64,000 nucleotides of DNA from Aquiflexum gelatinilyticum. GTDB taxonomy: Bacteria; Bacteroidota; Bacteroidia; Cytophagales; Cyclobacteriaceae. The notes under the pieces were generated by a model that saw only the letters and a list, made by a program, of their open reading frames with translations, had not been told where the DNA came from and ran no database searches. Where the stretch lies: positions 186,001-250,000 of the forward strand of contig NZ_JANSUY010000003.1 in assembly GCF_024741135.1 (NCBI RefSeq), in the 5' to 3' direction. Position numbers and translations under genes: made by a program. Of the stretch, positions 1-64,000 are shown piece after piece (the stretch's first letter is position 1; each line of letters begins with the position of its first letter).

Positions 1-897
1 GTTCATGCCGTATACACCTGCAATAAAAGTCAAAGGAATAAAAATAGTAGCGATGATGGTAAGGGTTTTCATCACTTCGTTTTGTTTTAGGCTAAGATTA
101 GACATGAACAATTCGACCAAAGCTGAAATAGATTCTCTTTGTATTTCAAGGTTTTCAATTATCTCAATGACATGTTCATAGACGTCATTTATAAAAGGAT
201 TGGTTTTTTTCTTAACCAAGGGATTTTCTGATTTTTTCCAAGCCGATAACAATTCCCTTGTCGGCCAAACATTCCGTTTTATCTGTTGGATTACCTTTCG
301 CTGATTAAAAATTTCAGGTAACTTCGTTTTTTTGGATTGGCTAATGATCTGATCCTCCAGAGACTCAATTTTTTCTACAGCAAACTCCAGGCAATCAAAA
401 TATTTGTCAACGATGATATCTAGAAGCGTATAGGCAAAATAATCTGTGCCCATTTTCCTCATTTTTCCTGTTGGATTCTCTAACCTTGTCCTTATTGGGT
501 CAAAAATATCATAAGGATTTTCCTGAATTGAAATTATGTAATTCTTTCCAAATAAGATGCTCACTTGTTCGGTGATTGGACTGTGGGATTTATTTTTATG
601 ATAAATCATTTTTGTTACCACAAAAATATTATCATCAAATTCCTCAAATTTTGGACGTTGAGAGGTGTTCTTTATATCCTCAAGGGTCAATGGATGAATA
701 TTAAAAAGTTCACTTATTTCTTTCAGTACCGCCTCATTTTCCAGACCGCATAGATTGAGCCAAAATTTATGACTGACCTCCAGAAAAGGTCTGATATCTT
801 CGATGTTTTTGATGTGGTGTTTTTTCAAAACATTCTCACCAAATTCATAAACTTCCATGATTACATCCTTTGGAGAAGCTTTTTCCGATTTGATCAT
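1..897 (-). CDS. corA: CorA-family Mg2+/Co2+ channel, C-terminus cut by window edge
   Basis: Inner-membrane divalent cation channel for Mg2+ uptake. The reading frame runs unbroken from an ATG at 897 to the window edge (299 codons). It shows the CorA pattern HPLTLEDI near residue 60, followed by QRPK and FDDNIF, and ends exactly on the family signature GMN, the selectivity motif at the end of the first membrane helix; the second helix lies outside the window. Its ATG overlaps the TGA of the receiver-domain gene upstream (ATGA), so the two are probably translated together. Family assignment is certain; the transported ion is inferred from family. Confidence 0.95.
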   Translation of the reverse strand, partial: MIKSEKASPKDVIMEVYEFGENVLKKHHIKNIEDIRPFLEVSHKFWLNLCGLENEAVLKEISELFNIHPLTLEDIKNTSQRPKFEEFDDNIFVVTKMIYHKNKSHSPITEQVSILFGKNYIISIQENPYDIFDPIRTRLENPTGKMRKMGTDYFAYTLLDIIVDKYFDCLEFAVEKIESLEDQIISQSKKTKLPEIFNQRKVIQQIKRNVWPTRELLSAWKKSENPLVKKKTNPFINDVYEHVIEIIENLEIQRESISALVELFMSNLSLKQNEVMKTLTIIATIFIPLTFIAGVYGMN

Positions 898-1268
898 AAA
901 ATGTTTTTGATTTTTTCAGGAGAAAGTGGCTTTTCTATGAATCCTTCTACACATGAAAACTCCTTTGCTTTTTGTCTGTCCTGAAAATCAATTGAACTCG
1001 AAAGAACGATAATTCGGTCCTTTCTGAGCTTAAATTCTTTCAAGTATTGGTTAAGAAAATCCCAACCATTCATTACAGGCATATTGATATCCAAAAAAAT
1101 CAGTATACTTTCTTCTTTGTCAATTTCCCTAATCCTTTCGATTGCCTGTTCTGCCTCTAAAAATTCTTCTATCTGAGGAGTTAATTTTAATTTAGATATC
1201 AACCTTCTGTTAATCAGGTTATTGATAGGATCGTCATCTACTAAAATAATGGAATAAAATCTTTGCAT
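894..1268 (-). CDS. Stand-alone response-regulator receiver domain (CheY/Rcp-like)
   Basis: A 124-residue single receiver domain with no output domain. Visible are the acidic pocket Asp11-Asp13, the phosphoacceptor Asp60 in LDINMPVMNGW, a serine run at 90-92 in the Thr/Ser switch position, and Lys113 in the EKPLS motif, so all phosphorylation residues are present. Such proteins act through protein-protein contacts; the partner histidine kinase is not in the window. The gene is first in a two-gene operon with corA, joined by a 4-base ATGA overlap. A GGAG stretch sits about ten bases before the start. A link to magnesium transport is suggested only by this coupling. Confidence 0.93.
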   Translation of the reverse strand: MQRFYSIILVDDDPINNLINRRLISKLKLTPQIEEFLEAEQAIERIREIDKEESILIFLDINMPVMNGWDFLNQYLKEFKLRKDRIIVLSSSIDFQDRQKAKEFSCVEGFIEKPLSPEKIKNIL

Positions 1269-1307
1269 GAACGATTCTCCGAATTATGAAAGTTGTTTAA
1301 GTTATTT

Positions 1308-1315
1308 CAAATATA
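1308..1315 (-). promoter_or_regulatory. Probable -7 element of the receiver-corA operon
   Basis: On the minus strand the bases read TATATTTG, a full match to the Bacteroidota -7 consensus TAnnTTTG, about 40 bases before the receiver gene start. A convincing -33 TTG at the right distance is not seen, so this rests on the -7 box and its position. Confidence 0.45.
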
Positions 1316-1398
1316 CTTCTCTAATTTATAAAATAACTGATTTAGATGAAATTGATTTTTTATAAAATCATATCAAGTAAAGAATTTTAAAATAAAAA

Positions 1399-1425
1399 AG
1401 AGAGGAACTAATTTAGTTCCTCTCT
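1399..1425 (-). terminator. Rho-independent terminator after groL
   Basis: Arms 1399-1411 and 1413-1425 (AGAGAGGAACTAA and its complement) form an at least 11-bp stem. Read on the minus strand it is followed by a run of six T and further T-rich sequence. It lies 23 bases past the groL stop and separates groL from the receiver-corA operon. Confidence 0.85.
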
Positions 1426-1447
1426 TCAAATAGGGCAGATTTTGGAA

Positions 1448-3088
<1,641 letters not shown>

Positions 3089-3119
3089 TTAGGTTCTTTT
3101 GATTGTTTGAAATAGATAA

Positions 3120-3398
3120 TTAGAGAATGGCAAAAATGTCTGATTCTCTCATGATAAGGTAATCATGTCCTTCAACTGCAAGTTCTGTACCTGCGTATTT
3201 GCCATAAAGCACTTGGTCACCTACTTTTACAGTCAACGGCTCGTCTTTTTTACCGCTTCCCACTGCGATTACTGTGCCCTTCTGAGGTTTTTCCTTGGCA
3301 GTATCAGGAATGTAAAGTCCGGATGCGGTTTTTTCTTCTGCTGCAGCAGGCTCCACCAGAACTCTGTCTGCAAGAGGTTTGATGTTTACTTTTGACAT
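3120..3398 (-). CDS. groS: Co-chaperonin GroES (10 kDa)
   Basis: Heptameric lid of the GroEL chamber. I start it at the ATG at 3398 ([13 protein letters not shown]), giving 92 residues, the normal GroES length; an in-frame upstream ATG at 3464 would add 22 residues unlike any GroES N-terminus. The mobile-loop region [13 protein letters not shown] and the C-terminal [13 protein letters not shown] are typical. It is the first gene of groSL. The upstream stretch carries many TGTCA motifs (see findings). Confidence 0.98.
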
Positions 3399-3485
3399 AA
3401 TTATTGAATTTTTAAAGGTTAGTAACAAAATCTTGTAATGCATGATTATCACTTCTTGTGCCAATATAAATTAGAATTCATCAAC

Positions 3486-3594
3486 TGACATATAGTCCGT
3501 CAATTTGCCCCATGTCATGTCATAATTCGCTTTTGTCAAAAAAAAATTCTGTCAATTTTTCCAATACGCTTTTTAAACCTGTCAGTTTTTTTTA
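3486..3594. repeat. Cluster of TGTCA pentamers between groS and the next gene
   Basis: TGTCA or its complement occurs at 3486 (as TGACA), 3513, 3518, 3534, 3550 and 3590, with a near copy CGTCA at 3498. Six exact copies in 109 bases is many times more than chance would give (about 0.2 expected). They sit in the divergent gap between groSL and the plus-strand gene at 3616, where operators would be expected. The function is not known. Confidence 0.5.
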
Positions 3595-3615
3595 AATTTT
3601 CATAAACGGAATGTT

Positions 3616-4323
3616 ATGAAAAACTTATCTGAAAATTGGATTACAGAAGGTTGGATTGATTTTGAATACAAAAAATACCTTCTTTTGGCCTATTTGCAAC
3701 ATGTAGGCGGACAGTTTAAAGAGGTGAAACTTTACCCTCCCTTGGCCGATTTGATCCAGCATTACAGCCGGCTCAAGAGTTTTGAACAAAATAGAGATCA
3801 GATTAAATCTGCTTTTCCAAAAATGCTTCAAGGACCTGATACAAAAGAATTGAGATTTACTTACAAGCCATTGGTCATTGATGATGAAATGATGAAAAAG
3901 CTTGAAGAAATTGTAGCATTTTCCCTTCCACAACTCAAAAACCATATAGAAGATGGGAAGAATATTTATGATTTTTTGGAACGTGAAATGAAAATCGAAC
4001 CAATCGGAATTTCTCCCCTTTATCAAAAAGAAGGGTATGTTTTTCTTTCGTTCGATAAGTCCAAAGAGGTTTTTGTTTATAGGTACAAAGTCAACCTATT
4101 TCAAAACAGCATAGATACTTTCAAAGGTATCATGATGCAATTGATTCAAAAAGTGCGAAGGTCTATTTTGAATACCTACGAACAAATCAAGCTTGATCTT
4201 ATTAAAACAAACAGGGAACTTCCAAATCCTGCAACATACAGTATCTGTTGTACACAGCAGATTCCAATGGAGGAAAGTTTTGTTCCGATCAGTAAAAGGT
4301 TGCTTCTAAAAACAGTGGAATAA
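3616..4323 (+). CDS. Conserved-type hypothetical cytoplasmic protein
   Basis: A 235-residue protein with no signal peptide or membrane segment that I can assign to a named family. The N-terminal half is charged and mixed alpha (FEYKKYLLLAYLQHV, LADLIQHYSRL); the C-terminal part holds a basic helix (LIQKVRRSILNTYEQI) and two adjacent cysteines at TYSICC. Codon use matches its neighbours and the frame ends directly at a strong terminator, so it is a real gene. It is transcribed divergently from groSL. No function is proposed. Confidence 0.85.
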   Translation: MKNLSENWITEGWIDFEYKKYLLLAYLQHVGGQFKEVKLYPPLADLIQHYSRLKSFEQNRDQIKSAFPKMLQGPDTKELRFTYKPLVIDDEMMKKLEEIVAFSLPQLKNHIEDGKNIYDFLEREMKIEPIGISPLYQKEGYVFLSFDKSKEVFVYRYKVNLFQNSIDTFKGIMMQLIQKVRRSILNTYEQIKLDLIKTNRELPNPATYSICCTQQIPMEESFVPISKRLLLKTVE

Positions 4324-4324
4324 A

Positions 4325-4347
4325 AAAGCCCGCTATAAGCGGGCTTT
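4325..4347. terminator. Bidirectional terminator between the 3616 gene and secG
   Basis: A perfect 10-bp stem, AAAGCCCGCT at 4325-4334 and its complement at 4338-4347, with a three-base loop ATA. It starts just after the stop codon at 4323 and lies 8 bases past the secG stop on the other strand, with short A/T runs at both flanks, so it can serve both converging genes. Confidence 0.88.
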
Positions 4348-4354
4348 AAACAAT

Positions 4355-4720
4355 TTATTTTTCGTTTTCTGTGGTATCTGCCGGAGCAGTTTCGGTTCCT
4401 TCAGTCGGCAACAGGCTTTCCGAATCACCAAAAGAAGGACTGACTATTTGCTTCCTTGCATTTTCAATGTTTGGAGATGAGGATTGTCCTGGCTGAATAG
4501 TAGAATAAAAAGCCGATGAAGATAGGGAAAGTACCAATATGGCTATTGCCAAAACCCAAGTTGATTTTTCAAGTATATTTCCGGTTTTTGTGACTCCCAT
4601 GATTTGCGATGCACCTGCACCAAATGCTGCACCAACTCCTCCTTTTGAATCCTGAGCAAGGATAACAAGAACCAAAAGAACAGCCAAAATGATAATAAGT
4701 GTAATAAGAAATGTAAACAT
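4355..4720 (-). CDS. secG: Preprotein translocase subunit SecG
   Basis: Small inner-membrane subunit of the SecYEG protein-export channel. Two membrane helices are clear, at about residues 3-22 and 54-72, joined by the family loop GAGASQIMGVTKTGNILEK. After the second helix comes a Ser/Glu/Thr-rich acidic tail of about 45 residues, as is usual in Bacteroidota SecG. At 121 residues it is of normal length for the phylum. It is the last gene of the operon running from miaB, 10 bases after the TPR-like gene. Confidence 0.96.
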   Translation of the reverse strand: MFTFLITLIIILAVLLVLVILAQDSKGGVGAAFGAGASQIMGVTKTGNILEKSTWVLAIAILVLSLSSSAFYSTIQPGQSSSPNIENARKQIVSPSFGDSESLLPTEGTETAPADTTENEK

Positions 4721-4730
4721 ATGAGTGATT

Positions 4731-5552
4731 TTATAAATCCAAGCCTTTTATTAAGTCCGCAAAGTAAATGTTTTTATCTGGAAATTTCACCATTAATTTT
4801 TGATAAATTTCTTTTGCTTTTTGTTTTTTACCTTGTTTTACCAGCAATTTGGCGTAGGATTCTGATAATAGGGTAGGGTGAAGATGCGTGCTGTTTTCAG
4901 ATAGATCTGCCTGTTTTTGGAAATCTTCCATCTCTTTCAGTGTTGCAAGTTTAAACTCTTTTTTACTGAATGCTTTGATCAGGTCAATTTGTTCCCTTTT
5001 CTTTTCATCGAGGATTTCCTTTTTTTCTCTTTTACGGATATTTTCAATCAAATCATCGTTAGGCTTTTTCCTTTTGGGTTTCGTTTGTTCTTTTGACTCA
5101 GGTTTTTCTAAGTTAGCCACATTTTCTTTTCGGCTGTTGAGGTTTTCCTCAAGTTTTTTAAGGATTTTAGCTCTTATCTCTGGATCTGTTTCTTTGGTTG
5201 GTTCAGGAATAAGGGATTTTTCAAATCCCTCTAAAATTATTGATTTTTGATTGATTGATTTTAAGCTGGAGAATGTCTCCATATTTTCTTCAATCTTGTT
5301 TTCTAAAAACCGGAAAGGAGTATCTGACTCGATCATTAATTTAAGCCAAGCCCGGTCAGGACTAGTGATTGAGGCCTGATGAAGCAGATCAAGAGATTTT
5401 CCTCCTGATTTTTCAAATTCATATTTGGCAAGCAATACTTTTGGAACCTGAAAAAAAGGAAAACTTTCATGTAATTTTATGAGATGGGCAATATCCTCCT
5501 TTTGGAGGTTGTTGCTCACTTTCAATATGGAGAGAAGTTGGTGGCTGTTCAC
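4731..5552 (-). CDS. Hypothetical protein with a highly charged middle and a C-terminal TPR-like helix pair
   Basis: A 273-residue cytoplasmic protein. Residues about 1-110 are mixed helical (FPFFQVPKVLLAKYEFEK), about 120-195 are very rich in Lys and Glu (KPKRKKPNDD, RKREKKEILDEKKRE) and probably form a coiled coil or disordered linker, and the last 60 residues contain a TPR-like unit (SYAKLLVKQGKKQKAKEIYQKL). It lies between lptE and secG in one operon; a role with those envelope genes is possible but only inferred from position. No named family recognised. Confidence 0.85.
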   Translation of the reverse strand: MNSHQLLSILKVSNNLQKEDIAHLIKLHESFPFFQVPKVLLAKYEFEKSGGKSLDLLHQASITSPDRAWLKLMIESDTPFRFLENKIEENMETFSSLKSINQKSIILEGFEKSLIPEPTKETDPEIRAKILKKLEENLNSRKENVANLEKPESKEQTKPKRKKPNDDLIENIRKREKKEILDEKKREQIDLIKAFSKKEFKLATLKEMEDFQKQADLSENSTHLHPTLLSESYAKLLVKQGKKQKAKEIYQKLMVKFPDKNIYFADLIKGLDL

Positions 5553-5588
5553 GGTTTGGTCATCGAATAAATTCCAATTTACTCATTT

Positions 5589-6134
5589 TTACCAATTGGC
5601 AACTGTGGCTGTAAAGATGTCCTGAATAATATTCTGGAAAATTTCCTCTATCAACTGGCTTTCGACCTGAAGAATGGAAGTAGTTCTCGGGTCATAGTCT
5701 TTGAAGAAGGAGAAAGTCCGCTTGAGGTTTTCTTCCTCATTCACTGTATTAAGGTACTCGACTTCAATGGAAATGGTCAACCTCATTTGTCCGGCTCTAT
5801 CCGGTAGATTAGGATCTGTACTGGTCACAGTCGCCTGAGGAGTTATCGCATAGCGTTTGATTGCACCCAGAAATTGTATGTCTCCGTTGTTCCTAACCAA
5901 TTCAAGCTGGGTATTGCGCTGATAAAACTCTTTAAGGGATTCAGTAAAAAGCTGTTCCATATTGGCAGGACCACCGCCGGAATCATTGAAGAAGTTTTCT
6001 ACCGAAAATGTCTTGGTCAATTCATAATTTATATTCGTTCCGGTAAAGCTGTAATTGATTGCACATCCTTGAAGTAAAAACACTGGTATAAGCAAAGTCA
6101 AAACAAAGCTTCTTTTTTTCCTACTCAATGTCAT
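5589..6134 (-). CDS. lptE: LptE-family lipopolysaccharide-assembly lipoprotein
   Basis: Outer-membrane lipoprotein expected to plug the LptD channel that places lipopolysaccharide at the cell surface. It has a basic start (SRKKRS), a hydrophobic signal and a lipobox LLQGC with Cys24 as the lipidated residue. The mature part begins INYSFTG and contains NDSGGGPANMEQLFTESL, the pattern of the Bacteroidota LptE family. 181 residues is typical. The start overlaps the end of the sigma54-activator gene by 14 bases, so it is translated in coupling with it. Family call is confident; the direct partner LptD is not in the window. Confidence 0.88.
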   Translation of the reverse strand: MTLSRKKRSFVLTLLIPVFLLQGCAINYSFTGTNINYELTKTFSVENFFNDSGGGPANMEQLFTESLKEFYQRNTQLELVRNNGDIQFLGAIKRYAITPQATVTSTDPNLPDRAGQMRLTISIEVEYLNTVNEEENLKRTFSFFKDYDPRTTSILQVESQLIEEIFQNIIQDIFTATVANW

Positions 6135-7410
6135 ATTGTTTGATTTTTCTATATAACGTCCTTTCGGATATCCCTAGGTCACTTGCAGCGTATTTTCTTT
6201 TGTTATTGTGTTTGCGGAGTGCTTTGAGGATCATTTCTTTTTCTTTTTTCTCCAAAGAAAGTGAATTATCGTCTTCCTCATGGATAATGTCCTCAATAGT
6301 ATCGTCATCATAATCTTCTGTTTCCTCGTTTTGGTTTTGGTGGTCAATTACCAAAGGGACATTGGATGGAACACTAGAAGGCTTTTTCTCCTCGAATGAA
6401 GGGGAAGAGGGCTCTAAATCATCAAAAAGATTTTGATGTTTGCTCATTATATTGGAGTTGAGGCCTCCGGATTGAAATGCCTCAAGTACCAGTTTTTTGA
6501 GTTCATTCATGTCCTTTTTCATGTCAAAAAGAACTTTGTACAGGATTTCTCTTTCCGAAAAATCTGAGAATTCATTTGAGCCTCCTGAACTTCCTGTCAG
6601 GGCTGGAAGTCTGCTTTGGTCAGTGGGAAGGTATTTTGATAATGTAGCGGCGTCAACTTCTCTTGTTTCTTCCAATAAGGAAATCTGCTCTGCAATGTTT
6701 TTGAGTTGTCGGATATTTCCGGGAAATGGGAATTTTACCAGTAATTTCTTGGCAGCATCATCTAGGGAAATCGGCTTCACTTTGTAGCGCTCTGAAAAGT
6801 CAGTCGTAAATTTTCTGAACAGCATGACCACATCTTCTCCTCTTTCTCTCAATGGCGGGACATATATCGGTACCGTATTCAGCCTGTAATAGAGGTCTTC
6901 CCTGAATTCCCCTTTTTCGACGGCTTTAATCAGGTTGACATTGGTAGCCGCAATGACGCGTACGTTGGTTTTCAGGACTTTGGATGAACCTACTTTTATG
7001 AATTCACCATTTTCCAAAACCCTCAAAAGCCTTGCTTGTGTACCCAAGGGCATTTCTCCGATTTCGTCAAGGAAAATAGACCCCCCGTCTGTAACTTCAA
7101 AATATCCTTTTCTTGCTTCATGTGCGCCAGTAAAGGAGCCTTTTTCATGGCCAAAGAGTTCTGAATCTATTGTTCCTTCTGGAATAGCGCCACAGTTGAT
7201 GGCAATAAATTTACCATGTTTCCGGAGGCTAAGTGAGTGGATGATTTTTGAAAATGATTCCTTTCCACTGCCGCTTTCTCCTGTGATCAAAACAGTCATA
7301 TCGGTGGGAGAGGCTTGCATTGCCACTTGTATGGCATGGTTCAGCAATGGGCTGTTTCCAATAATCCCAAATCGTTGTTTTATACTTTGAATCTCTGAGG
7401 ATGTGATCAT
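6121..7410 (-). CDS. Sigma-54 interacting transcription activator without a receiver domain
   Basis: AAA+ activator that opens promoters bound by sigma-54 RNA polymerase. The AAA+ domain starts almost at the N-terminus: Walker A GESGSGKE at 44-51, the sigma-54 contact loop GSFTGA at 91-96, Walker B SIFLDEIGEM at 111-120. A long Ser/Glu/Asp-rich linker (about 310-385) leads to a Fis-type helix-turn-helix at the end (AASDLGISERTLYRKI). There is no receiver, GAF or PAS domain, so control must come through another protein or from its amount. It sits between miaB and lptE, 16 bases after miaB. Confidence 0.95.
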   Translation of the reverse strand: MITSSEIQSIKQRFGIIGNSPLLNHAIQVAMQASPTDMTVLITGESGSGKESFSKIIHSLSLRKHGKFIAINCGAIPEGTIDSELFGHEKGSFTGAHEARKGYFEVTDGGSIFLDEIGEMPLGTQARLLRVLENGEFIKVGSSKVLKTNVRVIAATNVNLIKAVEKGEFREDLYYRLNTVPIYVPPLRERGEDVVMLFRKFTTDFSERYKVKPISLDDAAKKLLVKFPFPGNIRQLKNIAEQISLLEETREVDAATLSKYLPTDQSRLPALTGSSGGSNEFSDFSEREILYKVLFDMKKDMNELKKLVLEAFQSGGLNSNIMSKHQNLFDDLEPSSPSFEEKKPSSVPSNVPLVIDHQNQNEETEDYDDDTIEDIIHEEDDNSLSLEKKEKEMILKALRKHNNKRKYAASDLGISERTLYRKIKQYDIE

Positions 7411-7426
7411 TATTTCAACTTAAATA

Positions 7427-8887
7427 TCAGGAAACAACTTCTCCAAACAATGTTGCCGGTGAGCAATCGGTAATTTTTACCATGACATAGTCTCCTTTTT
7501 GGTATGGGCCATCAGGAATAATCACCACCTTGTTGGCGGAATTTTTTCCTTTAAGCTGCTCATTTGATCTTTTTGATTTTCCTTCTATTAAGATTTCCTG
7601 GATTTTTCCTAAGTCAAGTTTATTTCTTTCATAGGATAGCTGACTTTGTTTTTCGATGATCTCGGCCAACCTTCTTTTCTTTACTTCTAATGGGATATCG
7701 TCTTCAAATTTCTTTGCAGCCAAAGTTCCCGGACGCTCGGAATAGAAAAACATGTAGGAGAAATCGTATTTCACGATATCCATCAAAGTCAGTGTATCTT
7801 GGTGTTCATTTTCAGTCTCGCTGCAAAAACCCGTGATCATATCAGATGATATGCCACATTCCTCCCCAAGGATTTCCCTGATTTTGCTGACCCGCTCCAA
7901 ATACCAATCCCTGTCATAGGTTCGATTCATGAGTTCAAGAATTCTTGAATTGCCACTTTGCACTGGAAGATGAATGTATTTGCAGATGTTGTCGTATTTT
8001 TTGATGGTGTACAATACCTCATCGGTGATGTCTTTTGGATGGGAAGTAGAGAAACGTACTCTCAGCAAGGGACTGATCTCAGCGACCATCTCCAATAAAT
8101 GATGAAAATGGACTACTTCTGACACTTCATCTTCTTTCTTGCTCAGTCTTGCTTTGTTGTTTTCTTCCGGAGACCATTTGTAGCTGTCTACATTTTGGCC
8201 CAAAAGCATTACTTCTCTATAACCTTGCGCAAAAAGGTCTCTTGCTTCACTGACAATGGAATGCGGATCACGGCTTCTTTCCCTTCCTCTTGTGAATGGA
8301 ACCACACAAAAAGAGCACATGTTGTCACAGCCTCTCATGATTGAAATCATTGCATTCACTCCATTGGAGTTGAGTCTGACAGGTGCTATGTCTGCATAAG
8401 TTTCTTCCCTTGAGAGGAAAGTGTTCACACCTTTATTACCGAATTCAGCACCGGTCACAAGATTTGGAAGATCCCTGTAAGCGTCCGGACCAACGACCAC
8501 ATCTACTATTTTTTCTTCGTCAAGTAGTTTTTCTTTCAGCCTTTCAGCCATGCAACCAAGAACGCCTACTGTCAATTCGGGCCTATTTTTCTTAAGTGTA
8601 TTGAATTGGCTGAGTCTTTTGCGGATTGTCTGTTCTGCTTTGTCCCTGATAGAGCAGGTATTTAAAAATATGACATCTGCCTGCTCAAAATCCGAGGTGG
8701 TATCATAACCATTGTCCTTCATGATGGAAGCGACGATTTCGGAGTCAGAAAAATTCATTTGGCAACCGTAAGACTCGATGTAGAGCTTTTTTTGCTTGCC
8801 GGTATTGACTTCCTCGGTTGTTTTGTAATCAGTGGCTTGCGCCTCCTCAGGACTGAGGATATCTATATCTTTGATGATATTTTCCAT
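7427..8887 (-). CDS. miaB: tRNA-2-methylthio-N6-dimethylallyladenosine synthase MiaB
   Basis: Radical-SAM enzyme that adds the methylthio group to i6A37 of tRNAs. Residues Cys42, Cys78 and Cys112 of the N-terminal UPF0004 domain hold one iron-sulfur cluster; Cys187, Cys191 and Cys194 in GCDNMCSFC hold the radical-SAM cluster. A TRAM domain closes the protein. 486 residues is slightly longer than the E. coli enzyme because of an N-terminal extension of about 30 residues, as is usual in Bacteroidota. It is the first gene of a minus-strand operon that continues to secG. Confidence 0.97.
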
Positions 8888-8985
8888 GGATATTTTACTT
8901 TGGATTGCGAAATTAAAAAAATACCGACAATTTGACAGGTTTTATTCTATCATTTCTGTTAATTGAATTCTTTTGTCAAAAAAAA

Positions 8986-9006
8986 CTCCTTCCGTAGAGG
9001 AAGGAG
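8986..9006 (-). terminator. Terminator after the S41 peptidase gene
   Basis: CTCCTTCC at 8986-8993 pairs with GGAAGGAG at 8999-9006 across a five-base loop. On the minus strand the stem is followed by a run of seven or more T (plus-strand A run at 8979-8985). It lies 12 bases past the peptidase stop and before the miaB start. Confidence 0.85.
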
Positions 9007-9017
9007 CTCGATTTATT

Positions 9018-10433
9018 TTAGTGCTTGACCTTTAGATTGGTTTGATCATCAATTAATCTCCCAAACCTTGTCTGTTTTTCTATAGAACTTCCCATGTCAA
9101 TCCTCTCTATCATTTGGATTCTGTCAGGTGAAGGCGTTCCTGTTATCTGTTCCAATGTGAGTTTCAACAAAAATTCATTCGTATCCCCCAATGGCAATAA
9201 GGTAGGTTGTGACAGCTCGTTGCCTTGAATGTTAGGCTGGAATCCTGAAGCGTAGTCAGACTGATCGTTTTTGTTGAATGATTGAGATACAATCGGCAGA
9301 AGACCATATTTGTTGGAAGGGTTTTCTTCATCTTCGATGGCGATGGAACCAACGTTTTTTCCGTAAGTCAATCCTCCAACCATAAATACTTCCATATATG
9401 GTCTAAGTCCATTGATAATCAGTTCGCTTGCAGAAGCTGTTCTGGAAGAGGTTATGATATAAACTTTGTTTCCCGACAGTATCGGACCAAGGTTTTGAGG
9501 CTTACTTTCAAATTTGATCTGTACATTTTTCAATTGATCAAATCCCATCAGGTAACTGTTGTATTTAATTTTGGTAAAAACATCATCGTTGGTCACATTA
9601 GGAGCGATCAAGCTTGCCAAGTTTACAGCACTTGATTGGTATCCTCCTCCATTATATCTAAAATCTAAAATCAGGTGGTTGATGCCTTCTGCTTTGAATT
9701 TTGCAAAGACAGCATCCATTTCATCATCATACCTAGTTGCTTGGCCTTCAATGCCCGGAGCAAAGAAATGATAAACCACGTATCCGATTTTTTGATTCCC
9801 AATGGTGTAAATGGAGTCAAGGAAGTTAGGGTCTTCAGAAAGCACTGATGTCGTTAAGTCCACGGGAGTCTGTGCGACATAATTAGAAGAGCTTTCATTA
9901 TATCTCAAATAGGAAATAGAATGAGCCTCTGACCTTTGTCCTAATATTTCTTGGTAGTTGTCCAGTGTCATCCTCACACCATTGATGTGCGTGATCAAAT
10001 CGCCACGTTTGAGGCCTGCGGTTTCTGCAGGGCTACCTTTTTTTGTGTAGGTAATAAAAGCAATTACATTGTTGTTTGTACTGCTTTCGCGGGCAAGTGT
10101 GATTTCATATCCCGCTTCTTTGGATACTCCTGAGAGGCTATTGATCAATTCCTGATAATCCGGATAAATGACGGAGAACCTATCGGTAGGTCTAAAAAGT
10201 AAAGATTCAAAATAATCTTCGGGGTCAGATTCAAGAGAAATGGGATTTCTCATATCATCAAGCCACAGGTAAACTTCATCCATTACTTCTTGAATCCAAG
10301 TATTTACTTTGGCATTGGCAGACAGTTCTGGTACAGGATCATCGGTTTTGTCTTTGCAGGCGTTTAAGAATATCAACGCCCCAAAAACCAGGGCAAGACC
10401 GGCTTTATTATAGGATAGGTATTTCATAAGCAT
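9018..10433 (-). CDS. S41-family (C-terminal processing) peptidase, lipoprotein
   Basis: A 471-residue exported serine peptidase. The signal ends in a lipobox with Cys26 (IFLNAC). A PDZ-like domain covers about 100-180 (GSPAETAGLKRGDLITHING), followed by the S41 catalytic domain with NGGGYQ near 261-266, the presumed nucleophile Ser334 in TASASE and a candidate general-base Lys359 in YGKN. A second ATG two codons in (10427) is an equally good start. Substrate unknown; such lipoproteins are common in Bacteroidota and act in the periplasm or at the outer membrane. It is a single-gene unit with its own terminator. Confidence 0.93.
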   Translation of the reverse strand: MLMKYLSYNKAGLALVFGALIFLNACKDKTDDPVPELSANAKVNTWIQEVMDEVYLWLDDMRNPISLESDPEDYFESLLFRPTDRFSVIYPDYQELINSLSGVSKEAGYEITLARESSTNNNVIAFITYTKKGSPAETAGLKRGDLITHINGVRMTLDNYQEILGQRSEAHSISYLRYNESSSNYVAQTPVDLTTSVLSEDPNFLDSIYTIGNQKIGYVVYHFFAPGIEGQATRYDDEMDAVFAKFKAEGINHLILDFRYNGGGYQSSAVNLASLIAPNVTNDDVFTKIKYNSYLMGFDQLKNVQIKFESKPQNLGPILSGNKVYIITSSRTASASELIINGLRPYMEVFMVGGLTYGKNVGSIAIEDEENPSNKYGLLPIVSQSFNKNDQSDYASGFQPNIQGNELSQPTLLPLGDTNEFLLKLTLEQITGTPSPDRIQMIERIDMGSSIEKQTRFGRLIDDQTNLKVKH

Positions 10434-10533
10434 TTACTTTAATGGATTGATCTCTAGGTTCTAACAAAGAACTAAACGCAGATATCAGTCAAATTGATTT
10501 GAAATATAATTGGTATTTTCAAATTATTGGGAC

Positions 10534-11244
10534 TCAATAAGAGGTATTGATCGTAATGTCGGAGGTCTTACTGTCAAGGAGTTTCCCTTTTTCGCATTTC
10601 AATACACGATAGGGATATTTTCTCAATAAATCATGGTTGTGGGTCGCCATCAGGATAGCAGTGCCTTCGTTATTGATTTCCTGAAAAAGTTTAAAAATCC
10701 CATCTGCGACATCTGGATCTAGGTTTCCTGTTGGTTCATCCGCCAAAACTATGGAAGGTTGATTGATAAGAGCCCTTGCAATGACAACCCGCTGCTGTTC
10801 ACCTCCCGAAAGTTGATGGGGCATTTTGGTGGCTGCATCTGCAAGACCAACTTTGAGGAGAACTTCAATCATCCTGTTTTTCATTTTTTCTTTATCCTTC
10901 CATCCAGTAGCCTTCATGACAAAGAAAAGGTTTTCGGCTATGGACCTGTCTGGGAAAAGCTGAAAATCCTGAAATACTATCCCAAGCTTTCGTCTGAGGT
11001 AGGGGACTTCGCTTTTCTTGATTTTTGAAAGTTGAAAACCAACTATTTCAGCTTGTCCCATTTTAAGGGAAAGATCGGCATAAAGGGTTTTCAAAAGAGA
11101 GCTTTTTCCACTTCCTGTCCTTCCGATTAAAAAAACGAATTCATCTTTTTCTATTGAAAAATTAACATTCTGCAGTACTGCATCCAATCCCTGAAAAATA
11201 CAGGCGTCTTTGACCTCAATTACCGCATCCTTTCCAAATTCCAT
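10534..11244 (-). CDS. ftsE: FtsE-type ABC transporter ATPase
   Basis: Cytoplasmic ATPase that, with the membrane protein FtsX, controls peptidoglycan hydrolases during division. The ABC motifs are complete: Walker A GRTGSGKSS, Q-loop DFQLFPDRS, signature LSGGEQQR, Walker B VLADEPTGNLD and the switch His in ATHNHD. 236 residues fits FtsE. No ftsX is next to it; the upstream neighbour is a 67-codon gene whose TAA overlaps this ATG by one base (TAATG). LolD or another MacB-type ATPase is the main alternative; the sequence GNLDPDVADGIF favours FtsE. Confidence 0.85.
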   Translation of the reverse strand: MEFGKDAVIEVKDACIFQGLDAVLQNVNFSIEKDEFVFLIGRTGSGKSSLLKTLYADLSLKMGQAEIVGFQLSKIKKSEVPYLRRKLGIVFQDFQLFPDRSIAENLFFVMKATGWKDKEKMKNRMIEVLLKVGLADAATKMPHQLSGGEQQRVVIARALINQPSIVLADEPTGNLDPDVADGIFKLFQEINNEGTAILMATHNHDLLRKYPYRVLKCEKGKLLDSKTSDITINTSY

Positions 11245-11447
11245 TAAATCTCAATTTTTTGTGTTTTGCCAAATGGCAGTTCCCTTATTAAGGTCTCGAG
11301 TTCTGTTTCCTTTCCTTCCAAACCGAATTTCTCAATATTCTTCAAGGGTCTGTCTGCCCTGAAGTAAGCCACCAAGACAAAATTATCATCTCTGATCTGT
11401 ATATAATCCGGGATTTTGGCTTTTCCTTTTACTTTTAAGATATACAT
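11244..11447 (-). CDS. Small hypothetical protein coupled to ftsE
   Basis: I place the start at the ATG at 11447 (MYILKVKGKAKI), giving 67 residues; an upstream in-frame ATG at 11522 would add a 25-residue basic stretch of low likelihood. The protein is soluble, beta-rich at the start (YIQIRDDNFVLVAYF) and ends in LPFGKTQKIEI. The one-base overlap of its stop with the ftsE start points to translational coupling. No family recognised. Confidence 0.75.
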   Translation of the reverse strand: MYILKVKGKAKIPDYIQIRDDNFVLVAYFRADRPLKNIEKFGLEGKETELETLIRELPFGKTQKIEI

Positions 11448-11550
11448 AAGTTTGTTTATTTTCTCTAATAGGTATGGAAAACAACTTTTTCCCGGATTCT
11501 GTTTTTTTTTGATTCTAATCAAACTGGGGGACTATGTTATTGAAACGAAG

Positions 11551-11581
11551 GAACCGGATTATGTTGCCAATGGTCCGGTTC
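11551..11581 (-). terminator. Possible terminator after the transaldolase-like gene
   Basis: GAACCGGA at 11551-11558 is complementary to TCCGGTTC at 11574-11581 with a 15-base loop, 16 bases past the aldolase stop on the minus strand. The following minus-strand sequence is only moderately T-rich, so termination is likely but weak. Confidence 0.5.
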
Positions 11582-11596
11582 ATTATTTTAAGTCAA

Positions 11597-12256
11597 TTAC
11601 TTTCCTGCTGCTTTAGCATGGTCTGCAAGGAAAGTCGCCAACCCTGAATCCGTGAGCGGATGATTCAACAATCCCAAAATAACTTTCAAAGGACATGTCA
11701 CTACATCTGCACCGAGTTCGGCACATTTGATCAAGTGCATGGTATGCCTTACTGATGCCGCCAAAACTTGGGTGGCATAGCCATAATTTTCATAAATATT
11801 GACAATCTGATCGATCAGCTCTAAGCCATCGTAAGAGATGTCATCCAGTCTTCCGATAAATGGTGAAACGTAGGTTGCTCCGGCTTTTGCGGCAAGAAGT
11901 GCCTGGCCTGCTGAAAAAATCAAAGTACAGTTGGTTCGGATACCTTCATTGGAAAAGTATTTGATGGCTTTTATACCGTCCTTGATCATCGGGATTTTTA
12001 CCACGATCTTGTCATCGATTTTTGCAAGTTCTTTACCCTCTTTGATCATACCTTCAAAATCTGTGGCAATGACTTCAGCACTGACATTGTCATCCACGAT
12101 ATCGCAGATGGCTTTGTAATGTGCTCTAACTTTATCTTCTCCGCTGATGCCTTCTTTGGCCATCAAGGATGGATTGGTGGTGACGCCGTCCAATACGCCA
12201 AGATCGTAGGCTTCCTTGATATCATTCAGGTTGGCGGTATCAATAAAGAATTTCAT
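11597..12256 (-). CDS. Transaldolase / fructose-6-phosphate aldolase family (TalC/FSA)
   Basis: Class I aldolase of the short transaldolase family, 219 residues (E. coli FSA has 220). The start MKFFIDTAN, the TTNPSL motif at 26-31, the Schiff-base Lys87 in VVKIPM and [14 protein letters not shown] are all family marks. It either transfers dihydroxyacetone in the pentose-phosphate pathway or splits fructose-6-phosphate; sequence alone does not settle this. It is transcribed alone, with a promoter match just upstream. Confidence 0.93.
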
Positions 12257-12281
12257 ATGTTGTTTGTTTATGTTGATTGTA

Positions 12282-12311
12282 CAAAGTTAATTGATAAATC
12301 AGGAAATGGAA
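12282..12311 (-). promoter_or_regulatory. Promoter of the transaldolase-like gene
   Basis: On the minus strand TAACTTTG (plus 12282-12289) matches the Bacteroidota -7 consensus exactly; 19 bases upstream is TTC (12309-12311), one change from TTG. The box lies about 26 bases before the start codon. Confidence 0.5.
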
Positions 12312-12399
12312 GGGGAAAAAGAATGTAAAATGATAAATGGATAATTGAAATGTTGTGTAATCCAAAATTCAAAAAATGGGAAAAAATTAAAAAAAAAGA

Positions 12400-12480
12400 A
12401 GCGGCATCGCACCGCTACGACTGCTTACCCTTGCTCCCTTCCGGACCTGGGGGATTCAGCAGGAGCTGGTCGTGCCGCTA
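12400..12480 (-). ncRNA. ffs: Signal recognition particle RNA, small bacterial (4.5S) type
   Basis: RNA scaffold of the signal recognition particle, which binds Ffh and targets nascent membrane proteins. Read on the minus strand, the ends AGCGGCA (12473-12479) and TGCCGCT (12400-12406) pair to close one long hairpin, and its tip holds the universal Ffh-binding motif with AGGTCCGGAAGG and GCAAGGGTAAGCAG. The stem is followed by a long T run (plus-strand A run from 12399 down), which ends transcription. A full-match promoter lies directly upstream, placing the 5' end at about 12480. Boundaries are good to a few bases. Confidence 0.95.
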
Positions 12481-12485
12481 GGACG

Positions 12486-12516
12486 CAAATGTAGGGTAAA
12501 ATTCTCCGGTTTCAAA
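12486..12516 (-). promoter_or_regulatory. Promoter of the SRP RNA gene
   Basis: On the minus strand TTTG (plus 12513-12516), a 19-base spacer and TACATTTG (plus 12486-12493) match the Bacteroidota consensus without a mismatch. The -7 box ends six bases before the inferred 5' end of the RNA. It is the clearest promoter in the window. Confidence 0.85.
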
Positions 12517-12623
12517 CAGTTGAAATAAAAACAAAACCATTTATTCTTAAGTCGCTCAAAATCAGCGATAAATTTCGTGGCAAAGTTTTTGCAATATTTT
12601 AACTTGAAAAAACAATAAAAAAA

Positions 12624-12905
12624 ATGAAGCAATTACTCGTATTATTCCTTTCAGTATTTCTTTTAAGTTCGTGTGGAGCATTTGGCCCCAATCCGGAGTA
12701 TTACCAGGGTATGAAGGAAAAAAAATTTTTGAGAAGGAATGATGCTGCCGTAATCAGTCACCTCGATGGAAATCAGAGAACATACAGAGTAGTCAGGGAT
12801 GAGAAATTTTATGTGCTAGCCACATTCGAAGATGGATACCTTGTCAAGCTTGAGGAAAAGGAATTTGGACCTGAATTGATGGAAGAATTGATCAAAGACC
12901 AATAA
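12624..12905 (+). CDS. Small hypothetical lipoprotein
   Basis: A 93-residue protein with a signal peptide and lipobox LLSSC, Cys17 being the lipidated residue. The short mature part is charged (EGMKEKKFLRRND-like stretch, then HLDGNQRTYRVVRDEKFYVLATF) and looks like a single small beta domain. It stands alone ahead of the polysaccharide locus on the same strand, 220 bases before the Wza-like gene, with no clear link to it. No family recognised. Confidence 0.85.
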   Translation: MKQLLVLFLSVFLLSSCGAFGPNPEYYQGMKEKKFLRRNDAAVISHLDGNQRTYRVVRDEKFYVLATFEDGYLVKLEEKEFGPELMEELIKDQ

Positions 12906-13134
12906 TTTTATTAGTTGGCATTTTTCTCCAAATTCTATATTTAAGGAATTGCTTTTGGGTTTTTGAATTAAAATTCAGGGTGATTCCTTTATTTTTTCCT
13001 AAAAAAGCAACAAACAATGCTGAATCTTTGCTTTTTTTTGTAATTAGCCCCTATGCTGTAAGTCAGGTTTCGGGTAGTTAACAGACCTGTTCAATAATTA
13101 AATTATTTGGTTAAGTTTACGCATTAAGTTGCCT

Positions 13135-13977
13135 ATGAATATTTCCTTTTATCTAGCCATGAGAAAGGTCGTTTGGAGCCTTCTGGTATTGGTTTTTATC
13201 CTTGCTTACTCTTCATGTGTACCTAATGAAAAAATTATGTACTATCAAAATCTTGAAGGAAACAAAGCTATTCAGGATGAGGAATTGATCAGCTATGAGT
13301 TGCCTGAGTATAGATTGCAGTTCAATGATATCATTGATATTCAGATCCAAACTGTGGAGCAGATTCTTGAAAATGGTATTACTTCCAAAATTCAAAATGA
13401 AGCCAACAATGCTGTTTTTGGTCAGATTGCCCAAAGTGGAGGAGATATCTATTACATGACAGGCTATACCATCGACAAACACGGCTATATCAGAATGCCA
13501 CTTCTTGGAGAGATCCAAGTCAATGACAAGACCCTAGATGAAGTCAGGGTGATTGTAGAAGAAGCATTAAAAAAGTATGTGACCTCTGAGATTTTTGTAC
13601 GGGTCAAACTTGGCGGGATCAGATTTTCAACTTTGGGGGAATTCCGCAGACCCGGAAAGTATGTTGTTCTACAGGATAGATTGACTATTTTTGAAGCTAT
13701 CGCTCAGGCAGGCGACATGACTACCGTAGCCAAAAGAGATGAAATTCTATTGATCAGACAATATCCTGATGGCACCAAATTGCATAGAATCAATCTTAAC
13801 GACAGACAGATTATTCAGACTCCTTTTTACTTCATTCAGCCAAATGATCAGATTTACGCCGAACCTTTGAAGGCAAGAGAAATAGGTACGGGAGAAAACA
13901 CCGCCCAAACTGTTGCTCTGATCCTTTCATCTGTTACGGCTGTCGCTTTGATTTTGAATCTTATTCTACAAAATTGA
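13135..13977 (+). CDS. Wza-like polysaccharide export outer-membrane lipoprotein
   Basis: Outer-membrane exporter of capsule or exopolysaccharide. The lipobox is AYSSC (Cys28 from this start). The Poly_export domain begins at YRLQFNDIIDIQI, and the SLBB-type region contains HGYIRMPLLGEIQV and LGEFRRPGKYVV. A C-terminal hydrophobic helix (VALILSSVTAVALIL) fits the membrane-spanning helix of Wza-type proteins. Starts possible are ATG 13135, ATG 13159 (MRKVVWSLL, the cleanest signal peptide) and a TTG at 13129. Its TGA overlaps the start of the next gene, a Wzc-like kinase, so export and kinase are made together. Confidence 0.92.
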   Translation: MNISFYLAMRKVVWSLLVLVFILAYSSCVPNEKIMYYQNLEGNKAIQDEELISYELPEYRLQFNDIIDIQIQTVEQILENGITSKIQNEANNAVFGQIAQSGGDIYYMTGYTIDKHGYIRMPLLGEIQVNDKTLDEVRVIVEEALKKYVTSEIFVRVKLGGIRFSTLGEFRRPGKYVVLQDRLTIFEAIAQAGDMTTVAKRDEILLIRQYPDGTKLHRINLNDRQIIQTPFYFIQPNDQIYAEPLKAREIGTGENTAQTVALILSSVTAVALILNLILQN

Positions 13978-16406
13978 TGAGTAAAAGCAATCCTTATCCA
14001 TTTATTCCAGATCCTTTTATGCCACCCCATGAGGATGACATTGAATTAAAGGTTGTTCTTTTTAATTACCTGAAATATTGGCCATTTATTGTGACGAGCA
14101 CCTTGGTCTGTGTTTTGGCAGCATTCCTTTTCAACAAATACGCAACCCCGGTATACCTTGTCCAATCTTCGGTTATCATAACAGAAGAACCCCAAGCTTT
14201 GGGATCAGAAATTTTTGATGCAGTAGGAATGATGCCGATCAAAAACAACGTCGAAAACGAAATAGGGATTCTCAAATCCTACACCTTGGCGGAAGAAGCC
14301 ATTTTGGAACTTGGCCTTGATGTTTTTTATTTTACCGATGATTTATTGAGCAGCATACAGGTCCATTCTGGGATTCCGCTGAATGTAGAAGTGGATTGGA
14401 CCCATCCTCAATTGGTCAAAGGCAAATTTGTCATTGAGGTTTTGGATAATCAGACCTTCAGCATTGAACCGGACGGAGATGATTTTGAAATTTTCAACCC
14501 ATCTGATCCTTTTTACAAAAAAGAAATCAATAGCATTCCCGAATTAAAACCGGTTTATGCTTTTGGAGAAAATATTGAATCAGAATTCCTTAAAATTAAG
14601 ATTGAAAGCATTGATGCTAAAGAAGGCGATAGAATCTTCTTCCAATTGGTGGATACCCCGTCGTTGGCACTTTTTTTAAAAGATAAAATCAGCGTCTCAC
14701 CCATCAACAAACAGGCTTCTATTTTGAATATTTCATTTGAAACGCCCGTCAGAAGGATGGGTGAGGAATATCTTAACAAGCTGATGGAAGTTTACCTTCA
14801 AAGAGAGTTGGATGAAAAAAACAAAGCATCAGAAAATACCATTCGTTTTATCGAAGATCAACTAAGCGGTATCACTGATTCATTGAGTTTTTTTGAAGGA
14901 AGCCTTGAAAAATACAGGTCTGAAAACAAAATTTTTAATCTGAGCGAAGAAGGTTCCCAGATTTTCCAAAGACTGCAGGAGTTTGAAAAAGACAAATCCC
15001 AAGCCGAAATCAACCTTAAATATTATCAGACACTTCAAAATTACATCAACAGGGATGATATTGAAGAAATAGTCGCTCCTTCCATAATAGGAAATACAGA
15101 TCCTCTGTTACAGTCTTTGGTGGTAAGCATCAGTGAACTACAAGCCGAGAAAATGAGACTTTCTAATAATTTTTCGGAAGAAGCTCCACCTATCAGGGAA
15201 ATCAATTCCCAAATAAGGATGACCAAAAAGGCCCTGCAAGAAAACATTGCCTCTTCTATCCGCAATACCAATACCTATCTTCAAGAAGTCAATTCTCAAA
15301 TAAAAAGAGTGGAGAGAGAAATCAATTCACTTCCTGAAACAGAAAGAAGGCTATTGGGAATACAAAGGAAATTCACTGTCAATGAAAACATTTATGTTTA
15401 CCTGCTCCAAAAAAGGGCGGAATCTGAAATCACAAGGGCATCCAATATGCCTAAAAATGCAATCTTAGATCTTGCCAGAGCCGGACAGATGCCTGTTTTT
15501 CCAAAGAAAATTGTCAATCTGGTGATTGGTCTGGCCATAGGTCTGTTTTTTTCCATCGGTTATATCTCTATCCGTGATTTCCTGAACACCAAGATCGAAG
15601 ATCCGAAGGAACTTGAAAAACAAATCAATACACCACTAATCGGAATGATTGGAAGAAATCAAGGCAATGACCCCAAACCGGTCTTGAATAATCCAAGGTC
15701 ATCGGTGACAGAATCATTCCGAAATATCCGGGCCGATATGTCCTATCTCAGCCCAAACAAAGAGCACTTGACAATCCTTTTTACATCGAGCATTTCGGGC
15801 GAAGGAAAGACTTTTGCTTCAGTCAATATGGCATCGGTATATTCCCTATTGGGCAAAAAGACCTTGTTGGTAGGCTTGGATCTTAGAAAACCAAAAATTG
15901 CAGAAGAGTTTGGACTGATCAATGACAAAGGTATGAGTACTTGCTTGAGCATGAATATGCCATGGAGAGAGGTTGTAAAACAGACAAAATACGAAAACCT
16001 TGACATCATCCTTTCTGGGCCGATTCCACCAAATCCTGCAGAACTTTTGCTTCAAAACAAATTTTCCAAAATCATGGCTGAAATCAAGCAGGAATATGAA
16101 GTGATTATTTTGGATTGTCCTCCGGCCGGATTGGTTTCTGAGACCAAGGAACTTTTTAAACATTCAGATGTGAATTTTTTCATTTTCAGACAGGGATTTT
16201 CCAATAAAAGCAACATCCAGATATTGAATAATCTGATCGAAAAAGGAGGGGTTTCCAAAATTTATGCTATTCTCAACGACGTCCACATAGACAAAGGATA
16301 CGGATTCGGCTATGGTTATGGCTACGGCTACGGTTATTCCAGCCATTATGGCTACCATGACGAAGTACAGTTGCCTTGGTGGAAGCGTGCGATGAGACGG
16401 GGGTAA
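13977..16406 (+). CDS. Wzc-like polysaccharide co-polymerase / tyrosine autokinase
   Basis: Inner-membrane protein of 809 residues that sets chain length and drives export with Wza. It has an N-terminal Wzz domain with a first membrane helix near 35-55, long coiled-coil periplasmic parts with a GNVR-type region, and a second helix near 510-530. The cytoplasmic BY-kinase domain has Walker A SGEGKT near 607, Walker A' VGLDLRKP and Walker B ILDCPPAG near 711. It ends in a tyrosine cluster (GYGYGYGYGY) for autophosphorylation. The ATG at 13977 overlaps the preceding TGA (TGATG). No partner phosphatase gene is adjacent. Confidence 0.95.
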   Translation: MSKSNPYPFIPDPFMPPHEDDIELKVVLFNYLKYWPFIVTSTLVCVLAAFLFNKYATPVYLVQSSVIITEEPQALGSEIFDAVGMMPIKNNVENEIGILKSYTLAEEAILELGLDVFYFTDDLLSSIQVHSGIPLNVEVDWTHPQLVKGKFVIEVLDNQTFSIEPDGDDFEIFNPSDPFYKKEINSIPELKPVYAFGENIESEFLKIKIESIDAKEGDRIFFQLVDTPSLALFLKDKISVSPINKQASILNISFETPVRRMGEEYLNKLMEVYLQRELDEKNKASENTIRFIEDQLSGITDSLSFFEGSLEKYRSENKIFNLSEEGSQIFQRLQEFEKDKSQAEINLKYYQTLQNYINRDDIEEIVAPSIIGNTDPLLQSLVVSISELQAEKMRLSNNFSEEAPPIREINSQIRMTKKALQENIASSIRNTNTYLQEVNSQIKRVEREINSLPETERRLLGIQRKFTVNENIYVYLLQKRAESEITRASNMPKNAILDLARAGQMPVFPKKIVNLVIGLAIGLFFSIGYISIRDFLNTKIEDPKELEKQINTPLIGMIGRNQGNDPKPVLNNPRSSVTESFRNIRADMSYLSPNKEHLTILFTSSISGEGKTFASVNMASVYSLLGKKTLLVGLDLRKPKIAEEFGLINDKGMSTCLSMNMPWREVVKQTKYENLDIILSGPIPPNPAELLLQNKFSKIMAEIKQEYEVIILDCPPAGLVSETKELFKHSDVNFFIFRQGFSNKSNIQILNNLIEKGGVSKIYAILNDVHIDKGYGFGYGYGYGYGYSSHYGYHDEVQLPWWKRAMRRG

Positions 16407-16452
16407 AGGAATTAGGAATGAAAAATTTAAAATGGCGGATGGAGAAAAGGTG

Positions 16453-16471
16453 TGAAAAGTATCCCTTTTCA
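16453..16471 (+). terminator. Weak terminator after the Wzc-like gene
   Basis: TGAAAAG at 16453-16459 and CTTTTCA at 16465-16471 form a 7-bp stem with a five-base loop, 47 bases past the stop, followed by a T-rich stretch (TTTACATTTTAATTTT). The stem is short and AT-rich, so the call is tentative. Confidence 0.4.
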
Positions 16472-16517
16472 TTTACATTTTAATTTTGGTCACAAAGGGA
16501 ATGATGAATGGTACAGC

Positions 16518-16589
16518 GTCATCCTGAAGGAGGCAAGACCCATGTAGCTCATTTCTATAGGTGAGATTCTTCGCTTCTTTCAGAGTGAC
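16518..16589. repeat. Hairpin-type extragenic repeat element
   Basis: The ends GTCATCCTGAA (16518-16528) and TTCAGAGTGAC (16579-16589) are imperfect inverted copies, and the inside contains GAGATTCTTCGCTTC. This resembles the short dispersed GTCATCCTGA / TTCGCTTC repeats known from many bacterial genomes. Only one copy is in the window, so its repeated nature is inferred from resemblance. Confidence 0.5.
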
Positions 16590-16789
16590 GTCGCAGGTCT
16601 AGCCAATCGGCTTCAAACTAAACAATAAAACTGTTTTTATTAAAACGGAAATGGTTTGGTAAAGCTGGTTTAGACCTTGGTAGTTTTCCATCCACTTCGA
16701 CTATAGTAAGAAGAAATTTACCTTTTCACTTATTTTACTGTGACCCAGGTGGCGGAGCTGTGCACAGTCCGAAGCTAATGATTGAATAA

Positions 16790-17917
16790 ATGAAAAAAAT
16801 TCAAATGGTGGACTTGAGGTCCCAATATGAAAAAATAAAGGAAGAAGTCGACGCTGCCATGCAGGAAGTCATTGATCAGACTGCATTTATCAATGGCCCA
16901 CAGGTTAGGCTTTTTGCTGATGAATTGAAGCAATATCTGAATTGTAAATATGTAATTCCCTGCGGCAATGGAACGGATGCATTGCAGATTGCGATGATGG
17001 CTTTGGATTTTAAGCCTGGAGATGAAGTCATCGTTCCTGCATTCACCTATATCGCAGCAGTAGAGGTTATTGCACTCTTGGGTTTGAAACCGGTTTTTGT
17101 AGATGTGGATCCGGATACTTTTCAGATTGATGCCTCCCAAATAGAACCAGTGATATCTGATAAGACCGTAGCGATTGTCCCTGTCCATTTGTTTGGACAA
17201 TGCTCCGACATGGAATCCATTTTAAAAATTGAAAAAAAACATACCTTGAAAGTCATAGAAGATGCCGCCCAATCCATTGGGTCAGTTTATACTTTCTCTG
17301 ATGGCAACCAAGCCTTTTCAGGCACGATGGGTGAAATAGGCACAACATCTTTTTTCCCATCCAAAAACCTGGGTTGTTTTGGCGACGGCGGTGCAATGTT
17401 TACCAATGACCATGATCTTGCAGAGAAGATGCGGATGATTTCCACCCACGGTCAAAAAAAGAAGTATCACCATCATTCTTTGGGAGTAAATTCACGTTTG
17501 GATACCATACAGGCCGCAATGCTTCGGGTCAAGCTCCGTTATTTGGAACAATACCAAAAAGCCCGAAATGAAGTCGCATCGGCCTATGATTTGGCTTTTG
17601 AAAACCATCCCCATATTTCCATTCCAAAGCGTGATTCTAATTCCACCCATGTGTTTCACCAATATACAGTCAAGCTGAATGGTGTAAACAGGGAGAATTT
17701 TTCAAAACATCTTGCTTCCTTCGGAATTCCGACCATGGTGTATTATCCGGTTCCGGTTCATCTTCAGGTTGCTTACCAAAATCATGGGTTTCAAGAAGGA
17801 GATTTCCCTGTTGCTGAAAAACTCAGCCATGAAGTAATTTCCCTTCCCATCCATACGGAAATGGATCCCGGGCAATTAGAATTGATTATAAATACCATCA
17901 ACAGCTTTTTCCAATGA
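16790..17917 (+). CDS. DegT/DnrJ/EryC1/StrS aminotransferase, WbpE/WlbC type
   Basis: PLP enzyme that puts an amino group on a nucleotide-linked keto-sugar. Asp158 in IEDAAQ contacts the PLP ring nitrogen and Lys192 in FFPSKNLG is the Schiff-base lysine; GNGTDAL binds phosphate. 375 residues is typical. The next two genes, both overlapping by four bases, encode WbpD-like and WbpB-like enzymes, which makes UDP-2-acetamido-3-oxo-glucuronate the likely substrate (the WbpE step). That substrate is inference from context; the enzyme class is certain. Confidence 0.93.
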
Positions 17918-18498
17918 AACTTTATTTTGCCCACGAATCTGCCTATATCGATCAGGGCTGTGAAATAGGAGAGGGGACCAAAATCTGGCATTTCAGCCAT
18001 ATCATGGCCAATTGCAAAATAGGAAAGTATTGCAACATCGGTCAGAATGTGGTGGTTTCCCCCGATGTGATCCTTGGTAACAATGTCAAAGTCCAAAACA
18101 ATGTCTCTATCTACACCGGGGTAACCTGCGAAGATGATGTGTTTTTGGGCCCTTCGATGGTATTTACCAATGTCATCAATCCCCGATCTGCCATCAGCAG
18201 AAAATCCGAATACCTCTCCACCAAAGTCGGCAAAGGTGCGACCATCGGTGCGAATGCGACCATAGTCTGTGGCAATACGATAGGTTCTTACGCTTTCATA
18301 GGCGCCGGGGCAGTAGTGACCAAGGACGTAGCCGATTATGCTTTGGTGATGGGCAATCCTTCTCGTCAGATGGGTTGGGTAAGCGAATATGGACACAAGC
18401 TTGCCTTTGATTCTGAAGGAAAAGCATATTGCAGGGAAAGCGGAGAGGAGTATTTTTTGCAAAATGGCCAAGTCCGAAAATCAGCGAGCCAATCATGA
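17914..18498 (+). CDS. Left-handed beta-helix sugar N-acetyltransferase, WbpD/WlbB type
   Basis: Acetyl-CoA dependent trimeric hexapeptide-repeat enzyme of 194 residues. The N-terminus has [13 protein letters not shown], characteristic of the WbpD/WlbB group, followed by hexapeptide turns ([31 protein letters not shown]) and the [10 protein letters not shown] loop, then [13 protein letters not shown]. It would acetylate the 3-amino group made by the preceding aminotransferase. It overlaps that gene by ATGA and the following oxidoreductase gene by ATGA. Confidence 0.93.
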
Positions 18499-19457
18499 AA
18501 AACTTTGCATTGATAGGGGCAGCGGGGTATATCGCGCCAAAGCATATGAAAGCCATCAAAGAAACCGGAAATCAAATGGTGGCAGCATTTGATAAGTTTG
18601 ATTCTGTTGGGGTAATGGACAGCTATTTTCCAAAAGCTTCATTTTTTACCGAATTTGAGAGATTTGACAGGCATATGGAAAAACTCAAAAGGGAAGGGGA
18701 TCCTGTCGATTATGTCAGCGTATGTTCTCCAAATTACCTGCATGATTCGCATATCAGGTTTGGGTTAAGACTTGGAGCGGACGTAATCTGCGAAAAACCG
18801 CTGGTTCTCAATCCTTGGAATATGGATGGGCTAGAGTCGGTTGAAAAGGAAACAGGCTCTAAAGTATTCAACATCCTCCAACTGAGACTTCACCCTGCGA
18901 TTTTGGAACTCAGACGCAAAGTGATGGCAGAACCTTCCGATAAAATCCATGATATCGACCTCACTTATATTTCCTCCCGAGGCAATTGGTACTATACCTC
19001 ATGGAAAGGTGACGAAAGTAAATCCGGAGGCATCGCAACCAATATCGGGATTCATTTTTTTGACATGCTGGTCTGGATTTTTGGGAAAGTCAAAACCAAT
19101 ATTGTACATATTCAGAACCATGACAGGGCCTCGGGTTTTCTAGATTTGGAAAGGGCAAGAGTCAGGTGGTTTTTGAGCATTAACCAAGAAACATTGCCCG
19201 AATCTGTATTGTCTAAAGGAAAAACCATTTACCGGTCTCTCACAATAGAAGGAAATGAAATAGAATTCAGTGAAGGTTTTGTTGACTTACACACACAGAG
19301 TTATTCAGAGATTTTAGAGGGAAAAGGATTTGGGTTGGAAGCTGCAAGAAGTTCTGTGGAGTTGGTCCATGATATCAGATTACAGAAAGGAGTAGGATTG
19401 GTGGGGGATTATCACCCGTTTTCCAAAAAACCATTGGCAGACCATCCCTTTTTGTGA
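18495..19457 (+). CDS. Gfo/Idh/MocA-family oxidoreductase, WbpB/WlbA type
   Basis: NAD-dependent sugar oxidoreductase expected to oxidise C3 of UDP-GlcNAcA, the step before the aminotransferase. I start at the ATG at 18495 ([18 protein letters not shown]), which overlaps the acetyltransferase stop by four bases and gives 320 residues, the WlbA length; the Rossmann motif is GAAGYIA. The catalytic EKPL motif follows the CSPNYLHD stretch and [13 protein letters not shown] is the family C-domain signature. The three genes form a tightly coupled unit for a 2,3-diacetamido uronic acid nucleotide. Confidence 0.92.
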
Positions 19458-19560
19458 TTCCTTGTTCCTTTTTTTCATGATTCTGACACAGAATACTACC
19501 CAACAATATCCATCCTAGTAGACATAAGGATCAATACTAATATTTTAAACAAACCAAGAT

Positions 19561-20208
19561 ATGGACAATCCTCAGTATCTAAAGAAGATCTTCCTAATCG
19601 GCTATTCCGGACATGCCTATGTGGTGTTGGATAGTATATCGGAGCAAGGCTTGACTGTAGGGGGTTATTTTGCGAAGGATTATAACGTAGACAATCCATA
19701 TGAACTTGACTTTTTTGGAGATGAAATGGCAGAAGATGTCGGTCAGATTTTGACAAATCATTACATTTTTCCCTGTATTGGAGACAATAAGGTCAGGGAA
19801 AGAGTTATTGGCTTTATTGCTAGCAAAGGTTTTTCACAATTGGCAATTATCGATAAAACTGCCTTGGTTTCCGAAAAAGTAACTATCGGACTTTCCACTT
19901 TTGTTGGAAAGAATGCATGCATAAATTCGCTGGTAAAGATTGGTAAAGGAGTCATCATCAACACAGGCGCCATCATCGAACATGAATGTTTGATCGGAGA
20001 TTTTTCGCATGTCGCTCCCAATGCTACCTTGGCTGGAAACGTAACTTTGGGCAAGAGAGTCTTTTTTGGTGTTGGGGCAGTCGCAAAGCAGGGAATTACT
20101 ATAGGCGACAACAGTGTCATCGGTGCAGGTTCAGTGGTGATTTCGGACATTCCTGCCAACGAGGTATGGGCAGGGAATCCGGCGAGGAAGATGAAGGAAT
20201 TAGGCTAA
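19561..20208 (+). CDS. NeuD/PglD-like sugar O- or N-acyltransferase
   Basis: A 215-residue hexapeptide acyltransferase with the PglD-type N-terminal domain (KIFLIGYSGHAYVVLDSI) that binds the nucleotide-sugar, then a left-handed beta-helix with NACINSLVKIGKGVIINTGAIIEHE. The conserved catalytic His is in IIEHECLIGDFSHVAPN. It ends VWAGNPARKMK, the usual tail. It lies 103 bases after the diamino-sugar trio and before the flippase; whether it acetylates a second sugar or modifies the repeat unit is not decidable here. Confidence 0.9.
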   Translation: MDNPQYLKKIFLIGYSGHAYVVLDSISEQGLTVGGYFAKDYNVDNPYELDFFGDEMAEDVGQILTNHYIFPCIGDNKVRERVIGFIASKGFSQLAIIDKTALVSEKVTIGLSTFVGKNACINSLVKIGKGVIINTGAIIEHECLIGDFSHVAPNATLAGNVTLGKRVFFGVGAVAKQGITIGDNSVIGAGSVVISDIPANEVWAGNPARKMKELG

Positions 20209-20339
20209 TGAAGTTGGGAACAGGATTCTCGGGCTTTTTGAAGAATAAAAAGTTTGAGTTTGATAATTTAATATTATTAGTTTTTAATTTTATTGCTTGA
20301 CAGGTTCATTTTTTATTCCTAGTTATATAGAATTAAAAG

Positions 20340-21593
20340 TTGGAAAAAGATTACATTAAGAATATTTTTACTGTTGCTGGGGGCGTGTTTATGTCCCAAA
20401 TACTTACGATATTAATTTCGCCAATACTTACAAGGATATTTTCATCTGAGAGTTTTGGAATAATTGCTGTTTTTTTGGCTATTGTGAATGTTTTAACTGT
20501 CATTGCAACATTTAGAATTGAAAATATTTTATTCTTGCCTGATACCAAAGAAGAGGCTTTTTCTTTGTTAAACCTTCTTATTAAAACAGTAATAATTTTT
20601 TCGATCATTTTTTGCTTAGCTAGTTTCTTTTTGCCTCTTCAATTTTCGATTTTATTGTTTGGTAAAGACCAAAGTCATTGGTTTTATTGGATACCCCTTC
20701 TAGTAGTTTTAAATGGATTATTTTACGGTTTTAGAAACTGGTTACAAAGCATAAAAAAATATAGAACAACCACTTTTTGGGGAATAGTTAAGTCAATTAT
20801 TTTAAATGGAATATTACTCATTGGAGGTTATTTTTCTTCATCTCCTGAAATATTTTTAATTGCGAATATCATAGCTCAAACAATTGAAACTGGTTTTTTA
20901 TTTATCCAAGTTATAAAAAACGAAGGTTCAAATTTCTCAATTCGTCCAAGGCATGAATTCAATCAATTATTTTTTAAGTACAAAAATTTCCCCAAGTATG
21001 CGTTACCAGCTGATTTATTGAATGTTTATGCGAATCAAAACCCCATAGTATTATTGGCTTATTTTTTTAATTCTGGTACAGTTGGTTTTTTTTCATTGAC
21101 CCAAAGGGTTATTGGTATTCCTATCAAATTAGTCACTTCTTCTACTTCTGAGGTTTTTAAACAAAAAGCATCAGAGGAGTATAATTTGAAAGGGAATTGC
21201 AAAAAATCTTTTTTTGATACTTTTTCATTCCTTTTAACGGTATCAATACTTCCAACAATAATAATTGTTGCATTTTCACCTTTTTTGTTTGAATTGGTTT
21301 TCGGACCGGAGTGGATTGAAGCAGGGGTCTATGCTAGGTATTTATCAATTATGTTTTTTTTTAGATTTTGTATTAGCCCTCTGGGTTTTACTTTGATGAT
21401 TTCCCAAAAACAGAAGTGGAATTTAATTTGGCAATCTTTTTTATTAATTGTCACTAGTTTGGGGATTTATACCGGGGTAATTTTTGATTCTCCAAGAGTA
21501 AGTATACTATCTTTTTCGATAGTATATAGTTTTATGTATTTGATTTATTTTTTTATTTCCTTGAGGGCGGCTAAAGGGTTCAAAGAAAAATGA
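20340..21593 (+). CDS. Wzx-type oligosaccharide flippase
   Basis: Polytopic inner-membrane protein of about 12 helices, 417 residues, of the MOP/polysaccharide-synthesis superfamily that flips the lipid-linked repeat unit. The N-terminus KNIFTVAGGVFMSQILTILI followed by SPILTRIFSSESFG is typical of the family. It begins with TTG; the first in-frame ATG (20391) would cut into helix 1, so TTG is preferred. It is the first of three AT-rich genes and overlaps the next by four bases (ATGA). Confidence 0.9.
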   Translation: MEKDYIKNIFTVAGGVFMSQILTILISPILTRIFSSESFGIIAVFLAIVNVLTVIATFRIENILFLPDTKEEAFSLLNLLIKTVIIFSIIFCLASFFLPLQFSILLFGKDQSHWFYWIPLLVVLNGLFYGFRNWLQSIKKYRTTTFWGIVKSIILNGILLIGGYFSSSPEIFLIANIIAQTIETGFLFIQVIKNEGSNFSIRPRHEFNQLFFKYKNFPKYALPADLLNVYANQNPIVLLAYFFNSGTVGFFSLTQRVIGIPIKLVTSSTSEVFKQKASEEYNLKGNCKKSFFDTFSFLLTVSILPTIIIVAFSPFLFELVFGPEWIEAGVYARYLSIMFFFRFCISPLGFTLMISQKQKWNLIWQSFLLIVTSLGIYTGVIFDSPRVSILSFSIVYSFMYLIYFFISLRAAKGFKEK

Positions 21594-22894
21594 AAAGCAA
21601 TTTTTGGAATAATAAAGTATACATAGAAAATTTCATATTAGTATGTCTAATTGTATTTAAAAGCACCCAAGCTTCCGTTCTTGCCATTGCACCTGAGACA
21701 ACAATAATTGTTTTAATCTACTCAGGATGGATTTTTTATAAAAGAAGAATCAAGATTGACCAGTTTATTCTTGTACTTGTAGGATTATATTTCGCATTGA
21801 ATTTATTTTATTATATAAGTTTTGGGAGTAATAATTTTTTCCTCAGCTTTTATATTTTACTTAAAATGCTGTATGCTTACATCACAATAAAAATTGTAAG
21901 AGAAAGTTTCTTTGCTATTTATGAAAAATTAATCTATTTCCTTGTTCTTGTTAGCCTTCCACTATTTCTATTTCAACTTATTAATTATGAACTTCTATTC
22001 AAAATTGTAGGTGTTTTACAGAATAATATTTCAATTCTTGAATATCGAAATGATAGATTAGCGAATATTTTCATTTTTACTCTTGAAAGTAATGGCTCTC
22101 TAACAAGGAATTCAGGATTTGCTTGGGAACCTAAAGGATTTTCAAATTTTTTATTGATTGCTATCTTGATAAATTTGGTGTCGAATAGATTTTCAATAAA
22201 CAAAAGGCTAATTGTTTTTTATTTGGCTATTGTTACCACTTTATCAACTACAGGGTTCTTAGTCGCATTTGTTATTTTTCCTATATTTTTTGTTTTGAAT
22301 ACAAAGAGTAAAAAAATAGTGTTCTATTTTCTGTTTTTTTCTGCTTTGGCCATTTATGTTTTAAGTCTTGAAATTGGTTATGAAAAAATAAAGAGAGAAA
22401 TTGATGGAAGGGATAGGTATATAGAGTTATTGGAAGACACAAGAGAGTTTGAGACTCGATCTCTCGGTCGTTTTCCTTCTTTTATTCTAGATTTCAATGA
22501 CTTTTTAAAAAGGCCTGTCTTTGGTTATGGATTTAACAGAGAAGAAAGGACTCAAAGTGAATATACCAAACTTGTAAGGGTAAATGGGGTGTCTGATATT
22601 TTAGCTGTTTATGGGATAGTGGGATTTTCAATCATTTTTTATTTTACATATAAGAGTTTTAGTTCCTATTTGAAAATTTATAATTCAAGGGGCAGTTATT
22701 TGATTTTATCTATGGTAGGAGTAATTTATTTTGCTTCAGCCTTAACCTCACACCCTTTTTGGATGATCTTTTATTTTTTATTTTCTATTAATTTAAGGTC
22801 TTATAATTTAAAATGTCTTTACGAATTAATTATTCATGAAAAGAGTCTTAATAGTATCAAACTCGAATTTAAAGAACGACCCGAGACCGTATAG
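21590..22894 (+). CDS. Wzy-type O-antigen/exopolysaccharide polymerase candidate
   Basis: A 434-residue inner-membrane protein with about ten to twelve hydrophobic helices and one large extracytoplasmic loop near residues 260-320 (EIDGRDRYIELLEDTREFETRSLGRF), followed by the PVFGYGFNRE stretch typical of O-antigen ligase/polymerase proteins. Wzy sequences diverge strongly, so the call relies on topology plus position right after Wzx. Its last 19 codons overlap the next gene by 59 bases in another frame. Confidence 0.78.
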   Translation: MKSNFWNNKVYIENFILVCLIVFKSTQASVLAIAPETTIIVLIYSGWIFYKRRIKIDQFILVLVGLYFALNLFYYISFGSNNFFLSFYILLKMLYAYITIKIVRESFFAIYEKLIYFLVLVSLPLFLFQLINYELLFKIVGVLQNNISILEYRNDRLANIFIFTLESNGSLTRNSGFAWEPKGFSNFLLIAILINLVSNRFSINKRLIVFYLAIVTTLSTTGFLVAFVIFPIFFVLNTKSKKIVFYFLFFSALAIYVLSLEIGYEKIKREIDGRDRYIELLEDTREFETRSLGRFPSFILDFNDFLKRPVFGYGFNREERTQSEYTKLVRVNGVSDILAVYGIVGFSIIFYFTYKSFSSYLKIYNSRGSYLILSMVGVIYFASALTSHPFWMIFYFLFSINLRSYNLKCLYELIIHEKSLNSIKLEFKERPETV

Positions 22895-23963
22895 GCAAAT
22901 CTCAGAATTGAAAAAAAAATTCTATATAAGTTCCTTAGGATTATCACCATCTGGACTTGAAAATGAATTCTTTCAACTTAAAAAAAGATCAATCCATAGG
23001 GAGATTTTCCATTTATTTTTCCTAAAAATGGGGTTGGACAGATTCTATTTTTGGGACAATCAAGTTTTAGAGGTTTTAAAAAAAATAGATGATCTTGAAT
23101 TTGACTTGATTATTATAAACGAGATCAAATCTGCTCCGCTTCTAAAGAGATTAAAGAAGAGTAGAACCAAGATAATTTTGGATGCTCATGAATACAGTCC
23201 TGAAAATTTCGAGGATGATTGGCTTTGGAGATTTTTATATAAAAAATACTACCAGAGGCTTTGCGATAGATATCTTAATCAATTTGACATTATTACTACT
23301 GTCTCAGTTGGAATCGCCAATTTATATAAATTAAATTATGATGTAGATCCTATTGTAGTTAAAAGCGCATCAGAATATTACGAAAAACTTGAGCCACAGC
23401 CTGTAGGTGAAAAAATAAAAATCATACATCATGGAATAGTTAGTTCTTCAAGGAGCTTGGAATTGTTGATTCAAATAGCTCGTGAATTAGGAGATGGTTA
23501 TGAATTATATCTAATGTTGGTTTATCGAAGTAGCACCAAGCATATTTTTAGGGATTTAATAAGCAAATCAAAAGATTTGAACAACGTGAAATTTTTAACT
23601 CCGGTTAAGCGAGAACAGATAATTGAATTTTGTAATCAATTTGATATAGGGATTATATTTTTCCCTCCCAAAAATTCAAATCTAAAACATGCATTACCAA
23701 ATAAATTTTTTGAAATGATCCAATCAAGACTTGTTTTATCCGTAGGGCCTGACGAAGAGATGTCCGGAATTGTAAAAGATTATTCTTTGGGCGTTGTTTC
23801 TGAATCTTGGGATCCGAAAGTAATGGCAAGAAGTATCTCAGGACTAAATAAGGATCAAATTTTCAAACTAAAGCTAAACGTTCATGATTCATCAAAGTAT
23901 CTATCTTCGGACGGTGAAATGGAAAAATTCAATAATGCTATTGAAAGTTTAATTTCCAAATAG
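22836..23963 (+). CDS. Glycosyltransferase, family 4-like
   Basis: A 375-residue cytoplasmic GT-B fold protein. It begins MKRVLIVSNSNLKNDPRPYRQI, a pattern common in polysaccharide-locus glycosyltransferases, has a middle DAHEYSPENFEDDW (DxHE-type motif), and a C-domain with the GIIFFPPKNSNLKHALPNKFFE sugar-nucleotide region. Donor and acceptor are unknown. The start is inside the end of the Wzy-like gene (59-base overlap) and the stop overlaps the next gene's GTG by one base. Confidence 0.85.
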   Translation: MKRVLIVSNSNLKNDPRPYRQISELKKKFYISSLGLSPSGLENEFFQLKKRSIHREIFHLFFLKMGLDRFYFWDNQVLEVLKKIDDLEFDLIIINEIKSAPLLKRLKKSRTKIILDAHEYSPENFEDDWLWRFLYKKYYQRLCDRYLNQFDIITTVSVGIANLYKLNYDVDPIVVKSASEYYEKLEPQPVGEKIKIIHHGIVSSSRSLELLIQIARELGDGYELYLMLVYRSSTKHIFRDLISKSKDLNNVKFLTPVKREQIIEFCNQFDIGIIFFPPKNSNLKHALPNKFFEMIQSRLVLSVGPDEEMSGIVKDYSLGVVSESWDPKVMARSISGLNKDQIFKLKLNVHDSSKYLSSDGEMEKFNNAIESLISK

Positions 23964-25036
23964 TGAAATCCATCCACATCGACATCATTCATCCTGCGAA
24001 TGTGCATTATTTCAAGCATGCGATTTCTAATTGGAAAGCAATGGGTTATGAGCTTATCATTACCTGCAGAAATAAAGAAATTACTTATGAATTATTGGAT
24101 TTGGAAGGCTTGGATTATGTTCCAATGGGAAAGAATCCAAAGTCCGTTTTGGGGAAATTCCTGTTTCTGTTTAAATGTGAATGGAATATATTTAAGCTTT
24201 ACCTAAAGAAAAGACCTGAAATTGCTTTAAGTTTTGCAGCTTCCTATGTGGCCCATATGTCATGGATTTTTAGGTTGCCCCACATTTCTTTTGATGATAC
24301 AGAGCATGCCTGGTTGAACAGAAAACTTTATCTGCCATTTACTGACCTTGTCCTTAATCCTGAAAGTTACCTTCTCGATTTGGGACCCAAGCAATTCAAA
24401 TTTAAAGGGCATATGGAGCTTTTTTACCTGAACAAGAAATATTTTAAACCTGATGCCGGCATCTTTTCTGAATTGGGGATCAATGAAAATTCACCTTTCA
24501 TATTCCTGAGGTTTGTGTCTTGGGGAGCCTTGCATGACCAAGGGCAAATGGGTTTTTCCGACGGATATAAAATGGATTTGGTCAAAAAGCTGAGTTTGGA
24601 TTACAGAGTTTTTATTTCTTCTGAGGGGGTTTTACCTCCTGAACTTCAGCCTTTTCAAATAAGAATTAAACCTGACAGAGTTCATCATGTTTTATATTAT
24701 GCCTCATTGTTTATAGGTGAGGGTGCCACAATGGCTTCTGAATGTGCTGCTTTGGGTACCCCTGCCATTTATGTGAACTCACTTGACGCGGGTACTTTGC
24801 AAAGACAGGAATCAGATGGATTGATAATCAATAAGCGATATCAAGATGGTACACTTGAAAAAGCATATGAAATTTTAAATGATGAACAAGCCAAAATCCG
24901 ATTGAAAGAAAAAGTAAAAGCATTAGATCAGGAAAGGTATAACCTGACCGATTTTTTAACCTGGTTGGTGACAGAATATCCTGAATCCAAGAAAAAATTG
25001 CTTCTTGGAGAAGTTGATCCCAAAACCAAATTTTAG
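23963..25036 (+). CDS. DUF354-family protein, GT-B glycosyltransferase-like
   Basis: A 357-residue protein of the DUF354 family, related in fold to UDP-GlcNAc 2-epimerase and GT-B transferases. The start SIHIDIIHPANVHYF and the segment FDDTEHAWLNRKL are family marks, and near 250 is YYASLFIGEGATMASECA with the nucleotide-binding Glu. It begins with GTG, whose G is also the last base of the preceding TAG stop. DUF354 genes often lie beside WbpG-like amidotransferase genes, as here; the reaction is not established. Confidence 0.85.
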   Translation: MKSIHIDIIHPANVHYFKHAISNWKAMGYELIITCRNKEITYELLDLEGLDYVPMGKNPKSVLGKFLFLFKCEWNIFKLYLKKRPEIALSFAASYVAHMSWIFRLPHISFDDTEHAWLNRKLYLPFTDLVLNPESYLLDLGPKQFKFKGHMELFYLNKKYFKPDAGIFSELGINENSPFIFLRFVSWGALHDQGQMGFSDGYKMDLVKKLSLDYRVFISSEGVLPPELQPFQIRIKPDRVHHVLYYASLFIGEGATMASECAALGTPAIYVNSLDAGTLQRQESDGLIINKRYQDGTLEKAYEILNDEQAKIRLKEKVKALDQERYNLTDFLTWLVTEYPESKKKLLLGEVDPKTKF

Positions 25037-25041
25037 AGCAT

Positions 25042-27081
25042 ATGTGCGGCATCTTTGGTCTATTCATCAATCCTGGATCTGATTTTTCTGAGAGCGATAT
25101 CAGGAAACTGACTTCAAAACTTGCCCTTTTGAGCGAGTCAAGGGGAAAAGATTCCTCAGGAATGGCATTTGTCAACCAAGAAAGCAGGCAAATCGAGGTG
25201 ACCAAAGGGGATGTCAGAATCAGAAAATTGATTTCGACCAAGCCATTCAAAACTTCCCTTTCAGATTCATTGGAGAGATACAGGAGCCTTCATGGCTCTT
25301 TTTCGGTTTTTGGCCATGCGAGATTGGTCACCAACGGGTCACAGTTGAAGGAGGAAAACAACCAACCTGTCATCAAAGATGGTAATCTTCTCATCCACAA
25401 CGGCATTATTGTCAATGCTGATTCACTTTGGGAAAAGTACAAGGAATTGAAACGGGAGTTTAAAATCGATTCGGAGATTATCCTCGCTCTTTTGCATCAA
25501 GCAATTTTGCAAAACCCAAGTGATTTGGGATTGGCCATCAGAAATTCCCTTTCCCAATTGGAAGGCACTTATTCCATTCTGGCTTTTATACCGCGGATTG
25601 GGAAATACATTTTAGCCACCAATACCGGTTCCCTGTATTGCCTTACTGACAGCAAAAAATTCCTGATTTTTGGTTCAGAAGCATATTATCTGGAGAGTTT
25701 GATAAAATACCTGCCTTCAAAAATATCAGAATCAGCCAAGCTAGCAATTACGAAAATCAATCCCGGTGAAGTATTGCTTTTTAGCATACCTGATTTGGAA
25801 TTAGAAAAGCTTGATTTTGGTAAAGAACCAAAAAAGAAGATCAAATCTGAAGAAAATCTTCCTTACATGGTCACCGTATCAACGGTCAAAAACCCTGATT
25901 TTGGAAAGGAAATCGTCATCGAGCCGGAGCTAAATTTCAATAGAAATAGGGAAAGGCACCTGTTTGGATTATTGGAAAATCAGTCTGAAAAGATCGAAAA
26001 GATAAAAAGGTGTAGCAGGTGTGTCTTGCCCGAAACGTTTCCTTTCATAGATTTTGATCAGGCGGGAGTTTGCAATTACTGCAGAAACCACAAACCCAAG
26101 CCCAAAGCAAATAATCAGGAATACTTGCGACAGCTTCTTGAGCCCTATAAAAGCAATTCTTCTAAACCTGATTGCATTGTTCCTTTTAGTGGAGGGAGAG
26201 ACAGTACTTTTGCCTTGCATATGGTCAAAAAAGAGCTTGGAATGAATCCCATTGCATTTACTTATGATTGGGGGATGGTCACCGATCTGGCAAGGAGAAA
26301 CATATCAAGGGTTTGTGGGAAGCTCGGGGTGGAAAATATTGTGGTGGCGGCTGACATACATTGGAAGCGGAAAAACATCAGAAAAAACATAGAGGCTTGG
26401 CTGCGCAAACCTGCCTTGGGAATGATTCCTCTTTTTATGGCCGGTGACAAATACTTCTTTTATTATACAGACAGGCTCAAAAAGCAAACAGGTATCAACC
26501 TGAATATCTGGGGAGTCAATCATCTTGAAAATACTGATTTCAAGGTGGGTTTTGCAGGATTGAAACCGGAGTTTGAAAAACAGCGGATATTTTCCCTTTC
26601 TGCTTTCAACCAATTGAAGCTTTTTGGGTTTGTTGGAAAGGAAGTTCTTTCAAATCCAACATATCTCAACCAATCCGTTTTGGATAGTCTTGGCTCTTTT
26701 GCGGTAAGGTATTTGGCCCCCAAAAAGGACTATATTCAATTATTTGATTACTATCCTTGGGATGAAAATGAGATAAACAAACTGATTTTGTCAGAATATG
26801 ATTGGGAAAAATCCCCCGATACCAATTCCACTTGGAGGATAGGGGATGGTACGGCGGGTTTTTATAATTATATCTACCATACTGTTGCGGGTTTTTCGGA
26901 GGTCGACACTTTCAGGTCAAACCAAATACGGGAAGGAATGATCACAAGAGAAGATGCATTGAAACTTGTCTATGAAGAGAACAAGCCTAGATTCGAAACT
27001 ATCCGTTGGTATCTTGAGATAGTAGGCATTGATTTTCAGGAAGCAATCCAAAAAATCAATGGCATTCCAAAGCTATTTTGA
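25042..27081 (+). CDS. Fusion: class II glutamine amidotransferase + WbpG/PseA-like N-acetyl-sugar amidotransferase
   Basis: A 679-residue two-part enzyme. Residues 1-250 are a class II glutaminase with nucleophile Cys2 (MCGIFGLF), the HARLVTNG Arg loop and HNGIIVN. From 324 the protein is of the WbpG/PseA amidotransferase type: a zinc-ribbon-like pair C324xxC327 and C344xxC347, an ATP-pyrophosphatase P-loop PFSGGRDST at about 381-389 and GVNHLENTDF. WbpG-type enzymes turn an N-acetyl group of a diamino sugar into acetamidino, normally with HisH- and HisF-like ammonia partners encoded nearby; here the ammonia source is built in. The layout copies asparagine synthetase B, but the synthetase half is different. 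Confidence 0.88.
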   Translation: MCGIFGLFINPGSDFSESDIRKLTSKLALLSESRGKDSSGMAFVNQESRQIEVTKGDVRIRKLISTKPFKTSLSDSLERYRSLHGSFSVFGHARLVTNGSQLKEENNQPVIKDGNLLIHNGIIVNADSLWEKYKELKREFKIDSEIILALLHQAILQNPSDLGLAIRNSLSQLEGTYSILAFIPRIGKYILATNTGSLYCLTDSKKFLIFGSEAYYLESLIKYLPSKISESAKLAITKINPGEVLLFSIPDLELEKLDFGKEPKKKIKSEENLPYMVTVSTVKNPDFGKEIVIEPELNFNRNRERHLFGLLENQSEKIEKIKRCSRCVLPETFPFIDFDQAGVCNYCRNHKPKPKANNQEYLRQLLEPYKSNSSKPDCIVPFSGGRDSTFALHMVKKELGMNPIAFTYDWGMVTDLARRNISRVCGKLGVENIVVAADIHWKRKNIRKNIEAWLRKPALGMIPLFMAGDKYFFYYTDRLKKQTGINLNIWGVNHLENTDFKVGFAGLKPEFEKQRIFSLSAFNQLKLFGFVGKEVLSNPTYLNQSVLDSLGSFAVRYLAPKKDYIQLFDYYPWDENEINKLILSEYDWEKSPDTNSTWRIGDGTAGFYNYIYHTVAGFSEVDTFRSNQIREGMITREDALKLVYEENKPRFETIRWYLEIVGIDFQEAIQKINGIPKLF

Positions 27082-27162
27082 GTGAATTATCAATAAATTG
27101 CGAATTGATTGACCTATTAATTTGTCAATTCTTTTCTGGTCAAAAAGAGTATTTTAAGTCAA

Positions 27163-28245
27163 ATGAGTTTCAACGCATATCCGGATTCAGAAATTTTACC
27201 ACAATCGGAGCTCCTTCCGGAAAGAAAGGAACTTTTTGAGCTTCCAATTAAGGCCAGGTTTTTTATCCAAAAACATGTTGAGAAATCGGATTCCAAGATA
27301 CTGTATCTCAATGATCAAAAGGCCCTTTTTTCGCCCAATTCATCCACATTCTCATGTCTTGTGAGTCAATTAAGGCTGAATGATTATCCATATTGTGACC
27401 AATTTTTGTCAGCAGCCAATCAATCACTTTCAATTGGAGGTTTGTTGATAGGATCTGTGGAGACATATACCAACAGGAAAATTCAGATAAAGTCAAAGTA
27501 CCCTGCTTTTCTTGGCAATTTAGCGTACAATTGGGATTCCGTTCTCCATCGGTTTATCCCGAAAATGCCAATTACTGGTAGAATTTACCGAATGGCGTAC
27601 AAGGGAAAAAGTAATTTGATGTCTGAGGTGGAGGCATTGGGTCGGATATATGCATCCGGTTTTGAAATGATCGATCAGCAAGAAATAGGAGATAGGTTAT
27701 ATTTTGTAGCAAAAAAAATAATCAATCCATCCAAAAATGCCCATCCTACATTTTGGCCTATCGTCAGACTTAAAAGGATTGGAATAGGAGGGAAGGAGTT
27801 TGCTGTGTACAAATTGAGGACAATGTATCCTTATTCTGAATACCTTCAGGATATGGTTTACCAAAAGAACAACCTTTCGGAAGGAGGAAAGTTTAAAGAT
27901 GATTTCAGGATTTCAAGCTTGGGGAGGTTTTTACGGAAATTCTGGTTAGACGAAATTCCAATGATTTGGAACCTAATTAAGGGAGAAATAAAAATCGTTG
28001 GAGTCAGACCATTGAGCAAGCAATACTTTAACCTTTATCACAGCGAGTTAAAGGAAAAAAGGATCCATTTTAAACCCGGGTTGATTCCTCCTTATTATGC
28101 TGATATGCCAAATACTTTGGAGGAAATCATGGAGTCCGAAATGCGGTATCTGGAGGCATATTCCAAATCGCCGGTATATACCGACCTCAGCTATTTTTTC
28201 AAGATTTTGAAAAACATTCTTTTCAAAGGAGCTAGGAGTAGGTAG
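27163..28245 (+). CDS. Sugar-phosphate transferase (PF02397 type) with replaced N-terminal part
   Basis: 360 residues. From about 200 on it is a bacterial sugar transferase (phosphoglycosyl transferase) that would start repeat-unit synthesis on undecaprenyl phosphate: FAVYKLRTM, the catalytic pair Asp263-Glu264 in WLDEIP, and KIVGVRPL. The usual re-entrant membrane helix just before the KLRTM region is missing. Instead residues 1-195 form a soluble domain that looks like the second half of a SAM methyltransferase fold (LSIGGLLIGSVET, LGRIYASGFEMIDQQ) without a visible SAM glycine motif. It closes the polysaccharide locus. Confidence 0.85.
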   Translation: MSFNAYPDSEILPQSELLPERKELFELPIKARFFIQKHVEKSDSKILYLNDQKALFSPNSSTFSCLVSQLRLNDYPYCDQFLSAANQSLSIGGLLIGSVETYTNRKIQIKSKYPAFLGNLAYNWDSVLHRFIPKMPITGRIYRMAYKGKSNLMSEVEALGRIYASGFEMIDQQEIGDRLYFVAKKIINPSKNAHPTFWPIVRLKRIGIGGKEFAVYKLRTMYPYSEYLQDMVYQKNNLSEGGKFKDDFRISSLGRFLRKFWLDEIPMIWNLIKGEIKIVGVRPLSKQYFNLYHSELKEKRIHFKPGLIPPYYADMPNTLEEIMESEMRYLEAYSKSPVYTDLSYFFKILKNILFKGARSR

Positions 28246-28436
28246 GCAGTATTCAGTAGGCAGTCGCGGTGGTCAGTATCCAGTGAAATCAGTCGCAGTA
28301 AGAAAGTTGGCAGAAGAGGTTTTTAGGGGAAGTAATCCGTGTTAGTAGCCAAGTTGGTACTAATCTTTCAATCTTTTCTTAATCTTAAAACTTTTGAACT
28401 TCCCCAACTTTCTAATTTTTCAACTTTACAATCTTT
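28246..28436. repeat. Low-complexity intergenic repeats after the sugar locus
   Basis: The first 70 bases contain repeated CAGT units (GGCAGT, TTCAGTAGGCAGTCGC, GGTCAGTATCCAGT, AATCAGTCGCAGT). The last 75 bases repeat an AACTT/CAATCTTT unit (TTTCAATCTTTT, AAAACTTTTGAACTTCCCCAACTTTC, TTTTTCAACTTTACAATCTTT). Both kinds are frequent as intergenic filler in Bacteroidota. No gene is seen. Confidence 0.55.
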
Positions 28437-29492
28437 TTAGACCGGTTCCACCAGAATCTCAAAATCATCAAAAAATGCCTCCCCTTTTGTCCCCGGCATC
28501 ATTACTGCAAAGGGTAAAATAAATATTGTCTTTCGGGTAAAATTGGGGAGTCTCAATTCCAAAACATGGTTCTCTAATTTCCCATTTACCGGATTAGGTT
28601 CTGTGGTTAAGGTGTGAGATTCATTTGTAGTAGCTCCAGTTGTACCGATCTTGGTATCGTAAACTCTCATGGCGATAGCTACTCCGGGCCCTTCAAGGTT
28701 TTCAGCGTTGACTTTTGTTCGCAAAATTACCGTGGCACCTTCAGGAATATTGGGTACTTCTAACTCTTTATAAATGTAACCATTATTTTGGCCTGTACCT
28801 GAAGATGAAATCCCCAAATACGTGGTGCTGAATGAATTTGGATGAATTCCTCTTGAAACTTGGTATCTACCATTGTCATTAGAAAATCTCCACATAGGGT
28901 CAGATAAATCGTTTTTGAAAAAAACAGGATTTTCTGCAAAATTTTGCCCGAAATCAATGCACTGTTCATTGGCTGCTAACCTGTCAAAAAGTTCGTCTAA
29001 ATAATATTCTCTGAGTTCAGGTTCATTTTCCTTATAGATAAAGAATTGATTGAAGTCATCAGTCATCATTGACAATGGTTTGCCATTACACATCAGGGCA
29101 TTATCATGTAATAAACCTAGAAATGCATGCCCCATCTCATGGAAAAAAAGATTTTCTCTTTCAATATCTGTTTTTTTGGCCCAATCACAATGGCCGGGAG
29201 ATTTTGAAATTTGTATGGTTCTTTTACCGGAAACAGGGTGTTTAATTATTCCAAGTCCACAATATTCAGATCCATCCGCCATCGTAAGTTTATCCACATA
29301 GACAAGGTCTAAATTGGAAAAATCAAAATTATAGCCTCTAAGTTTGGCTTCTGCTTCAAATTTGTCTAGAAAAATTTTTAGATCGGGAAACTCCTCCTTA
29401 GTTATTTCAGGGACATTATCCTCAGACTGATTACAGGCCTGAAAGCCTAATAGTACTACCAAAATTAAAACGAGTTTGAAAGAATATCTCAT
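28437..29492 (-). CDS. Lipoprotein with a zinc-metallopeptidase motif
   Basis: 351 residues with a signal peptide ending in the lipobox GFQAC (Cys20). The motif HEMGH at 118-122, in FFHEMGHAFLGLLHD, is a zinc-binding HExxH with a possible third ligand His129. CDW and CIDF cysteines may form disulfides. Residues about 190-350 look like a beta-sandwich (GATVILRTKVNAENL, FFDDFEILVEP), probably a carbohydrate-binding or adhesion module. Peptidase activity is inferred from the motif only. It is a single-gene unit convergent with the sugar locus; a cell-surface location is likely. Confidence 0.85.
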   Translation of the reverse strand: MRYSFKLVLILVVLLGFQACNQSEDNVPEITKEEFPDLKIFLDKFEAEAKLRGYNFDFSNLDLVYVDKLTMADGSEYCGLGIIKHPVSGKRTIQISKSPGHCDWAKKTDIERENLFFHEMGHAFLGLLHDNALMCNGKPLSMMTDDFNQFFIYKENEPELREYYLDELFDRLAANEQCIDFGQNFAENPVFFKNDLSDPMWRFSNDNGRYQVSRGIHPNSFSTTYLGISSSGTGQNNGYIYKELEVPNIPEGATVILRTKVNAENLEGPGVAIAMRVYDTKIGTTGATTNESHTLTTEPNPVNGKLENHVLELRLPNFTRKTIFILPFAVMMPGTKGEAFFDDFEILVEPV

Positions 29493-29576
29493 GGCTAACG
29501 GGTTTTATGGTAAATAATACTATGTCGTACGGTCAAGTTTGAATTAGAGTTTTAAAAATAGCTTTTATGGAATTAA

Positions 29577-29621
29577 AAAAAATCCCGTAACCCAAATTTT
29601 ATTTGGATGACGGGATTTTTT
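29577..29621 (-). terminator. Terminator after valS
   Basis: AAAAAATCCCGT at 29577-29588 pairs with ACGGGATTTTTT at 29610-29621, and inside them CCAAAT (29592-29597) pairs with ATTTGG (29601-29606), giving a long interrupted stem. Both flanks carry A/T runs. It lies 26 bases past the valS stop on the minus strand. Confidence 0.85.
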
Positions 29622-29647
29622 TTGACTTTGAAGCTTTAAAACAAATG

Positions 29648-32281
29648 TTAGGACAATTTCGCCAGAGATTCTTCTAAAGCTTTGATTTTTGATTCGGCAT
29701 CTGCGAGTTTTTTCCTTTCCACCTCGATTACTTGAGGAGGAGCACCTGCCACAAAACGTTCATTGCTGAGTTTTTTTAGTACAGTATTCAAAAACCCTTT
29801 GGTATATTCCAATTCCTTTTGAAGCGTTTCTTTTTCTTTCTCCACATCCAATTTATCCCCCATCGGAATAAAACACTCATCGGCCTTCACCACAAAACTC
29901 ATGGCATTGTCCACTTTTTCGCCAAAAGAAAGCTCGGATAAGTTTGCCAATTTTTTCAATACGGCTTCGAAATTCCTATAAATCTCTCCTTGCTTGGTAT
30001 TGACGGTAAGGGAAAAAGCTTCTTTTGGAGAAATTCCCTTTGAAGCCCTGGTATTTCGGATTTGGGAAACTACCTCAAAAATTTGAGATGCTTCGGCAAT
30101 GATTTTGAAATCAAAGCTTTTCGGTTTTGGCCAAGCGGTGATGATAAGGGCCTCTTCTTTTTTCCGATCCTTGATTTGATGCCAAAGTTCCTCGGTTAGG
30201 AATGGCATGAAAGGATGGAGAATTTTGAGAATATCTTCAAAGAAAACGATCGTCTTGTCGAAGGTTTTTTGGTCTATCGGCTGCTGGTAAGCAGGTTTGA
30301 TCATCTCGAGGTACCAAGAACAGAAGTCATCCCATACAAGCTTATAAGTTGCCATCAGTGCATCTGAGATCCTGAACTTCTGGAAGTGTTCCTCGATTTC
30401 GGTCAAAGCTTCATTGAACCTGTTTTCAAACCAAATTATAGCTGCCTCATTTTCATTTCCATCAAGTTTGGGATCAATTTCCCATCCCTGTACCAATCTG
30501 TAAGCATTCCATATTTTATTGGAAAAATTCCTACCCTGTTCCACCAGTTTTTCATCAAAAGGCAGGTCATTTCCTGCAGGAGAGCTAAACAGCATTCCTG
30601 ACCGTACTCCATCAGCGCCAAAGGTTTTGATCAATTCGAGTGGATCCGGGGAATTCCCTAGAGACTTTGACATTTTCCTACCGAGTTTGTCCCGCACGAT
30701 TCCGGTCAGGTAGACATTACTGAAAGGTTTTTCTCCCGTGTATTCATATCCCGCAATGATCATACGTGCTACCCAAAAGAATAAAATTTCTGGGGCAGTT
30801 ACCAAGTCATTGGTAGGGTAGTAGTATTTCAGGTCTTCATTTTTCTCGCCTGTGGAAAATATATCAGTATCGAAAACCGAAATCGGCCAAAGCCATGAAG
30901 AAAACCATGTGTCCAAAACGTCCTCATCTTGCTTCAGGTCTTCCAAAGAATAATAGCTCTTGAATTTTTCATTTGCCAATTTTAGTGCTTCCTCTTTTGT
31001 TTTGGCAACCACATATTCGCCATTTGGAAGGTAAAATGCAGGTATTTGATGTCCCCACCACAATTGACGGGAGATACACCAATCCCGGACATTTTCCATC
31101 CAGGACCGGTACATATTTTTGAATTTGGGAGGATGGAGTTGGATAATGTCATCCATCACCGAACTGAGGGCAGGTTTGGTGATATCTTCCATTCTCAAAA
31201 ACCATTGTAGGGAGAGCTTTGGCTCCACCACAGCATTGGTTCTTTCTGAGTGACCTACATTAGACTTATAGTCCTCGATTTTATCCAATTGAGCCGCTTC
31301 ATCGAGAAGTTTGGCCATTTTTTTTCTTGCGATAAACCTATCTTCTCCGATGAGAATCTGCGCTTTTTCATTCAAAGTCCCATCGTCATTCAGGATATCT
31401 ATGACAGGTAGTTTGTGTTTGATCCCTAATTCATAATCATTGATATCATGGGCCGGAGTGACTTTCAGGCAGCCTGTACCAAATTCCATATCAACATAAT
31501 CATCCTCGATAATTGGGATGGCACGGTTGATCAAAGGGATGATGGCTTTTTTTCCTTTTAGATGAGAAAATCTTGGATCATTGGGATTGATGCAGATTGC
31601 GACATCGGCCATGATAGTCTCAGGTCTTGTAGTAGCGATGGTCAGGAATTGATCTTGAGCGCCTTCGATGCGGTAATTGATATAATAAAGCTTCGAGGCA
31701 ATTTCTTTCATGATTACCTCATCATCAGAAAGGGCTGTTTTTCCCTGCGGATCCCAATTGACCATGCGGATGCCCCGATAGATTTTTCCTTTTTTGTGCA
31801 AATCCACAAAAACCGAAATCACAGCATCACTAAGGTCGGCATCCATGGTGAATTTGGTTCGGTCCCAATCGCAGGAAGCTCCCAATTTCTTCAGTTGTTC
31901 CAGGATGATACCGCCATATTTTTCTTTCCACTCCATGGCATACCTGAGGAATTCCTCCCTGGAGATGTTTTTTTTGTCAATGCCTCTTTCTTTAAGCATG
32001 GCTACGACTTTGGCTTCCGTAGCGATGGAAGCATGGTCAGTCCCGGGAACCCAACAGGCGTTTTTGCCTTCCATGCGGGCTTTTCGGATCAATACATCCT
32101 GAATCGTATTGTTGAGCATGTGTCCCATGTGCAGCACTCCGGTGACGTTTGGCGGAGGGATGACAATGGTATATGGCTCTTTGCTGTGGTCTACTTTGGA
32201 GGAGAAAAATTTGTTTTCCATCCAATAGGCATACCATTTTGACTCGGTTGCTTCAGGACTGTATTTGGTAGCTAATGACAT
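29648..32281 (-). CDS. valS: Valyl-tRNA synthetase
   Basis: Class Ia synthetase charging tRNA-Val. The start at the ATG at 32281 ([17 protein letters not shown]) gives 877 residues, standard for ValRS; an upstream in-frame ATG would add 11 unlikely residues. The HIGH motif is HMGH in [11 protein letters not shown], the second signature is KMSKS in [14 protein letters not shown], and the editing domain has [14 protein letters not shown]-terminal coiled coil ([14 protein letters not shown]) is present. Single-gene unit with its own terminator. Confidence 0.99.
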
Positions 32282-32403
32282 AATTGATTTTGAGCTTAAA
32301 ACTTCAAGGCGCAAAATTAAGAGAATTTCTCTATGTCAGTCATGAAATCCGGATAAAGACACTTTGTAGGAATCAAAAAAAATAGGGCAATTTTCGAAAA
32401 AAG

Positions 32404-32444
32404 AATCCAAAACAGCCGGATTGAATCTTTGGCTGTTTTGGATT
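32404..32444 (-). terminator. Terminator after the 346-residue lipoprotein gene
   Basis: A perfect 14-bp stem, AATCCAAAACAGCC at 32404-32417 and its complement at 32431-32444, with a 13-base loop. On the minus strand it is followed by CTTTTTTC. It lies 41 bases past the stop of the lipoprotein gene. Confidence 0.82.
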
Positions 32445-32485
32445 GAATTTAAATTGAATGGTTATTTATGCCTAAATGGCAATAA

Positions 32486-33526
32486 TTACCATTCAACTGT
32501 AACATTTTTAGTTTGCCCATCTGAGTCAATTGAGGAACTTCCTTTTTTCCAACAGGAATTAGGGAAAGTAAACGAAACGTTTGGATAAAATTCCCATTCT
32601 ATTTTATAAAGCCTAGATCCATCCGCGGAGGCTGGAGTGTTGTTATAAAGGGATTCCCAATATGTGCCTTTTGAGTCGGATTTTCCGGAACCTGAAGGAA
32701 TACCAATCGATGTTGTTTTAAACTGTTTAGTTTGCGGGCTATACCAATATCCCTTTAGAGTTCCACGGAATCCTGTGATGCCTGTTGAATTGGCACATGC
32801 GCCTTTTGGAGCGTATACCCTGAGTCTAAAGTTCCCTGTTGGAGGAGGGGTAGAAGGGTTCGCATTCGAGGAACCTCCGCAGGAATAGGTGCTTACTTTG
32901 GTGTAAAGGACATCTTCATGGGAATTTGAAGCCTGAGAGGGTACCCGGACAATGAGTTCAGTGCTGCTTTTAAATATCAGCGGAAAAACAATTGTATTGT
33001 TGCTGACAACAAAAGTCATCGAAGGTGTGGATGAATTGAATGTCCCAACTGTTTCTGTTCCGTTTGTACATACTTTAGCTGTCGAGCCTCCGAGGGAAAC
33101 GAGAGTATTTGTTCCATCAGACCTTTTCCAATAGCTAGTACCGGCCGGGGCGGCAGTTCCACTTCCACTACCTCCAGAATTTCCTGAGTTGAACACGCCA
33201 TATTTGTCCCCAAAATAGCTTGTAGATCCTGGTGATTCTTTCCCATTAGGGCTATAGTAAATCCCTAATTCGTCAATAGTATAGCCAAGGTCTTTGCAGC
33301 GTTGGCCTTCACTAGAATGAGTTTCATAAGATCCCCAATTTTTATAACCGAAGGTTTGACCTGGGAAAGTATTTCCTTCAGTACAATAACAATACGGTTT
33401 CCCATCACCATTGAAATCCTGGTGATATACCTCTGTAGTTTCCCACAATAATTCGTCTGATTCTTCTTGGCAACCAAAAGCAAAAAATGCTGCAACCAAA
33501 AAGATTAAAATAGGTTGAATTTTCAT
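32486..33526 (-). CDS. Cysteine- and glycine-rich hypothetical lipoprotein
   Basis: 346 residues. The signal ends in the lipobox FAFGC with Cys19. The front part is aromatic and cysteine-rich (DFNGDGKPYCYC, NWGSYETHS, CKDLGYTIDELGIYY), then a Gly/Ser linker (NSGGSGSG) near 120, a beta-rich middle (TFVVSNNTIVFPLIF), a second linker (NPSTPPPTG) and a C-terminal beta domain with SCWKKGSSS. A multi-domain surface protein is likely. I recognise no family. It has its own promoter and terminator. Confidence 0.82.
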   Translation of the reverse strand: MKIQPILIFLVAAFFAFGCQEESDELLWETTEVYHQDFNGDGKPYCYCTEGNTFPGQTFGYKNWGSYETHSSEGQRCKDLGYTIDELGIYYSPNGKESPGSTSYFGDKYGVFNSGNSGGSGSGTAAPAGTSYWKRSDGTNTLVSLGGSTAKVCTNGTETVGTFNSSTPSMTFVVSNNTIVFPLIFKSSTELIVRVPSQASNSHEDVLYTKVSTYSCGGSSNANPSTPPPTGNFRLRVYAPKGACANSTGITGFRGTLKGYWYSPQTKQFKTTSIGIPSGSGKSDSKGTYWESLYNNTPASADGSRLYKIEWEFYPNVSFTFPNSCWKKGSSSIDSDGQTKNVTVEW

Positions 33527-33560
33527 TATAAATTAAATAGTTAAGGGTGATTAATAAGGT

Positions 33561-33568
33561 CAAATATA
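33561..33568 (-). promoter_or_regulatory. -7 element of the unknown lipoprotein gene
   Basis: Minus-strand TATATTTG matches TAnnTTTG exactly, 35 bases before the start codon. No exact -33 TTG is present at 19-21 bases, only T-rich sequence. Confidence 0.45.
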
Positions 33569-33777
33569 TTACTGGAATTCGAAAAAGTAAACCTTAAGAC
33601 CCAGTACTTTATATTTTAATTATTTTGTAATGTATTATAAATCAGTTGTATATAAATAAAAATGTTAGTTTTATCATAAAAAATGCGATTGGTTCATTAA
33701 AATCATCATTTGGAGAAAAAATAAAAAAAAGGGCAAAATCTTGTAATAATTTTTTCCTAAATTCTTTTCAAAACAAA

Positions 33778-33803
33778 AAAACCGGAGAATTATCCCCGGT
33801 TTT
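33778..33803 (-). terminator. Terminator after accC
   Basis: AAAACCGG at 33778-33785 pairs with CCGGTTTT at 33796-33803 across a 10-base loop. On the minus strand the stem is followed by further T residues. It lies 27 bases past the accC stop. Confidence 0.8.
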
Positions 33804-33829
33804 ATGATCACTTTTAAAGCTATGAAATT

Positions 33830-35179
33830 TTATTTTTTGATGACTGAAAAGTCAAAAGTCTCCAAAAATTTGGTGGTATAATTACCATTTCGGAATTCAA
33901 AATCATCCAACAAGGCGATATGGAAAGGTATAGTGGTCTTGATGCCATCAATGACAAATTCTTCCAATGCCCTTTTCATTCTGACGATTACCTCTTCTCT
34001 TGATTGGCCGCTTACGATAAGCTTTGCAATCATGGAGTCATAATTTGGCGGAATAACATACCCTGCATAGACGTGGCTATCCACCCTGACACCTCTTCCT
34101 CCTGGCATGTGAAGGTTCAATATTTTACCGGGACTAGGTCTAAAACCATTGGCTGGATCTTCAGCGTTGATCCGGCACTCCATGGCATAAAGCTTAGGAA
34201 AGTAATTTTTACCGGAAATTTTCTCACCTGCTGCAACTTTGATTTGTTCTTTGATCAAGTCAAAATCAGTTACTTCTTCAGTTATAGGATGCTCTACCTG
34301 AATTCGGGTATTCATTTCCATGAAATAGAAGTTGCGGTGCTTGTCCACCAAAAACTCCACAGTACCGGCACCTTCATAGGCTATGGCTTCGGCACCTTTG
34401 ACAGCAGCTTTTCCCATGGCTTCCCTGAGTTCGTCTGTCATGAAAGGAGAGGGAGTTTCCTCTACTAATTTTTGGTGTCTTCTCTGGATTGAACAATCCC
34501 TCTCGGACAAATGGCACGCTTTTCCTGTGCTGTCGCCTACAATTTGGATTTCAATATGTCTTGGTTCCTCTACGTATTTTTCGAGGTATAGCGCATCATT
34601 TCCAAAAGCAGCACCTGATTCCTGACGTGCATCATCCCATGATTTTTTGAATTCTCCTTCATTTCGAACTATCCTCATTCCACGTCCACCGCCGCCGGCG
34701 GTTGCTTTAAGGATAACGGGATAACCCATTTCTTTGGCAATTTTAATTCCTTGCTCTATCGAATCCAATAATCCTTCAGAACCAGGTATTGTTGGTACGC
34801 CAGCTTCTTTCATGGTAGCTTTGGCTGTAGCCTTGTCTCCCATTTTATTGATCATTTCAGGGCTTGCTCCGATAAATTTGATTCCATACTCTTCACAGAT
34901 TCTGGAAAATTCAGCATTTTCAGATAGGAAACCATATCCCGGGTGAATGGCGTCAGCATTTGTGATTTCCGCAGCGGCGATGATTCTGGGAATATTGAGG
35001 TAAGATTCCCTACTTGGAGGAGGACCTATGCAAACAGCTTCGTCTGCAAAGCGAACATGAAGGCTGTCTTTATCAGCTGTAGAATATACAGCGACGGTTT
35101 TGATGCCCATCTCCTTGCAGGTTCTGATTACCCTAAGGGCAATTTCTCCTCGGTTGGCTATTAATATTTTTTTAAACAC
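33830..35179 (-). CDS. accC: Acetyl-CoA carboxylase, biotin carboxylase subunit
   Basis: Carboxylates biotin on AccB with ATP and bicarbonate, the first half of malonyl-CoA synthesis. 449 residues is the AccC length. The start [19 protein letters not shown], the ATP-grasp Gly loop [10 protein letters not shown], and the catalytic [16 protein letters not shown] are all present. It follows accB by 27 bases and ends the minus-strand fatty-acid cluster. Confidence 0.98.
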
Positions 35180-35206
35180 AATTAATTCAGGTTAGTGAAA
35201 CAAAAA

Positions 35207-35683
35207 TCATCCCGCAGGATCAACTAGGAAAAGTGGCTGGTCGTATTCAACCGGGGTGGCGTTATCCACCAAGATTTTTACAATCTTTCCCGAAACTTCA
35301 GATTCGATTTCATTGAAAAGTTTCATGGCTTCGATAATGCATACAGTCTGACCCGAAGACACTGAATCACCCACGGATACAAATGGATCTGCATCAGGAT
35401 TGGATGTACGGTAGAAAGTTCCGATCATCGGTGATTTTATCTCAATCAAACGGGAAGTGTCTTCCTTGACAGGAGCAGCTATAGGTGCCGCGGCTTGTGC
35501 TGAAGACATAGGGGCAGGGTGTGCTACCTGAGCGGGAGCAGCAGGAGCAGCCTCAAACTTTACAGCAGGAGCTTCAGAATATTTTTTGATAGAAAGTTTA
35601 AACTCTTCTGTTTCAATTTTCACCTCGGCTAAGCCGGAATTTGAAATAAAATCTATTAAATCCTGGATTTCTTTTGCTTTCAT
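35207..35683 (-). CDS. accB: Acetyl-CoA carboxylase biotin carboxyl carrier protein
   Basis: Carries biotin between the two carboxylase half reactions. The N-terminal helix [16 protein letters not shown] is followed by an Ala/Pro-rich flexible linker (about 38-72) and the C-terminal biotinyl domain with Lys121 in EAMKLFNEI as the biotin attachment site. 158 residues is typical. It is preceded by a leader with two hairpins and may have its own regulation separate from efp upstream. Confidence 0.97.
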
Positions 35684-35701
35684 GATATGTCTTTTTGTTA
35701 A

Positions 35702-35722
35702 AACCCGCTTCTTTTTCGGGTT
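35702..35722 (-). promoter_or_regulatory. Hairpin in the accB leader
   Basis: AACCCG at 35702-35707 and CGGGTT at 35717-35722 form a 6-bp GC-rich stem, 18 bases before the accB start. On the minus strand it is followed by TTAAC and an A run, so it could act as a weak second terminator or an RNA leader structure. Confidence 0.35.
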
Positions 35723-35749
35723 AATGGTTGATGTTGTATAAAAACAAAG

Positions 35750-35781
35750 AAGCTATGTAATTTAGGTAAATCACATAGCTT
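35750..35781 (-). terminator. Probable terminator after efp
   Basis: AAGCTATGT at 35750-35758 pairs with ACATAGCTT at 35773-35781; the loop is 14 bases. On the minus strand CTTTGTTTTTATAC follows. It begins 8 bases past the efp stop. The T run is interrupted, so read-through into accB is possible. Confidence 0.55.
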
Positions 35782-35788
35782 ATTAAAA

Positions 35789-36352
35789 TTATTTTACTCT
35801 TTCGGAATAAGAGCCGTCTCTAGTATCTACTTTGATCATGATGTCTTGTTCAACAAACAAGGGAACCATCACCACAGCGCCTGTTTCCAAAGTTGCAGGC
35901 TTGGAAGCATTTGTCGCAGTATCTCCTTTGATGCCCGGTTCTGTATAGGTAATCATCAACTCTACAAAAGGAGGGAGTTCCACCGAAATAGGTGTCTCTG
36001 TTTCTGCATGTACCAAAATGTCTACAGTCTGGCCTTCTTTGAGAAGCTTTGGTCTTTCGATGAGTTTTTCTTGAATGGAGATTTGCTCGAAAGTTTCGGT
36101 ATCCATGAAATTATAACCCAAGTCATCTTGGTAGATAAACTGATGTGGTCTTTTTTCAACCCTTGCAGTGGTTACTTTTTCACCTGCTGTATAGGTTTTG
36201 TCCAAAACTTTTCCTGAAGTAAGGCTTTTCAGTTTGGTTCTGACGAAAGCTCCTCCTTTTCCTGGTTTGACATGTTGAAAATCCACAATTGTGTAGATGT
36301 CATTATTCATCTCCAGACACAATCCGGTTTTGAAATCTGCGGTACTTGCCAT
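35789..36352 (-). CDS. efp: Translation elongation factor P
   Basis: Relieves ribosome stalling at proline runs. 187 residues, three beta-barrel domains. The loop that is modified in many bacteria reads KPGKGGAF with Lys32 at the tip, and the C-terminal part has the family end KVDTRDGSYSERVK. No modification enzyme gene (epmA or others) is nearby. It follows fabH by 28 bases and is followed by a terminator-like hairpin. Confidence 0.98.
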   Translation of the reverse strand: MASTADFKTGLCLEMNNDIYTIVDFQHVKPGKGGAFVRTKLKSLTSGKVLDKTYTAGEKVTTARVEKRPHQFIYQDDLGYNFMDTETFEQISIQEKLIERPKLLKEGQTVDILVHAETETPISVELPPFVELMITYTEPGIKGDTATNASKPATLETGAVVMVPLFVEQDIMIKVDTRDGSYSERVK

Positions 36353-36380
36353 TATTATATTTTGGTTTTTTTGTTATTCG

Positions 36381-37379
36381 TTATTTTGGGTCATATCCCC
36401 ATTTCAGGTAAATAGAACCCCACGTAAATCCGCCTCCAAACGCGGCCAAGATGATGTTATCACCTTTTTTTAGTCTGGATTCATAATCCCATAAACACAA
36501 TGGAAGTGTTCCTGCGGTTGTATTTCCGTATTTTTCAATATTGAGCATTACTTTATCGGGACCGATACCCATTCTGTTGGCTGTGGCATCGATGATTCGC
36601 TTATTTGCCTGATGTGGTACTAGCCATGAGACATCCTCTGCAGTGAGGTTATTTCTTTCCATGATTTCGGCACTGACTTCTGCCATATTGGTAACGGCAA
36701 ATTTGAATACTGAAGCACCTTCTTGGAATGCATAATGCTCTCGGGCTGCGACAGTCTCCATGGTAGCAGGTTTACGGCTACCTCCGGCTTTCATATGAAG
36801 ATATGGTGCCCCGGAACCATCGGAGTGTAGGAGTGAATCCATGACACCGACGTCTTCCGTTGTTGGTTCTAATAGGACAGCACCTCCACCGTCACCGAAT
36901 ATGATGCAGGTTGCACGGTCTTGATAATCTATGATGGAAGACATTTTATCTGCACCAATGATGATTACCTTCTTATGCATACCTGTTTCGATAAACTGGC
37001 TTCCTATTGTCAATGCATATAGAAATCCAGAACAGGCTGCCGATATATCAAAACTATAACTGTTTACAGCACCCACTCCATCCGCTATGATATTGGCAGT
37101 AGCAGGGAAAGGCATGTCAGGAGTGACCGTGGCACAAATAATCAAGTCTATGTCCTCTGGATTTGTGTTGGTTTTTTTCAAAAGTCCTTTGACAGCGTTG
37201 ATTCCGATGACAGAAGTCCCCTTGTCCTCACCTTTGAGTATCCTTCTTTCTTTGATCCCTGTCCTTGTGACTATCCATTCATCATTGGTATCCACCATGG
37301 TTTCCAATTCACGGTTGGTCAAGATATAATCAGGTACCCAACCTTGGACCCCCGTAATGACTGCTCTGGTTTTTTTCAT
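36381..37379 (-). CDS. fabH: Beta-ketoacyl-ACP synthase III
   Basis: Starts fatty-acid synthesis by condensing acetyl-CoA (or a branched acyl-CoA) with malonyl-ACP. The catalytic triad is visible: Cys116 in AACSGF, His256 in VPHQAN and Asn286 in GNTTAG. 332 residues is typical. It lies between rpmF and efp in the order DUF177-rpmF-fabH-efp-accB-accC; the plsX gene usually found between rpmF and fabH is not there. Confidence 0.98.
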
Positions 37380-37598
37380 TCAAATTTTGTTTGAGGCCCT
37401 AATGTAGGAGGAATAATCCTAATATATCAGGCTTTGATGTGGTAATGGAATTTGACCTTGAGGAGATTTTCAGATTTCCATTCAAGGCGACAAAATTATC
37501 TAAAATGTGCTTTTCCACCAAAGGTTTTTGGTTTTAGAATAGCAGCATTGACAAATAGACCCTTTGGGGCTTTTCAAAATGGATTTTCTTGAAAATAA

Positions 37599-37632
37599 AA
37601 ATCCATCCCGAACAGCTCCGGGATGGATTTTA
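37599..37632 (-). terminator. Terminator after rpmF
   Basis: AAAATCCATCCC at 37599-37610 pairs perfectly with GGGATGGATTTT at 37621-37632 around a 10-base loop. On the minus strand TTTATTTTC follows. It lies 24 bases past rpmF, so fabH needs its own promoter. Confidence 0.88.
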
Positions 37633-37655
37633 TCAAATGGAAATTTCTATGATAG

Positions 37656-37847
37656 TTATGCAAGAACTTCTTTCTCCATGATAACCTGTCCTTTGTAGTA
37701 CAGTTTGCCATCAAGCCAAAACGCTCTATGAGGTAAATGAAATTCGCCTGTGGTAGGGCATTGTGCAAGACCTGGAGCTGTCAACTTATAGTGAGTTCTT
37801 CTTTTGTCTCTTCTGGTTTTCGAAATTTTTCGTTTAGGATGTGCCAT
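37656..37847 (-). CDS. rpmF: Ribosomal protein bL32
   Basis: Small basic protein of the large ribosomal subunit, 63 residues. [20 protein letters not shown] is the standard bL32 start, followed by [13 protein letters not shown]. Only one cysteine (Cys29) is present, so this is the zinc-free form rather than the four-cysteine form. It follows the DUF177 gene by 17 bases and is followed by a strong terminator. Confidence 0.98.
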
Positions 37848-37864
37848 CTCTATACTATTTTAGA

Positions 37865-38437
37865 TTATTCTTTTTTCTTTAATTTATTTAATATTTCCCA
37901 TCTGGGATCTGCCGGTTTTTCTTCTTGAATTTCTTCATCTGAATTACCGGATTCTATTTCATCATCTTCATCAGAAAGATAAATTAAACTTCCTTCCTCA
38001 TCGAAATCATCCTCATCTGTTTCATCCATGTAATCAGGATGGATTTTTTTGGCAGGAATAGCCAAAAGGATGAATTCATAAATCAGTTGGGCGACGTTGA
38101 TACTCGGAGTATCTTTGGTAATCATGAAGACGTCTTCACTGATTTCCTGTACCATCGGACCATATTTGTAAATGACTTTTTCGGTCAATTCCAAAGGATG
38201 GTCAAATTCCTCCAAGCTCCTGTCACAAGTCAATCCCACTGTGCCATTGATGACAAAATCCACTTCCATGACGGAAACAGTTTTATTCACATTGATCGAA
38301 ACAGTGATGTTGGCTCCGTTGACCCAATCTTCAGCTTCATTATACTTGAAGAACTCATCATTGACTTCAAAAGTAAAAGAATGCTTTCCATCCTTTAATT
38401 TGATGATATCAATATCGTAGTTTCTTAAGAATTTCAC
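37865..38437 (-). CDS. DUF177/YceD-family protein, upstream partner of rpmF
   Basis: 190 residues. DUF177 proteins are nearly always encoded just before rpmF and are linked to 23S rRNA metabolism in bacteria and plastids. The segment GLTCDRSLEEFDHPLEL carries the family cysteine; the C-terminus is very acidic (DETDEDDFDEE, SDEDDE) and closes with a basic KLKKKE. The start is GTG, supported by an AGGAGG Shine-Dalgarno sequence four bases upstream, which is rare in this phylum. Confidence 0.93.
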   Translation of the reverse strand: MKFLRNYDIDIIKLKDGKHSFTFEVNDEFFKYNEAEDWVNGANITVSINVNKTVSVMEVDFVINGTVGLTCDRSLEEFDHPLELTEKVIYKYGPMVQEISEDVFMITKDTPSINVAQLIYEFILLAIPAKKIHPDYMDETDEDDFDEEGSLIYLSDEDDEIESGNSDEEIQEEKPADPRWEILNKLKKKE

Positions 38438-38461
38438 GAACCTCCTGCTATTTCAAGACCG

Positions 38462-38469
38462 CAAATTTA
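38462..38469 (-). promoter_or_regulatory. -7 element of the DUF177-rpmF operon
   Basis: Minus-strand TAAATTTG is an exact match to TAnnTTTG, 24 bases before the GTG start. The -33 region is only T-rich. With the AGGAGG at plus 38442-38447 the untranslated leader would be under 20 bases. Confidence 0.5.
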
Positions 38470-38599
38470 GGGAAATGCTTTAGAAAAATAAAATTTGGTG
38501 TAAAATTATTTTGGCAAGCATGAAAGATAAAGGATGAAGGATGGTTTTTCTATGCTTTTGTTTCAAGTTTTATCTTACAAATCATTCTTTTTCAAACTG

Positions 38600-39628
38600 T
38601 TACAATTCTCCTTCTTCCTCCCAGTTTCCATTGTGTCTGATGATATCATAGGCCTGTAAAATTGCTGCCCTCATGGAACCCTCATCAGCAACATTTTTTC
38701 CTGCAATATTGTAAGCTGTGCCGTGGTCTGGTGATGTTCGGATTACAGGAAGACCAGCCGTAAAATTCACCCCTGTTTCAAATGCCTGTGATTTGAACGG
38801 TATAAGGCCTTGATCGTGATACATGGCTAGAATTCCATCAAATTTCTTTTGGTGCATCATTCCAAAAAAACCATCTGCTGAATATGGGCCAAAAACCAAA
38901 TGACCTTTGTCTTTGTATTCTTTAATCAGGGGCTTGATTATGTTTTCTTCCTCATCACCCAAGAGTCCATCTTCTCCTGCATGTGGATTAAGACCCAATA
39001 CGGCAATTTTTGGCTTTGCTATTCCGAAGTCATCCTTTAGGGATTTCATCATGATATTAAGCTTGGATTTTATTTTTTCGGGAGTGACGTTCTTGGATAC
39101 ATCCTTTAGGGGAATATGTCCGGTCACCAAACCTACCCGAATCCCTTCGGCTACCAAAAACATAAGGCTGTCTTTACTTCCAAAAGCTTCAGTCAAATAT
39201 TCAGTATGTCCAACAAACTTCTTTTCGGGACTGTTGATGTTGTTTTTATTCAAAGGTGCAGTGACCAAAGCCTCAATTTTATTGTCCTTTAGGTCTTTAA
39301 TGGCATGGTCAAGGGCTGCAAGTGCAAGTTTTCCAGCTTCGTTGGTTTCCATTCCGGGTAATACCTCAGGACTTTCCTCTAAGACATTGATGACATTGAT
39401 TTTTTTGTGGTGGACTTCATCAATGCTTTTTATCTGCATAAAGTTAAAATCCTCTATACCGAGATGTTTTCTGTAAAAAGTAAGCGCTTTGCCATGGGCA
39501 TAAATCACGGGAGTGACCAGTTTGATCAGTCTGTTGTCTAAAAGTGCTTTGATAGTGACTTCAGCACCTACCCCGTTAATGTCTCCGATACTGATGCCAA
39601 TGACCGGTTTGTTTTTTCTTTGGTTCAT
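38600..39628 (-). CDS. pdxA: 4-hydroxythreonine-4-phosphate dehydrogenase
   Basis: Step of pyridoxal phosphate synthesis by the DXP-dependent route. The start GISIGDINGVGAEVTIKAL, the metal-binding GHTEYL and YHDQGLIPFK, and the C-terminal PVIRTSPDHGTAYNIAGK are family signatures. 342 residues fits PdxA. It is alone on the minus strand and divergent from rsmA. Confidence 0.97.
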   Translation of the reverse strand: MNQRKNKPVIGISIGDINGVGAEVTIKALLDNRLIKLVTPVIYAHGKALTFYRKHLGIEDFNFMQIKSIDEVHHKKINVINVLEESPEVLPGMETNEAGKLALAALDHAIKDLKDNKIEALVTAPLNKNNINSPEKKFVGHTEYLTEAFGSKDSLMFLVAEGIRVGLVTGHIPLKDVSKNVTPEKIKSKLNIMMKSLKDDFGIAKPKIAVLGLNPHAGEDGLLGDEEENIIKPLIKEYKDKGHLVFGPYSADGFFGMMHQKKFDGILAMYHDQGLIPFKSQAFETGVNFTAGLPVIRTSPDHGTAYNIAGKNVADEGSMRAAILQAYDIIRHNGNWEEEGEL

Positions 39629-39781
39629 TAAAATTTATCGACTACTGATGGTTATTGATTTAGATTTATTGTGTTCAAAACTCCGGGATTTCCTTTTTTT
39701 GGAGAAAATGAATACTTCCAAAGTGAGAAAAAGCACCGCAATGCCTTTTTAAATAATAGTAGGGCTTTGTGATAATTCTCT

Positions 39782-39789
39782 TATTTTTG
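39782..39789 (+). promoter_or_regulatory. -7 element of rsmA-mgtE
   Basis: TATTTTTG at 39782-39789 matches TAnnTTTG exactly, 36 bases before the rsmA start. No TTG lies at the proper distance upstream, so confidence is limited. Confidence 0.4.
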
Positions 39790-39825
39790 ACACGCAATTT
39801 AGATAAAATAATTAGAGTATACCGC

Positions 39826-40608
39826 ATGGAAAAGGTCAAACCCAAAAAACACCTTGGACAGCATTTCCTGATAGATTTGGGAATTGCCGAGAATATTGCC
39901 AAGGCCATTACGGGTCATGGAGCCATCACCAAAGTCCTTGAGATTGGACCTGGAATGGGGGTGCTGACTGATTTCCTTTTAAAGGAGAAATGGGACCTTT
40001 ACCTTGTCGACATCGACAGGGAATCGATCAAATACCTAAGAGAGAAGTATCCTGATCTTGGTGAAAAGATCATTGAAGCTGATTTTTTGAGAAAGGATTT
40101 TGCGTCACTTATGCGGGACCCTTATGCTATTATCGGGAACTTTCCATATAACATTTCCTCACAGATACTTTTCAATGTATTGGACCAAAGAAATCAAGTG
40201 ACAGAGGTAGTTTGTATGTTGCAAAAAGAAGTGGCCCAAAGGATAGCTTCTCCAAAAGGAAACAAAGATTATGGGATTTTATCCGTTTTGTTGCAGGCGT
40301 TTTATGATATTGAATATTTGTTTTCGGTACCTCCCGGGGTATTCAATCCTCCACCAAGAGTAAATTCAGGGGTGATCAGATTGAAAAGAAATCAGGTGAA
40401 CAAATTGGAGTGTGATGAAAAACTGTTTTTCAGGGTCGTGAAGCAAGGTTTTGGAACAAGGAGAAAGACATTGAGAAATTGTCTAAAATCTTTAGGCATT
40501 TCTGAGGAACTTAGCAAAGATCCCATCATGGACAAAAGGGCAGAGCAGTTGGATGTGCAGGAATTTATCGGTTTAACGCTTAAAATACAGGAATCTTGGA
40601 ACCAATAA
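39826..40608 (+). CDS. rsmA: 16S rRNA (adenine1518/1519-N6)-dimethyltransferase
   Basis: Dimethylates two adenines near the 3' end of 16S rRNA late in 30S assembly. I start at the ATG at 39826 (MEKVKPKKHLGQHFL), giving 260 residues, the usual length; an earlier in-frame ATG would add 19 residues. The SAM-binding GPGMGVLT and catalytic NFPYNIS motifs are clear, and the C-domain has the RRKTLRN signature. It overlaps mgtE by 13 bases. Confidence 0.98.
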   Translation: MEKVKPKKHLGQHFLIDLGIAENIAKAITGHGAITKVLEIGPGMGVLTDFLLKEKWDLYLVDIDRESIKYLREKYPDLGEKIIEADFLRKDFASLMRDPYAIIGNFPYNISSQILFNVLDQRNQVTEVVCMLQKEVAQRIASPKGNKDYGILSVLLQAFYDIEYLFSVPPGVFNPPPRVNSGVIRLKRNQVNKLECDEKLFFRVVKQGFGTRRKTLRNCLKSLGISEELSKDPIMDKRAEQLDVQEFIGLTLKIQESWNQ

Positions 40609-41963
40609 AATCATTTGAACTTTCCAAAGAATATCTGGAAAGCCTTCAGGACAGTATTGAAATCCAAAACAACAGTTTCATCATTGAGTCCTTTGAAGGG
40701 GCTAATGTAGCGGATATCGCCTCCTTATTGGATGAACTCAATATGGATGAGGCGATCTATGTTTTGAGGTTACTTCCGGCAACTACTGCAGCTGATATTT
40801 TGATAGAGTTGGATGAAGATTCTTTGATTCAGGTAATCCGAGAATTGGAAACTACCGAATTGGCAGGTTTGATCGATCAAATGGAATCTGATGATGCCGC
40901 CGATATCCTTATCCTAATGCCTACAAAGGACAGGGAAGATGTCATCAGTCACCTACAAGAAAAAGAGAAATCGGCCAATATTCTGGACCTCCTTCGCTAT
41001 GATGAAGATTCAGCTGGTGGTCTGATGGCCAAAGAATTTATTAGGGCAAACAAAAACTGGAATGTAGTCCAGACTATAGAAGAAATCAGAAGGCAGGCTG
41101 AAAAAGTAGAGAAAATCTATTCCATTTATGTGGTGGACAACAGGCAACATCTTTTGGGTAGGGTTTCACTTAAAAAGATCATCCTTGCTTCTTCAGATAC
41201 CAAAATTTCTGATATCTATGAGCCGGAATTGATTTCCATCCCTACCCATATGGAGGGGGAGGAAGTTGCTGAAATTATGAGAAAATATGACCTTGAATCA
41301 GTTCCTGTGGTAAATGCAAAAAACCGGCTTGTCGGCAGGATTACAGTGGATGATATTTTGGATTTGATAAGAGAGCAATCTGAAGAGGACATACAGGCTA
41401 TGACAGGTATCTCGGCAGATGTGGAGGAATCGGATTCCATCTTTAGGATTTCTAAAGCACGTTTGCCATGGCTGTTGATCGGGGTTATCGGAGGATTAAT
41501 GGGAGCAAAGATCATCGGGTTTTTTGAAGTCGGCCTCAGCAAATATATTGCATTGGCTTCCTTTATCCCCTTGGTGGCGGCTACGGGAGGAAATGTCGGT
41601 ATCCAGTCTTCCTCATTGGTCGTGCAGTCTTTGGCATCCAAATCTGTTTTTGATGATACTCCATGGCAGCGTTTTATCAAAGGATTGTTGATTGCTTTAG
41701 TCAATGGCGTTGTTTTGGCTACTTTTGTGTTTTTGGTTGTTGTTTTCATATATGGTTTTGAAAGTATTTTTGGATTTACGATTGGCCTTGCAATGTTTTG
41801 TGTTGTTTTGCTTTCGTCTTTTATGGGGACCGTCACTCCTTTGGTTTTGGATAGGTTTGGAATCAATCCGGCCATTGCTTCTGGTCCATTTATCACTACT
41901 GCCAATGACCTCTTAGGTCTATCGGTTTATTTTGGTGTGGCGATGCTTTTGTTAAAGTTATAA
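40596..41963 (+). CDS. mgtE: MgtE-family Mg2+ channel
   Basis: Inner-membrane Mg2+ channel gated by cytoplasmic magnesium. The N-terminal MgtE_N helical domain (ADIASLLDELNMDEAI), two CBS domains (about 135-260, with LGRVSLKKI and LVGRITVDDI) and five membrane helices from about 285 with the pore signature ATGGNVGIQSSS are visible. 455 residues is standard. It starts with TTG inside rsmA; the next ATG would remove most of the N-domain. Together with corA at the window edge, two magnesium channels are present. Confidence 0.96.
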   Translation: MEPIKSFELSKEYLESLQDSIEIQNNSFIIESFEGANVADIASLLDELNMDEAIYVLRLLPATTAADILIELDEDSLIQVIRELETTELAGLIDQMESDDAADILILMPTKDREDVISHLQEKEKSANILDLLRYDEDSAGGLMAKEFIRANKNWNVVQTIEEIRRQAEKVEKIYSIYVVDNRQHLLGRVSLKKIILASSDTKISDIYEPELISIPTHMEGEEVAEIMRKYDLESVPVVNAKNRLVGRITVDDILDLIREQSEEDIQAMTGISADVEESDSIFRISKARLPWLLIGVIGGLMGAKIIGFFEVGLSKYIALASFIPLVAATGGNVGIQSSSLVVQSLASKSVFDDTPWQRFIKGLLIALVNGVVLATFVFLVVVFIYGFESIFGFTIGLAMFCVVLLSSFMGTVTPLVLDRFGINPAIASGPFITTANDLLGLSVYFGVAMLLLKL

Positions 41964-42004
41964 ACGGATTTTGGTCAAGAATTTCAAGGTTTTTACAAAT
42001 TTTC

Positions 42005-42035
42005 TTGACACAATTTCGCTGAATAAATAATTTCG
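42005..42035 (+). promoter_or_regulatory. Promoter of the SASA-family esterase
   Basis: TTG at 42005-42007, a 20-base spacer, and TAATTTCG at 42028-42035 (one change from TAnnTTTG). It lies 26 bases before the start codon. Confidence 0.55.
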
Positions 42036-42060
42036 TCCGTACCCAAAATAACCTGTATCT

Positions 42061-43968
42061 ATGTTAAATTCGATTTTCAAAACCACGCTCATTTTATTTG
42101 CTGTGGCAACTTTTTCCTGTCAATCTAACGAACCTTTGACAGAAGTATATATGCCTAAGTTTTTTGCTGACCACATGGTTTTACAAAGAAATCAACCCAT
42201 AAGAGTTTGGGGGGACGGCACTCCCGGCAAAAGAGTGCTTGCCAAATTCAATAATCAGGAAAAGGAAACGGAGATTGACGATGCGGGTTTTTGGATGGTA
42301 GAATTCGATCCCATGCCTGCCTCAGGACCATTCGAACTAGATGTTAACGGAAAAAAAATCCGGGATGTGCAGGTCGGTGATGTGTGGGTAGCCGGTGGCC
42401 AGTCCAATATGGAGTGGGTGATGAGTGCACAGGTGGAAGGGCTTCAGGAAGAAATTGCAGACAGTGATTATTCCCTGATCCGATTTTTCAAAATCCCCCA
42501 TGATTATGATGCCGTCAAAAAAAATGATGTCAGAGGAGGGGAATGGAGAATGGCTAATGCGGACAATATCCTCAATTTTTCCGCTGTAGCTTGGTTTTTT
42601 GCAAAGAGAAATCATCTTGAAAAAGGAGTTCCGATCGGGATCATTGAAAGCAATTGGGGCGGAACACCCGCAGAAGGTTGGACGGCCTCGAGCAAATTGA
42701 TTGATTTCCCGCCGTATTCTGAAAAAGCAAAAGATGTCGAAGAAAGAAAAGAATATTGGATCCAAGAAGTAATCGATAACAAGCTTAGGGAATTAAAAAG
42801 AAATGAACTTGTCGCTGCCCCACAAAACGGTGAAATCAAAGGAGTCGTCAATACCAATTTCGATGACAGCGATTGGCAGACTGTTAACCTTCCCAGAGAC
42901 AATCCTTTCTCTGACATAGCTTGGTTTCGAAAGAAGTTCACTTTGACAGAAACCGAAAATATCACTTTAAACCTTGGTGATATCCAACAAATGGCCTATA
43001 TCTACCTCAATGGTGGCAGACTCTTAGTAAAAGATTATGGAGATGCGGTAAAGGAATTTACTCTCCCAGCCGGAATGCTAGTCAAAGGAGAAAATTTATT
43101 GGTTGTGAGGATCGTCAATACTTGGAACAATTCACCTGTTTTGGGCAAAAGCGGTGAGTTTTTTATCAAATCACGAGGGAAGAAAATATCCCTTGAGGGA
43201 GAGTGGAAATATAACAATAAAGTGGAGGAGGAAATACCAAAGGTAGAATGGTACAATTGGCTTCCTGGGATGATGTATAACGCCATGATTGCTCCTATTG
43301 TGAAATATCCAATAAAGGGTGTGATTTGGTATCAGGGAGAAAGTAATGCCGGAGAACATCAATACTACAAACAGTTATTTGGCACAATGATTCAAAACTG
43401 GAGAGAAGCCTGGGGAATCGGTGATTTTCCTTTTCTATTTGTTCAATTAGCCAATTTTATGGAAAGGAAGGATGTTCAGCCGGATTCTGATTGGGCATTT
43501 TTGAGAGAGGCTCAAACCCAAATTTTAGAACTGCCAAACACTGGAATGGCTGTTACCATCGATGTGGGGAATGCTGGAGATATCCATCCCAGAAACAAAA
43601 AAGATGTGGGTCATAGACTGTGGCAGGCTGCCAAAAAAGTGGCTTATGAAGAAGAAGTAGTTCATGCAGGTCCTACTGTTTCCAAAGCCGAAAAGAAAGG
43701 TGACAAAGTAATCATCACTTTTGATTTTGTTGGGGATAGTTTGAAATTGACTTCAGGAACTGAAGTATTGGGCTTTATTCTTAAAGGGGAAGATGGGGAT
43801 TTTGAATCGGCAAAAGGAAATATCATTGGTCCAAACCAGGTAGAGGTGTATAATGCCGCAATCAAAAACCCGACCGAAATCAGGTATGCTTGGGCCGACA
43901 ATCCCGAAGTCAATTTATACAATAGTCTCGACTTGCCTGCAGTGCCTTTTAGACAAAAGATTCAGTAA
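42061..43968 (+). CDS. SASA-family carbohydrate esterase (sialate O-acetylesterase type), lipoprotein
   Basis: 635 residues, exported with a lipobox TFSC (Cys20). The SGNH esterase domain is split: nucleophile Ser115 in GGQSNMEW, the block GVIWYQGESNAG, and a C-terminal Asp/His pair in IHPRNKKDVGHRL. Between them, at about 255-375, lies a galactose-binding-like beta-sandwich (DSDWQTVNLP, AYIYLNGG). It removes acetyl groups from sugars; family members act on sialic acid or on acetylated xylan, and the substrate here is open. Single-gene unit, no polysaccharide-utilisation genes beside it. Confidence 0.92.
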   Translation: MLNSIFKTTLILFAVATFSCQSNEPLTEVYMPKFFADHMVLQRNQPIRVWGDGTPGKRVLAKFNNQEKETEIDDAGFWMVEFDPMPASGPFELDVNGKKIRDVQVGDVWVAGGQSNMEWVMSAQVEGLQEEIADSDYSLIRFFKIPHDYDAVKKNDVRGGEWRMANADNILNFSAVAWFFAKRNHLEKGVPIGIIESNWGGTPAEGWTASSKLIDFPPYSEKAKDVEERKEYWIQEVIDNKLRELKRNELVAAPQNGEIKGVVNTNFDDSDWQTVNLPRDNPFSDIAWFRKKFTLTETENITLNLGDIQQMAYIYLNGGRLLVKDYGDAVKEFTLPAGMLVKGENLLVVRIVNTWNNSPVLGKSGEFFIKSRGKKISLEGEWKYNNKVEEEIPKVEWYNWLPGMMYNAMIAPIVKYPIKGVIWYQGESNAGEHQYYKQLFGTMIQNWREAWGIGDFPFLFVQLANFMERKDVQPDSDWAFLREAQTQILELPNTGMAVTIDVGNAGDIHPRNKKDVGHRLWQAAKKVAYEEEVVHAGPTVSKAEKKGDKVIITFDFVGDSLKLTSGTEVLGFILKGEDGDFESAKGNIIGPNQVEVYNAAIKNPTEIRYAWADNPEVNLYNSLDLPAVPFRQKIQ

Positions 43969-43998
43969 ATTCCTGAAGACTTCGAAAGGATTGATAAC

Positions 43999-45360
43999 TT
44001 AAAAATTTCCTGAAGTTTTCTTTCCAAAGCCCCAACTTAAGCCGATCTGTATGTCGGCTTTTTTTGACTGATTTATTAAAGCCGTCATCACGGATTGCGA
44101 ACCTATAAAGAATCCGCCATACCGGAATCCAAGTCCGCCTGTAAATCCAGTAATGTCGTAATATCCCCAAGAAGAATAAACTTCAAATTTTCCAAAAATT
44201 GCACTGGGAGTCAGGGCTATAAGGTTGATGGCCGGAATCTGAAGGTTATTGTTTTTGTTTTGAATGAATGTCTGTCCATAAAGGCTTACAAAAAACTTAT
44301 CCGTTAATTTCAAATCTGCATTTGCAGCCCATACCGTAGGTAGTCCTACTACAAAACCATCCTGATTGGATTCTCTGGAAAAATAGCCACTTTCCAAAAA
44401 ATCCCTTTCTATTGCTTTTAAATCCGGTTCTAAAAGGTCTATCCGGAATGATTCTCCTTCAGGGATGGACATTCTGAAGGTCTGATTGTTTTGACCACCT
44501 CCGAAAGTTAACTTACCGATATTTCTAAATGCCATACCGGTATTCAACCATACTCCTTTGTTATTTTTCAATTGATAATTGAACCCAATGTCAAATCCAA
44601 ACCCATTCAAATTTCCAAATGACAGGTTATTGTAATCTATATTAAAATTTCTTGTATCCACGACAGATTCATTATAAGAAAAATTAATGATACCTTCAGC
44701 ATTAGTCAAGCTGACTTCACTTTGATCCACTACCAAAGTACCCCTCAAATTTCCCACCCCGATATTGGTATATCCTGTAGGGAAGAGTAATTTGAAATTT
44801 GTACCCACCGATAATTTGCTTTTTGGGCTGTTCCAGATTTCTCTACCGACTACTATACCCGATTCAAACCATGTCGCGGTGTTGGCCCTTTGATTGTTAG
44901 GATTGTTTATCGCAAGGCGGATTAAATCGAAATTCACTTCATTTTCAGTTACATACCTTCCTAATTCAGGATTGAGATTCAAGATGGTGGCCCTACTCTG
45001 CACTTGGGAAATAAGACCAAAAGACCATTTTCCTGTCTTCATTCCAAAGGAAGGAATGATTACCGATCCGTCAGTATTTCCATTGACAGGCTGATCCGCC
45101 CTTTCCATCATTTTGTTCCAAAGGTCATTGCTGTATTCCAGTGTTTCCGAAAAAGTGAGTACGTTATTTCCAAAGGCCGCATTTCCTGCAAAAAACTGCA
45201 CTTCCACCGCCCTAGACAAATTGTTCATTTCAGCAGGATTCATCATCGCACTGATTATCCCTTTTCTTTGGCTGTTTTGGATTCCGACGTAAGGAAACTG
45301 AGCCATTACAGCTGTTGGGATCAAAAAAGTAATTAAAAGAAGTAGTAGCGCTTTATTCAT
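43999..45360 (-). CDS. DUF5723-family putative outer-membrane beta-barrel protein
   Basis: 453 residues with a signal peptide cleaved after VMAQ. The mature part repeats amphipathic beta strands with aromatic ends (WSFGLISQVQSRA, GFGFDIGFNYQLK, FEVYSSWGYYDI, GLGFRYGGFFIGS), the pattern of an outer-membrane barrel. The opening PYVGIQNSQRKGIISAMMNPAEM is typical of the DUF5723 family, common in Bacteroidota. Function unknown. It is convergent with the esterase gene. Confidence 0.88.
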   Translation of the reverse strand: MNKALLLLLITFLIPTAVMAQFPYVGIQNSQRKGIISAMMNPAEMNNLSRAVEVQFFAGNAAFGNNVLTFSETLEYSNDLWNKMMERADQPVNGNTDGSVIIPSFGMKTGKWSFGLISQVQSRATILNLNPELGRYVTENEVNFDLIRLAINNPNNQRANTATWFESGIVVGREIWNSPKSKLSVGTNFKLLFPTGYTNIGVGNLRGTLVVDQSEVSLTNAEGIINFSYNESVVDTRNFNIDYNNLSFGNLNGFGFDIGFNYQLKNNKGVWLNTGMAFRNIGKLTFGGGQNNQTFRMSIPEGESFRIDLLEPDLKAIERDFLESGYFSRESNQDGFVVGLPTVWAANADLKLTDKFFVSLYGQTFIQNKNNNLQIPAINLIALTPSAIFGKFEVYSSWGYYDITGFTGGLGFRYGGFFIGSQSVMTALINQSKKADIQIGLSWGFGKKTSGNF

Positions 45361-45439
45361 ATTATCTGGATAAACTCTCGCAAATTAAAGATTAAAATGA
45401 TATGCATAGGAATTTTTACAAATTGGAAAATCGGAAATT

Positions 45440-46537
45440 CTAATCTTCAGGATTCAAAATATAATCTTCTATTTCGAACCTTGCCCAAGTCCAATCCCCT
45501 GATTCTAATTTCCAGGTAACTTCACCGGAAGAAGGCACCATAATCCCCTCAAATTCTTTTGTTGAGGTGATATTTACTGTCCATTCGGATCTTTTGGCAT
45601 CAGGACCACTACCCTGATATCTTAGGGCTGAAAAACTCCTAACATGGCCCACTTCATCAAAGGTGAAAATTCCGGATCCTGAAAGGCTTTTTAAAGTCAT
45701 TGTGGCCTTTGCTGTTTGTGAACCCAAATCTTTCCATACAACATAATTACTTAAAGCAGCTGAAGGATACCATACCATTTCTCCCAAAAAGCGCTGCAAA
45801 GCAGCCTCATTGATTTGGGGATTTGGCCCATCATTAGCCACAGAAAAAACTGACAAAAGCTTAAAATCCATCTCTCCCTCTCCATTTATAAACTTATCTC
45901 TACCAAATGCACTGATCACAGGCATCATCTTAATCTCTGCCTGCCATATAAATGCAGGATCGATTACTGTCGTATATTGTTCTGCAAATGCCGGATACCA
46001 ATTTTTTTGTTCTGGCTTTAGCTTGATCTGGTATTTTTGTGTCATGTAGACACTTTGGATAGCTGGTTTTCCAATAATACCCGAAACTTTAAGCCATTTT
46101 TGGATCGGTTCAGGTAGGGGAGAAATATCTTCAATAGTAATTATTGGTGGTATTTCTTTTGGTACTTTTTCCAAAATAGAAGAAACTTCAGACTGGGTTT
46201 TTTTGTCAAAATCATAATTTGCCCAAGCAATCAGCGATATTGATAGAATCAGAATATTGGGAAAGGTTCCATAAAGAGAGTCTTTCCAAAAAAGAATAAT
46301 CAGCACCTGGGATATCAGGACGCCTATGATCGCAAATAGCCACCAAAGTGGATTTTTGAGGAAGATAAATACACCTGAAATGACCATTATCAAAGCTGCT
46401 GATAGCCATAGTAATCCCAACGGTTTGGATACGGGGTCGGTGATTTCGTTAAGTTCAGCGAGAAGGAACGCTTTCAAAAACCCAAGTAAGTGAATTAGGC
46501 CGTGAATCAGAAGGATAATCATGAATAAGATTTTCAT
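45440..46537 (-). CDS. Membrane protein of the DUF6544/DUF6920 type
   Basis: 365 residues: four membrane helices in the first 110 residues (LFMIILLIHGLIHLLGFLKA, LWLSAALIMVISGVFIF, WWLFAIIGVLISQVLIIL, ILILSISLIAWA), then a soluble domain with LPEPIQKWLKVSG, MTQKYQIKLKPE and MVWYPSAALS. These last motifs are those of the DUF6544-like family, whose role is unknown. It stands between a DUF5723 gene and aceK with gaps on both sides. The exact DUF number is from memory; the topology is seen. Confidence 0.82.
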   Translation of the reverse strand: MKILFMIILLIHGLIHLLGFLKAFLLAELNEITDPVSKPLGLLWLSAALIMVISGVFIFLKNPLWWLFAIIGVLISQVLIILFWKDSLYGTFPNILILSISLIAWANYDFDKKTQSEVSSILEKVPKEIPPIITIEDISPLPEPIQKWLKVSGIIGKPAIQSVYMTQKYQIKLKPEQKNWYPAFAEQYTTVIDPAFIWQAEIKMMPVISAFGRDKFINGEGEMDFKLLSVFSVANDGPNPQINEAALQRFLGEMVWYPSAALSNYVVWKDLGSQTAKATMTLKSLSGSGIFTFDEVGHVRSFSALRYQGSGPDAKRSEWTVNITSTKEFEGIMVPSSGEVTWKLESGDWTWARFEIEDYILNPED

Positions 46538-46669
46538 GGCTTTCTGGATTTTTGATAATCAAATGTAATCCAGACCGAATTAAAATTCCCTGACAGATGT
46601 CAGGTTTTCAGGTGATTTTACATTGAAAATGGATTTTGTCTAAAGACTTTTCTATGGTTGAAAATGATT

Positions 46670-48397
46670 TTATATTTCCTCATCCGGCCTGAAGCGGATT
46701 TTTTGAGGGTAAGAAAATGCGTGTATGCCCGATCCGGAAATGATTTTTTCTTGGATTTTTTTCCAGTTTTCGGGATTAAAAAGATCTGTATGGTAATCGA
46801 AAAAATAGTTTTTGACATCTTTTCTTCCGATCATAAAGCGCTTGAAGTCTTGGGGAAAAACATCGTTTGGCGCAATGTTATACCAAGGTGTAGATGCATA
46901 AATCTGCTCGAAAGTCTCAGGTTTTGGTTTTTCCCTGAAGTTCATGTCAGTCAAAAATTCGATTTCATCATAATCATAGAAAATCACTCTTTTTTGTCTC
47001 GTGACCCCAAAATTTTTGGTCATCATATCCCCGGGAAAAATATTTGCTTTGGCCATTTCGAGAATTGAATTGCCATATTCTTCCACAGCTTGTTTGGCAT
47101 CTTCGGTGGAACAGGTGTCAAGGTAGATGTTTAGGGGAGTCATCCTCCTTTCGATGTAAACATGCCTGAGGATGAGTTCATCAGAAGTGGTATATAGCAA
47201 AGAATTGACAGTACTGCGGAGTTCTTCCAACAACAAAGGATCAATTCTATTTAGAGGCAAATGAAATTCTTCAAATTCATGCGTATCCGCCATTCTTCCA
47301 ACCCGGTCATGAAGTCCGACCATCTTGTATTTTTCTCGGACTTCCTGTCGCGTCATGGTTTTGGGTGGGTCAAAATAATCCTTGATCATCTTGAAAACGA
47401 CATTGTAGGAGGGAAGGGTGAAAACAGTCATAACCATACCTTTGACTCCTTCTGAAAGGACAAAATTGTCTTGACTTTGACTCAGGTGATTCAAGAAATC
47501 CCGGTAAAATTCTGTTTTCCCGTGTTTGTTGAATCCTATGGCGTTGTAAAGTTCATGGATTTTTTTGTTTGGAATCACGGCATTCAGAAAGGAGATCATT
47601 TGAGACGGAATGTCTGTTTTTACCATAAAATAGGACCGGGAAAAACTGAAAAGTCCTGACATCAGGTTTGGGTCAAATATCATGGTATCGGCAAACACAC
47701 CTTTTGGTCCGTTGAGAAAAGGGATGATGAATGGCATCCATTTTCCCCCAAACCTGATTCTACCAATGACATATGCACCTTTGTTTCTATAAAAAACAGA
47801 TTTCAGAACTTGGGTTGTGCTGTCAGAAGTGGGAATATACCTGGTCAAAATCACATCTTTCACAGATTTGATCAAAAATTTAATATCTTCTTCCTTGTTC
47901 ATATAAGGAACACCAAAATCGAAATCTTCAAGGATCTTTTGGATGATCCTGTCCAATCCCCAATCCGAAGGATAGCTATGATAAAGGTTGTCATTTGGAT
48001 AAATGGCACAAGAATTATAACCTTCATGGACAAACATCAGGTCTTCATTTATGACAAGTCCTGAATAAGATTTTCGGATTACAGAATTAAAGTAAGTTTC
48101 TGCCAATTCTTTATCCTTTTTGTTCGAAATCAGCAAAGAATAATGAGCCTTTGCCGTTTTCCAAAAATCAAAACTGTTGGTATTTTCCAAGAGAATTTCA
48201 TTCAAATTCTGGCGGGTAGTATTTACCTGATCTTTGTAAAGTCGAAGCCTTTTTCGATGGTTTTGCTGAAGAGCTTTCCAATCCCTTATTTTGAAAAAGA
48301 TTGGCGTCAAATCCGTCAATTCATTGAAATCCCTTATGTAGGTTTCAAATCCTGCGAGGAGGAATTGTGCGGTCTTACCTATTAATTGTTCACTCAT
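46670..48397 (-). CDS. aceK: Isocitrate dehydrogenase kinase/phosphatase AceK
   Basis: Bifunctional enzyme that phosphorylates and dephosphorylates isocitrate dehydrogenase to divide carbon between the TCA cycle and the glyoxylate shunt. 575 residues matches E. coli AceK (578). Family blocks are strong: SEGVKGMVMTVFTLPSYN, VFKMIKD with the ATP-binding lysine, HDRVGRMADTHEFE, and FGVTRQKRVIFYDYDEIEFL with the DYDE metal site. In E. coli it is in the aceBAK operon; here no aceA, aceB or icd gene is adjacent. Confidence 0.96.
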   Translation of the reverse strand: MSEQLIGKTAQFLLAGFETYIRDFNELTDLTPIFFKIRDWKALQQNHRKRLRLYKDQVNTTRQNLNEILLENTNSFDFWKTAKAHYSLLISNKKDKELAETYFNSVIRKSYSGLVINEDLMFVHEGYNSCAIYPNDNLYHSYPSDWGLDRIIQKILEDFDFGVPYMNKEEDIKFLIKSVKDVILTRYIPTSDSTTQVLKSVFYRNKGAYVIGRIRFGGKWMPFIIPFLNGPKGVFADTMIFDPNLMSGLFSFSRSYFMVKTDIPSQMISFLNAVIPNKKIHELYNAIGFNKHGKTEFYRDFLNHLSQSQDNFVLSEGVKGMVMTVFTLPSYNVVFKMIKDYFDPPKTMTRQEVREKYKMVGLHDRVGRMADTHEFEEFHLPLNRIDPLLLEELRSTVNSLLYTTSDELILRHVYIERRMTPLNIYLDTCSTEDAKQAVEEYGNSILEMAKANIFPGDMMTKNFGVTRQKRVIFYDYDEIEFLTDMNFREKPKPETFEQIYASTPWYNIAPNDVFPQDFKRFMIGRKDVKNYFFDYHTDLFNPENWKKIQEKIISGSGIHAFSYPQKIRFRPDEEI

Positions 48398-48835
48398 AGA
48401 AATAGCTCAAATGACCTTTTTTGGTTTTGACTTTTTATAAATCGAGAATATAACAAGGTTTTTTTTATGTCCTTGTGAAAAAAATTGATTTTGGTTTTTT
48501 TTCACAAAATATAAAGCTGATTAAAAAGTATAAAAATTTCTGTTGGATGAGGTTATTTTTAAGTATTTCAACATGTTATAAGGTAAGAAATCTGATCCAA
48601 AAAGCTGTAAAAAATGTCTGTTTTAAGATTTTGAGAAGCACAAAATATAATTTTCGCAATCGATTGTTTGGACAATATAAAAACATTATTTACCTTTCAA
48701 GCACGTTATTCATTCAATGAATATCTACAATAGGTTTAATAGGTTTGAGAGATAAAAAAGGTTGGGACAATGTTCCGACCTTTTTTGATTTTTGAGGTTT
48801 TTATATTTCATTCGTATTCCTTATCCTATCAATAG
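48398..48835. other. Gene-free AT-rich stretch with hairpins and a lone terminator
   Basis: These 438 bases separate two divergent genes. They hold a 12-bp inverted repeat at 48473-48507 (TTGTGAAAAAAA and complement) and a terminator-like hairpin at 48754-48786. An 81-codon open frame begins with GTG at 48475, but its composition looks like random AT-rich sequence. A small RNA or a very short gene between the two hairpins is possible. Confidence 0.6.
48754..48786. terminator. Orphan bidirectional terminator hairpin
   Basis: AAAAAAGGTTGGGA at 48754-48767 pairs with TTCCGACCTTTTTT at 48773-48786 apart from two positions, with T runs in both directions (TTTTTTGATTTTT on the plus strand). It is placed between two divergent promoters, not after any recognised gene. 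Confidence 0.7.
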
Positions 48836-49519
48836 ATGCGACGGTTTTCCAAATCCCTTCTCAATAGATTTTCTCTTGGCTTCTTGGTTTTCTTTGCTTC
48901 TTGCTCATTTCAAAAAGAAAAGACAGAAAAAACGGAGGAAGTGTCGTCTGTTTCTGAGGAAGAGGAGATCAACCAACTTTTGGCATCAGGACTTCAACAG
49001 CTGGATAATTGGACAGGTTATTGGAAATCCCAAGTACCGACTTTTGATGTTTCCGGATTTCAAATAGGAAGGGAAATTACCTATGAACCTTTGGAATGGC
49101 CCGAGGATAATTTTATAAAACAGGACCATCCGCTCTATAGATACCTTGTCCCTAATCCTGAAGGTCATGGTGTGGTTGATATTTATAGTTATAAAGTGGT
49201 CCGTCCGGAAGAAGCCCAGGTTTCATTCAATCCTGATTCTGAAGTCATTTATTTCAAATCAAATGGGATGAGAGAAAGATTGATGTTTATGGGGCCTTCA
49301 GGTGGCTTTGAAGATGCCATTTGGGTCAGTCCGGACCATTTGATGGTCGCAGGATTTTTTGAAGAGGAGGGAGGAATTACTCCCAAGATTTGGATTATTA
49401 TGCCCAATGATCACAAATACCTGACATTTAAACATCCGCTTTATACCTCCAATTATCCAAAGAACGGATACCTTACCAAAAAGCTCCAAAACATCGATTT
49501 TTCAAATGGAGCTAATTAA
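48836..49519 (+). CDS. Hypothetical lipoprotein
   Basis: 227 residues. Basic start (MRRFSKSLLNR), hydrophobic core and lipobox FFASC with Cys23; then a Lys/Glu/Ser linker (KEKTEKTEEVSS) and a soluble domain with EINQLLASGLQQLDNWTGYW and a beta-rich end (DAIWVSPDHLMVAGFFEEE, WIIMPNDHKYLTFKH). No family recognised. Its last 14 bases overlap the Nudix gene, so it is the first gene of a small plus-strand operon. Confidence 0.85.
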   Translation: MRRFSKSLLNRFSLGFLVFFASCSFQKEKTEKTEEVSSVSEEEEINQLLASGLQQLDNWTGYWKSQVPTFDVSGFQIGREITYEPLEWPEDNFIKQDHPLYRYLVPNPEGHGVVDIYSYKVVRPEEAQVSFNPDSEVIYFKSNGMRERLMFMGPSGGFEDAIWVSPDHLMVAGFFEEEGGITPKIWIIMPNDHKYLTFKHPLYTSNYPKNGYLTKKLQNIDFSNGAN

Positions 49520-50138
49520 AGTTGTTAGAAAATTAGAAAAGCTGTTGAAAGACCCATTGCCGGGTAGGGTAGGGCAGCTCCGGATGTTACCGGGAGGGGT
49601 CAATGAAGAGAGATTTTCAATCAGGGATGACCACCGAAAGGGAGCAGTTCTGATGCTTTTTTTTCCTGATTCCGACAGCAGTTTTGTTCCTTTTATCAAA
49701 AGGCCGGAATATCCGGGAGTACACAGCGGACAAATAGCATTTCCTGGAGGAAAATGGGAACCTGAGGATGGAGATTTGAGCGTCACTGCATTGAGAGAAG
49801 CCGAAGAGGAAATAGGAGTTTATGCTGAAAAAGTGACTTTGCTGGGAAAACTTAGCGATGTATATATTCCGCCAAGCAATTTCTTGGTTACACCATTTAT
49901 TGGTTTTATCTCCGAAAAGCCGGATTTTATTCCTGATCCCATAGAAGTGGAAAGAATTATTAGCTGTCCTTTTCCTGTACTTGTAGACAAAGAAATCAGA
50001 AAACTTACCCAAGTAGTGGGCAGTTCAGGGTCAAGATTTGAAACCCCCTATTTTGATATTGACAATGAGGTAGTATGGGGTGCAACAGCCATGATGTTGG
50101 GTGAATTCACATATTTATGGGAAAATTCCAGGTTTTGA
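49506..50138 (+). CDS. Nudix hydrolase, CoA pyrophosphatase (NudL/PCD1) type
   Basis: 210 residues. The Nudix box GGKWEPEDGDLSVTALREAEEEIG has the REAEEE metal-binding core, and just before it GVHSGQIAFPGG is the UPF0035 motif that marks CoA diphosphatases. It probably cleaves CoA or oxidised CoA to phosphopantetheine and 3',5'-ADP. It overlaps the preceding lipoprotein gene by 14 bases, and DUF819 follows after 47 bases. Confidence 0.92.
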   Translation: MELIKVVRKLEKLLKDPLPGRVGQLRMLPGGVNEERFSIRDDHRKGAVLMLFFPDSDSSFVPFIKRPEYPGVHSGQIAFPGGKWEPEDGDLSVTALREAEEEIGVYAEKVTLLGKLSDVYIPPSNFLVTPFIGFISEKPDFIPDPIEVERIISCPFPVLVDKEIRKLTQVVGSSGSRFETPYFDIDNEVVWGATAMMLGEFTYLWENSRF

Positions 50139-50185
50139 AGTTTCTCCTATTTGTGGTATTGTTGTATGTCTAACATTTTACAAGC

Positions 50186-51436
50186 ATGCAAGAAAGCAGT
50201 CCATTGATCAGTAATGATGCCGTTGTATTTGGATTATTGATGACCATACTGGCTTTGGTATTTTCGACTTCCTCCAGTAAATCACCATTTTGGGTTAAAT
50301 TTTATAGAATTGTTCCCTCTGTCCTTTTGTGTTATTTCATCCCTGCACTTTTCAATTCATTCGGGATTATTTCAGGTGAATCATCAGGTTTGTATAAAGT
50401 AGCATCAAGGTATTTACTTCCGGCATCATTGGTTTTGTTGACCCTGAGTATTGATTTCAAAGGAATCTTAAAACTTGGGCCCAAGGCCTTGGTGATGTTT
50501 GTAGCTGGGACAATAGGAATTGTTTTGGGTGGACCTTTTGCATTGTTGGTAGTGTCTGGTATTTATCCTGAGATATTTAATGGCGTAGGGCCTGATGAAG
50601 TATGGAGAGGTTTGTCAACGATCGCCGGAAGCTGGATAGGCGGAGGTGCCAATCAGACTGCAATGTTGGAGGTTTTTGGAGCAAGTCCCTCTCTATTCAG
50701 TCAAATGATTGCGGTGGATGTATTGGTAGCCAATCTTTGGATGGCAGTATTGCTTTTTTGGGCTGCAAAGCCTGGGAAAATTGACATCATATTCAAAGCT
50801 GACAGTTCGGCAATTATTGAGTTACAGCATAAGGTAGAAAAATATAGAGCCGGGATATTGAAAATACCAACGCTTTCTGATACCATGCTCATTTTGGGTA
50901 TTGGATTTTCTATAACGGGTTTTTCTCATTGGATTGCAGATATTGTTGCACCTTTTATTGGAGAAAATTACCCTCAATTAAGTCAATATTCCTTAGATTC
51001 TACATTTTTTTGGATAGTGGTCATTGCCACTACCGGAGGTCTGATGATGTCTTTTACCAAAGCAAGAGAACTTGAGGGGGCGGGAGCATCCCGATTGGGT
51101 TCTGTGCTTCTCTATGTTTTGGTGGCGACCATCGGCATGCAAATGGACCTGATGGCTATTTTTGACAATCCCATATTGTTTTTGATCGGGATTATCTGGA
51201 TACTTTTTCATATCACGATCATGCTTGTGGTTGCTTTCCTGATCAAAGCGCCTTTCTTTTATGTAGCTGTCGGTTCACAGGCTAATATCGGTGGTGCTGC
51301 CTCTGCACCAATCGTCGCTTCGGCATTCAATCCATCTTTGGCTCCGGTGGGCGTTTTGATGGCTGTTTTGGGCTATGCTTTGGGAACATACGGTGCTTAC
51401 CTCAGCGGTTTGTTGATGCAGTGGGTCCATGGCTAA
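50186..51436 (+). CDS. DUF819-family integral membrane protein
   Basis: 416 residues with about 11-12 membrane helices. The repeated glycine-rich segments STIAGSWIGGGANQTAM near 150 and SQANIGGAASAPIVASAF near 370 are those of the DUF819 family, which resembles transporters with inverted-repeat folds. The substrate is not known. It lies in a plus-strand run with a CoA-type Nudix gene. Confidence 0.9.
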   Translation: MQESSPLISNDAVVFGLLMTILALVFSTSSSKSPFWVKFYRIVPSVLLCYFIPALFNSFGIISGESSGLYKVASRYLLPASLVLLTLSIDFKGILKLGPKALVMFVAGTIGIVLGGPFALLVVSGIYPEIFNGVGPDEVWRGLSTIAGSWIGGGANQTAMLEVFGASPSLFSQMIAVDVLVANLWMAVLLFWAAKPGKIDIIFKADSSAIIELQHKVEKYRAGILKIPTLSDTMLILGIGFSITGFSHWIADIVAPFIGENYPQLSQYSLDSTFFWIVVIATTGGLMMSFTKARELEGAGASRLGSVLLYVLVATIGMQMDLMAIFDNPILFLIGIIWILFHITIMLVVAFLIKAPFFYVAVGSQANIGGAASAPIVASAFNPSLAPVGVLMAVLGYALGTYGAYLSGLLMQWVHG

Positions 51437-51503
51437 TTTTGTAAAAATAAAACTGTCTAGCCCAAATACGCGTAACTTTATAATCCTGTTTAAACCCGAA
51501 TAG

Positions 51504-51740
51504 ATGGCTATCTACCGTAAATTTATTTTTGTATGTAATGGGTCGGACTGTAAAAAGGAAGGCTGTAAAAAACTCCAACATGAAATTAAGGACCTTGTAA
51601 AGTCTGAAGACCATAAAGGAAAGTACAAAATTATCAAAACAAAGTGCATGGATTTTTGTAAATCTGCTCCTGTAGTGGTCGTCAATAATGAAGTGGTCAA
51701 AAAGTCAGATTTGGGTGCAATAAAAAAGAAATTATCTTAA
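51504..51740 (+). CDS. Small thioredoxin-like [2Fe-2S] ferredoxin
   Basis: 78 residues of the thioredoxin-fold 2Fe-2S family. The start FIFVCNGSDCKKEGCKKL supplies cysteines 11, 16 and 21, and the second block KTKCMDFCKSAPVVVV supplies the last two, in the order and spacing of these ferredoxins (Cys11, Cys16, then CMDFC). It is probably an electron carrier or regulator; the partner is unknown. It is the last gene before a bidirectional terminator. Confidence 0.92.
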   Translation: MAIYRKFIFVCNGSDCKKEGCKKLQHEIKDLVKSEDHKGKYKIIKTKCMDFCKSAPVVVVNNEVVKKSDLGAIKKKLS

Positions 51741-51770
51741 AAATATTTTTAGACGAAAGTTGGCAATTAA

Positions 51771-51800
51771 AAAAAGCCGGGATTCAAATCCCGGCTTTTT
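51771..51800. terminator. Bidirectional terminator between the ferredoxin gene and lepB
   Basis: AAAAAGCCGGGAT at 51771-51783 and its complement at 51788-51800 form a perfect 13-bp stem with the loop TCAA, flanked by A and T runs on both sides. It lies 30 bases past the ferredoxin stop and 4 bases past the lepB stop. Confidence 0.92.
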
Positions 51801-51804
51801 TGTT

Positions 51805-52881
51805 TTAGTCGATTCCGTTTAGGAATCTACTCCAACGTATCTTGTTAAACATCGACTTGTGCTTGTCAAGGGATAGCCATAAAAACCAAGCCTTGCCTAC
51901 AATGTGGTCTTCAGGGACAAATCCCCAATACCTTGAATCAAGTGAATCATGTCTGTTGTCCCCCATCATGAAGTAATAATTCTGTTTGAAAGTGTAGGAA
52001 GTGACCTTTTGGCCATCGATATACAATTCATTGTCCTGAATTTTTACATCTCCGTGCCCTTCAAATTTCTCGATGGTATAAGAATATTTTGCAATGTTTT
52101 CTTTTGTCATCTCAATGGTCCAACCTTCTCCGGGTATTTCCAATGGACCCCAATTGTCTTTATTCCAACCGAAATAAACACCATCAGGGAAAATTCTCGG
52201 GTCTCCATATTCTTCTCTGTCCTGTCTCATAGTGATCGAACCGACAGCAGGCGAACTTTTAAGTCTTTCAATGGATTCTGCAGTAGCCATGACCATATAT
52301 CCCGAACCATTTGAGAATGGCATGTAACTGTCCTGATTGATGCCATACTCATCAAAAAACTCAGGAGTAAGGTTTCTATCCGACATCACATCGTAAGAAA
52401 ACTGCATTTTCTCAGGATTGGAGCTAGGCTCACCATTTACATAAATCTGTGTTTTTCTGATTTCAAGGATATCTCCGGGGACAGCCACCGCCCTTTTGAT
52501 ATAATTTGTTTTGAGATCGACAGGATATTCAAATTCAGAAGGATAATTGAATACTACCACGTCATTTCTTTTGACATCAGAAAAACCGGGAAGCCTGTAA
52601 TAGGGTAATTTGATCCAATCCACATAAGATTTGGCTTCAGTTCCCCAGATTTTTTGGTGTGTCAAAGGAACCTGCAAAGGAGTTCTTGGAATCCTTGTTC
52701 CATAGTGCATTTTGCTCACAAAAAGAAAATCGCCAACCAGCAGGGATTTCTCCATAGATGCTGTGGGAATAGTAAATGGCTCAAGGAGGAGCCAACGGAT
52801 TAAGCTTGCAGCAATTACTGCAAAGACCAGTGCATCTGCCCATTCACGAGTTGCAGATTTTTTCTTTTTTACTTCAGTCAT
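51805..52881 (-). CDS. lepB: Signal peptidase I
   Basis: Membrane-anchored protease that removes signal peptides from exported proteins. The catalytic pair is Ser42 in IPTASMEKSL and Lys129 in IKRAVAVPGD; GDNRHDSLDSRYWG is box E. One N-terminal membrane helix at about 16-33. At 358 residues it is longer than many, with a large insert between boxes D and E (about 150-290), usual for Bacteroidota. Last gene of the minus-strand operon starting at the metal-dependent hydrolase. Confidence 0.97.
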   Translation of the reverse strand: MTEVKKKKSATREWADALVFAVIAASLIRWLLLEPFTIPTASMEKSLLVGDFLFVSKMHYGTRIPRTPLQVPLTHQKIWGTEAKSYVDWIKLPYYRLPGFSDVKRNDVVVFNYPSEFEYPVDLKTNYIKRAVAVPGDILEIRKTQIYVNGEPSSNPEKMQFSYDVMSDRNLTPEFFDEYGINQDSYMPFSNGSGYMVMATAESIERLKSSPAVGSITMRQDREEYGDPRIFPDGVYFGWNKDNWGPLEIPGEGWTIEMTKENIAKYSYTIEKFEGHGDVKIQDNELYIDGQKVTSYTFKQNYYFMMGDNRHDSLDSRYWGFVPEDHIVGKAWFLWLSLDKHKSMFNKIRWSRFLNGID

Positions 52882-52895
52882 TATAGTTTAAAATT

Positions 52896-53618
52896 TCAGA
52901 AAGATAGGAATTCGTCCATTGATAATACGCCTTTTTTATTTTTTATCCATTCCGCCACTAAAACCGCACCAAGTGCAAATCCTTTGCGACTATGGGCAGT
53001 GTGGGTGATTTCAATATCATCAATATCAGACTGATACCTTACGATATGGGTTCCCGGAGCAGGATCGATCCGCTTTGAGGTTATTGATAAAGTTTGTTCA
53101 TTTTCGTTCAATTCTCCCGAAAGCGTCCAGTTTTCAATGCGAGGAACTTCTTTGATAATCCCCTCTGCTAGTGTGATTGCAGTACCGCTTGGTGCATCTT
53201 TTTTTTCAGTATGGTGGATTTCTTCCATACTCACTTTATACTCCGGTTGGTCTTTCATCAATGAAGCTAAAAACCGGTTTAACTTAAAGAAAACATTGAC
53301 TCCGATACTGTAATTGGAGGCGTAGAAGAAAGCTGAATTATACTGCAAAGTCAACTGTTCGACCATCGGTTTTTTATCAAGCCATCCTGTTGTGCCTGAG
53401 ACGACAGGAATACCACGCTCAATCGCCCAACTTATATTTTCAAGGGCTGATTCCGGTGAGCTGAATTCTATGGCAACATCTACTGTGGAAATTTCTACCA
53501 AATCCAAGTCCTGTCTGTTTTCAATATTGATTTTTCCAATGATATGGTGACCACGGGATTCGGCGATTTCTCCGATGATTTTTCCCATTTTGCCATAACC
53601 TAATAAAATAATGTTCAT
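52896..53618 (-). CDS. dapB: 4-hydroxy-tetrahydrodipicolinate reductase
   Basis: NAD(P)H-dependent step in lysine and diaminopimelate synthesis. 240 residues. The Rossmann motif GYGKMGKIIG is at the start and the catalytic block EIHHTEKKDAPSGTA is near 140. It lies in a tightly packed operon (14 bases to lepB, 1 base from the DUF5683 gene). Confidence 0.97.
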   Translation of the reverse strand: MNIILLGYGKMGKIIGEIAESRGHHIIGKINIENRQDLDLVEISTVDVAIEFSSPESALENISWAIERGIPVVSGTTGWLDKKPMVEQLTLQYNSAFFYASNYSIGVNVFFKLNRFLASLMKDQPEYKVSMEEIHHTEKKDAPSGTAITLAEGIIKEVPRIENWTLSGELNENEQTLSITSKRIDPAPGTHIVRYQSDIDDIEITHTAHSRKGFALGAVLVAEWIKNKKGVLSMDEFLSF

Positions 53619-53619
53619 T

Positions 53620-54234
53620 TCAATAGAAATTAATTTTTAATGATAGTCCCATGACATTGCCACCTCCTGCACTCATTGATTCATAGCTCGGTTCAAAACG
53701 GAAAGTCAGGTCATCACTCACATCAAATGCGGATAAATGTGCATCTACATTGGCGTCAATGATATTGAGTGCATAAATACCAATAAACAGGAAGTAATTC
53801 AAATCCCGGTTCCGCTTCCAGTAATTGACATTCCGTACTAATCCGTCACGGTTAAGACTTGGGAAAGGCTGTTCAGGGTCCTTTGGATCTTCATCAAAGA
53901 TGGCAAGCGCTTCTTTGAAGAGTTCATAACGCCTATTGTTGAAATCTATAAAATAGATATTGGCGGCAAAACCCGCATAGATGATCGGCACTTTCCATGG
54001 CTTTCCATTATAAACCTGTCCGGCTCCCGGAAGCATCGCAGAAAGGAGGGTGGCAGTTTTTGGGTTTTTTATGGCAGAATTGGAATAATCAACCTTTACG
54101 GTATCCGGAGCAACAATCTGGATTTGGGAGGCAACTTCGCTTATCGGTAATAAAACAAAAACAGCAATGATAATTAGGCTTATCATTGCTTTAGATGTTG
54201 TTTTCAAACGCCAGTTTGTGGTAAACTTTTCCAA
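53620..54234 (-). CDS. DUF5683-family exported protein
   Basis: 204 residues with an N-terminal hydrophobic signal (ISLIIIAVFVLLPISEVASQ). The segment SAMLPGAGQVYNGKPWKVPIIY is the DUF5683 signature; a short hydrophobic stretch (NYFLFIGIYALNIID) and a beta-strand end suggest an outer-membrane or periplasmic protein. Function unknown, but the gene sits between dapB and parB with gaps of 1 and 3 bases, a placement common in the phylum. Confidence 0.9.
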   Translation of the reverse strand: MEKFTTNWRLKTTSKAMISLIIIAVFVLLPISEVASQIQIVAPDTVKVDYSNSAIKNPKTATLLSAMLPGAGQVYNGKPWKVPIIYAGFAANIYFIDFNNRRYELFKEALAIFDEDPKDPEQPFPSLNRDGLVRNVNYWKRNRDLNYFLFIGIYALNIIDANVDAHLSAFDVSDDLTFRFEPSYESMSAGGGNVMGLSLKINFY

Positions 54235-54237
54235 GAT

Positions 54238-55155
54238 TCAGATAATCTCCAAAATTTCCAGAATTCTGTTGAGGTCTTCGGTTGAATGAAAGGGTATTTT
54301 TATTTCTCCTTTGTTTTTTGCATCCGACTTTAGGTTCACTTTTGTTCCAAAATGACTCGCAAGTCTTTGCTGGATTTTAGTGATTTCATATTTCCTTACA
54401 GGATCTAATGGAGACTCTTTCTTGTTTTCCTTTTCCTCGCGATCCCCATTGATTGATTTTACGAGGGCTTCGACCTGACGCACACTCAATTCTTCTTGAA
54501 TTGCTTTTTTGAATATGGCAAGCTGTCTGTCGATACTTTCCACATTGATCAGAGCCCTTGCATGTCCCATGGAGATTTTATTGTCTCTCAATCCAGCCTG
54601 AATATCAGGTGGCAATTTGAGTAATCTCAGGTAGTTGTTGACCGTAGTCCTATTTTTACCCACACGCTCGCCGAGTTCTTCCTGTTTCAGATTGCATTCT
54701 GCCAAAAGTCTTTGGTAAGAATGTGCGATTTCCAAGGAATTGAGGTTTTCTCTTTGGATATTTTCTATTAATGCCATTTCCAGCATTTGCTGGTCATTGG
54801 CAGTCCGGATATAAGCGGGGATTTTTTTCAGACCGGCTATTTTTGAAGCCTGAAATCTCCTTTCTCCGGATATCAGCTGGTATTCATTTTCATCCAGTTT
54901 TCTGACAGTGATCGGCTGGATAATTCCTTGAGTCAAGATGGAATCAGCTAATTCCTGTAATGCATCCTTGTCAAAGTGCGTTCTGGGCTGGTATGGATTT
55001 ACCTGAATTTCATCAAGAGAAATCTCAAAAATCCCGGCCGTCGGATAAGAAGGCATGAGGGACTCACTTTTGTTTTTTTGCGGAGAATCCTGCAACAAAG
55101 CTCCCAATCCTTTTCCCAGTGCGCTTTTCTTTGGTGTAGGTTTTTTATCAGTCAT
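54238..55155 (-). CDS. parB: Chromosome-partitioning protein ParB
   Basis: CTP-dependent clamp that loads at parS sites and forms the partition complex near the origin. 305 residues. The opening SALGKGLGALL is the ParA-contact motif, NPYQPR and GERRFQA are the CTP-pocket boxes, and a helix-turn-helix follows (GERVGKNRTTVNNYLRLL). It follows parA by 13 bases. I found no full parS palindrome in the window. Confidence 0.97.
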   Translation of the reverse strand: MTDKKPTPKKSALGKGLGALLQDSPQKNKSESLMPSYPTAGIFEISLDEIQVNPYQPRTHFDKDALQELADSILTQGIIQPITVRKLDENEYQLISGERRFQASKIAGLKKIPAYIRTANDQQMLEMALIENIQRENLNSLEIAHSYQRLLAECNLKQEELGERVGKNRTTVNNYLRLLKLPPDIQAGLRDNKISMGHARALINVESIDRQLAIFKKAIQEELSVRQVEALVKSINGDREEKENKKESPLDPVRKYEITKIQQRLASHFGTKVNLKSDAKNKGEIKIPFHSTEDLNRILEILEII

Positions 55156-55168
55156 AATATTCTTTCAA

Positions 55169-55948
55169 TCAGTTAACTTTCTCCTTGCCGTTTTTAACAG
55201 CGATTTCATGGGCAAGGTTGAGGTAAGCAACAGCTCCTTTTCCTTCTGCATCAAAGGCGATTACAGGAAGCCCAAAGCTTGGGGATTCACTCAGGCGGAC
55301 GTTTCTAGGGATAATTGTCTCAAAAACCATGTTTTTGAAATGCATTCTAACTTCCTCTACTACCTGATTTGAAAGTCTTAACCTCACATCATACATGGTG
55401 AGAAGAATTCCTTCTATTTCCAGTTCAGGATTGAGTCTGGTCTGAATGATTTTGATGGTATGCAGCAATTTGCCCAGACCTTCCAAGGCAAAGTATTCGC
55501 ATTGCACAGGGATAATCACTGAGTTGGCTGCTGTAAGCGCATTGATCGTGATCAATCCCAATGAAGGTGAGCAATCTATGATTACAAAATCATATTTGTC
55601 TTTGACTAGGTGGATGACAGATTTCATCTTCTCCTCCCTATTTTCGAGATTGATCATCTCTACTTCAGCACCGACCAAATCGATGTGTGAAGGGACCAAT
55701 TCCAGATTTTCTATTTCAGTTTTGAGGATGATGGTGTGGATGTCTATCCCGTCCACCATGCACTCATATATACTTGTGTCTATTTCTTTTGGATCGTGAC
55801 CAAGACCCGAAGTAGTATTTGCCTGCGGATCCGCATCAATGACCAAAGTCTTGAATTCCAAAACTGCGAGACTTGCCGCCAGATTCATGGCAGTAGTGGT
55901 TTTTCCTACGCCCCCTTTTTGGTTAGCAATTGCGATAACTTTTCCCAT
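55169..55948 (-). CDS. parA: Chromosome-partitioning ATPase ParA (Soj)
   Basis: Walker-type ATPase that moves the ParB-parS complex. I start at the ATG at 55948 ([13 protein letters not shown]), giving 259 residues; the in-frame ATG at 55978 adds 10 residues absent from typical ParA. The deviant Walker A KGGVGKTT is at 11-18, DADPQANTT follows near 41, and [10 protein letters not shown] is Walker B. It is followed by parB. Confidence 0.97.
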
Positions 55949-55955
55949 AAATATT

Positions 55956-56639
55956 TTAGAGGGTAATACTGTCACCAATATTAAGCAAAATCAATTCTTT
56001 TCCTGCTTCTGAAACTGCTTTTTTTGCAGCTTCCAAATCTATTTCAATGTAGGGGAAGGTATCGTAATGCATTCCCACAATTTTTTTTGTGCCTACAAAA
56101 TCCGCGGCCTTGATGGCATCATGGATATCCATTGTGAAATTGTCCCCAATAGGTAGTATTGCGAAGTCAATTTTAAATTCTTCCCCGATCAGCTTCATGT
56201 CATAGGTAAGTGCTGTATCACCTGCATAATAAAAGCATCCTGCTTGATGCTTGACCACAAATCCTCCAGGATTACCACCTGAGGAACCGTCAGGGAGCGT
56301 GCTGCTATGAATGGCATTCACATACTTTACTTTTCCAAAATCAAACTTTTTACTTCCCCCTATATTCATAGGATGGTGTTTTTCTACACCCTTTTGAGCA
56401 AACCAAACAGCTATTTCATAATTGGAGACCAACATAGCATTATTGGCTTTGGTGATGGATTCTGCATCTGCCACATGGTCTTCGTGTCCATGACTGAGCA
56501 ATACATAATCCGCTTTGATGGAAGAGACATCTATTTTTGATGCTTTCGGATTAGGGCTGATGAAGGGGTCAAAAAGGATTTTCGTTCCGTTGATTTTTAC
56601 TAAATAGGATGAATGTCCAAAATAGGTCAGTTCGATCAT
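55956..56639 (-). CDS. UPF0173-family metal-dependent hydrolase (metallo-beta-lactamase fold)
   Basis: 227 residues. The metal site HGHEDH (in [15 protein letters not shown]) and later HSS, GDTALT and GMHYDTFPY are those of the UPF0173 hydrolases, related to RNase Z/UlaG-type enzymes. Substrate unknown. It is the first gene of the operon that continues with parA, parB and on to lepB, 7 bases before parA. Confidence 0.92.
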
Positions 56640-56671
56640 GGTTGCGAGAATGATTTTATTAGCTCTATTTA

Positions 56672-56679
56672 CAAATATA
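56672..56679 (-). promoter_or_regulatory. -7 element of the hydrolase-parAB-dapB-lepB operon
   Basis: Minus-strand TATATTTG is an exact TAnnTTTG match, 33 bases before the hydrolase start. The -33 position has TTT rather than TTG at 19 bases. A DnaA-box sequence lies 30 bases further upstream. Confidence 0.5.
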
Positions 56680-56708
56680 TCATTTAAATTTTTGGATGAA
56701 ATGAATTG

Positions 56709-56717
56709 TTATCCACA
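56709..56717 (+). promoter_or_regulatory. Single DnaA-box sequence (TTATCCACA)
   Basis: A perfect 9-base match to the strong DnaA box, in the gap between yidC and the hydrolase-parAB operon. No second box was found nearby, so this is not by itself an origin; it may be chance or a DnaA-regulated promoter site. Confidence 0.35.
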
Positions 56718-56772
56718 GTATCTATCTGAAAATGTTAATAGTCTGAGGTTTAAAGGAAAAGACATAAAAAGA

Positions 56773-56796
56773 AAAGAGACCCTTTTGGGTCCCTTT
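56773..56796 (-). terminator. Terminator after yidC
   Basis: AAAGAGACCC at 56773-56782 and GGGTCCCTTT at 56787-56796 form a stem with the loop TTTT; the one odd pair is a G-U wobble when read on the minus strand, which fits use for yidC. T-rich minus-strand sequence follows. Confidence 0.82.
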
Positions 56797-56798
56797 TG

Positions 56799-58598
56799 TT
56801 ATTTGTTTTTCTTATTGGCGTCTGCCGCTTTCATGGCATCTTCAAGCTTTTGCTGAAATTTTGACTTTTTCTTGTCCACGTTTTTCACTTTGTTCTGCTC
56901 AATTTTCTCTCTGATTTTGGCATCATCCACAAACAATTTGATCAGCGCTTGTTGTCCGAAGGTTACCATGTTGGATACAAAATAATAGAAACTTAATGCC
57001 GCGGGGAATGAGTTAAGGACAAACATGAATACCACAGGCATGATGTACCCGAGGTTTTTCATCGGTCCGGTCTGTGCAGTGAGCTGGTTGTTGAAATGAG
57101 TATAGGCTATTTGGGAAACCGTCATCAATATCGTAAACAAACTCACGTGAGATCCATAGAAAGGTATTGTAAAGGGCAACCTCAAAATTGAATCATAAGT
57201 AGACAAGTCATGGGCCCACAGGAAGGATTGCTGACGAAGTTCGATTGCATTTGGGAAGAAGAAGAACATTGCAAACAAGAAGGGCATTTGGAAGACCAAA
57301 GGCAGACAACCTGAGATCGGACTTACACCCAATTGCCCAAAGAGCTTCATCTGTTCCTGCTGCATTTTGGTAGGATCATCAGGATATTTTGCTTTCAGTT
57401 CATCAATTTCTGGTTTGATTACCCTCATTTTTGCCATACCGATATATGACTTGTAGGTCAGCGGTGTAAGGGCAATTTTGATAATCAAGACTATAATGAT
57501 GATGATGATACCGTAATTGGAGAAGTACTTTTCAAGGAACTGGAAAAGGTTTACAATAATGTACTTATTCACCCAGCTGACAAAGAAATATCCCATGTCC
57601 ACGTTATTCTCAAATCCCGGTGTGATTTTTTTCAGGGTGTTGTACCTGTTTGGTCCAAAATAATAGCTCAGTTCAACCTTGTTGTTGTCTAATGGTAAAA
57701 CCATTGCTGCCTGAACATTTTTGATGGAGAGGGTATCTTGTGGGGTTTGTTGGTTAAACTTTGCCGAACTGAAATTATTATCTGCAATGATCCCTGAGGT
57801 AAAAAATCTCTGGCTAAAGCTTACCCATTTTAATGGTTCTTGGACATCAGCATCATCTTCCTCTGAGGTAGTACTCAAATAATCGTGGCTTGAATCTGAA
57901 GTAAAGAAATTGATGTTGGTTTTCCTCCTTGATTCCTCGATATCCTGTTCCTGACGTATAAGCTTAGCATCCCAATTGACTAAAATGGTTGTGTCTTTTA
58001 AGCTGTTGGAAAGTCCGGTAAATTCAAGAGATTTATCTAAAACAAATCCCCCATCAGCCAAGGAATAGGTTCTGGTAATTGATCCGGTTCCAGCTTTGGT
58101 AATGAAAGTGATGATTGACACAGGGACTCCTTCCACTTCAGTTGATGAAAGTGTAGGGTTGAAATAGAATTCATTTAAACTTAAAGGTCCTTTATCAGTC
58201 TGAATTGAATAGCTTAAATCTGAACTTTCATTGTCCAACAATACCAATGGTCTCTGATCCCAGGTTTTGAATTCCTTCAGTTCCACTTTGGTGATTTCTG
58301 CACCCTTGGTGGAGAAAGTGACTGCGATTTGGTCATTTTCGAGGACAACTTCTTCCTGCGTTCCTTTGGTCATTGGAGCGAAAACACCAAATTGACGCTG
58401 AGCGATCAGGTCCTGAATACTGTCGGGCTGAATAATGTCTTCTGTTATGGTATCGGTTTCCGCAGGTTCCTGTTGGACGTTCTGTGTTACATTATTTGTC
58501 TCTTCAGGGAGTGGTTCGGGGGAGGTAGCAAAGAAAATCGAATAAATCAGCAATACTGCTGCAAATAAGATTAAGCCCGCCGCTTGGTTTCTGTCCAT
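56799..58598 (-). CDS. yidC: Membrane protein insertase YidC
   Basis: Inserts and folds inner-membrane proteins, alone or with SecYEG. 599 residues: first membrane helix at about 6-24 (AAGLILFAAVLLIYSIFF), a large periplasmic beta domain (about 50-350), then the conserved five-helix core with YFSNYGIIIIIIVLI, ALTPLTYKSYIGMAKM and SGCLPLVFQMPFLFAMF. The C-terminal tail is basic (VDKKKSKFQQKLEDAM). It follows pyrG after a 102-base gap with a hairpin. Confidence 0.98.
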   Translation of the reverse strand: MDRNQAAGLILFAAVLLIYSIFFATSPEPLPEETNNVTQNVQQEPAETDTITEDIIQPDSIQDLIAQRQFGVFAPMTKGTQEEVVLENDQIAVTFSTKGAEITKVELKEFKTWDQRPLVLLDNESSDLSYSIQTDKGPLSLNEFYFNPTLSSTEVEGVPVSIITFITKAGTGSITRTYSLADGGFVLDKSLEFTGLSNSLKDTTILVNWDAKLIRQEQDIEESRRKTNINFFTSDSSHDYLSTTSEEDDADVQEPLKWVSFSQRFFTSGIIADNNFSSAKFNQQTPQDTLSIKNVQAAMVLPLDNNKVELSYYFGPNRYNTLKKITPGFENNVDMGYFFVSWVNKYIIVNLFQFLEKYFSNYGIIIIIIVLIIKIALTPLTYKSYIGMAKMRVIKPEIDELKAKYPDDPTKMQQEQMKLFGQLGVSPISGCLPLVFQMPFLFAMFFFFPNAIELRQQSFLWAHDLSTYDSILRLPFTIPFYGSHVSLFTILMTVSQIAYTHFNNQLTAQTGPMKNLGYIMPVVFMFVLNSFPAALSFYYFVSNMVTFGQQALIKLFVDDAKIREKIEQNKVKNVDKKKSKFQQKLEDAMKAADANKKNK

Positions 58599-58629
58599 AT
58601 AGTTACTTTAAATGCCTTTTGAAAACTAA

Positions 58630-58678
58630 AGGTAACAGAAAGTATTGAGGAGGAATTCCCTTTTACTTTGTGTTACCT
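58630..58678. terminator. Long hairpin between pyrG and yidC
   Basis: AGGTAACAGAAAGTA at 58630-58644 and TACTTTGTGTTACCT at 58664-58678 pair at 14 of 15 positions; the 19-base loop contains GGAATTCC. On the minus strand only a weak T stretch follows (TTTAGTTTTC). It may end pyrG transcripts or act in the yidC leader. Confidence 0.45.
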
Positions 58679-58700
58679 ATCTCTCTAATAAGGCTGGTAT

Positions 58701-60551
<1,851 letters not shown>

Positions 60552-60564
60552 CTAAATTCCCATC

Positions 60565-61245
60565 ATGAAACTACTCGGACTGATTGGAGGGACTTCCTGG
60601 CACTCCACCATCGAATACTACAGATTGATCAATGAACTTGCCGGTGAAAGGATGGGTCACGACCAAAACCCGCCTATGTTGATCTACAGTCAAAATATCC
60701 AACTGATGCGGGAACAGGATAAAGACCTGATCAACAAAACTTACTTGCAGACTGCTCAGAAACTTGAGGCAGGCGGGGCAGAATGCATCGTCATCTGTGC
60801 CAATACTCCTCACATGGTCTATGATTTTGTCCAGCCAAAGATCAATGTCCCGATTCTACACATCGCAGATGCGATCGGTAAACGTGCCCAAAAACAGGGT
60901 TTGAAAACGCTGGGTCTGTTGGGGAACAAACCAACGATGACAGGTGATTTTATTCCAAAGTACCTCAAAACCCATTTTGATATTGATACCATTATTCCTG
61001 ATGCTGTATACTTGGACAAATCGCATTATTACGTCTCCAAGGAGTTGACACTTGGAAAGTTTACCGATGAGGCCAAAGCTTTTTATTTGGAACAAATGAG
61101 ACTTCTCCAAGAAAAAGGAGCAGAAGGAATGATTATGGGTTGTACCGAATTACCCTTGTTGATCAAACAGGAGGAGACTGATTTTCATTTGATATCCACT
61201 ACGCAACTACATGCTAAAGCAGCTGTGGATTTTATTTTTAGCTAA
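60565..61245 (+). CDS. Aspartate/glutamate racemase family protein
   Basis: 226 residues. The two catalytic cysteines are present: Cys78 in ICANTPH and Cys193 in GCTELPLL, and the start LIGGTSWHSTIEYYR is that of the YgeA/aspartate-racemase subgroup. A broad-specificity amino-acid racemase is likely; D-aspartate or D-glutamate cannot be decided from sequence. Single gene, divergent from pyrG. Confidence 0.93.
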   Translation: MKLLGLIGGTSWHSTIEYYRLINELAGERMGHDQNPPMLIYSQNIQLMREQDKDLINKTYLQTAQKLEAGGAECIVICANTPHMVYDFVQPKINVPILHIADAIGKRAQKQGLKTLGLLGNKPTMTGDFIPKYLKTHFDIDTIIPDAVYLDKSHYYVSKELTLGKFTDEAKAFYLEQMRLLQEKGAEGMIMGCTELPLLIKQEETDFHLISTTQLHAKAAVDFIFS

Positions 61246-61389
61246 AATAAAATGATGGTAAATCTCTAAGCACATTTTACAGAAGTTTAATGAGCGAATT
61301 AGATAATTGGCCTTTTAATCACAAACTTTATAATCCCTTTTAGCACTCCTTCCAATAATCTACCTTATTTTTAGGGCAAAAAAATCAGA

Positions 61390-61863
61390 ATGGAAATCAA
61401 AGATGCAGTCAAAATCCTCAAGGAAAAGGGAAGAATCAAGGTCAAAGATGGTCATGGTACCATTTTGGAGTTGGTTGCACCTCAAAGTTGGGACGCTACA
61501 AAAGATGACCAAGACGGTATATTTCTTTTTTTTGAAGTTTTCCAGATCAGGCATGTGGCAGAGCAGTTTTCGGAGGTTTCTTTGGATATCATTGAATACG
61601 CCACCAAGCCAACAATTTACCGTACGCCTGTCAACAGGATTTTAAAAAACGGACCGATATTCGAGGGCAAAGTCAAATTTGCTGTGATCAGAAAGGATTT
61701 TTGGAACAGGTTTTTGTTTGCTTTTTCTCAGCCCTTGATTCTTCAGTTTAGTAAATCCAAAGATTGGGATATGGCTACAGAGGAATTTTTCCCGCTTTTG
61801 AGTGCCGGTACCAAAGAGATGTTTTTGAGCCCTGACGGGGATGTCAAAATAATTAGAGCATGA
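61390..61863 (+). CDS. Small hypothetical protein coupled to cca
   Basis: 157 residues, soluble, no signal. Start MEIKDAVKILKEKGRIKVKDGHG, then aromatic beta-type segments (GIFLFFEVFQIRHVAEQF, FWNRFLFAFSQPLILQF). I know no named family for it. Its TGA overlaps the cca start (ATGA), so the two are made together; a role in RNA processing is possible but is inferred only from this coupling. Confidence 0.82.
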   Translation: MEIKDAVKILKEKGRIKVKDGHGTILELVAPQSWDATKDDQDGIFLFFEVFQIRHVAEQFSEVSLDIIEYATKPTIYRTPVNRILKNGPIFEGKVKFAVIRKDFWNRFLFAFSQPLILQFSKSKDWDMATEEFFPLLSAGTKEMFLSPDGDVKIIRA

Positions 61864-63275
61864 ATTTTAAATCCCATTTAGACAAACTTGAAATTTTCAG
61901 CCGAGTAGGGCGGATAGCCGATGAACTTGGGCTGGAAACCTATGTAGTCGGTGGTTATGTCCGGGATCTGGTATTGAATAGGCCTAGCAAAGACATTGAT
62001 TTTGTATGCGTGGGAAGTGGGATAGCCTTGGCCAAAGCTGTTGCTGACAGTTTTCAGGAACATGTACCACTTTCGGTTTTCAAGAATTTTGGAACAGCCA
62101 ACATCCGTTTGGAGGATTGGGATGTAGAATTTGTAGGAGCCCGAAGGGAATCCTACAGACACGATTCCCGCAAACCGATCGTCGAAGACGGTACCTTACA
62201 GGAAGATCAGGAGCGCAGGGACTTTACCATCAACGCCATGGCTATATCTGTCAATTCCCATAATTATGGCGAATTGATCGATCCATTTGACGGAATAGGA
62301 GATATCAAAAAGAAAATAATCAGGACTCCTACAGATCCGATCATCACTTTTTCTGATGATCCACTCAGGATGATGCGGGCGATTCGTTTTGCAACCCAAT
62401 TGAATTTTGACATCGAACCTGATACATTCCTCGCCATTGTGCATGATGCACATCGGTTGCAAATCATATCAGCGGAAAGGATAATTGACGAACTGAATAA
62501 AATCATTTTGACAGCCAAACCTTCATACGGCTTCAAATTGCTGTTTGTGAGTAAACTCTTGCATGAGTTTTTCCCTGAAATGGTCGAGCTCCAAGGTGTA
62601 GACTCAGTGGGTGACAAATCCCATAAAGACAATTTCTACCATACCCTTCAGGTATTGGACAATGTATCCCAAGTTTCAGACGACCTTTGGCTGCGTTGGG
62701 CAGCCATCATGCATGATATTGCCAAACCTGCCACTAAGAGGTTCAATCAAAAAGTCGGTTGGACATTTCATGGACATGAGGACAAAGGGTCTCGGATGGT
62801 TCCGGGGATTTTCCGCAGGATGAAACTCCCGATGGATGAGCGGATGAAGTATGTCCAAAAGCTTGTCAGGCTTCACCTGAGACCAATTTCTTTGGTATCC
62901 GAAAAAGTCACAGAATCAGCTGTCAGAAGGTTGCTATTCGATGCAGGTAATGATATAGAAGACCTTATGAAACTCTGCAGGGCTGATATCACCTCCAAAA
63001 ACAATAACAAAGTGCAGCGTTTTTTGGCCAACTTTGACAAGGTAGAGGAAAAAATGAAAGAGGTAGAGGAAAATGACCAAGTCCGAAACTTTCAACCTCC
63101 AGTTTCAGGAGAGGAAATCATGGCTTTGTTTGGCCTCAAACCTTCCAAAGTTGTAGGAGAACTCAAGGAAGAAATCAAAGAGGCGATTTTGGAGGGACAA
63201 ATTCAAAACAATAAAGCTGAAGCTATGGACTTATTATATAAATTAGCCGCCACAAAAGGATTGACAACGAATTAA
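61860..63275 (+). CDS. cca: CCA tRNA nucleotidyltransferase with HD domain
   Basis: Adds or repairs the 3' CCA end of tRNAs. 471 residues. The head has VVGGYVRDLVL followed by the metal-binding DIDFVCVG, then ARRESYRHDSRKP and DQERRDFTINAMA; the HD domain has HTLQVLDNVS, IMHDIAKP and FHGHEDKG. Poly(A) polymerase is a related enzyme, but ERRDFTINAMA with the HD domain fits CCA enzymes. Coupled to the small gene upstream. Confidence 0.95.
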   Translation: MNFKSHLDKLEIFSRVGRIADELGLETYVVGGYVRDLVLNRPSKDIDFVCVGSGIALAKAVADSFQEHVPLSVFKNFGTANIRLEDWDVEFVGARRESYRHDSRKPIVEDGTLQEDQERRDFTINAMAISVNSHNYGELIDPFDGIGDIKKKIIRTPTDPIITFSDDPLRMMRAIRFATQLNFDIEPDTFLAIVHDAHRLQIISAERIIDELNKIILTAKPSYGFKLLFVSKLLHEFFPEMVELQGVDSVGDKSHKDNFYHTLQVLDNVSQVSDDLWLRWAAIMHDIAKPATKRFNQKVGWTFHGHEDKGSRMVPGIFRRMKLPMDERMKYVQKLVRLHLRPISLVSEKVTESAVRRLLFDAGNDIEDLMKLCRADITSKNNNKVQRFLANFDKVEEKMKEVEENDQVRNFQPPVSGEEIMALFGLKPSKVVGELKEEIKEAILEGQIQNNKAEAMDLLYKLAATKGLTTN

Positions 63276-63285
63276 AGATAGAAAA

Positions 63286-63990
63286 ATGAATAAAATAATG
63301 ATGACAGTGACCTTGATGTTAGCAATGGTCATTTCGGTATTTGCCCAAGATAAACCTGTAGAATCTGAAACAAACCAAAAAAGAAATGAAATCGACAGGA
63401 AGATTTATCAGTTGGCTTTAAGGTACAATGACTTGGCTGTAGCCCGTATGAAACTCTTTGAATTGATAGAAAGGAATCCTACCAATATTACTTATCCTGA
63501 GACTCTTATTTCACTATATTTTGAAGCAGGTCAATATACTTCCGCGGCGGTTTCTGCTTTGGATGTTTTGGAAATGAATGACAAAAGCCTCATTGCCCTT
63601 GAAGTTGCAGCCAATTCATTGGAACAATTAGGCGCATTGGACAAGGCATTGCCAAATTTTGAAAGGCATTACCTGCTGACCAATAATCTTTTCAGTCTTT
63701 ACAAAACCGCTTACATGCAATATTCTCTCAACAGGCAGGATGAAGCGCTTAACTCCATCAATATGTTGGTAAAGGCTCCTAAATCAACTGAAGAAAAAGT
63801 AGGCTTTCCAAAAATTGACAACACTACACAAGAAGTTTCCCTCAAGGCTGCAGCGTTAAACCTAAAAGGGATGGTTTACATGTATCAGAAAAACAAAGCC
63901 GAGGCTATTACAGCTTTGAATCAGGCATTGGAAATTCAAGCTGATTTTGAACTTGCCATCGAAAATCTCAAAGAAGTAAACAAAATGTAA
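63286..63990 (+). CDS. Exported tetratricopeptide-repeat protein
   Basis: 234 residues with a signal peptide cleaved after SVFAQ. The mature part is helical with TPR-like units (YPETLISLYFEAGQYTSAAVSAL, EALNSINMLVKAP, LKGMVYMYQKNKAEAITALNQAL). Such proteins act as adaptors in the periplasm; the partner is unknown. It starts 10 bases after cca, so the two may share a transcript. Confidence 0.9.
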   Translation: MNKIMMTVTLMLAMVISVFAQDKPVESETNQKRNEIDRKIYQLALRYNDLAVARMKLFELIERNPTNITYPETLISLYFEAGQYTSAAVSALDVLEMNDKSLIALEVAANSLEQLGALDKALPNFERHYLLTNNLFSLYKTAYMQYSLNRQDEALNSINMLVKAPKSTEEKVGFPKIDNTTQEVSLKAAALNLKGMVYMYQKNKAEAITALNQALEIQADFELAIENLKEVNKM

Positions 63991-64000
63991 GCGTCGTTGC

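Follow-up and report, generated by a model that had tools for sequence, protein, structure and literature searches.

The locus described here raises the question whether a single protein can take the place of the three-protein WbpG/HisH/HisF machine in the formation of acetamidino sugars, which are found on the surfaces of pathogens and of environmental bacteria. In the window, i.e. the whole 64-kb stretch of DNA that was analysed, a polysaccharide cluster carries an unbroken frame of 679 codons, from ATG to stop, in which a class II glutaminase half is followed by a WbpG-like amidotransferase half. We read the product as a self-sufficient, glutamine-dependent N-acetyl-sugar amidotransferase (acetamidine synthase) whose substrate would be a nucleotide-linked diacetamido uronic acid, and give this reading a probability of about 0.7.

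Table 1. Parts of the fused gene and of the surrounding polysaccharide cluster, in positions of the window.
Feature	Position	Strand	Basis
Fused glutaminase/WbpG-like amidotransferase, 679 aa	25042..27081	+	Frame, profiles, alignment, model
Class II (Ntn, Cys2) glutaminase half, residues 1-260	25042..25821	+	GATase_7/GATase_6; GlmS Z 24.7; invariant residues
Linker, residues 261-315	25822..25986	+	pLDDT dip to 60 at 261-270; shorter in the compact homologues (604-605 aa)
WbuX/WbpG-like synthetase half, residues 316-679	25987..27078	+	TIGR03573 1e-44; hhalign E 3.6e-49; 8WEX Z 24.1
Tetracysteine motif C324-C327...C344-C347	26011..26082	+	Invariant in 77 homologues; equals zinc site in LpNASAT (PMC10607449)
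PP-loop SGGRDS, residues 383-388	26188..26205	+	Invariant in 77 homologues
Wzc-like chain-length/kinase protein, cluster start	13974..16406	+	PF13807, PF13614
WbpE-like sugar aminotransferase	16790..17917	+	PDB 3nyu WbpE, 337 bits
WbpD/WlbB-like hexapeptide N-acetyltransferase	17914..18498	+	PDB 3mqg, lipopolysaccharide acetyltransferase, 226 bits
WbpB-like sugar 3-dehydrogenase	18495..19457 (probable start 18495; ORF from 18429)	+	PDB 3oa2 WbpB, 390 bits, E 9e-116
PglD-like acetyltransferase	19561..20208	+	PF17836, Hexapep
Wzx-type flippase	20340..21593	+	PF13440
Wzy/O-antigen ligase-type polymerase	21590..22894	+	PF04932
Family 4-type glycosyltransferase	22836..23963	+	Pfam/NCBIfam profiles
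DUF354 protein directly upstream of fusion	23963..25036	+	PF04007 5e-21
Initiating sugar-phosphate transferase-like protein, just downstream of fusion	27163..28245	+	TIGR03025 6e-24, below cut-off

The motifs named in the original prediction are all present where it had placed them: MCGIFG (1-6), HARLVTNG (92-99) and HNGIIVN (119-125) in the glutaminase half, the two cysteine pairs and PFSGGRDST (381-389) in the synthetase half. The first half has the residues of a class II (Ntn) glutaminase, with C2 directly after the initiator methionine, R94, N120-G121 and D143, and Pfam places GATase_7 (92-217, 4e-11, over the cut-off) and GATase_6 together within residues 88-217. Matches of the NCBIfam models for GlmS, PurF and AsnB are weaker and fall on the N-terminal half only. 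The second half is matched at residues 322-669 by TIGR03573 (WbuX, N-acetyl sugar amidotransferase) and, in a profile-profile comparison with 41 stand-alone WbuX proteins, aligned with a probability of 100 (hhalign, E 3.6e-49). It carries the PP-loop pattern SGGxDS of NASAT and the tetracysteine pattern CxxC-Xn-[GN]xCxxC (C324, C327, G342, C344, C347), a motif described together with its zinc for the NASAT structure 8WEX (PMC10607449).

The AlphaFold2 model, built on a 77-sequence alignment, has two domains with a mean pLDDT of 93.6 and a pTM of 0.93, values which suggest that the two halves are held in a fixed mutual arrangement. The glutaminase half of the model superposes on GlmS over 234 residues, and residues 317-679 have the NASAT fold, matching the Legionella pneumophila enzyme 8WEX over 313 residues with an rmsd of 4.2. 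The predicted fusion of a glutaminase with a WbpG-like enzyme is therefore borne out by profiles, profile-profile alignment and model alike, with a qualification as to the WbpG type: the second half is homologous to WbuX and WbpG, but the fusion scores 153.4 bits on TIGR03573 (hmmscan; 155.5 bits in the genome search) and does not reach the curated cut-off of 203.2, so that it belongs to a sister branch and is not a strict member of the family. Its substrate or product may for the same reason have changed.

An ordinary asparagine synthetase is ruled out as the identity of the protein, since the Asn_synthase domain PF00733 gave no Pfam match at E <= 0.001 and TIGR01536 aligns with residues 2-240 only, at 40 bits against a cut-off of 267; the second half is WbuX/WbpG-like instead. 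Of the asparagine-synthetase-like design proposed in the original prediction, the WbpG-type second half stands, while the glutaminase is nearest to GlmS and PurF and not to AsnB. Structural alignments with asparagine synthetases (AsnB/ASNS) are essentially limited to the glutaminase half, and among the structural matches listed there was neither a superposition of the whole chain on AsnB nor any solved chain aligning across both halves together.

Homologues that span both halves over the full length are encoded by other members of the genus and family and at 80 loci in contigs of other genomes, and a chance frame or an assembly join is excluded by the presence of such homologues, equal in length, in many genomes. 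The records bear about 19 phylum-level labels, including Bacteroidota, Pseudomonadota, Myxococcota, Planctomycetota, Ignavibacteriota, Acidobacteriota and Nitrospinota, although many of them are metagenome bins and any single label is for that reason not firm. Across the 77 aligned homologues there is no variation at C2, R34, R94, N120, G121 and D143, at the four cysteines or in SGGRDS. In a quick tree of the synthetase halves all 52 fused rows lie on one side of a single branch; as its SH-aLRT support is merely 80, a single origin of the fused enzymes is likely but unproven. Compact homologues, whose linker is shorter and whose length is 604-605 aa, were also found (L172 and L173, the former scoring 140 bits on TIGR03573). 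In two metagenome loci (L037, 10001-12037, and L085, 10005-12053) the halves lie in separate frames, through either sequence error or a real split.

WbuX-like ATP-pyrophosphatase domains were observed in other fusions as well. Four lie inside NRPS proteins (L167, 4968-9161, minus strand; L168, 4522-8541, minus; L169, 4191-6698, minus; L171, 2442-6707, plus), after the AMP-binding core and before the carrier domain, an arrangement resembling an interrupted adenylation domain; in L171 and L169 the domain precedes the C-terminal part of the AMP-binding domain. Three of these four form one branch in the tree. Another locus (L170, 4664-6952, minus strand) encodes a protein of 762 aa in which a group 1 type glycosyltransferase is fused to a WbuX domain, with an AsnB-like gene adjoining.

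If the fused enzyme supplies its own ammonia, helper genes should be dispensable next to it. For comparison, stand-alone WbuX genes that score above the cut-off of the family were taken from 392 genomes of one phylum, that of the window organism; hisH and hisF were sought with the HisH and HisF of the window's own genome as queries, and a locus was regarded as testable if 3 kb or more of sequence flanked the gene on each side. The two genes were present within 3 kb at 27 of 34 testable stand-alone loci and at none of the 68 testable fused loci, the pattern foreseen in the original prediction (Fisher p 1.5e-18, a value that ignores the relatedness of loci). Within the Bacteroidota alone the count for fused loci was 0/23. 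Profiles built from the HisH and HisF proteins found, which are more sensitive than phmmer, added no hisH or hisF near fusions; a weak HisH-like match of 30 bits lies 6 kb from the fusion in L036. At three loci (L062, L091, L133) the genes occur farther from the fusion, each time beside an additional stand-alone WbuX. The sole real exception is L065 (10001-13100, plus strand), where hisH and hisF directly follow a fusion with intact glutaminase residues at the end of the contig, beyond which a stand-alone WbuX may lie.

The absence of such partners claimed for the window holds for the whole genome as well. This genome (99.99% complete) encodes one HisH, adjoining hisA, and one HisF, adjoining hisI, both of which evidently serve the histidine pathway; dedicated partners of the HisH2/HisF2 type were found neither in the window nor, beyond the histidine genes, anywhere in the genome, and a pair hidden just outside the window is thereby ruled out. 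Stand-alone WbuX genes and hisH/hisF are not always found together: six loci (L142, L145, L148, L152, L157, L158) have a stand-alone WbuX over the cut-off and no hisH/hisF within about 6 kb, and four fused loci (L059, L060, L066, L084) contain a stand-alone WbuX and no hisH/hisF in the stretch examined. In the first of these four (3180-12040, plus strand) two fused genes, of 603 and 679 aa, and the stand-alone WbuX lie within 22 kb.

As to the substrate, the cluster begins with Wza/Wzc-like export genes and continues with an aminotransferase, an acetyltransferase and a dehydrogenase, then flippase, polymerase and glycosyltransferases; last come the fusion and the gene for a sugar-phosphate transferase. 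Homologues of WbpB, WbpE and WbpD, identified by their top-scoring PDB matches (Table 1), share a cluster with the fusion, as these enzymes do with WbpG in the Pseudomonas aeruginosa system. WbpB, WbpE and WbpD together install the acetamido group at position 3 of UDP-GlcNAc3NAcA, the group on which WbpG acts in P. aeruginosa. A TviB/WbpA-like UDP-GlcNAc 6-dehydrogenase and WecB-type 2-epimerases are encoded on another contig of the same genome. In P. aeruginosa O5, formation of the acetimidoyl group at C-3 of ManNAc3NAmA is ascribed to WbpG (PMC10607449). The likely substrate here would accordingly be a nucleotide-linked 2,3-diacetamido-2,3-dideoxy-uronic acid (GlcNAc3NAcA or its 2-epimer), provided via the neighbouring WbpB/WbpE/WbpD homologues. 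WbpB homologues are present in 10 of 86 fused loci, with none in the other 76 within the stretch examined, so other members of the fused group must act on other sugars. The DUF354 protein, a possible glycosyltransferase acting on the amidinated sugar, is encoded in 19/86 fused loci versus 3/35 stand-alone loci.

In the mechanism that we propose, the N-terminal Ntn glutaminase, with Cys2 as nucleophile, would free ammonia from glutamine, and the ammonia would move inside the same chain, presumably by a tunnel, to the C-terminal ATP-pyrophosphatase half. That half would adenylate the carbonyl oxygen of the sugar N-acetyl group, and displacement of AMP by ammonia would then give the acetamidino (N-acetimidoyl) group. 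The chemistry assigned to the synthetase half is derived from homology and from what the authors of 8WEX themselves inferred.

The main rival to an acetamidine product is amidation of a uronic acid carboxylate, by which the same ATP-pyrophosphatase chemistry, directed at C-6 of for example GlcNAc3NAcA, would yield a sugar carboxamide (uronamide). Such chemistry has been proposed for AsnB-like sugar amidotransferases, the product of WbpB/E/D does present a carboxylate, and 2-acetamido-3-acylamino-glucuronamide is known from O-chains of Vibrio and Pseudoalteromonas (PMC3210612); the score of the synthetase half under the WbuX cut-off would also fit. We nevertheless consider a uronamide unlikely, as the PF00733 domain is absent, the homology of the second half to NASATs extends over its whole length and includes the zinc tetracysteine, and separate AsnB genes in some fused clusters (L175 and L176 among them) suggest a different acceptor for the fusion.

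An acceptor other than a nucleotide sugar, such as a lipid-linked intermediate or a small metabolite, could be imagined from the B12/radical-SAM gene that is adjacent in some distant loci (L079, L083, L087) and from the occurrence of WbuX-like domains in NRPS modules. It is highly improbable for the present gene, since glycosyltransferases, a flippase and a sugar transferase mark the window and many other fused loci as polysaccharide clusters. Least probable of all is a glutaminase half that is merely regulatory or dispensable, the ammonia being free or coming from a separate HisH-HisF pair: one such pair follows the fusion in L065 and the genome of the window has its housekeeping pair, but every catalytic residue of the glutaminase is invariant in the 77 sequences and the helper genes are missing near the fusion at all 68 testable loci.

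A self-sufficient acetamidine synthase therefore remains our preferred reading, and the fusion is apparently a widespread and undescribed alternative to the three-protein machine. No description of it was found in the literature searched, which does not in itself prove that none exists. The parts are already known, and what is new is their combination and the apparent loss of dependence on HisH and HisF. We lean, by a little, towards the wider view of a bifunctional sugar acetamidine synthase subfamily of single origin, lacking a name in current annotation and recorded under about 19 phylum labels, which would replace WbpG-HisH-HisF and whose internal channel would have evolved independently of those of AsnB and HisF. 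In PLSDB such genes are named "7-cyano-7-deazaguanine synthase", "hypothetical protein" or "glucosamine 6-phosphate synthetase". If the reading is correct, genome annotation could replace these labels and predict acetamidino sugars where hisH and hisF are missing. According to the NASAT structure paper, knowledge of the structure and function of the enzyme is scant (PMC10607449). A one-chain enzyme would be much simpler to produce and to assay than a complex of three proteins, and would make conversion of ATP to AMP, the adenylated amide and the source of ammonia directly testable.

Compared with known systems, the fusion is closest to the TIGR03573 proteins WbpG, WbuX, PseA and LpNASAT, with which it shares the SGGxDS PP-loop, the zinc tetracysteine, the overall fold, the C-terminal region and the polysaccharide context. 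The sampled stand-alone members differ in being about 370-420 aa long, in having no glutaminase and, for the most part, in having hisH and hisF adjacent, while the fusion lies below the family cut-off and on one side of its own branch; the P. aeruginosa WbpG system has dedicated HisH2/HisF2, which were not found for the fusion. AsnB and AsnB-like sugar amidotransferases also unite an N-terminal class II glutaminase and an ATP-pyrophosphatase-type synthetase in one chain, but the synthetase half of the fusion is NASAT-like and not of the PF00733 type. In Tannerella forsythia a 605 aa protein named AsnB, Tanf_01265, has been proposed to carry out the acetamidino modification of pseudaminic acid (PMC6120980); it could be a true AsnB or a compact form of the fusion. 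GlmS and PurF have the glutaminase halves nearest to that of the fusion by profile and by structure; the synthase half, in contrast, is a sugar isomerase in GlmS and a phosphoribosyltransferase in PurF. PurL (FGAM synthetase; PMC3815217) is likewise a single chain in which a glutaminase serves the ATP-driven conversion of an amide to an amidine, there with a C-terminal class I glutaminase and an unrelated synthetase fold.
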